Below are positions 1 to 25,395 of a stretch of 25,395 nt of DNA, in pieces. Source of the stretch: a virus; the IMG/VR virus record IMGVR_UViG_3300001450_000102, positions 12,128 to 37,522 of that record. One strand, given 5' to 3'. Numbering within the stretch: the first letter of the stretch is position 1; each line of letters begins with the position of its first letter. The position numbers and the translations under genes are program-made. Below the pieces are notes generated by a model. That model had not been told where the DNA came from. It saw only the letters and a program-made list of their open reading frames with translations, and ran no database searches.

Positions 1-1014
1 TTTCTAGCAGAAGGCACAGGACTACTACACTCTACTAACGCCGACTTAGGACATGGCTACAAGACAATGATGGGGGCTAACTCTATTACCGAGGCAGGTA
101 TGTTTGGAAGTCTAAACGAATTAGGAGATATAGCAGGTCGCCCTATTGCTAGAGAGATGTGCGGTGGCTTCTTAGGGTTTGAGGAGTTTAGTAGTATGTC
201 TGATGCGTCTAAGAAAGACCATAGCCTAGACATGAAGAATCAGTTACTTACGTCCCTAGATAATGGTAGAGTTCAGAAGGCATTGAAGATGGGATGGGTG
301 CAATACACTACCCGTTATACTATGTGGGCTGCTACACAACCTGCTAGGTTTGAATTAGATTCAGGGTTAGATAGAAGATTCTTTATTATTGATATTGAGA
401 TGAGTCCTGAGAAAGAGTTGAAGTTTAAACAGGCGCAACACAAACAGTCTAACATGACTAGGGAAACTAGAATAGAATTGGCGGGAAAGAATATAGCAAT
501 CAAGGAATGGATTCAAAGCCGTATGTTAGAAGCGGTTAGTAATCCTCCTAGCGGTATTCTATTTGATGATGATATAGCCGAGTGGATTGATAGACCTAGC
601 GTAAGGTCTTATGAGGCAGACCTGTTCCGAAGGTTGGCTATAGGTTATCACATGATGCAACCTGAGTATAGAGGTAATGTTCCTTTAGTAATAACTATGG
701 ATGATACTTTAAGGAGTATTCTATCTCAAAGCCTAACTCAAAGAAGAAGAGTGATGGATGCCGATACCGAATTAATCAAGACTACATTTTGGATGCAAGA
801 TTTATCTAAGTCTCAGGTTGTCAAGGAAGTATCTCGCATGGTTACTAACGGTGATTATCAATCCGCTAAGAGGTGGATTGTGGAAAACCTGCAAGGTCAA
901 TCGTGGTATGTCGAATACGAACCTGATGTAAAGAGAAGAGGGCGCAAAGGAGTTACTTGTAGATTCGGACACCCGGCAGTTACCGAAGAAATAGAATGGG
1001 GGGTAAAACAATGA
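1..1014 (+). CDS. AAA+ ATPase, MCM-like replicative helicase (5' truncated)
   Basis: The frame is open from base 1, so the N-terminal part, including any Walker A, lies outside the window. What remains shows a Walker B-like strand (GFLGFEEF), then a segment like the pre-sensor-1 hairpin of MCM proteins (NGRVQKALKMGWVQY), a sensor-1 strand (TMWAATQPARF, where MCM has AAANP) and an arginine-finger/sensor region (GLDRRFFIID). After these come a helical lid (SYEADLFRRLAIGYHMMQ) and a basic C-terminus that may be a winged helix. This order fits the MCM/AAA+ helicase group, so a role in unwinding the viral replication fork is likely. Other AAA+ families with the same hairpin insertion (MoxR/RavA-like) cannot be excluded without the N-terminus. 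It ends in an ATGA overlap with the next gene, so it is probably the first visible member of an operon. Confidence 0.6.
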   Translation, partial: FLAEGTGLLHSTNADLGHGYKTMMGANSITEAGMFGSLNELGDIAGRPIAREMCGGFLGFEEFSSMSDASKKDHSLDMKNQLLTSLDNGRVQKALKMGWVQYTTRYTMWAATQPARFELDSGLDRRFFIIDIEMSPEKELKFKQAQHKQSNMTRETRIELAGKNIAIKEWIQSRMLEAVSNPPSGILFDDDIAEWIDRPSVRSYEADLFRRLAIGYHMMQPEYRGNVPLVITMDDTLRSILSQSLTQRRRVMDADTELIKTTFWMQDLSKSQVVKEVSRMVTNGDYQSAKRWIVENLQGQSWYVEYEPDVKRRGRKGVTCRFGHPAVTEEIEWGVKQ

Positions 1015-1388
1015 GTAAGAGATTATCCGGCCACCTATCTAAAAGGAGTATGAGCCAACAGAACAATACTGTCAAGGCTGCCGCTAGGTATCTGATGAAG
1101 GTCAAACGACCCTGTTCGGCTTCTGAGGTGTTTCAACACATGACTACCAAGTCGGGGAAACTATATAGAAAATGTAGGGGTTCTTCGACATACAGTAAGT
1201 TACGGTCTAAGATGCTTAGACATCCTGTATTCACCAACCATAATACAACACCGAAAACATTTACGTGTAATATGACTCAGTATAATAGTTACTTTGACGA
1301 TGACCCTAGTTTCGACTGGACTAATACTGAAATGGTAAATGAAAGGAGAGCGTTAATTTCTAGTTTGGGGTGTTACAGGGATGAGTAA
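1011..1388 (+). CDS. Small basic winged-helix-like protein
   Basis: A 125-residue basic protein. The start at 1011 is chosen because it forms the ATGA stop/start overlap used across this genome; an in-frame ATG at 996 would add five residues and lengthen the overlap. Residues 20-75 read like a winged helix: helix (TVKAAARYLMKV), SASEVFQHM as the second helix, and a basic segment (STYSKLRSKMLRHPVF) as the recognition region. The pattern resembles the next gene (both have LRHP followed by an aromatic residue) and the genes at 3417 and 4724. The C-terminal 40 residues are acidic and of unknown role. DNA binding, perhaps transcriptional control or replication accessory function, is inferred from fold-like pattern only. 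Confidence 0.6.
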   Translation: MSKRLSGHLSKRSMSQQNNTVKAAARYLMKVKRPCSASEVFQHMTTKSGKLYRKCRGSSTYSKLRSKMLRHPVFTNHNTTPKTFTCNMTQYNSYFDDDPSFDWTNTEMVNERRALISSLGCYRDE

Positions 1389-1644
1389 GAACGGTAAGTT
1401 TCTAGATGATGCCTTGAACCGATACGGTGAAAAGAATAAAGGTAAGACCTTTAACACAACACAAGTGTTACATGGTTTAGTATTGAGGAACGGTAATAAG
1501 TTTATCAACTCAATCTACGTTAAGGGTAGCACTACAAGGAATCAAGCGGTATCATTACATTACGCTTTACTCAGACACCCTAGATATACTATAGCCGTAG
1601 AAAGAGTAAACAGTAAAGAGCCTAACCTATGGAGGTATGATTAA
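1381..1644 (+). CDS. Small winged-helix-like protein
   Basis: An 87-residue basic protein overlapping the previous gene by 8 bases. It follows the same plan as its upstream neighbour: an N-terminal helix, a T-rich turn and short helix (TFNTTQVLHGLVLRNG), a basic segment (RNQAVSLHYALLRHPRY) and a C-terminal beta strand ending in WRYD. The shared LLRHP plus aromatic pattern suggests tandem paralogues. It is probably a DNA-binding accessory factor; no specific function can be named. The stop codon overlaps the next start by one base (TAATG). Confidence 0.55.
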   Translation: MSKNGKFLDDALNRYGEKNKGKTFNTTQVLHGLVLRNGNKFINSIYVKGSTTRNQAVSLHYALLRHPRYTIAVERVNSKEPNLWRYD

Positions 1645-2270
1645 TGAAAAGAGAGATTGAGATACGAAGAAGATTATCTAAAGAGAATGATGCTTTCGCC
1701 ATAGAAGTATTGCGTTGGGTTCTTGATGGAGGTTGTGCATTTTGCGAACATACATTGAGGAAGGATTTTGAATTGGCATTGAAGAATCAAGATTACGAAC
1801 CCGCATACCTTGAAGCCAAGTATGGTTGGGAGGAAGGAACCGTCATTGAACATCTTGACAACCATATAGAATACGACCCACAGGAGGCTCAACATATAGA
1901 GAGTGCTAGGGTGCAGTCTATTTCTACTTTGGACGCAGCAGAGGATATTGTAATACGCATACAAGGGTATCTAAATGAACTAGAGGAACAGAAGCAACTA
2001 CAGGGTGGGGCGATTACATCGGACTTCGTTTCTGATGCTGCCAAATTAATAGGTCAAGCCAATACTTCCTTAAAGTTAGTAGGTCAGTTGAAGAAGGAGA
2101 TTGGAGTAGATTCACAGTTAATGTTAGCACAGGCACAGACCCAACACATCACTAGAATATTAGTTGAGACTTTGAAAGACCACCCTCAATTGTTAGATAC
2201 ATTTGAATTACAAATGGCCGCACTGAAAGCACCTTCAATAATTGACGCTTCATTTGAGGTGATAGAATGA
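1644..2270 (+). CDS. Conserved helical protein, possible small-terminase-like
   Basis: A 208-residue protein, mostly alpha-helical. Residues 25-75 carry a CAFCEH motif followed by a W-x-GTVIEHLDNHIEYDP stretch, so Cys and His residues could bind a metal or form an HTH-like unit. Residues 85-190 are predicted long helices with a coiled-coil look (AAKLIGQANTSLKLVGQLKK). An N-terminal DNA-binding unit followed by an oligomerising helical region is reminiscent of phage small terminase subunits, but no diagnostic motif is present and no large terminase is in the window. The gene sits in the first operon, starts one base inside the preceding stop and ends in an ATGA overlap. Function is uncertain. 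Confidence 0.5.
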   Translation: MKREIEIRRRLSKENDAFAIEVLRWVLDGGCAFCEHTLRKDFELALKNQDYEPAYLEAKYGWEEGTVIEHLDNHIEYDPQEAQHIESARVQSISTLDAAEDIVIRIQGYLNELEEQKQLQGGAITSDFVSDAAKLIGQANTSLKLVGQLKKEIGVDSQLMLAQAQTQHITRILVETLKDHPQLLDTFELQMAALKAPSIIDASFEVIE

Positions 2271-2533
2271 AATCGTGGAGAAGTAAGCCCAACCGTAGAT
2301 TATATAGAACAGCGATTAAAGAAAATGAGATGGGTAAACTATGCGAAGCCATGTATGATGACGGTCTTGTTGCTATGATTACCGCGAAAGGAATTAGATG
2401 GTATATTAACGGTTATTCTATTCAAAGCACATCAATATATGAAGCATGGGGTATGAGTAAATCTCAGTATGCTAGGCTCAAGGATTTTATCTACGAAACA
2501 AATGCTTATTTCTTTGTTAATAAAGGAGAATGA
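2267..2533 (+). CDS. Hypothetical protein, 88 aa
   Basis: A small basic protein starting in an ATGA overlap with the upstream gene. It has a basic N-terminus (KSWRSKPNRRLYR), a beta-like stretch (MITAKGIRWYING) and a C-terminal helix (SKSQYARLKDFIYETNAYFFV). Family not recognised. The spacing and co-orientation show it is translated with its neighbours. Its last codons contain the AAAGGAG Shine-Dalgarno sequence of the next gene. Confidence 0.55.
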   Translation: MKSWRSKPNRRLYRTAIKENEMGKLCEAMYDDGLVAMITAKGIRWYINGYSIQSTSIYEAWGMSKSQYARLKDFIYETNAYFFVNKGE

Positions 2534-2539
2534 GAAAAA

Positions 2540-3202
2540 ATGGGGGTAATAATTTTTACGAGGGATGCCTCGGTATTCAGAAAAGGTAAGCACGTTACTA
2601 TGTATAAGAATATAGACTGCGACCTATCCGATAAAGATACTACATACATCCTGTTAGGTTCTTTAACGTCTAAAGAAATTAAGGAGTGGCTACCTTTGGT
2701 TAGTGGTAGGTTGGTAGTCGAGACTGATAAGAATATTTCAATCCCTAAAGGATTAGAAGATGATATTGTTTTAGATAAGTCAATGAAGAAGAAGCCTACT
2801 AACTTTAGATGGGTCAAGGCACTCTTCTCATGGTCCGATAGAAGGAGAGTTTACAAGGTAATGAAAGGAGTTCCAGTCCCTCTATCTATGTCATTCGTTA
2901 GACAGAACAATAACGATATAGAATTGTATCGTAGGATAAGTAAGACATACAAACATTTGTCCGACGATTATACTAATGCAATCTTATGTTATGGAATTAA
3001 GGGTGAAAGTAAAACAATAAACTATCCCAAGAAAGTTAAGGAAGGAAAGACTGTGCCTAGTATATTTAGGAGTAATGATAAACACTGGGAAAGGCTAGTC
3101 CAGTGTGACGAAAACGTCGCTAATATTATACGCTCTAATGACTCGGAAAGTTTGCCGAAGGGAGTTAAGAAACGGAGGCAGAAGGTCACTAAATGGCTAT
3201 GA
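2540..3202 (+). CDS. Hypothetical protein, possible clamp-loader accessory
   Basis: A 220-residue basic protein preceded by AAAGGAG about 12 bases upstream of the ATG. Residues 30-75 form an alternating beta/alpha pattern (TYILLGSLTSKEIKEW then SGRLVVETDK), and residues 90-150 are helical with LFSWSDRRRVYKVMKG and ELYRRISKTYKHLSDDYTNAIL. This layout, a nucleotide-fold-like half without Walker motifs followed by a helical collar, loosely recalls clamp-loader delta or large-subunit proteins. That would complement the RFC-small-like gene at 5644. The resemblance is weak and by eye only. The last residues are strongly basic and end in KVTKWL, a C-terminus similar to that of the polymerase. Otherwise the protein is of unknown function. 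Confidence 0.5.
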   Translation: MGVIIFTRDASVFRKGKHVTMYKNIDCDLSDKDTTYILLGSLTSKEIKEWLPLVSGRLVVETDKNISIPKGLEDDIVLDKSMKKKPTNFRWVKALFSWSDRRRVYKVMKGVPVPLSMSFVRQNNNDIELYRRISKTYKHLSDDYTNAILCYGIKGESKTINYPKKVKEGKTVPSIFRSNDKHWERLVQCDENVANIIRSNDSESLPKGVKKRRQKVTKWL

Positions 3203-3387
3203 TGAATGAATTGAAGATAATACTAACTGATTTGTTTATACTAATTGGATTCTTCTTACTTGTTTGTGGTCCTATTATATTCTATTACGCCTACGCTTCC
3301 GGTATTCCTTTCGTCGTTGATGGTAATGCGCCTGAGAATCAATCCTTTGCAGAAGCCTCAATGTTCCTCTCTATGGAGAACGATTGA
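3199..3387 (+). CDS. Small single-span membrane protein
   Basis: A protein of about 62 residues with one strong membrane segment (DLFILIGFFLLVCGPIIFYY), a short charged N-terminus and an acidic C-terminal tail. The ATGA overlap at 3199 is taken as the start; an in-frame ATG at 3193 would add two residues. It is the last gene of the first operon and is followed by a promoter-like palindrome. It could anchor viral complexes to the membrane or act in lysis, but one span and no charged C-terminal hallmark do not allow a holin call. Confidence 0.5.
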   Translation: MMNELKIILTDLFILIGFFLLVCGPIIFYYAYASGIPFVVDGNAPENQSFAEASMFLSMEND

Positions 3388-3401
3388 TATAGTTAAACTA
3401 T
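3387..3401 (+). promoter_or_regulatory. Putative TATA box with overlapping operator palindrome
   Basis: ATATAG starts exactly 30 bases before the ATG at 3417, the same distance found for other promoters in this window. ATAGTT-A-AACTAT (3389-3401) is a perfect inverted repeat with 6-base arms and overlaps the TATA element, so a bound regulator would block the general transcription factors. The box is weaker than the TTTATATG boxes elsewhere. Confidence 0.4.
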
Positions 3402-3416
3402 CGTGGATATATTTAT

Positions 3417-3824
3417 ATGAGTGCTAACAATCGTCGCATCCGGCGAGTGATAGTAGAACTCTTATGGAACTACGGTGCTATGACTAAGGAAGCCGTTGCC
3501 GATTTACTTTCAAAGGAAAAGAATGTAAGGGCCATACCTTCACAGCATTCGCTATCCGCCCTACTTAGTAAGAATAGTCAAATCAAGGCTGTAGGTTCTG
3601 AGAAGGTTGAGAATGCTGTAGGTGCATCGGCAAGTCATTTGGTATATGATATTGACAGGAATCTAATAAGGGTAAAAGAAGATATTATCTATACTAGAAG
3701 TCCTACAGTTATGACTCCATCAGAAAGAGCAAGGGCTAGTAAATGTTCATGTGGCAAAATAAGAATAATGCCGGAAAACAGCGATATATGTCTACACTGT
3801 ATCAGAACGCCCAAAAAGGCATGA
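3417..3824 (+). CDS. wHTH protein with C-terminal zinc ribbon, putative regulator
   Basis: A 135-residue basic protein. The N-terminus (residues 5-70) has a winged-helix pattern (IRRVIVELLWNYGAMTKEAVADLLS, then a Ser-rich SQHSLSALLSK recognition-like helix), ending in a beta strand (LVYDI). The C-terminus has four cysteines, CSC at about residues 109-111 and CLHC at 126-129, spaced as in a small zinc ribbon. It stands alone between two promoter-like regions and has its own TATA-like element with a palindrome, consistent with an autoregulated transcription factor. The start is likely leaderless: no Shine-Dalgarno is visible. Specific target genes are unknown. Confidence 0.6.
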   Translation: MSANNRRIRRVIVELLWNYGAMTKEAVADLLSKEKNVRAIPSQHSLSALLSKNSQIKAVGSEKVENAVGASASHLVYDIDRNLIRVKEDIIYTRSPTVMTPSERARASKCSCGKIRIMPENSDICLHCIRTPKKA

Positions 3825-3836
3825 GCATCTAGTAGA

Positions 3837-3852
3837 TAGGTTTATTAACCTA
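3837..3852 (+). promoter_or_regulatory. TATA-box promoter within inverted repeat
   Basis: TTTATTAA at 3841-3848 is an archaeal TATA-like box preceded by purines (AGG) as in a BRE. It lies inside a perfect inverted repeat TAGGTT-TATT-AACCTA (3837-3852). Downstream, CCTAATGAA matches part of the CTTAATGAA element of the promoters at 9621 and 14105. The ATG at 3889 is 48 bases downstream, leaving room for a short leader with a GGTGAT Shine-Dalgarno. Confidence 0.5.
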
Positions 3853-3888
3853 ATGAACTAATTTCAATATAACGGAAAGGTGATACAC

Positions 3889-4122
3889 ATGAATAGAGCG
3901 CAGACACAAATACAAGTAGAATACGAGGCATTGATATTTATTATGGATAATGTAGATTTGACAGAATTGGAAAATAGATTAGTCCCTGATAATGACAAGG
4001 TAGCACAGGCTAGATACGAGAACGGAATACTCAATGTAAGAACATTGATTAACAACATGGCACAGCGAAGAACACACAGGCTTCCTAAGACCCATGTAGA
4101 CTATACGGCGGTGAAACAATGA
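3889..4122 (+). CDS. Hypothetical helical protein, 77 aa
   Basis: A small, mostly helical protein. The ATG at 3889 is preferred over the GTG at 3880 because AAAGGTGAT, a strong match to the archaeal anti-Shine-Dalgarno, ends four bases before it. Residues 10-60 form two amphipathic helices (EYEALIFIMDNVD and AQARYENGILNVRTLINNMA), and the C-terminus is basic with Arg and His. First gene of an operon running to 6585. Family not recognised. Confidence 0.55.
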   Translation: MNRAQTQIQVEYEALIFIMDNVDLTELENRLVPDNDKVAQARYENGILNVRTLINNMAQRRTHRLPKTHVDYTAVKQ

Positions 4123-4727
4123 ACATATTTATTTTAGACAAGAATCCAATACTAGCAGCCAAGATGTATTGTGATATGCACACGCCTAAGATGGTTGTAG
4201 AATTATTACAACAACTAGGGAGTGCAGTCATACGTCACGGCGCTATACCGGAACAGATGCCTATTACTCAGAAGGGTACGTTTCTCAAGGGTGGTTACCA
4301 TAACCATCCCGCTACCCGTTGGGTGGGAGAATCCCGCACTAACTACATATGGGCTTGTCATCATGCAGCCATGTTATGTGACGAGTATACTAAGCGTTTC
4401 GGTAAGGTTCACTTTTGCGAAGCAGGTATAGAACATCTATACACTATGCGTAACATGATACCCGAAGGCGACCTTACACCATTTGCACTATGTATGCCTG
4501 ACGAGCATAGACCTGACTACATCCATGTAGCAAGTAGTCCGTTTGATGTGCTTACAGATGAGGGTGGCAATAAAATCACTCATGCCACAGGAGACTTAGC
4601 AGTTGCAGCATACCGTGAATATTATCACGATAAGACGTTTGCAGCATGGAACAAGGGCAGAGATGCGCCCGACTGGTGGATTCCAACTATTGCTATACAT
4701 AGAGAATTAAGGAGGGACTTAGATTGA
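4119..4727 (+). CDS. Conserved phage protein of unknown function, His/Trp-rich
   Basis: A 202-residue protein matching a pattern I associate with a widespread viral family: N-terminal MNIFILD, then CDMHTPKMVVELLQQL, NHPATRWVGES, NYIWACHHAAMLCDEY, RFGKVHF, TPFALCMPDEH, AYREYYH and a C-terminal W...RDAPDWW. The ordered His, Cys, Asp and Trp residues suggest an enzyme or metal-binding protein, yet no catalytic function is established from what I can see. Length looks complete. It starts in an ATGA overlap with the previous gene and its stop overlaps the TTG start of the next. In this setting a nucleic-acid or nucleotide role is plausible but inferred only from neighbours. Confidence 0.65.
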   Translation: MNIFILDKNPILAAKMYCDMHTPKMVVELLQQLGSAVIRHGAIPEQMPITQKGTFLKGGYHNHPATRWVGESRTNYIWACHHAAMLCDEYTKRFGKVHFCEAGIEHLYTMRNMIPEGDLTPFALCMPDEHRPDYIHVASSPFDVLTDEGGNKITHATGDLAVAAYREYYHDKTFAAWNKGRDAPDWWIPTIAIHRELRRDLD

Positions 4728-4996
4728 AGGTTAAATCAAGATTAGATACATGGAGAGAGTTACCGGCTATCAAGGAGTATAGTGAGAAACATGGTTCCTT
4801 TACCGTTCAAGATATTTACCAATATCTTTTATCCCGAAACAAAAGGTTGGGTAGTAAGAACTCTATTGCTAACAAGTTGAGAAGGTCTAGGAGTATTACT
4901 AGACTAGGTGTTATCACTCAATCTAATAGAGGACTGTCTACATCTACACAGACGCGAAGCACACTATACATTTACTCAGGAGATGAAGAAGAATGA
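4724..4996 (+). CDS. Small winged-helix-like protein
   Basis: A 90-residue basic protein starting with TTG in a TTGA overlap with the upstream stop. An ATG start would lose the coupling. It has the same plan as the genes at 1011, 1381 and 3417: an N-terminal helix (AIKEYSEKHG), SFTVQDIYQYLLSR as the HTH pair, SKNSIANKLRRSRSI as a basic recognition-like helix, a Ser/Thr-rich loop and a terminal strand (TLYIYSG). It is probably a DNA-binding accessory or regulatory protein. Confidence 0.55.
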   Translation: MKVKSRLDTWRELPAIKEYSEKHGSFTVQDIYQYLLSRNKRLGSKNSIANKLRRSRSITRLGVITQSNRGLSTSTQTRSTLYIYSGDEEE

Positions 4997-5298
4997 CACC
5001 TAGACATTACTCACCTACAGTTATGCATCTTACCTTTAACGGTGACGATAGATTATGCGGGGCTAAAATACCTATCACGACATGGGGCGAACATAGTATG
5101 GGGGAGAAAGTATCTAGTAAATTAGATATATGTGGATTATGTAAAATAGAATACGAGAATAAGTTTGGTAGGAAATACATTAGAGGCAGAACTATTGCTA
5201 CAAGAAGAACAAGACCTACTAATGTTATTAGAACACTTAACTGGTATCATAATCAATGTCACGCGAAGATGACGAATGGGACAGGGTCTTTAGAATGA
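4993..5298 (+). CDS. Small zinc-finger-like protein
   Basis: A 101-residue basic protein in an ATGA overlap with the previous gene. It contains H-x-TFNG-x4-LCG near the N-terminus and CGLCKIEY near residue 47, so His/Cys residues could form one metal site. The C-terminal half is very basic (RGRTIATRRTRPTNVIR). Nucleic-acid binding is likely by composition. The family is not recognised. Confidence 0.5.
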   Translation: MTPRHYSPTVMHLTFNGDDRLCGAKIPITTWGEHSMGEKVSSKLDICGLCKIEYENKFGRKYIRGRTIATRRTRPTNVIRTLNWYHNQCHAKMTNGTGSLE

Positions 5299-5660
5299 TT
5301 AACCAATCCTTTACAGCCGAAAATAAGAAGCATCCTTCTGTTACTGATAGTATTTTAACAGGGGAAATAGTAGAAGATATATCACACGTTAGGTTCTGTC
5401 TAAATGCAGCAACTAATCCCTTCTACAACGGAGGGGATGAGAACTTAGACAGTCATGCTGAATCAGTCAATGGGTGGGATGAACACTTTATTAGCGGCAT
5501 GATGTTAGGTGTGGCTATGGCGTTAGACACGGATAGGAAAGTTAGGGGTATGGGTAGAGATACCCCTACTCATGTTGAATTATCAAAAGTATATCACAGT
5601 CTAAAGCAAGTAGTATTAGAAAGGAGAATCGGGGGCGGTTTAGATGTGGGAAGAAAATAG
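5256..5660 (+). CDS. Hypothetical protein, 134 aa
   Basis: An acidic, mostly helical protein. With the ATG at 5256 it overlaps the previous gene by 43 bases. The in-frame ATG at 5295 would form the ATGA junction typical of this genome and may be the real start; the extra N-terminal residues (SREDDEWDRVF) still look like protein. A Cys-containing central helix and a GMMLGVAMALD helix are visible. No family recognised. The gene overlaps the clamp-loader start by 17 bases, so it is probably co-translated with it. Confidence 0.5.
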   Translation: MSREDDEWDRVFRMINQSFTAENKKHPSVTDSILTGEIVEDISHVRFCLNAATNPFYNGGDENLDSHAESVNGWDEHFISGMMLGVAMALDTDRKVRGMGRDTPTHVELSKVYHSLKQVVLERRIGGGLDVGRK

Positions 5661-6585
5661 TAAGGATATTGTTGCTACTAAGAATGCATATGCGGGTGTG
5701 CTTTGGACCGAGAAGTATAGGCCAGTCTTTGATTCGATAATAGGGCAGAATGAAATAGTCGCCAAGTTTGAAGATACTTTTGTCGGCAATCATATATTCT
5801 ATAGTAGGAATGCAGGAACAGGTAAAACGTCTTTAGCCTACGCTTTAGCCGAGAAGTTTGATTCGCAGTTGTATGTCTTTAACGCTAGTAGTAAAAGGAC
5901 TAGAGGTATTGATTTCATCGAAGAAGAAATAATTCCCCTATGTAGTAATGGTTATTACAATAAAGTGATTCTATTGGACGAAGCAGACCAATTGACACCT
6001 GCGGCTCAATCAGCCTTGAAAGGAATTATGGAAGGCGCACACGCTAAGTTTATTTTAACCTGTAATGATTTATCTAAAATCACAGCATGGATTCAGTCTA
6101 GGTGCAGTATTCATTATTTCCATGAAATACCGAAGGAACTTGTGTATGGTAAATTACTTGAAATATCAAGCCTAGAAGGGATTGGAAATCGAGAAAGTAA
6201 ACTACACCTTATTGCCGAGGCACACGAAGGTGATTTACGGGCAGCGATAAACGCACTACAAGTATATTGTAACATAATAGATGACAAGGCGGCAGAACAA
6301 TTCCTTTTATCTCTAAAGGATGACGGACTAAACTGCGAACCTATTTTGAAGTTATGTTTTGTCGAGAAGGATTACGAAGCCGCTTTGAAACTAATAGGCG
6401 AATCTGATAATCTTTTAGAGGTTAGAACAAAGGTAAAAGAAATATTTAATTATGCTGTCAATTCCTCCGCCAAATCAGCATCTAAATTGAAAGTCATTGA
6501 CGCGGCAGTAACCGCCGAAAGGGATTTACTGCTAGGCGTAGACCCTAGAATCACACTCCATAATTTCGTGAGGCTATGTATATGA
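5644..6585 (+). CDS. rfcS: Clamp loader ATPase, RFC small-subunit-like
   Basis: A 313-residue AAA+ protein that would load the sliding clamp onto primed DNA. Signature order: the RFC box WTEKYRP (residues 21-27), GQNEIV, Walker A AGTGKT (57-62) in a context SRN instead of the usual GPP, Walker B LLDEAD (110-115), sensor 1 LTCND (138-142), the SRC arginine-finger motif (152-154) and sensor 2 EGDLRAAIN (195-203). Length matches archaeal RfcS, and no intein is present. The C-terminal helical collar is present but divergent. It heads the replication core, upstream of the SSB, clamp and polymerase. The function is clear from the family; whether it works as a homo-oligomer or with a large subunit is unknown. 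Confidence 0.92.
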   Translation: MWEENSKDIVATKNAYAGVLWTEKYRPVFDSIIGQNEIVAKFEDTFVGNHIFYSRNAGTGKTSLAYALAEKFDSQLYVFNASSKRTRGIDFIEEEIIPLCSNGYYNKVILLDEADQLTPAAQSALKGIMEGAHAKFILTCNDLSKITAWIQSRCSIHYFHEIPKELVYGKLLEISSLEGIGNRESKLHLIAEAHEGDLRAAINALQVYCNIIDDKAAEQFLLSLKDDGLNCEPILKLCFVEKDYEAALKLIGESDNLLEVRTKVKEIFNYAVNSSAKSASKLKVIDAAVTAERDLLLGVDPRITLHNFVRLCI

Positions 6586-6590
6586 TTACC

Positions 6591-6598
6591 TTTATTAG
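6591..6598 (+). promoter_or_regulatory. TATA-box promoter for SSB-chaperonin operon
   Basis: TTTATTAG lies 49 bases upstream of the ATG at 6640, almost the same distance as the TATA box at 3841 has to its Shine-Dalgarno-led start. It is followed by CCTAAAGAAA, a partial match to the CTTAATGAA element. The 54-base gap contains nothing else except the AGAGGTGAT Shine-Dalgarno at 6626-6634. Confidence 0.45.
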
Positions 6599-6639
6599 CC
6601 TAAAGAAATACGGAGAAGATACCCAAGAGGTGATATGAT

Positions 6640-7845
6640 ATGGATAACAGTATGATAGATAATATAGCGAAAAAAGTAAATGTAAGTGCAGACATAATGA
6701 GGCAGAAAGCAGAAGCAATTCTAGCCTTACAAGGTGGGGCATGGAAGAATGCAGGTAAGTCAGATGATGACTGTAATGTATTAGCATTAAGAGTTGCAGC
6801 ACGACAACTAACAACCGAACAAGCGGCACTGAGCCGTTCCGGTGCAGTAACATACGAAGGTATGTTTGTCTCAGTTCCACGAAGCAAGGAATGGGGTAAA
6901 ATCCTGTATAACAAAATGACTAACCAACTTCGTGTTGCTAGTGAAGATGTTAGACAGTCCTTTGTTGATAATGGAACTGTAGTTTTGTTTGAGGATAATC
7001 ACGACGGTTCTTTTACCCGTCATTCTAAACAAGATTATTTCGGTTCTGAAACAGCAGACGTTACTGAACTACCTAGACACACACAACGATTAGATGACAA
7101 CACACACTTCTATGTTGTATGGGATAAGAACAACAAGACTTTCCCGTCCGGTGATGCTAACTTTAAGTATGGCCGACCTAGACCTCAAGATGAGAGAGAA
7201 AGAACTATGCTATTCTTAGGAAGGGTTACAGGAGATAATTCAGACCCTAAACTAATTACTGTAAAGGCTACACAAGCAGCAGCCGATGTTCAATACCCTA
7301 CTTTCACACCATGCACCTTTGCTATGCGTCCTAACGCTGCCGGAACTGTTGCCTATGTGAAGCCTAAAGTATCTACCTTTACTGCTAGTCAGTCAGTTGC
7401 GTCTATCTTTAATACCGCGCCAGTAATTTATGAAGATGGTTCAATCAAAGGCGGTGTTGCTTACGATGTAGTAGGAATGGAAAATACACTTTCAGGATTA
7501 AGTGACCTAGCATCATACTACGATACTTTCAACGGTAAAGATGGTTGGTGGGATAGAAGTCTTATTGTTGTCGGTGAAGTAATTCACATTGACCCTAGAG
7601 ATAACGGCGGCTACGTCCTAATGGTTTCTGATGTAGATATTATGTCATCAGCAGAAGGTGTAGAAATATACGTTCCTTCTGAACAAGACGATAAAGTTAC
7701 CTTTGCTGTCGGAACTAAGGTTCTGATGCTAGGACAGGCTTGGAGAACTAAAGAAGGTGAAGATAGACTATCAGTTAATGGATGGTATGCTTTCGATGAA
7801 ATCGCACCAGTCGTAGCAGAAGATGACTCAGGGTGGGATGAGTGA
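6640..7845 (+). CDS. ssDNA-binding protein, OB-fold RPA/SSB-like
   Basis: A 401-residue protein likely to coat single-stranded DNA at the viral fork. The strongest evidence is the C-terminal OB-fold (about residues 308-390: LIVVGEVIHIDP, GYVLMVSDVD, VEIYVPSE, GTKVLMLGQAWR) followed by an acidic tail with an aromatic residue (EDDSGWDE), the layout of SSB-type proteins whose tails recruit partners. A second OB-like region lies near residues 185-230 (TMLFLGRVTGDNSD). The N-terminal 60 residues are helical. It has its own promoter, a strong Shine-Dalgarno and a GTGA overlap into the GroES-like gene. Position among replication genes supports the call, although no zinc finger typical of archaeal RPA is visible. 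Confidence 0.7.
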   Translation: MDNSMIDNIAKKVNVSADIMRQKAEAILALQGGAWKNAGKSDDDCNVLALRVAARQLTTEQAALSRSGAVTYEGMFVSVPRSKEWGKILYNKMTNQLRVASEDVRQSFVDNGTVVLFEDNHDGSFTRHSKQDYFGSETADVTELPRHTQRLDDNTHFYVVWDKNNKTFPSGDANFKYGRPRPQDERERTMLFLGRVTGDNSDPKLITVKATQAAADVQYPTFTPCTFAMRPNAAGTVAYVKPKVSTFTASQSVASIFNTAPVIYEDGSIKGGVAYDVVGMENTLSGLSDLASYYDTFNGKDGWWDRSLIVVGEVIHIDPRDNGGYVLMVSDVDIMSSAEGVEIYVPSEQDDKVTFAVGTKVLMLGQAWRTKEGEDRLSVNGWYAFDEIAPVVAEDDSGWDE

Positions 7846-8069
7846 ACGCCACCGGAGAATATGTCTTAATAGAACTTGTAACTAAGGAGACATCTTCTTT
7901 CGTCGTAAAAGATAATTTTTCAATAGTGTCTGTAGGGGAAGGTGTGCCTCCACACCTTTCTCTACTACCTATGGATTGTATTGTTTGTGACGATAGTAAG
8001 ATAATGAAAGTGAGCAAGTATCTATTCATACACTACAGTAATATTTTAGGAGTTGAAACAAATGAGTGA
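7842..8069 (+). CDS. groES: GroES-like co-chaperonin (Cpn10), short
   Basis: A 75-residue beta-rich protein starting with GTG in a GTGA overlap. Order of GroES landmarks: EYVLIELV (the D-x-VLV-x strand), FSIVSVGEG (equivalent of GxVVAVGxG), LLPMDCIVCDDSKIMKV (equivalent of VKxGDxVLF) and SKYLFIHYSNILGVE (equivalent of EEYLILxExDILAVxE). It lies directly before a GroEL-like gene and overlaps it by 8 bases, as in a groESL operon. Canonical Cpn10 has about 95 residues; the missing ones fall in the mobile loop, which here is only about TKETSSFVVKDN and lacks the GGIVL motif that docks onto GroEL. Identification rests on pattern plus synteny, so it is probable and not certain. Confidence 0.72.
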   Translation: MNATGEYVLIELVTKETSSFVVKDNFSIVSVGEGVPPHLSLLPMDCIVCDDSKIMKVSKYLFIHYSNILGVETNE

Positions 8070-9618
8070 GATTAAACGTGGAGTAGAACTGAGAGAATCT
8101 TTGATGGAAGGAATTAATTTAGTGGCTGATGTAATTAGACCTACATTGGGCGCAGGTGCAAGCACCGTTCTTTTAGAGAGGGAAAACAACTTTCCTTTGG
8201 CGTTGAATGACGGTGTGACTATTGCTAAGTCCATAAGTCATCCCGACCCATTTGTTAATATGGGGGTTAATTTGATACAACAAGTCTCTAGTGAGGCACA
8301 GGCTAAGTCAGGTGACGGCACAACTACCGCTACCGTCCTAGCACAGAAGATGTGTGAAGGGGCTATTGTTTATTGTAATGATTACTCTAAGAATATGTTA
8401 GATGTAGTAGATGAAATGGAAACCTCTATTGATTCTATGATACAAGGTCTTACCGAACTGGCGGTTCCTTTAGACTCTAAACAACAATTATTCAATGTGG
8501 CTTATGTAGCGGGTAACAATGATTCCGAGATAGGAGGAATACTTTCAAAGGCATTCGATGTAGACAACAAGTTTTCTACTGTTACTCTACAACCTAGTAA
8601 GAATACTTCTACCTTTATAGAAACGCAGAATGGTTTCGAGATACCTTCGGGTTACATTTCACATTACTTTGCCCCGGAAGGTAAACTAGATATGAAGGAT
8701 GCTTATGTCGTTTTGACTACAGAAGTTATTGATGACTTTAGCACATTGATACCTGCCCTTGAGATTGCTAAGGGAGATAACAGACCTGTCCTATTCATAT
8801 GTAGAAATGTTAGTGGTAATGCTCTACCTAATCTTTTAGTTAATGTGGCTAACAAGGCCATCAATGCCTGTATAGTTAAAGTCCCTGCTTGGGGTGAAGA
8901 AGCAGAAGCATGGTTAGACGACATTGGCTGTATAACAGGCTCTAAAGTATTCAAGGAAGGTGCGGGAGATACAATTACCGAACTTGTAAAAGAGGACTTG
9001 GGGGATTCAGTTACTATAACGGTGAAAGATACTTCTACTATCATATCTCAGAATCTTGATACGGACATTAACGTGGATGAATATATATTATCTATAGGTG
9101 AAGGCATCGAAGAATTAAATGATTGGGATGCTGAGAAATTAAACAACAGAATCGCTAGATTACAGGGTAAAGTATCTATCGTTCATGTTGGTGGTAATAG
9201 TGAGTTGGAAATACGTGAACGTCTTGAGAGATTTGACGATGCCGTTAATGCTACTAAGGCCGCTTTACAGTCGGGAGTAGTCAAAGGCGGAGGTCTAGCG
9301 TATTATCAAGTATTGAACTCGGATGCCGGATGGAGAAACTCTATCATGGATATAATACAAGAAGCCTGTGAGGAGATACCTATAGTTATTAGATACAATA
9401 GCGAACGTCATAGTGCAAGAGGAGTAAGAGGTTCGACACAACAAAAGGATTGGTTAAATGGTCGGTGGTATGACGCTAAAGCAAAGGAACCTCTTAGTGT
9501 TGTAGGTTACAGGGTGATAGACCCATTAGACGTAGTAATCTCTTCTTTGCGTAGTGCTATGAGTATTAGTAGATTAGTTTTGACGACGGAGGTCGCTGTA
9601 GCATTACCTACTGAGTAG
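8062..9618 (+). CDS. groEL: Group I chaperonin, GroEL-like (Cpn60)
   Basis: A 518-residue ATP-dependent folding chaperonin of the bacterial (group I) type. The ATG at 8062, with GGAG ten bases upstream, is preferred to the TTG at 8053. Equatorial motifs: TLGAGA in place of TLGPKG (about residues 28-33), NDGVTIAK (Asp50), SGDGTTTATVLAQ (Asp85) and RFDDAVNATKAAL with the hydrolysis Asp, then GVVKGGG. The apical domain has GYISHYF, matching the substrate/GroES-binding Tyr-Tyr-Phe of GroEL, and a VKVPAWG segment. The C-terminus ends LTTEVAVALPTE without the Gly-Gly-Met tail. Active-site acids are intact, so it should be functional. It is paired with the short GroES-like gene; client proteins (capsid, tail or polymerase) are unknown. 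Confidence 0.95.
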   Translation: MSEIKRGVELRESLMEGINLVADVIRPTLGAGASTVLLERENNFPLALNDGVTIAKSISHPDPFVNMGVNLIQQVSSEAQAKSGDGTTTATVLAQKMCEGAIVYCNDYSKNMLDVVDEMETSIDSMIQGLTELAVPLDSKQQLFNVAYVAGNNDSEIGGILSKAFDVDNKFSTVTLQPSKNTSTFIETQNGFEIPSGYISHYFAPEGKLDMKDAYVVLTTEVIDDFSTLIPALEIAKGDNRPVLFICRNVSGNALPNLLVNVANKAINACIVKVPAWGEEAEAWLDDIGCITGSKVFKEGAGDTITELVKEDLGDSVTITVKDTSTIISQNLDTDINVDEYILSIGEGIEELNDWDAEKLNNRIARLQGKVSIVHVGGNSELEIRERLERFDDAVNATKAALQSGVVKGGGLAYYQVLNSDAGWRNSIMDIIQEACEEIPIVIRYNSERHSARGVRGSTQQKDWLNGRWYDAKAKEPLSVVGYRVIDPLDVVISSLRSAMSISRLVLTTEVAVALPTE

Positions 9619-9650
9619 GGTTTATATGCTTAATGAAGCGAGGTATGTTT
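9618..9650 (+). promoter_or_regulatory. TATA-box promoter, leaderless Sak4/clamp/PolB operon
   Basis: GGTTTATATGCTTAATGAAG (9619-9638) contains TTTATATG at 9621-9628 and is identical over 20 bases to the promoter at 14103. The first base of the box is exactly 30 bases before the ATG at 9651, so transcription should begin at or near that ATG. The upstream ATG at 9633 lies inside the promoter element and is unlikely to be used. Confidence 0.65.
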
Positions 9651-10592
9651 ATGTCGGCTTGGGGAACTAATCAGAATAGCGCAGTAACAACGAATGCACC
9701 GAAGGTAACTTATGGTGAGGAATACTTTAGAGAGAGATTTAATAATAAACAGGCTCAATCAGTAGATATTAGAATGGCTCTTGTAGCACGAGAGAATTGT
9801 GGTAAGACTGGTCTTGCCCTGTCTATGCTTGATGAGGAAATCAAAGCGGGAAAGAAAATAGCAATCTTCGATGTGGATAACTCAGCGAAGTCTACGGTAG
9901 ATTATATCTACCCTAACGCTGAAAATATTATGGTAATACCGTTACATGACGAGACTGATGATTCTATCTTTAACGAAGATAATTCAGTTAATCATAAATC
10001 TTTACTCGATAAAACATCTTGGTTTGTAAACATCTTGGCTGATGAAATAGCAGCAGCACCGGATGATTGGGGAGGAGTTATCTTTGACGGTGGCTCTACC
10101 TTCTTAAAATGGTGCGAACACGCTATGCGAACCTCTCTACTAGATAGAGGAGTTATTGAAACGGAAGATGGGACATTCAATCAGAAGGAATGGAGAGAGA
10201 GGAATAGACTCAATCGTGGTGTGCTGAATAGAATACACAGCCTTCCTGTAAACAAGGTATTCTTTACTTTCCACTTGAAAGATATTAAAGAGTTCATGGA
10301 TGACGGAACAGGTAAGAAAGTTATGATGAGTGTAGGCGAAGTTCCTGAATGGGAGAAAGGAACCATGAGGTTGTTCAGTCAGCAGATATTCCTAGCAAGG
10401 TATATGAAGAAAGCAGACTTGGCTACTGGTGTCAAAGGCGATAAGACTTTGGCTCAAGGTGAATGGGTAATCAAAGGAACTATAGAAGAAATGAAAGGTA
10501 AGAACATGGAACATCTAGGTTCGACGCATACTATTCTAAGCGTTAAAGATAACAAAGTTACATGGACTGGCTTGCCTATATTGAAGTGGTGA
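9651..10592 (+). CDS. RecA-fold ATPase, Sak4/RadA-like recombinase
   Basis: A 313-residue P-loop ATPase. The start at 9651 (MSAWGTNQN) is chosen from the promoter geometry; starts at 9633 or later are less consistent. The Walker A is ALVARENCGKT (about 43-53), in which the first Gly of GxxxxGKT is Ala, and Walker B is GGVIFDGGST (Asp146). A TFHLKD strand follows near residue 205. This layout fits the Sak4 group of phage single-strand annealing/RadA-core proteins, which cooperate with SSB in recombination-dependent replication. It heads the clamp-HTH-polymerase operon and ends with LPILKW, resembling the polymerase C-terminus. It might instead be another AAA_24-type ATPase. Confidence 0.75.
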   Translation: MSAWGTNQNSAVTTNAPKVTYGEEYFRERFNNKQAQSVDIRMALVARENCGKTGLALSMLDEEIKAGKKIAIFDVDNSAKSTVDYIYPNAENIMVIPLHDETDDSIFNEDNSVNHKSLLDKTSWFVNILADEIAAAPDDWGGVIFDGGSTFLKWCEHAMRTSLLDRGVIETEDGTFNQKEWRERNRLNRGVLNRIHSLPVNKVFFTFHLKDIKEFMDDGTGKKVMMSVGEVPEWEKGTMRLFSQQIFLARYMKKADLATGVKGDKTLAQGEWVIKGTIEEMKGKNMEHLGSTHTILSVKDNKVTWTGLPILKW

Positions 10593-10594
10593 AT

Positions 10595-11500
10595 ATGTCT
10601 AACCCTATTAGTAATAATTACTTCCTAGTTGATACTGGGGCGTTGGAGATTCTTCTCAAGAAAACCCAACGGCCCCATTTCATAGGGGGTAGTAAAACAA
10701 ATCAAGTTACCTCTTGTGTTTTGGTCTGTGTCAATGGAAGGATGCGAACTACTTCTATCGTTAAAGATGGTGTGACTTCGGTATCTCACTTTAGTGTGCC
10801 TCTTTTGGAGAACGGCGAATCTTACGTTAGCGATAGAACATACGACGGTAACATATATGTTTCAGACATTGATACTTTACTCGGTGTTTTAAAATATCAT
10901 GGTGGTAAATTAAAAATACATCAAAGTCCTTCTAGTAATAAAGTTCGTATTATATCTAATAACAAGACTACTACTATAGACGCTAATCCAAATGCTAAGG
11001 CATTTAGTAATAGTAATGAGACACTATCAACTTGGTTGAATAAATCAATTGGTTTAATGGCTAAAATAAATCAGACTTCTGATTTCAATGAACCTGTAAC
11101 TTATACTACGGCTAGTGGTGAATCCTTTGAACCGACTGTGGATATGAACTTCGAGGCGATTGATTTGTATGAAGCACTTAGAACTGATAACATGAACGGT
11201 CAGAAACTAAACCGCTATACATTTGAACTGCACGATAGGGGGTTGTATGTTGGAACTGGTGCTTACAATAAAGGTAAGAACACTACAACAATTGATGCTA
11301 CCAATCATTTTCTTAATGAGTGGACGCTACCCGACGCAGTAACATTTTCCGGTGGGCTAGAGCAGACTCTAGCACACATCAACGGTAAGGTCAGATTATC
11401 TATATTTGATTTTACTGCATACGAACAAGGACATAGACTATTACTTTCTTTTGGAGAGGGCGACGATGACTTTATCCTACAAGCGAGTGTAACGAGGTGA
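10595..11500 (+). CDS. Sliding clamp, PCNA-like
   Basis: A protein of about 301 residues with the alternating beta-strand/short-helix pattern of DNA clamps. Start at the ATG at 10595, two bases after the preceding stop; in-frame GTG and ATG codons further upstream lie inside the previous gene. Visible signals: VDTGALEILLKK at the start, SHFSVPLLENGE, a NIYVSDIDTLLGVLKYHGGKLKIH stretch resembling the interdomain strand/helix of clamps, KVRIISNNKTTTID, and a matching C-terminal domain (FEAIDLYEALRTDN, RYTFELHDRGLYVG, HRLLLSFGEGDDDFILQASV). It is longer than cellular PCNA (about 245-250) and divergent. Position between the Sak4-like ATPase and PolB, with an RFC-like loader nearby, supports the assignment. 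Confidence 0.6.
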   Translation: MSNPISNNYFLVDTGALEILLKKTQRPHFIGGSKTNQVTSCVLVCVNGRMRTTSIVKDGVTSVSHFSVPLLENGESYVSDRTYDGNIYVSDIDTLLGVLKYHGGKLKIHQSPSSNKVRIISNNKTTTIDANPNAKAFSNSNETLSTWLNKSIGLMAKINQTSDFNEPVTYTTASGESFEPTVDMNFEAIDLYEALRTDNMNGQKLNRYTFELHDRGLYVGTGAYNKGKNTTTIDATNHFLNEWTLPDAVTFSGGLEQTLAHINGKVRLSIFDFTAYEQGHRLLLSFGEGDDDFILQASVTR

Positions 11501-11505
11501 TTATA

Positions 11506-11892
11506 ATGTATAAGAAAACACATGAAGTAAAATTGAATGAAAAACAACTGAACGAATTAATGGATGGAGATATTGATAAGTTACAACTTAATCAACTGAT
11601 GACAGAAAGACCAAGTGAGTCTACTAATACTGTTTTCAGCGTTAAAGTAACCATACAAGAATGTCCTACTCAAGCGCACTATAGAAACCGTGAATGGATG
11701 GTCGAGAACTATTGTAATCAATACCGTTCTTGCGCTGATATAGGAGAACAGTTTGGTGTATCTGCTGTAGCAATACACCAATGGTTAGCCAAACATAGTA
11801 TCACTCCTAGAAGTAGAGGATTCAAGAAAGAATACCTAAAGGCAGGTAGAAAGTTTTTAGCACGACATGGTGAGAACCTTGATAGTAGATAA
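11506..11892 (+). CDS. Helix-turn-helix DNA-binding protein
   Basis: A 128-residue basic protein. GAGGTGAT, which also carries the stop codon of the clamp gene, ends four bases before the ATG at 11506, so this start is preferred to the GTG at 11497. Residues 62-105 contain a clear HTH: NREWMVENYCNQYRSCADIG, then EQFGVSAVAIHQWLAKHSI, similar to HTH units that recognise DNA in transposases and sigma-like factors. The N-terminal 45 residues (VKLNEKQLNELMDGD) look like an amphipathic oligomerisation helix. It overlaps the PolB start by 26 bases. Likely a regulator or a replication-site binding factor. Confidence 0.65.
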   Translation: MYKKTHEVKLNEKQLNELMDGDIDKLQLNQLMTERPSESTNTVFSVKVTIQECPTQAHYRNREWMVENYCNQYRSCADIGEQFGVSAVAIHQWLAKHSITPRSRGFKKEYLKAGRKFLARHGENLDSR

Positions 11893-14098
11893 GTTAAGGG
11901 GTAAAGCAGTAAGCATTAGATACCGTGACCCTAAAACGAAAGAAAGGAAAAGCGTTAGTCATAGTAACTACTACCCCTACTTCTTTGTTGCCGATGAATC
12001 GGCAGAATACATCGAAAGTGTAGGTAAGGAAACTGGCTACAAGGGTGTCTACGGAGAATCCCTTACTAAGATAGTTTGTAGTGACCCATACACTATGAGA
12101 GAGACTGCGTATAATCAAGGAGATTATACATGGGAAGCAAATCTGTCTCATGCTAATCGTGTAATGGTTGATAGGTTACAGGAACATGATGCTATACCTA
12201 ATTATGAACATCGAACATGGTTCTTAGATTGTGAGTGGAGTCCGGCTACTAATAGAATGAGGGTTATAGTAGTTTATGATAACTATACTGATAAGGAGTT
12301 TGTATGGTTTGTAGAACCATCTCTAAAGGAAAAAACATCATTCAGTAAATACGGTGACTTTGAATATGAAACGCCCGCATTAGGGTTCCCTGATGAGAAG
12401 AGTATGTTGATACATTTTATCAGGCACATGGATAAGCACGACCCCGATATACTAACTGGTTGGTATGTCACTGGTGCTGATATTAAGACGATATTTGAGA
12501 GGTGTAGGGCTAACGGTATAGAACCTAGAGCCATGTCTCCTAAGAGGTCCATACGATATGAGTTCGGTGATTGGGAACAGCCCATAGTAGGTAGGATGTG
12601 TATTGACCTGATGATTGCTTTCTCTAAGATATGGGAGTTAAAGAACGGTAAGTTACCTGCTTACAGTTTGAGTGAAGTGTCTAAGGAAGTTCTAGGTGAA
12701 GATAAGGTGGATTTGCCCGACGGACACGACACTTATTATTCAGACCTACCCCTCTACATACATTATTGTAGACAGGACGTTAGACTTCTACCTAGATTAG
12801 ATTCAACAGTAAATGCATTGGGTTATTATACAGCGTTACAGCACTTAGTTCAATGTGAGATTCGTAGCACACCTCACATAACTCAAATGTTTACTATTTT
12901 AGCGTTGAAAGATAAAGAGTTTACAGGTAGGATTCCATCAAGACCAAAGTTTGCTAAGAAGGAATATGAAGGTGCTAATGTTATGCAGCCTGTAGCGGGA
13001 GTGTATAGCAAAATAGGTATCTTGGACGTTAAGGCTATGTATCATAGTAATGTCAGTAAGTATGGTATCTCATGGGAGACTTTAGATTACAACGGCGTTG
13101 ATTGTGGTAATGGTAGTAAGTTTAACCTTGAAAGTAAAGGGTTGTTATGTAGACAAATGGATTACATGACTAACATGAGAAATGAATACAAGATGAGGGT
13201 AATAATGTCCGACAGTGATACTGAAAGAAATAAATGGGAGACTATGCAGTTTGCTTGTAAATCTCTTGTAGCGTCAATGTATGGTGTGGCGGGTGACGCG
13301 AAGTATGGTCTTTACCATCCCGAAGTAGCGGCGGCGATAACCTATACAAGTAGAAGCACTCTACAGGAATTGAAGGTAGAGGCAGAAGCATTAGGGATGA
13401 AAACAATTTACGGTCACACTGATTCTATCTTCTGTGAAATTAACACGCCGGAAGAAGGTGTGGCAGCACTGAAAATAATCAACGACAATATGAGTCCGAT
13501 AGAAACCGAGTTCGAGAAGTGGTGTCCTAGAATTATTATTGCTGCTAAGAATAGATATGCAGGTCTAGTGTCTTGGACTGATGGGAAATACCACGAACCT
13601 AAGTCATACTTCAAAGGGATTGAATTGAAGCAAAGCCGTATGCCTCCTATTATGAAGGAGAGTATGACTGATGTTATACAGGGAATACTCAACGATAAAT
13701 CGGAAACCGATGTGACACTCGAACTATCTACTTTAATTTCTAAAGTAGTCTCTAAGGATATTGACCCGTTGGATATATGTATGAAAGGTAGATTGAGACA
13801 GGACCTAAGTAAATACAAGGTGTTGTCAGGTTCGTCAGCAGGGGCGGCTTGGGCCAATGAATATCTAGGTAAGAATTATAGAAAGGACTCCTACTTCTTA
13901 TCTACTATAACCCCTAAAGGAAAGTATATAGCATTCGATGAACCTAGTGAAATCGAAGGTGTTACTGAAATAGGTTACAAGATATTGGCTGAGAGATTTA
14001 TAGTCAATAAAGCAAAACCTTACTATGAATTAGCAGGTTGGTCTATGCAACCACTAGTTAATTCTCTAGAAGGTGTAGCGGGTATAAAGTGGCTATAA
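11867..14098 (+). CDS. polB: DNA polymerase family B with 3'-5' exonuclease
   Basis: A 743-residue replicative polymerase. Exonuclease: FLDCEW (Asp121, Glu123), TGWYVTGADI (Asp205; the usual Asn is absent) and YCRQD (Tyr300, Asp304). Polymerase: motif A LDVKAMYHSN (Asp387), motif B KSLVASMYG (465-473, Ala where family B usually has Asn), motif C YGHTDS (515-520, His517 for the usual Asp, Asp519 kept), and KNRY (561-564). The A-to-B distance is short, so the fingers are compact. No inteins. It overlaps the HTH gene by 26 bases and ends in GIKWL. Downstream of the clamp in one operon. Family certain; which metal ligands are used at motif C is worth checking. Confidence 0.97.
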   Translation: MVRTLIVDKLRGKAVSIRYRDPKTKERKSVSHSNYYPYFFVADESAEYIESVGKETGYKGVYGESLTKIVCSDPYTMRETAYNQGDYTWEANLSHANRVMVDRLQEHDAIPNYEHRTWFLDCEWSPATNRMRVIVVYDNYTDKEFVWFVEPSLKEKTSFSKYGDFEYETPALGFPDEKSMLIHFIRHMDKHDPDILTGWYVTGADIKTIFERCRANGIEPRAMSPKRSIRYEFGDWEQPIVGRMCIDLMIAFSKIWELKNGKLPAYSLSEVSKEVLGEDKVDLPDGHDTYYSDLPLYIHYCRQDVRLLPRLDSTVNALGYYTALQHLVQCEIRSTPHITQMFTILALKDKEFTGRIPSRPKFAKKEYEGANVMQPVAGVYSKIGILDVKAMYHSNVSKYGISWETLDYNGVDCGNGSKFNLESKGLLCRQMDYMTNMRNEYKMRVIMSDSDTERNKWETMQFACKSLVASMYGVAGDAKYGLYHPEVAAAITYTSRSTLQELKVEAEALGMKTIYGHTDSIFCEINTPEEGVAALKIINDNMSPIETEFEKWCPRIIIAAKNRYAGLVSWTDGKYHEPKSYFKGIELKQSRMPPIMKESMTDVIQGILNDKSETDVTLELSTLISKVVSKDIDPLDICMKGRLRQDLSKYKVLSGSSAGAAWANEYLGKNYRKDSYFLSTITPKGKYIAFDEPSEIEGVTEIGYKILAERFIVNKAKPYYELAGWSMQPLVNSLEGVAGIKWL

Positions 14099-14102
14099 CA
14101 TA

Positions 14103-14134
14103 GGTTTATATGCTTAATGAAGTGAGATGATAAT
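14103..14134 (+). promoter_or_regulatory. TATA-box promoter, copy of the 9618 promoter
   Basis: GGTTTATATGCTTAATGAAG (14103-14122) repeats the promoter at 9619 without mismatch, then differs at one base (T for C) before GAG. TTTATATG begins at 14105, again exactly 30 bases before the start codon at 14135, supporting a leaderless transcript. Confidence 0.65.
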
Positions 14135-14467
14135 ATGAGAAAGGGCGGAGATAAAATGAAGAGTGCTGAGATAAAAGAGGCTTTAGAAAGACATGAACAA
14201 GGACTACAGGAAATGGGTTCTTTCTTGACTAACTTTAGCGGTCAGGTTATTGGCGATTTAAATAAAATGAATATGATACTTTTAGGTATAATGAAGAAAG
14301 ATAATTTAATAGTGGAACATGAATGTGAATGCGGATTCACTACATTGATACCTAAACTAGAACACGTTGAGATAGATACCACTTGTCCTCAGTGTGGCAA
14401 GGATTATGATTTGTCGGATTCTAAACAGACTACTGTAGAAGATTGGGATAATGGGTCACAAGAATAA
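14135..14467 (+). CDS. Coiled-coil/zinc-ribbon protein, 110 aa
   Basis: An acidic small protein with two parts. Residues 8-60 are helical with a coiled-coil character (KSAEIKEALERHEQGLQEMG), and residues 62-95 form a zinc ribbon with HECECGF and CPQCGKDYD, the usual CxC...CxxC spacing for one zinc ion. It has its own promoter identical to that of the Sak4/clamp/PolB operon, so it may be expressed together with the replisome. It could be a transcription or replication accessory factor; the family is not recognised. Confidence 0.6.
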   Translation: MRKGGDKMKSAEIKEALERHEQGLQEMGSFLTNFSGQVIGDLNKMNMILLGIMKKDNLIVEHECECGFTTLIPKLEHVEIDTTCPQCGKDYDLSDSKQTTVEDWDNGSQE

Positions 14468-14486
14468 ATATAATAATATTTATTAA
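14463..14486 (+). promoter_or_regulatory. TATA box with overlapping 9-bp inverted repeat
   Basis: TTTATTAA (14479-14486) begins 30 bases before the ATG at 14509. The perfect inverted repeat AATAAATAT-AATA-ATATTTATT (14463-14484) overlaps both the TATA box and the stop of the preceding gene. It could be an operator or a weak terminator/promoter boundary. Confidence 0.5.
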
Positions 14487-14508
14487 ACGATACAGGAGAT
14501 GAAAAGGT

Positions 14509-14766
14509 ATGAACAAAATATTAGTCACAGGGGATTTAGATGTTCTCAGGATAGCAATAAATGAATATGGTGCTGATAGAGTTTGGTGGAAAACTTCACC
14601 TATCAATGAAAGAAAAGGAATTAGAGCAGGTATGGTAAGGGGCAATCTACTTGCGTTAGATAGTAATATAGACGAGAAGGATTTCGTAGTTGTACTGTCT
14701 AATACACCTAACTGGTTAGATACTAGAGCAGCCTTGAAAGAGGGTGCTGTTGATGAACAAGAATGA
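14509..14766 (+). CDS. Hypothetical protein, 85 aa
   Basis: A small alpha/beta protein (KILVTGDLDVLRIAINEYG, a helix, then DFVVVLSNTPNWLDTRAALK). It looks like a minimal Rossmann-like half-unit, but I recognise no family. Leaderless start inferred from the TATA box 30 bases upstream. It overlaps the nuclease gene downstream by 14 bases, suggesting coupled translation. Confidence 0.5.
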   Translation: MNKILVTGDLDVLRIAINEYGADRVWWKTSPINERKGIRAGMVRGNLLALDSNIDEKDFVVVLSNTPNWLDTRAALKEGAVDEQE

Positions 14767-15589
14767 TTCGTCTTACAACCCTTCTGATGAAGGACATCTA
14801 AGGATAAGTAAATCTTCCTTAATGACATACATGAAATGTCCTAGACAATTCTATTGGAACTACGTGAGTGGGGTTCCTAGACCTCCGCCTTCCGAGGAAA
14901 TGATTAGAGGTAGTGCTATTCATTCTGTGTTGGAAGCAGGTTTGTTATCCGGTGAAGTGGCTATGGATGCAGTCTCCCAAGAACTAAACGTAGAATCCGA
15001 CCCTGCTATTATCAGAATGGTTGATTTAGTTCATCAGGTAGCAGCGTATTTAGGTGGACTTGATTTAGTAGAAGCCGAAGTAAAACATACAGTGCGTGAA
15101 AACTATCAAGGTTATGAGGTAGTGTGGGTAGGTATGATTGACGGGGTTATCCGTAACCCCGACGGCACACTCACTATCGTAGAATTGAAAACTGGTTCTG
15201 CTAACATAGGTAAAATAAATCGCACCCGAAAGGAAATGGTTTACTACCTTCGACTGTTAGGTCTTATGGATTATGCGGAGGTAACTCATTTCTTATATAT
15301 TCTTCCCGATTATGAAAAGGATGAAACTACTTTAGACTGTAAATTATTAGCAGAAGGTAATAAAAGAAACAAGACTGTCTTTGAGGGAAAATACGGCGGG
15401 TATGCACTTATGGAACAAGTTTCTTCTAGGTCAATTAATGCCTTCGACAAATCATTAAGTAACACTATCAAGTCGCTAGTAGCCCAACAATGGCCTATGA
15501 AATGGAATGATTATTTTTGTCCTATATGGTGCGACTTTAATCTTAATTGTGAGGCCGAACTAACAGGATATACTGAGGGAACAATATGA
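14753..15589 (+). CDS. Cas4/RecB-like PD-(D/E)XK nuclease with Fe-S cluster
   Basis: A 278-residue nuclease. Start ATG 14753, inside the previous gene; a GTG at 14744 is an alternative. The fold signature is complete: SKSSLMTYMKCPRQFYW (Cys29), RGSAIHSVLE (His57), GMIDGVI (Asp130), IVELKTG (Glu144, Lys146) and RKEMVYYLRLLGL (Tyr164/165). Three C-terminal cysteines in CPIWCDFNLNC (256, 260, 266) pair with Cys29 as in Cas4 and AddB for one 4Fe-4S cluster. Members of this family resect DNA ends with 5' or 3' exonuclease action. It is next to a primase and the XPF-like nuclease, so a role in recombination/repair or genome-end processing is likely. No CRISPR array or cas genes are near. Confidence 0.85.
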   Translation: MNKNDSSYNPSDEGHLRISKSSLMTYMKCPRQFYWNYVSGVPRPPPSEEMIRGSAIHSVLEAGLLSGEVAMDAVSQELNVESDPAIIRMVDLVHQVAAYLGGLDLVEAEVKHTVRENYQGYEVVWVGMIDGVIRNPDGTLTIVELKTGSANIGKINRTRKEMVYYLRLLGLMDYAEVTHFLYILPDYEKDETTLDCKLLAEGNKRNKTVFEGKYGGYALMEQVSSRSINAFDKSLSNTIKSLVAQQWPMKWNDYFCPIWCDFNLNCEAELTGYTEGTI

Positions 15590-15735
15590 GTTTTAGTAAT
15601 GATAAATGTGCCAACTGTGACAATACAGATTGGGTGAATATAGAAGAGATGGCAAGAGTAACAGGACAGGTAGGCGGGGTCTATGAAGTTATACAAGTTT
15701 TAACTTGTAAATGCGGCCACCAACAAAAGGCGTGA
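15586..15735 (+). CDS. Small zinc-ribbon protein, 49 aa
   Basis: This short gene starts in an ATGA overlap with the nuclease stop and encodes 49 residues. It contains CANC at residues 8-11 and CKCGH at 41-45, a compact zinc-ribbon layout, with a beta-like middle (GVYEVIQVLT). Its coupling to both neighbours (four bases before the primase ATG) supports a real gene. Function unknown. Confidence 0.6.
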   Translation: MSFSNDKCANCDNTDWVNIEEMARVTGQVGGVYEVIQVLTCKCGHQQKA

Positions 15736-15739
15736 TAGT

Positions 15740-16750
15740 ATGACTATGTTATCATTTCCTAGAGAGATTGGCTTGAAGCGTAGGCTATGTAAATCCAAGA
15801 AAGAATATGATAATTATATTAATAAAATCAACGGTAAAGCATCTTGTTATACTTCTCTCTATAACTTTGAGAGATTAGACCCGATTAGAAGTTGGAAGCC
15901 CGATTTAGAATCTGTCATAATAGATAGGGCATGGTGGGATTTCGATATGTTAGAAGGTGGCACACTTAATGATGTAAAGCGTGATGTGTATATGTTACTC
16001 AATAGATTAGAGGGTGATGTTAGGCTAGTCTTTACTGGAAGGGGATTTCATATACATCAATTCTTCGAGAAGAAAGTTTGCGGGACTTCTATGGTTAAAC
16101 ATATTGATAGATACCAAAGAAAGATGAGTAAAGGTCTTGAGACATTAGACGGTGTGGGACATCCTCAGAAATTAACTAGAGTTCCTGACACCTATAATAT
16201 TACTAGGGGTAAGTGGGCTGTTAATGTAGACAAGGAAGCGTTTATGAGCGACCCTTTGGGTTATAGAATACCTTGTGTCCCTGACCCTTCTCTAAGTAAG
16301 AATGACCCCTTCGTAGGTATGACACCTAACTCTTCGTTTAGTATCATAAAATGGGTGGCTAACAATCCAATGCAGCCAGTGTCTAATAACGAATTAGTTT
16401 TTGATGGCGAGATAGGAACTATGCAGCAGATACCTATACCTCCTTGTTTAGATGGTGCTACTAAGGTAGATAATCCGAGACACGAAGTTAGGTTAGCATT
16501 AGTGCAGCATCTAGCAGAAAATCTAAGATGGTTCGCACCAATTGAAACAGTCTCCGTCGAGGACAAAAGAAACATGGTAGAGTCAATTGTTGATTATATA
16601 GAAACTTTGAATTGGAGAGACTATAATAGAAAGACAAGCACCTTTCACGTTGAAAGTATTATTAGTTATGGTAATTCTCCCTCCTGTTCGTGGATAAAAG
16701 CAAGGGGTTTGTGTGTAGGTTCTTGTTGGAGAGATGACGGCACATACTAA
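15740..16750 (+). CDS. Archaeo-eukaryotic primase, PriS-like with PriL-like C-terminus
   Basis: A 336-residue protein that would make primers for PolB. AEP motifs: WWDFDM with Asp67 and Asp69, FTGRGFHIHQFF (about 98-109, the sGxGxHxH motif) and LTRVPDTYNITRGKWAV (145-161). The C-terminal part is helical (HEVRLALVQHLAENLRWFAP, then MVESIVDYIETLNWRDY) and ends CSWIKARGLCVGSCWRDD with Cys316, Cys325 and Cys329, similar to the Fe-S/zinc domain of PriL, which starts primers. This suggests a single-chain catalytic plus regulatory primase. It is in the Cas4-like/zinc-ribbon operon. The family call for the first half is firm; the PriL-like half is an inference. Confidence 0.85.
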   Translation: MTMLSFPREIGLKRRLCKSKKEYDNYINKINGKASCYTSLYNFERLDPIRSWKPDLESVIIDRAWWDFDMLEGGTLNDVKRDVYMLLNRLEGDVRLVFTGRGFHIHQFFEKKVCGTSMVKHIDRYQRKMSKGLETLDGVGHPQKLTRVPDTYNITRGKWAVNVDKEAFMSDPLGYRIPCVPDPSLSKNDPFVGMTPNSSFSIIKWVANNPMQPVSNNELVFDGEIGTMQQIPIPPCLDGATKVDNPRHEVRLALVQHLAENLRWFAPIETVSVEDKRNMVESIVDYIETLNWRDYNRKTSTFHVESIISYGNSPSCSWIKARGLCVGSCWRDDGTY

Positions 16751-16758
16751 TGCAACGG

Positions 16759-16766
16759 TTCATATA
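16759..16766 (+). promoter_or_regulatory. Putative TATA box, leaderless start of ERCC4 gene
   Basis: TTCATATA begins exactly 30 bases before the ATG at 16789, the spacing seen for the leaderless genes at 9651, 14135 and 14509. No Shine-Dalgarno is present in the 38-base gap, which also includes a short GAATATTC palindrome (16768-16775). Confidence 0.45.
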
Positions 16767-16788
16767 GAATATTCAAATAGTATTCATC

Positions 16789-17517
16789 ATGCTTCTTGTA
16801 GATGACCGGGAAAGTGAGAAAGTAAAAGCCAAATTATTGATGCGTCTAGGTGATGCTGATTTAGGTAAAGAAGGAACTATGAAAGTTAGAAGATTGCCTA
16901 CGGGTGATTATGTTATGGGAACATGGGGTATAGAGGCTAAAGAAATCAATGACCTCTATAGAAGTATCATAGGCATGGGTAGAAATAGAACTATACTAGA
17001 CCAACTGAGAGATTTACAAGATGACTTTGAGAATCCTATATTGGTAGTCTATGGAACTAAATACAAACCTTACGTTGTAGGCAAAGGAACTCCCAACTCT
17101 AAGTCAATGGCTATAGAATTGGCTAGAATGAAAAAGGTGAATCAATCGTTCAAGATGACATTCTACCAAAGGTTTCCCAAAATTAAATATATGGAACTTC
17201 TAACTATGGATGATTTCTGCGACTGGTTGGTTAGTAATCATACTCAGATGGCTATTCAGGGTGCGGTTACTAGAGATAAATTACCGGCTAAAGAAAAGAA
17301 ACTACATGATATGAAGAAGTTGGATAATAGAATCAAGTCTCTATCTTCTATAGAAGGTGTGTCCGTAGAGGCCGCCGAAAATCTTTTGCGGAAGTTTGGT
17401 TCCATACCTAAAATATTAAACTCTAAGACTACTCAGAAAAGTCTTATGGAAGTGCAAGGTATAGGTAGAGGTAGGGCTAAAGATATTTTAGCCCTGAGAG
17501 ATAAATACACTAATTAG
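16789..17517 (+). CDS. XPF/ERCC4-family nuclease with helix-hairpin-helix domain
   Basis: A 242-residue structure-specific nuclease. The ERCC4 domain has LLVDDRE (residues 2-8), PTGDYVMG (37-44), then GIEAKEINDLYRSI (48-60), where the catalytic ERK is EAK (Glu49, Ala50, Lys51) with Asp55 downstream. The C-terminus (about 183-240) carries two HhH units (SLSSIEGVSVEAAENLLRKF and LMEVQGIGRGRAKDIL) for branched-DNA binding as in XPF/Hef. No helicase part is present. It may cleave 3'-flap or fork structures in replication restart or resolve branched replication products. It is the last plus-strand gene and overlaps the giant minus-strand gene by 8 bases at their stops. Confidence 0.85.
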   Translation: MLLVDDRESEKVKAKLLMRLGDADLGKEGTMKVRRLPTGDYVMGTWGIEAKEINDLYRSIIGMGRNRTILDQLRDLQDDFENPILVVYGTKYKPYVVGKGTPNSKSMAIELARMKKVNQSFKMTFYQRFPKIKYMELLTMDDFCDWLVSNHTQMAIQGAVTRDKLPAKEKKLHDMKKLDNRIKSLSSIEGVSVEAAENLLRKFGSIPKILNSKTTQKSLMEVQGIGRGRAKDILALRDKYTN

Positions 17518-20500
17518 TAAAAGTAGATGAACCACTGTCTGAAAACACGGCTGCCCTTCTGTAGTTTACCTGTATGTCACTTACATTTACAGACATTGTT
17601 GAGGCCGTATCTGCGTTTTGACCTGCACTTCTACTGATAGTAATTTTCATAGTGTTACCTGCTTTCTTTATACCTTCTATATCTGTAGATAGCAACTGTA
17701 TTGTATTTTCTGTATTAGTTCTAACCACTACACTGTTGTTAGTAAACGAGCCTGTCTCTAAGCATTCTGCTTTTACCAAAAGTATCGCTATTTTAGTTTG
17801 CTCTTGATACTTCATACTTACTTTAGCGGTTATATTAATTTCATTAGTCATCACATCGGTAGGGCTTTTCATAAAGAATGATGTTGTTGTGTTAGGTTGA
17901 GCGTTATCTTCGGGATGACCTGCACCACCAAATGATATACCCTTATTTGTTACCGTTAGAGAGCCTGTAGAGGGCGTTATCGTCTGCCCTAGTCCCTCGG
18001 TAGCCTTCATAGCAGAAGGTCGCTTAGATGGCTTCTGTTGGCCTAAAATCGTGAACTTGTTATTGTAAGACAGTGTGGAGTCTGAGAGATTACCCCTACC
18101 TTTAAGGGTGGAATATAATGTAGTAGTTAATTCTTGTATTCCTATAGTCTTTTTGAAGTGTGTTCCACCTTGTTCGTTGCTGTAAGCATTTCCTCCTTCG
18201 GGGTTATCCTTGTTAGGGTCTATGTTGTCTGCACCGGACACTCCGCCGGGTGGAGTGAAAGTTCCACCGCCCACACCTGTATTATTACCTTCGTCTGAAT
18301 CAGCCACACTTACAGCCTGTGTATCTAAGGTAGGTGTTCCCATGCCTGAAAAGATGTAAGGTAACACACCTGCTGCTGCGAGAGATTCATCCCTTTCTAA
18401 TCTCAAATTAATGGTTTCCAAACCATCTGACGAAACTCGCCAGTCTACCTTTTGAATACTCAAAACCTCGTTTGTTAGACCAAGACCTTTATCAGTATAT
18501 GTAGCAAAGGTAGCCGGTAGGTATACTAAATCATCCGTAATCAATAATCTAGGCGCATACCATTCTGCTCTAGTATTTGCATAGCCTTTCATCTCAGTAT
18601 ATTTTCTCATACCTAGAGGGAATATACTACTACTGTTACCAGTGGTGATAGTAGTCCCAGTAATACTATTAGCATTCTTGAATAAATTACCACTTTCTCT
18701 ACTCCCACATCTATGTCTAAGTAATGCTTTACAATACTCAGCATTAAAACTAATTACTACTTTTATTCCCGAAGCCTGACCTGTGCTTGCCCAGTAACTA
18801 CTAGGCACATTTATTTCATAAAAACCACTACCTTTCATATTTATTTCTTGTAGTGATGTCCCAGTATTAGAAACTGTAGTTGCCGCTAAACTAGGACCAT
18901 GCCCTTCACTATTCTGACTTGCACTAAATTGATAATCTAAAAGATGTAATGTAAATACCGCATCGTCAATACTAGAAGTTAAATTAGTATTTACACTTAT
19001 AGCCAATCTTAGAGGCTCGCCATTACTATTTACTTTAGGCATATACTTTGGTATGTGAACTATCTGTAGTGCATAACTTAAACTGTTAGAACCATACCAA
19101 TAGTAATTATTATTCCAAGTTATAGGCCAACCGGAAGCATTGTTTGAATTACCAAACCTATTATAAATATCCGAAGCATCGTCCATCATCCCATCCATGC
19201 CATTAACCATACCACCAAATAAAGTCCCGCCTGTGCCTAACCTAGTCCAAGAGTAAGCATCGGCTTGCGTTAAATCATCATAGCCTTGTATAACTCTTTG
19301 AGGGTCGGCTATATAACCAAACCTACCGCCGTCTAGCATAGTGTCGGCCACTACCCTAGACGAGCCATTAAACTGTTCACTGGCTTTCATAGGACTTGCT
19401 TTAATACTTAGTCTAGGATTCTTTTGAGTGTTATATTCTTTCTTTGCTATACTTAACGCTTCAAGGTCGGAAGTAATATCAGGATGTTCTATTACTTTCC
19501 ATCTAGTAGTATCTGTTAGTTCGGGTTTAGGGAAATCTACAAACGAATATCCATTTTTATAATAAACTCTTACGTTGTCTATTTTACCTGCTATATCTCC
19601 GTCCAAGTCACTTATTGATAAATTGTTTCTAGTAAAATTATGACCGCTATTATATTTAGGTCGGTATTCTATTTTACCATCTCTACCTTGTAAGAATGAG
19701 AAACTTGTTACTAGGGATTTATCTATTCCTTGACCGGACCTCTTTTGTATATTTCTAACAATTTTTAATAGGTCTTGTGTTCTGCTATCATACGGTCCAC
19801 CGTAAGAATCTATATTGGCGAAAGGGTGTGAAGTGCCACCGTCGGTTGAAATATTTTCAGTTATAGGTATATTGTTAATATCGTATGTAGTAGAAAGTCT
19901 AGTCTGAGGCAACCATGTTTTCATAGTAGCGGCGGTCCATAATGCTCTAAACTTATCGTGGTCGAAATATGTATTACTTGTTCTACACTCTACAAACCCA
20001 TCAACATACATCATCAAATCCATTAAATGAATAGGGGCTAAAGTATTTGTAATAGAAACGGCATCGTATTTAGTTTTAAACCCTAATTCTAGGTTGGCAG
20101 CCGCTAATTTATCTTCTATACTAAATGTGCCATTATTGTATAGGAAGGTTTCATTAACAATAAAATCCATCATAATATATCTTTGTTGTATAGTATCTAC
20201 GCCACAAATAGTTTCGTATAGTCTTTCGACCTCTTCTCTTATTTCATCTTGAGTGCTGTCTGCGTCAATCATGAATGCGCCTTTAGCAATAGTAGCCACA
20301 CCACTCAATTGTTCAGGTATAAGGTAAGAATTATTAACACCCCATCTGTTACTAGTCATGTCACTAGTTAAAGGTATAGAGGGAACTCTACCGCTACCTA
20401 AGCCTATAAATGGGGAGGATTGTATTAACTGTGTAGAATAATAAGTTAATTCTACTCTTATGACAGTCTGACTTTCAACAGAAAGAATCCTAAACCTACC

Positions 20501-23500
20501 TCCGTTTGAACTAAAAGAATATATATCTTCTATAGTTTTATCTGTAGTTGTATTTATAATATACATTCCTTTTTCTATTCCCCATGTTTGAAAGGTTGCG
20601 TTACTATCTGTTAATTCAAAATAACCGGCACTGGGATTATTACCGTAACCAGTTACGGTTCCCGTTCTATCGTTACCGTTCTTACCCTGCCACCCAAAAA
20701 ATACTTCTGTTTTTGTTTGCGAATTATTACCGTCATTTTTGACTCCTACTATTCTTCCATAACCGCTATTGTCGAAATCATCAGTATCTATACACAAGAA
20801 GAAATCTCCCACTTTACTGTTATTAGTAGTAAGAACTAAATCATTTCTTATTAGGTGTTTATTAGGATGTTCAGAATATAACGAACCGGAATTAGCAGAA
20901 GTAGATATTGCTTCACTCCAATAATTATCTATTAGGTCGGGGAATCCCCTAACAGTAGCCGTATAATCACTCAGGGTAGTCTTTCCACCTGCTGCTTGTC
21001 CTACCCTACCGTTGTTGGCATTGGAGTTTATGTTAAAGAACTTAGAAGAATCTATAATTAAAAATGCGCCTCCTAGATTATGCCATTCCTTGTAGTGAGG
21101 TTTGTCAAACAAGAGAGTTGTCCCTGTGGTTTTTGCAGATAGAATACCCCCTGTTTTACCGGAGTCGGCACTACCAAACACTTTGTCTAATATCAATGTC
21201 GTAGTGCTAGGGACGTTAAGTATTTCATACGCGCCGTCATGTGAATTAGTATTGTATAATGCTACATGATAAGTAGTCGCAGTTAAATTATGTGCGGAAG
21301 GATATGTTACAAGTGTTTTACCGTTTAAAGAAGCGTTAGCATTACCTGTAACTGCTGTTATAGTATTAACAGGTATAGGATTACTATAGTCAATAGGTCT
21401 TGAGAAGGCCGAACCAGTTGTAGGGTCTAGCGTAGAATCAACACTCCATATATCTACATCTTCTCCTGTCTTTAATGTTGTAAACAAATCTTTTTGGTTT
21501 TGATTATTTACTTGGTCTTTGAAAAATATATTTATTTCATAATTACTAGACGAGGGGCTTTGTAAACCAAAGTTTCGTTTTCTAGTCCCGCTATCAGCAC
21601 TCGCTCTACCGTTATTTCTCATGTCGGACCAAAGTAACCAAAGGTGTTTGTAATCATTTCTTATTTGTGGGAACTTTAGTGCTACACCATTACTATGAGT
21701 TCTACTAATGAATTGACAGCCTACTAAATAATGATTACTACCTACAGTTACAACACCCTTGAAAATAAATAAATCACTACCGTTTAATTCTGCCACACCA
21801 CTAGATACATTAGCATTATCTAATGCAGTTTTAGTAGTAGAAGAAATCTGCACTGTAGTAGCATTTGAAGAAACTATGGCTGCTGTAGTAGTGTCTGCTA
21901 TATGTGTGTTAGTAGTTATATCACCAAAGTGATATTGGAACCACAAAGATTTAGGTAAGTCTCTCATCCATACTGCCTGAGATACTTTAGAAGTTAAATC
22001 AGGTTGGTTTGTAGGTAATGAGGTTGATATTGGCGTTCCAATACTAACAGAACTTTCATAAAATAATCTATCGTCACCTGAGAGCAAACCGTCGTAAGTC
22101 GTAAAATTACCAAACTCTACCCCTGTTCCTGAACCACTTTGAAAGTAACTTGTGTTAGTAGTGACAATCCATCTTTGTCTACTACCTGTTTGTAGTTCAG
22201 TATGAATATCGTTATTATTCAAAACGTGCTGATTCATTACTTTTCTTATAGACATAACATAATGAACTTTGTCAGATAAAACATTATTAACAGTTCCATT
22301 AGGATTTGAATTGACAGGCACTCTAAAGAAATCATAAGGTTTAAGATTAGGGTCCTCATCAAAACAAAACGAGTATTGTTCGGATGAAGGGTGGAAAGCA
22401 TTTACAATAATATATTGGTCTAATTCCGCTAGTGCTAGATTTACTGCGGAGTAACCCGCAATCCTATCACTTTGATTCATTTCATCGGGGAAAGTAGGAA
22501 AGGTGTTAGGACTACGAATTATAAATTGACCGTTATATGTTATTTTATTATACCAATAATCATAATCGGTTTCATCGGACCAGTCAAACTTACCTGCATA
22601 TACAATATTACCTTTAGCATTACCTCCCACTATTGAAGAACCTTGATATGGCAATTGAGTTTGTGTAAATGAAAGAGTTTGTTGAGTCTGTCCGTCACGG
22701 TCAATATGAGTGCCTACAGCAGATGGAGTCTGTGCTGTTATATTCATACCATTTTTCGCCCCACCTCTTATAGTTATAGAACTACTAGTAGTGTAAGAGG
22801 CATTACCACTGAGGAATATAATAGTTTTATTACCATTTTTACCTACACTATTTATTCCTACCCCTGCGTAATCATCTTCTACGTCGTTAGGACCGTCTGC
22901 ATCTTCATTGACATACATCTGTATAGGGTGTCCTGAACCTAATTGCATACGTTGGTCTGTTCTTTCCAAGAATGCATCATCAGAATCAAAACCTAATTCT
23001 TTACTTAGTAACTTAAGAGGCTTAACTCCAAAGTTCATAGTGTTACTAAACCCTTGAGAGTCATACAACCAAAAAGGATTCTGTGATTCGTCATCATTGA
23101 GTCCGTCTTGACCTACTTCCCAAAGAGGAACTTGTCTATCTAGTAGAGATAGATTATCCCTAGCCTGTAGTTCTACAATCCTATCTCTACCCTGTTGTTT
23201 AATTCTCATCTTTTCTATTATGCCTCTCCAAAGCGGTCTATCTATTCTTGAAGAAACATCCCAGTCATAACCACTTGCACCAAACACTAACAAATACCAA
23301 TCGCTAGTTATCGAACTATCAAAAATAGGGGTTAAAGTATAATCATAATCATTTGCTGAGAATCCTATATCCCCATCATCGTTGTCTGCATCATCACTTA
23401 TACTTAGTTTACAAGAAGATATACCATTGACTACGGAGGTTATTTTTAAATCGTTTACTGGGGCTAATTGTATACCCGATGGATGATTTGTTAATGGTCT

Positions 23501-24676
23501 GTATAGAGCAACCCTATCTAACATTAAAGTTATTACAGAATTGTCTTTGTTGTCATCAGGATATGCTGTGATTTGATAACCATACATATTAGCAGCAGTT
23601 CCAGTAAAAGAACCGGAACTTACTTGCGCCCCATCTTGATATACAACGTAAGCACCATTAGTATAATCTAAAGTAACATCAACGTCAATCCAAGCGGTAT
23701 CATTGGTGTAAGTTGTCTTAGTAGCGTTACCGTTGTATAAAGCACCGTAGGAATCATAGTTGTTGAGAGATAGGTTGAAACTGATTGCAGGGGTGTTACT
23801 ACTATGAGTAAAACCATCTTCGTATGTATCGCCAACCCTGCTAGTAAATCCCAACATGACATTAACATTAGCCCCCGCGTTACCTTCTGATGTTGTGCTA
23901 CCGTTAAAAGACCTTACTGCTACTCTAAGATGGAATATGTCACCGTCTGCTCTACTATTTAATGAACCGTCGTATATTATAGATGCTGTTGAAGGAACTA
24001 CTCCACTATTAGGTGCAGTTTGGTAGTAAGATTGAATGGCTAAAAAAGGTTTGCTTGCCGGTGAAGTAACAGGGAAGAATACATTTTCAGGGCAAATGTG
24101 TGAAGCGTTATCGAATCTCATTGTTTCTCCCATCCATGTGCCTATTAGATTTGCTTTCTGCGTGAAAGGAACTGCGTAAGTAGCATCTACATATCCGGCA
24201 TTCTTAGAAGTAAAGTTACCGTCTCCATAACCTATTGAGTTTGTTCTACCAAACGTAGAATCACTAGCACCTAAAGGTATTATATATTTACCTAGTGTAT
24301 CATAACCGTTTGTAAACAATTGATATGCGTCACTACCACTACCACCATATCTATATTTGTTACCTACATTCCCATCAGGATATTGTAACTGTGCTTTACC
24401 TTCCCATTTGTCTGATTTATTTCTAATAACATCTTGTCCTATATACTCAAAGGAACCATTGTTCTGTAAGTATCTAGTAGTGTTATTTGTTCCTACAAGA
24501 GTTGAGTCATAGTTAGTAACCAATGACCTCTCTATTATAGACCAACGATATTTGGGATTTAAAGTAGCCTCTCCGTTCATAGGATTTCCATAATGAGTTT
24601 TGGTATGGTCGTATGACCCTGTAGCACTAGGACTATTATTATCTTCTGCTATGGCTCTAGCCCCCTCCGAAGTCAT
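17510..24676 (-). CDS. Giant tail hub/baseplate/fibre-like protein (2388 aa)
   Basis: A 2388-residue, beta-rich, Asn/Ser/Thr/Gly-rich virion protein. A ConA-like/LamG-type jelly-roll pattern lies near residues 245-395 (HLRVAVRSF, WIDVDVTLDY, YVVYQDGAQVSSGSF, LMLDRVALYRP), fitting glycan or surface binding. Residues 405-520 (KLSISDD to VELQARDNLSLLDRQ) and regions near 1670-1800 and 2070-2100 resemble baseplate hub/tail-associated proteins. Repeated small beta modules occur at about 1110-1170 (NSHDGAYEILNVPSTTT) and 1356-1410 (NATFQTWGIEKGMY). A flexible Gly/Pro/Asp linker lies near residues 2130-2155. It follows a tape-measure-like gene, the usual tail order. The ATG at 24676 has no Shine-Dalgarno, and a better-supported reading frame lies upstream, so the real N-terminus is uncertain. 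Confidence 0.75.
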   Translation of the reverse strand: MTSEGARAIAEDNNSPSATGSYDHTKTHYGNPMNGEATLNPKYRWSIIERSLVTNYDSTLVGTNNTTRYLQNNGSFEYIGQDVIRNKSDKWEGKAQLQYPDGNVGNKYRYGGSGSDAYQLFTNGYDTLGKYIIPLGASDSTFGRTNSIGYGDGNFTSKNAGYVDATYAVPFTQKANLIGTWMGETMRFDNASHICPENVFFPVTSPASKPFLAIQSYYQTAPNSGVVPSTASIIYDGSLNSRADGDIFHLRVAVRSFNGSTTSEGNAGANVNVMLGFTSRVGDTYEDGFTHSSNTPAISFNLSLNNYDSYGALYNGNATKTTYTNDTAWIDVDVTLDYTNGAYVVYQDGAQVSSGSFTGTAANMYGYQITAYPDDNKDNSVITLMLDRVALYRPLTNHPSGIQLAPVNDLKITSVVNGISSCKLSISDDADNDDGDIGFSANDYDYTLTPIFDSSITSDWYLLVFGASGYDWDVSSRIDRPLWRGIIEKMRIKQQGRDRIVELQARDNLSLLDRQVPLWEVGQDGLNDDESQNPFWLYDSQGFSNTMNFGVKPLKLLSKELGFDSDDAFLERTDQRMQLGSGHPIQMYVNEDADGPNDVEDDYAGVGINSVGKNGNKTIIFLSGNASYTTSSSITIRGGAKNGMNITAQTPSAVGTHIDRDGQTQQTLSFTQTQLPYQGSSIVGGNAKGNIVYAGKFDWSDETDYDYWYNKITYNGQFIIRSPNTFPTFPDEMNQSDRIAGYSAVNLALAELDQYIIVNAFHPSSEQYSFCFDEDPNLKPYDFFRVPVNSNPNGTVNNVLSDKVHYVMSIRKVMNQHVLNNNDIHTELQTGSRQRWIVTTNTSYFQSGSGTGVEFGNFTTYDGLLSGDDRLFYESSVSIGTPISTSLPTNQPDLTSKVSQAVWMRDLPKSLWFQYHFGDITTNTHIADTTTAAIVSSNATTVQISSTTKTALDNANVSSGVAELNGSDLFIFKGVVTVGSNHYLVGCQFISRTHSNGVALKFPQIRNDYKHLWLLWSDMRNNGRASADSGTRKRNFGLQSPSSSNYEINIFFKDQVNNQNQKDLFTTLKTGEDVDIWSVDSTLDPTTGSAFSRPIDYSNPIPVNTITAVTGNANASLNGKTLVTYPSAHNLTATTYHVALYNTNSHDGAYEILNVPSTTTLILDKVFGSADSGKTGGILSAKTTGTTLLFDKPHYKEWHNLGGAFLIIDSSKFFNINSNANNGRVGQAAGGKTTLSDYTATVRGFPDLIDNYWSEAISTSANSGSLYSEHPNKHLIRNDLVLTTNNSKVGDFFLCIDTDDFDNSGYGRIVGVKNDGNNSQTKTEVFFGWQGKNGNDRTGTVTGYGNNPSAGYFELTDSNATFQTWGIEKGMYIINTTTDKTIEDIYSFSSNGGRFRILSVESQTVIRVELTYYSTQLIQSSPFIGLGSGRVPSIPLTSDMTSNRWGVNNSYLIPEQLSGVATIAKGAFMIDADSTQDEIREEVERLYETICGVDTIQQRYIMMDFIVNETFLYNNGTFSIEDKLAAANLELGFKTKYDAVSITNTLAPIHLMDLMMYVDGFVECRTSNTYFDHDKFRALWTAATMKTWLPQTRLSTTYDINNIPITENISTDGGTSHPFANIDSYGGPYDSRTQDLLKIVRNIQKRSGQGIDKSLVTSFSFLQGRDGKIEYRPKYNSGHNFTRNNLSISDLDGDIAGKIDNVRVYYKNGYSFVDFPKPELTDTTRWKVIEHPDITSDLEALSIAKKEYNTQKNPRLSIKASPMKASEQFNGSSRVVADTMLDGGRFGYIADPQRVIQGYDDLTQADAYSWTRLGTGGTLFGGMVNGMDGMMDDASDIYNRFGNSNNASGWPITWNNNYYWYGSNSLSYALQIVHIPKYMPKVNSNGEPLRLAISVNTNLTSSIDDAVFTLHLLDYQFSASQNSEGHGPSLAATTVSNTGTSLQEINMKGSGFYEINVPSSYWASTGQASGIKVVISFNAEYCKALLRHRCGSRESGNLFKNANSITGTTITTGNSSSIFPLGMRKYTEMKGYANTRAEWYAPRLLITDDLVYLPATFATYTDKGLGLTNEVLSIQKVDWRVSSDGLETINLRLERDESLAAAGVLPYIFSGMGTPTLDTQAVSVADSDEGNNTGVGGGTFTPPGGVSGADNIDPNKDNPEGGNAYSNEQGGTHFKKTIGIQELTTTLYSTLKGRGNLSDSTLSYNNKFTILGQQKPSKRPSAMKATEGLGQTITPSTGSLTVTNKGISFGGAGHPEDNAQPNTTTSFFMKSPTDVMTNEINITAKVSMKYQEQTKIAILLVKAECLETGSFTNNSVVVRTNTENTIQLLSTDIEGIKKAGNTMKITISRSAGQNADTASTMSVNVSDIQVNYRRAAVFSDSGSSTFTN

Positions 24677-24728
24677 CGTAGTAACCCGCTATCCAAAGAT
24701 TATATTTACCATTAACAGACCTAACCAA
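24657..24728 (-). other. Possible out-of-frame N-terminal extension of the tail gene
   Basis: On the minus strand a TTG at 24728, three bases after a GGGTGAT Shine-Dalgarno (24738-24732), opens a 23-residue frame (VRSVNGKYNLWIAGYYDDF then Gly) that stops at a TAG at 24657. It looks protein-like and is one base out of frame with the giant gene that begins inside it. Dropping one G of the G5 run (24665-24661) would join both frames into one protein with a well-placed Shine-Dalgarno. It is either a sequencing or assembly indel, a real mutation, a +1 recoding site, or chance. Confidence 0.45.
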
Positions 24729-24732
24729 AATA

Positions 24733-25395
24733 TCACCCTAGACTTGCCATACTCGTATTGATATTGCTAATACCTGCTTCCTCTTGTATCAATTCTATAA
24801 TTTCATTTGCGACTTGCCTTGTAGTCATACCATTAAAGTTGTTAGTCATAATTACTTCTGTATTTGCTACAAAGTTTTCCACTCCTTGTTGCTTTACTTG
24901 TTTCACTAAAGCCCCTACAGCGTTACCTGCTTTGAAACCGTAGAACATTTCTTCTCGATTATCGTTAAACTTAGCCATAGCCTCTTCGCCATCTTCTAAA
25001 GAACCAGTGAACTCATCTATCCAATCGTAACTGTCTTGCCCGACGGATAATAACTCGTCTAACCCTTCTACTGTATCATCTACTGCTACGTCAAACACAC
25101 CCATATATTCAGCAAATCTAGCAATACCATAAGAAAGACCTAATACAATAACTCCTACACCACTCGCTACTAACAATCCTCTCATGCCCATAGACGCAGC
25201 ACCGGCTGATTTTGCTACAGCAACATTAGAAGCAGCGAGGTTGTAATTAGACGCTGCTGCTTTATCGGCAGCCAAACCACCGTTTATCATAGCACCGGAT
25301 AATCTAACCATTTGAAATTGTGCTGCCGCCATTTGAACCGTCATCATAATTGTAGATATACCCATAGCAATTGCAGCAGTTCTTTGCATTCTCAT
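24733..25395 (-). CDS. Tail tape-measure-like protein, C-terminal part (partial)
   Basis: The frame is open to the right edge, so only the last 220 or so residues are visible and the true start is outside the window. It is Ala/Gly/Met-rich with hydrophobic segments (AIAMGISTIMMTVQMAAAQF and GLLVASGVGVIVLGLSYGIARF) flanked by helical, acidic stretches (DEFTGSLEDGEEAMAKFND), as expected of tape-measure proteins that set tail length and cross the host envelope. The C-terminus has NEIIELIQEEAGI. It lies just upstream of the hub-like gene, with a gap of 56 bases. Other membrane-associated tail proteins are possible. Confidence 0.6.
   Translation of the reverse strand: MRMQRTAAIAMGISTIMMTVQMAAAQFQMVRLSGAMINGGLAADKAAASNYNLAASNVAVAKSAGAASMGMRGLLVASGVGVIVLGLSYGIARFAEYMGVFDVAVDDTVEGLDELLSVGQDSYDWIDEFTGSLEDGEEAMAKFNDNREEMFYGFKAGNAVGALVKQVKQQGVENFVANTEVIMTNNFNGMTTRQVANEIIELIQEEAGISNINTSMASLG

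Follow-up and report, generated by a model that had tools for sequence, protein, structure and literature searches.

The questions raised by this locus are what a group I GroES-GroEL pair does in a virus whose replication genes are of archaeal type and where such a pair came from. The window, which is the whole stretch of DNA that we analyzed, is 25,395 nt long and covers positions 12,128 to 37,522 of the IMG/VR record IMGVR_UViG_3300001450_000102 (37.5 kb for the full virus record). On its plus strand, a gene for an RFC small-subunit-like clamp loader (5644 to 6585; PHROG clamp loader, 1e-36, and Pfam AAA) is followed by genes for a 401-residue SSB/RPA-like protein with tandem OB folds (6640 to 7845), a 75-residue GroES-like co-chaperonin (7842 to 8069, GTG start), GroEL (8053 to 9618 as listed, TTG start), and a Sak4-like P-loop ATPase (9633 to 10592, with an alternative ATG start at 9651; Pfam AAA_24, 1e-6). 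The SSB-like and Sak4-like genes form the left and right flanks of the chaperonin cassette. Farther downstream are a possible sliding clamp gene (10562 to 11500), which is conserved near Sak4 in loci L006 and L011 and whose product has no match in a sequence search of the PDB, and a family B DNA polymerase (PolB) gene (11867 to 14098; Pfam DNA_pol_B, 6.5e-30), for which the closest annotated relatives in the phage collection that we searched are haloviruses. Pfam and PHROG searches identified an XPF-like nuclease as a further archaeal-type replication gene around the pair. A separate open reading frame at 4119 to 4727 may encode a pyrimidine-dimer DNA glycosylase (PF03013, E = 8e-4, below the cut-off) and is kept in related viruses.

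The protein encoded at 6640 to 7845 has no match in a sequence-family search. Its AlphaFold2 (AF2) model (pLDDT, 84.9) is matched by Foldseek to Teb1, POT1, RPA, and Deinococcus SSB, all with low TM-scores, and the support for its predicted identity as an SSB is thus structural, coming from these tandem OB-fold matches. The GTG start of the GroES-like gene overlaps the SSB stop codon in the sequence GTGA (7842 to 7845), so the operon coupling to SSB that had been predicted from the DNA alone does appear to exist. Scans of the window for sigma-70 promoters and for terminators gave results at chance level.

The GroEL open reading frame matches PF00118 (Cpn60_TCP1; E = 6e-28) and the PHROG "chaperonin groEL" family (phrog_5725; E = 3e-100, residues 4 to 517), and it exceeds the cut-off of NCBIfam PRK12849. 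It scores 340 bits against TIGR02348 (residues 11 to 517), which is below the equivalog cut-off of 582, versus ~30 bits against thermosome models (30 for thermosome_alpha). The GroEL motifs first read from this open reading frame, including GYISHYF, VKVPAWG, and NDGVTIAK, are all present. Based on these family matches, we conclude that the predicted product of 8053/8062 to 9618 is a genuine group I chaperonin. We doubt the listed TTG start at 8053, since a Shine-Dalgarno-like AGGAG within the GroES gene (8048 to 8052) lies 9 nt before an ATG at 8062 and since the protein read from that ATG lines up with the start of other GroELs. The true start is therefore probably ATG 8062, which gives a protein of 518 amino acids and an 8-nt overlap with the 3' end of the GroES gene. 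Equivalents of D52, D87, and D398 (E. coli numbering) are invariant in all 27 of the aligned viral GroELs, and the apical substrate sites are mostly still hydrophobic in the viral GroELs examined. The invariant aspartates and the retained hydrophobic sites suggest that viral GroEL is likely to form an ATP-driven, substrate-binding ring. The GGM tail is absent from the viral GroELs and present in host GroELs.

As a single sequence, the 75-residue protein has no match among the Pfam, PHROG, and NCBIfam Cpn10 models. We therefore turned to a profile of 22 viral homologues, each of which is encoded immediately before a GroEL gene on a related contig. Searched against the PDB, this profile matches T4 gp31 (E = 1.5e-5) and Thermus Cpn10 (6e-4). 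Individually, nine of the 22 homologues give weak matches to PF00166 (best E = 0.0026) and 10 match PHROG 931, the gp31 family (best, 1.5e-5), while the window protein itself matches neither. The AF2 model of the 75-residue protein has a mean pLDDT of 83.8, its sole segment below 50 being the mobile-loop region (residues 17 to 22), and every one of its top 27 Foldseek matches is a Cpn10 or gp31 structure. A failure of this protein to fold as Cpn10 would have spoken against the original prediction; the profile and the model instead identify it as a Cpn10-fold protein, and the prediction of a viral group I GroES-GroEL pair within an archaeal-type replication module is borne out, the RFC-like, PolB, and XPF-like neighbors included.

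The lid is unusual in its mobile loop. The hydrophobic anchor of the loop, which resembles the GIVL anchor of GroES, reads GLVL or GLII in the majority of homologues; the window protein has SFVV. The stretch that follows the anchor, ~10 residues long in bacterial and host GroES, is missing, and the protein has no roof hairpin. In profile-profile comparisons, viral GroES is closest to gp31 (97.4%, score of 63, E = 1e-11), followed by a mixed GroES set (96.3%, score of 53) and host GroES (86.4%, score of 35). Because the host GroES profile is shallow, this ranking is only suggestive of a viral GroES that is closest to gp31 and far from host GroES. gp31 is the best match of viral GroES both among PDB sequences and by profile-profile comparison, and the two share the V-x-SVG-x-x-VP and HY-x-x-I motifs as well as the lack of a roof hairpin. 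We considered roof loss as a gp31 trait and dropped it: host GroES is also roofless, so roof loss does not discriminate between possible origins of the lid. There are also differences from gp31. gp31 partners the host GroEL and has a 22-residue mobile loop, which is longer than that of GroES (PMC6318259), whereas the window virus encodes its own GroEL and has a loop that falls short of the cellular GroES length. A tblastn search of the phage collection with two further viral GroES proteins gave no match.

The locus is not an assembly artefact, since an identical copy (100% GroEL identity) is present on a separate contig of 71.7 kb. Three further copies, 84% identical, were found on other contigs, and the chimera that might have undone the original prediction is thereby ruled out. 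The 71.7-kb contig also carries terminase, portal, tape-measure, and tail protein genes. At its end is a 1,912-residue frame rich in collagen-like GPTGPQG repeats (L282, positions 3 to 5741), which is probably a tail fiber. In the window, a 2,388-residue open reading frame on the minus strand (17510 to 24676) has, on the longer contig, a tape-measure-like gene as its neighbor; it matches no family and is likely to encode a tail protein. Tailed-virus morphogenesis genes thus occur together with PolB, the clamp loader, and other replisome genes, the combination by which Magrovirales are recognized. We infer that this is a magrovirus-type head-tailed virus, a likeness drawn from published descriptions of magroviruses (Aoguangviridae and unclassified Magrovirales; clades 2 to 4 of MGII viruses), which are also tailed archaeal viruses with PolB, a clamp loader, and group I GroEL and GroES. 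The exemplar magrovirus genome is ON649702. Genomes of Aoguangviridae are stated to be 90 to 100 kb, in contrast to our 71.7-kb contig. Haloviruses (Druskaviridae) are more distant relatives of Aoguangviridae according to the ICTV (PMC10768690). GroEL has been reported from MGII virus clades 2 to 4 (Nishimura 2017, PMC5332604) and both GroEL and GroES from Aoguangviridae (ICTV 2023, PMC10768690); the gene pair itself is therefore not new in magroviruses.

Using the Sak4 neighbor as a query, we collected 80 related loci from IMG/VR contigs. The gene order RFC-SSB-GroES-GroEL-Sak4 is repeated in many of them, a point that the original prediction had asked to be checked, and most contigs with a chaperonin have the pair or a lone GroEL between SSB and Sak4. 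The GroES and GroEL genes of these relatives overlap or are separated by no more than ~10 nt. Where the cassette is missing, SSB runs directly into Sak4, its stop codon overlapping or adjoining the Sak4 start. Among 30 related records searched whole, which are linear and may be incomplete, 10 have a Cpn60 and 20 have none of any kind, several of the latter being 60 to 68 kb long; no thermosomes were found in the cassette-less viruses. The cassette is therefore dispensable in this virus family. On the Sak4 tree, the distribution of the chaperonin needs at least 4 changes. Relatives thus carry GroES and GroEL, GroEL alone, or neither, which makes the pair an optional cassette. The GroEL-only state, with GroEL between SSB and Sak4 and no recognizable GroES on the available contigs, was observed at L077, L080, L082, L084, and L088 to L092, a lineage that includes a 68.6-kb contig. 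In a single case (L087, 1602 to 4297), a GroES-like gene and GroEL lie downstream of Sak4.

The original prediction assumed that the host has no group I chaperonin. This holds for most candidate hosts, including the complete MG-II genome G001, in which a search at a loose threshold found group II sequences only; group II sequences were also found in the other MGII genomes searched. It does not hold for the 54 of 293 Poseidoniia genomes (about 20%), reached through a 16S probe sequence, that encode a GroEL above the curated cut-off. Cpn10 is present in 64 of the 293, and both fractions are lower bounds because most of these genomes are MAGs or come from single cells. Some candidate hosts therefore already own the machine, and both chaperonin groups had earlier been reported from MGII genomes by Nishimura et al. 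(PMC5332604). Searches for a host link found neither the viral Sak4 gene in 340 Poseidoniia genomes nor any tRNA genes that could tie the virus to a host.

In Poseidoniia, groES and groEL are adjacent genes with neighboring coordinates, in the same order as in the virus. Together with the mainly bacterial occurrence of group I chaperonins, this could mean that a groESL operon was recently captured from a host or a bacterium, or that the locus is an assembly chimera. Host and viral GroELs share NDG at the nucleotide site, where most sampled bacteria have KDG. However, Poseidoniia GroELs score ~700 bits against TIGR02348 compared with 340 for the window GroEL, and Poseidoniia retain both the GGM tail of GroEL and an unshortened mobile loop in GroES, neither of which the window virus has. 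The GroEL tree that the original prediction called for contained 27 viral, 16 Poseidoniia, 11 phage, and 5 bacterial sequences, the bacterial sampling being thin. The 27 viral GroELs are monophyletic (100/100), and they are not nested inside host genes but form one clade next to them, attached on the branch that separates the host clade (99/98) from the phages and bacteria, a position that is kept after removal of the longest branches. Poseidoniia GroELs are the nearest cellular clade. The tree has no outgroup, and the direction of transfer between viral and host genes is not readable from it. Phage GroELs (phiEL and Vibrio, Flavobacterium, and Cellulophaga phages) are also viral group I proteins, some with a GroES gene nearby, but they are only ~30 to 34% identical to the window GroEL, and a topology joining them to the viral clade was rejected (AU test, P = 0.012). 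The deep, separate viral clade argues that viral GroEL is an old viral lineage and not a recent capture. No cellular relative emerged when contigs of cellular genomes were scanned with the window GroEL as query. Given this clade, the distance of viral GroES from host GroES, and the identical and 84%-identical loci on other contigs, we regard recent capture or chimerism as highly improbable.

One MGII MAG (G102) seemed to offer an intermediate to the viral GroELs, and we rejected it: its GroEL, which precedes a Cpn10 gene (contig C149, 8935 to 10738), groups with that of a Flavobacterium phage, and phage DNA contaminating the bin is the probable source of this contig. Some records of the phage collection (L239, L234, and L094) carry ordinary bacterial groES-groEL genes and look to be of bacterial rather than phage origin.

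The branch preceding the GroELs of the window and L006 carries ~1.8 changes per site. Such long branches, the short GroES, the GroEL-only lineages, and the lack of a GGM tail would all fit a degenerating remnant, in which GroEL evolves fast, GroES is being lost, and the folding machine no longer works. Against this, the reading frames are intact in every complete copy of the pair found, the catalytic residues are invariant, and the GroES fold motifs persist in homologues that share just 16 to 30% identity with the window copy. We therefore find decay an unlikely explanation, if somewhat less so than recent capture.

Based on the folds, the catalytic and substrate-site residues, the gene order, and the single viral clade, we consider it probable that this is the groES-groEL operon of a magrovirus-type virus, placed in its replication operon, and that it supplies a capped, ATP-driven folding chamber in the infected archaeon. 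The pair would have been inserted as one cassette between SSB and Sak4, with translation probably coupled to that of SSB. Unfolded proteins would be bound by an ATP-driven GroEL ring, with the 75-residue co-chaperonin as its cap, the two acting together as a private chamber. The clients would come from the virus, with abundantly made virion proteins the likeliest, and the lid may be adapted to the viral GroEL in preference to that of the host. Several observations count against this proposal: many relatives have no Cpn60, one lineage has GroEL without a recognizable GroES, and the GroEL-binding mobile loop is ~10 residues shorter than in cellular GroES and modeled with low confidence.

Other clients are possible, given that the operon lies next to replication genes and that many relatives have no chaperonin. 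The pair might be a stress or host-support module that supplements or replaces the host chaperonin for replication proteins or host enzymes, with no role in virion assembly. Its site, flanked by SSB and Sak4, belongs to the replication operon and not to the structural module, so that expression with the replication genes is expected, and many relatives lack the pair even though they retain virion proteins to fold. With no Cpn60 in 20 of 30 related contigs, the high-level need for virion assembly put forward in the original prediction is still a presumption. The phage precedent, on the other hand, is for capsid-protein folding by T4 gp31 (PMC6318259), to which the viral GroES profile is nearest; the lack of a roof in gp31 leaves a wider opening, which is thought to aid folding of the 56-kDa capsid protein (PMC6318259). 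We take host support to be a minority reading, although a far stronger one than decay, and favor the private folding chamber.

We also offer, as a tentative idea about the origin of this folding chamber, that the operon may be a mosaic of a Poseidoniia-like archaeal GroEL and a gp31-class viral lid without half of its GroEL-binding loop. Such a mosaic would be a host-independent machine with a different contact between lid and barrel, repeatedly gained or lost at a fixed site. The minimal gp31-like lid and the repeated gain or loss at one site are possibly new, and further work is best directed at the short lid, its likeness to gp31, and the on/off cassette. Magroviruses are said to be common throughout the surface ocean, with uncultured hosts. 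A complete if highly divergent group I chaperonin encoded by a virus, in hosts that depend mainly on group II thermosomes, would be a clean system for finding the clients of a private chamber, and the tiny GroES-like lids would probe the minimum mobile loop needed for opening and closing a GroEL ring. The on/off pattern among close relatives would allow clients that covary with the cassette to be sought.
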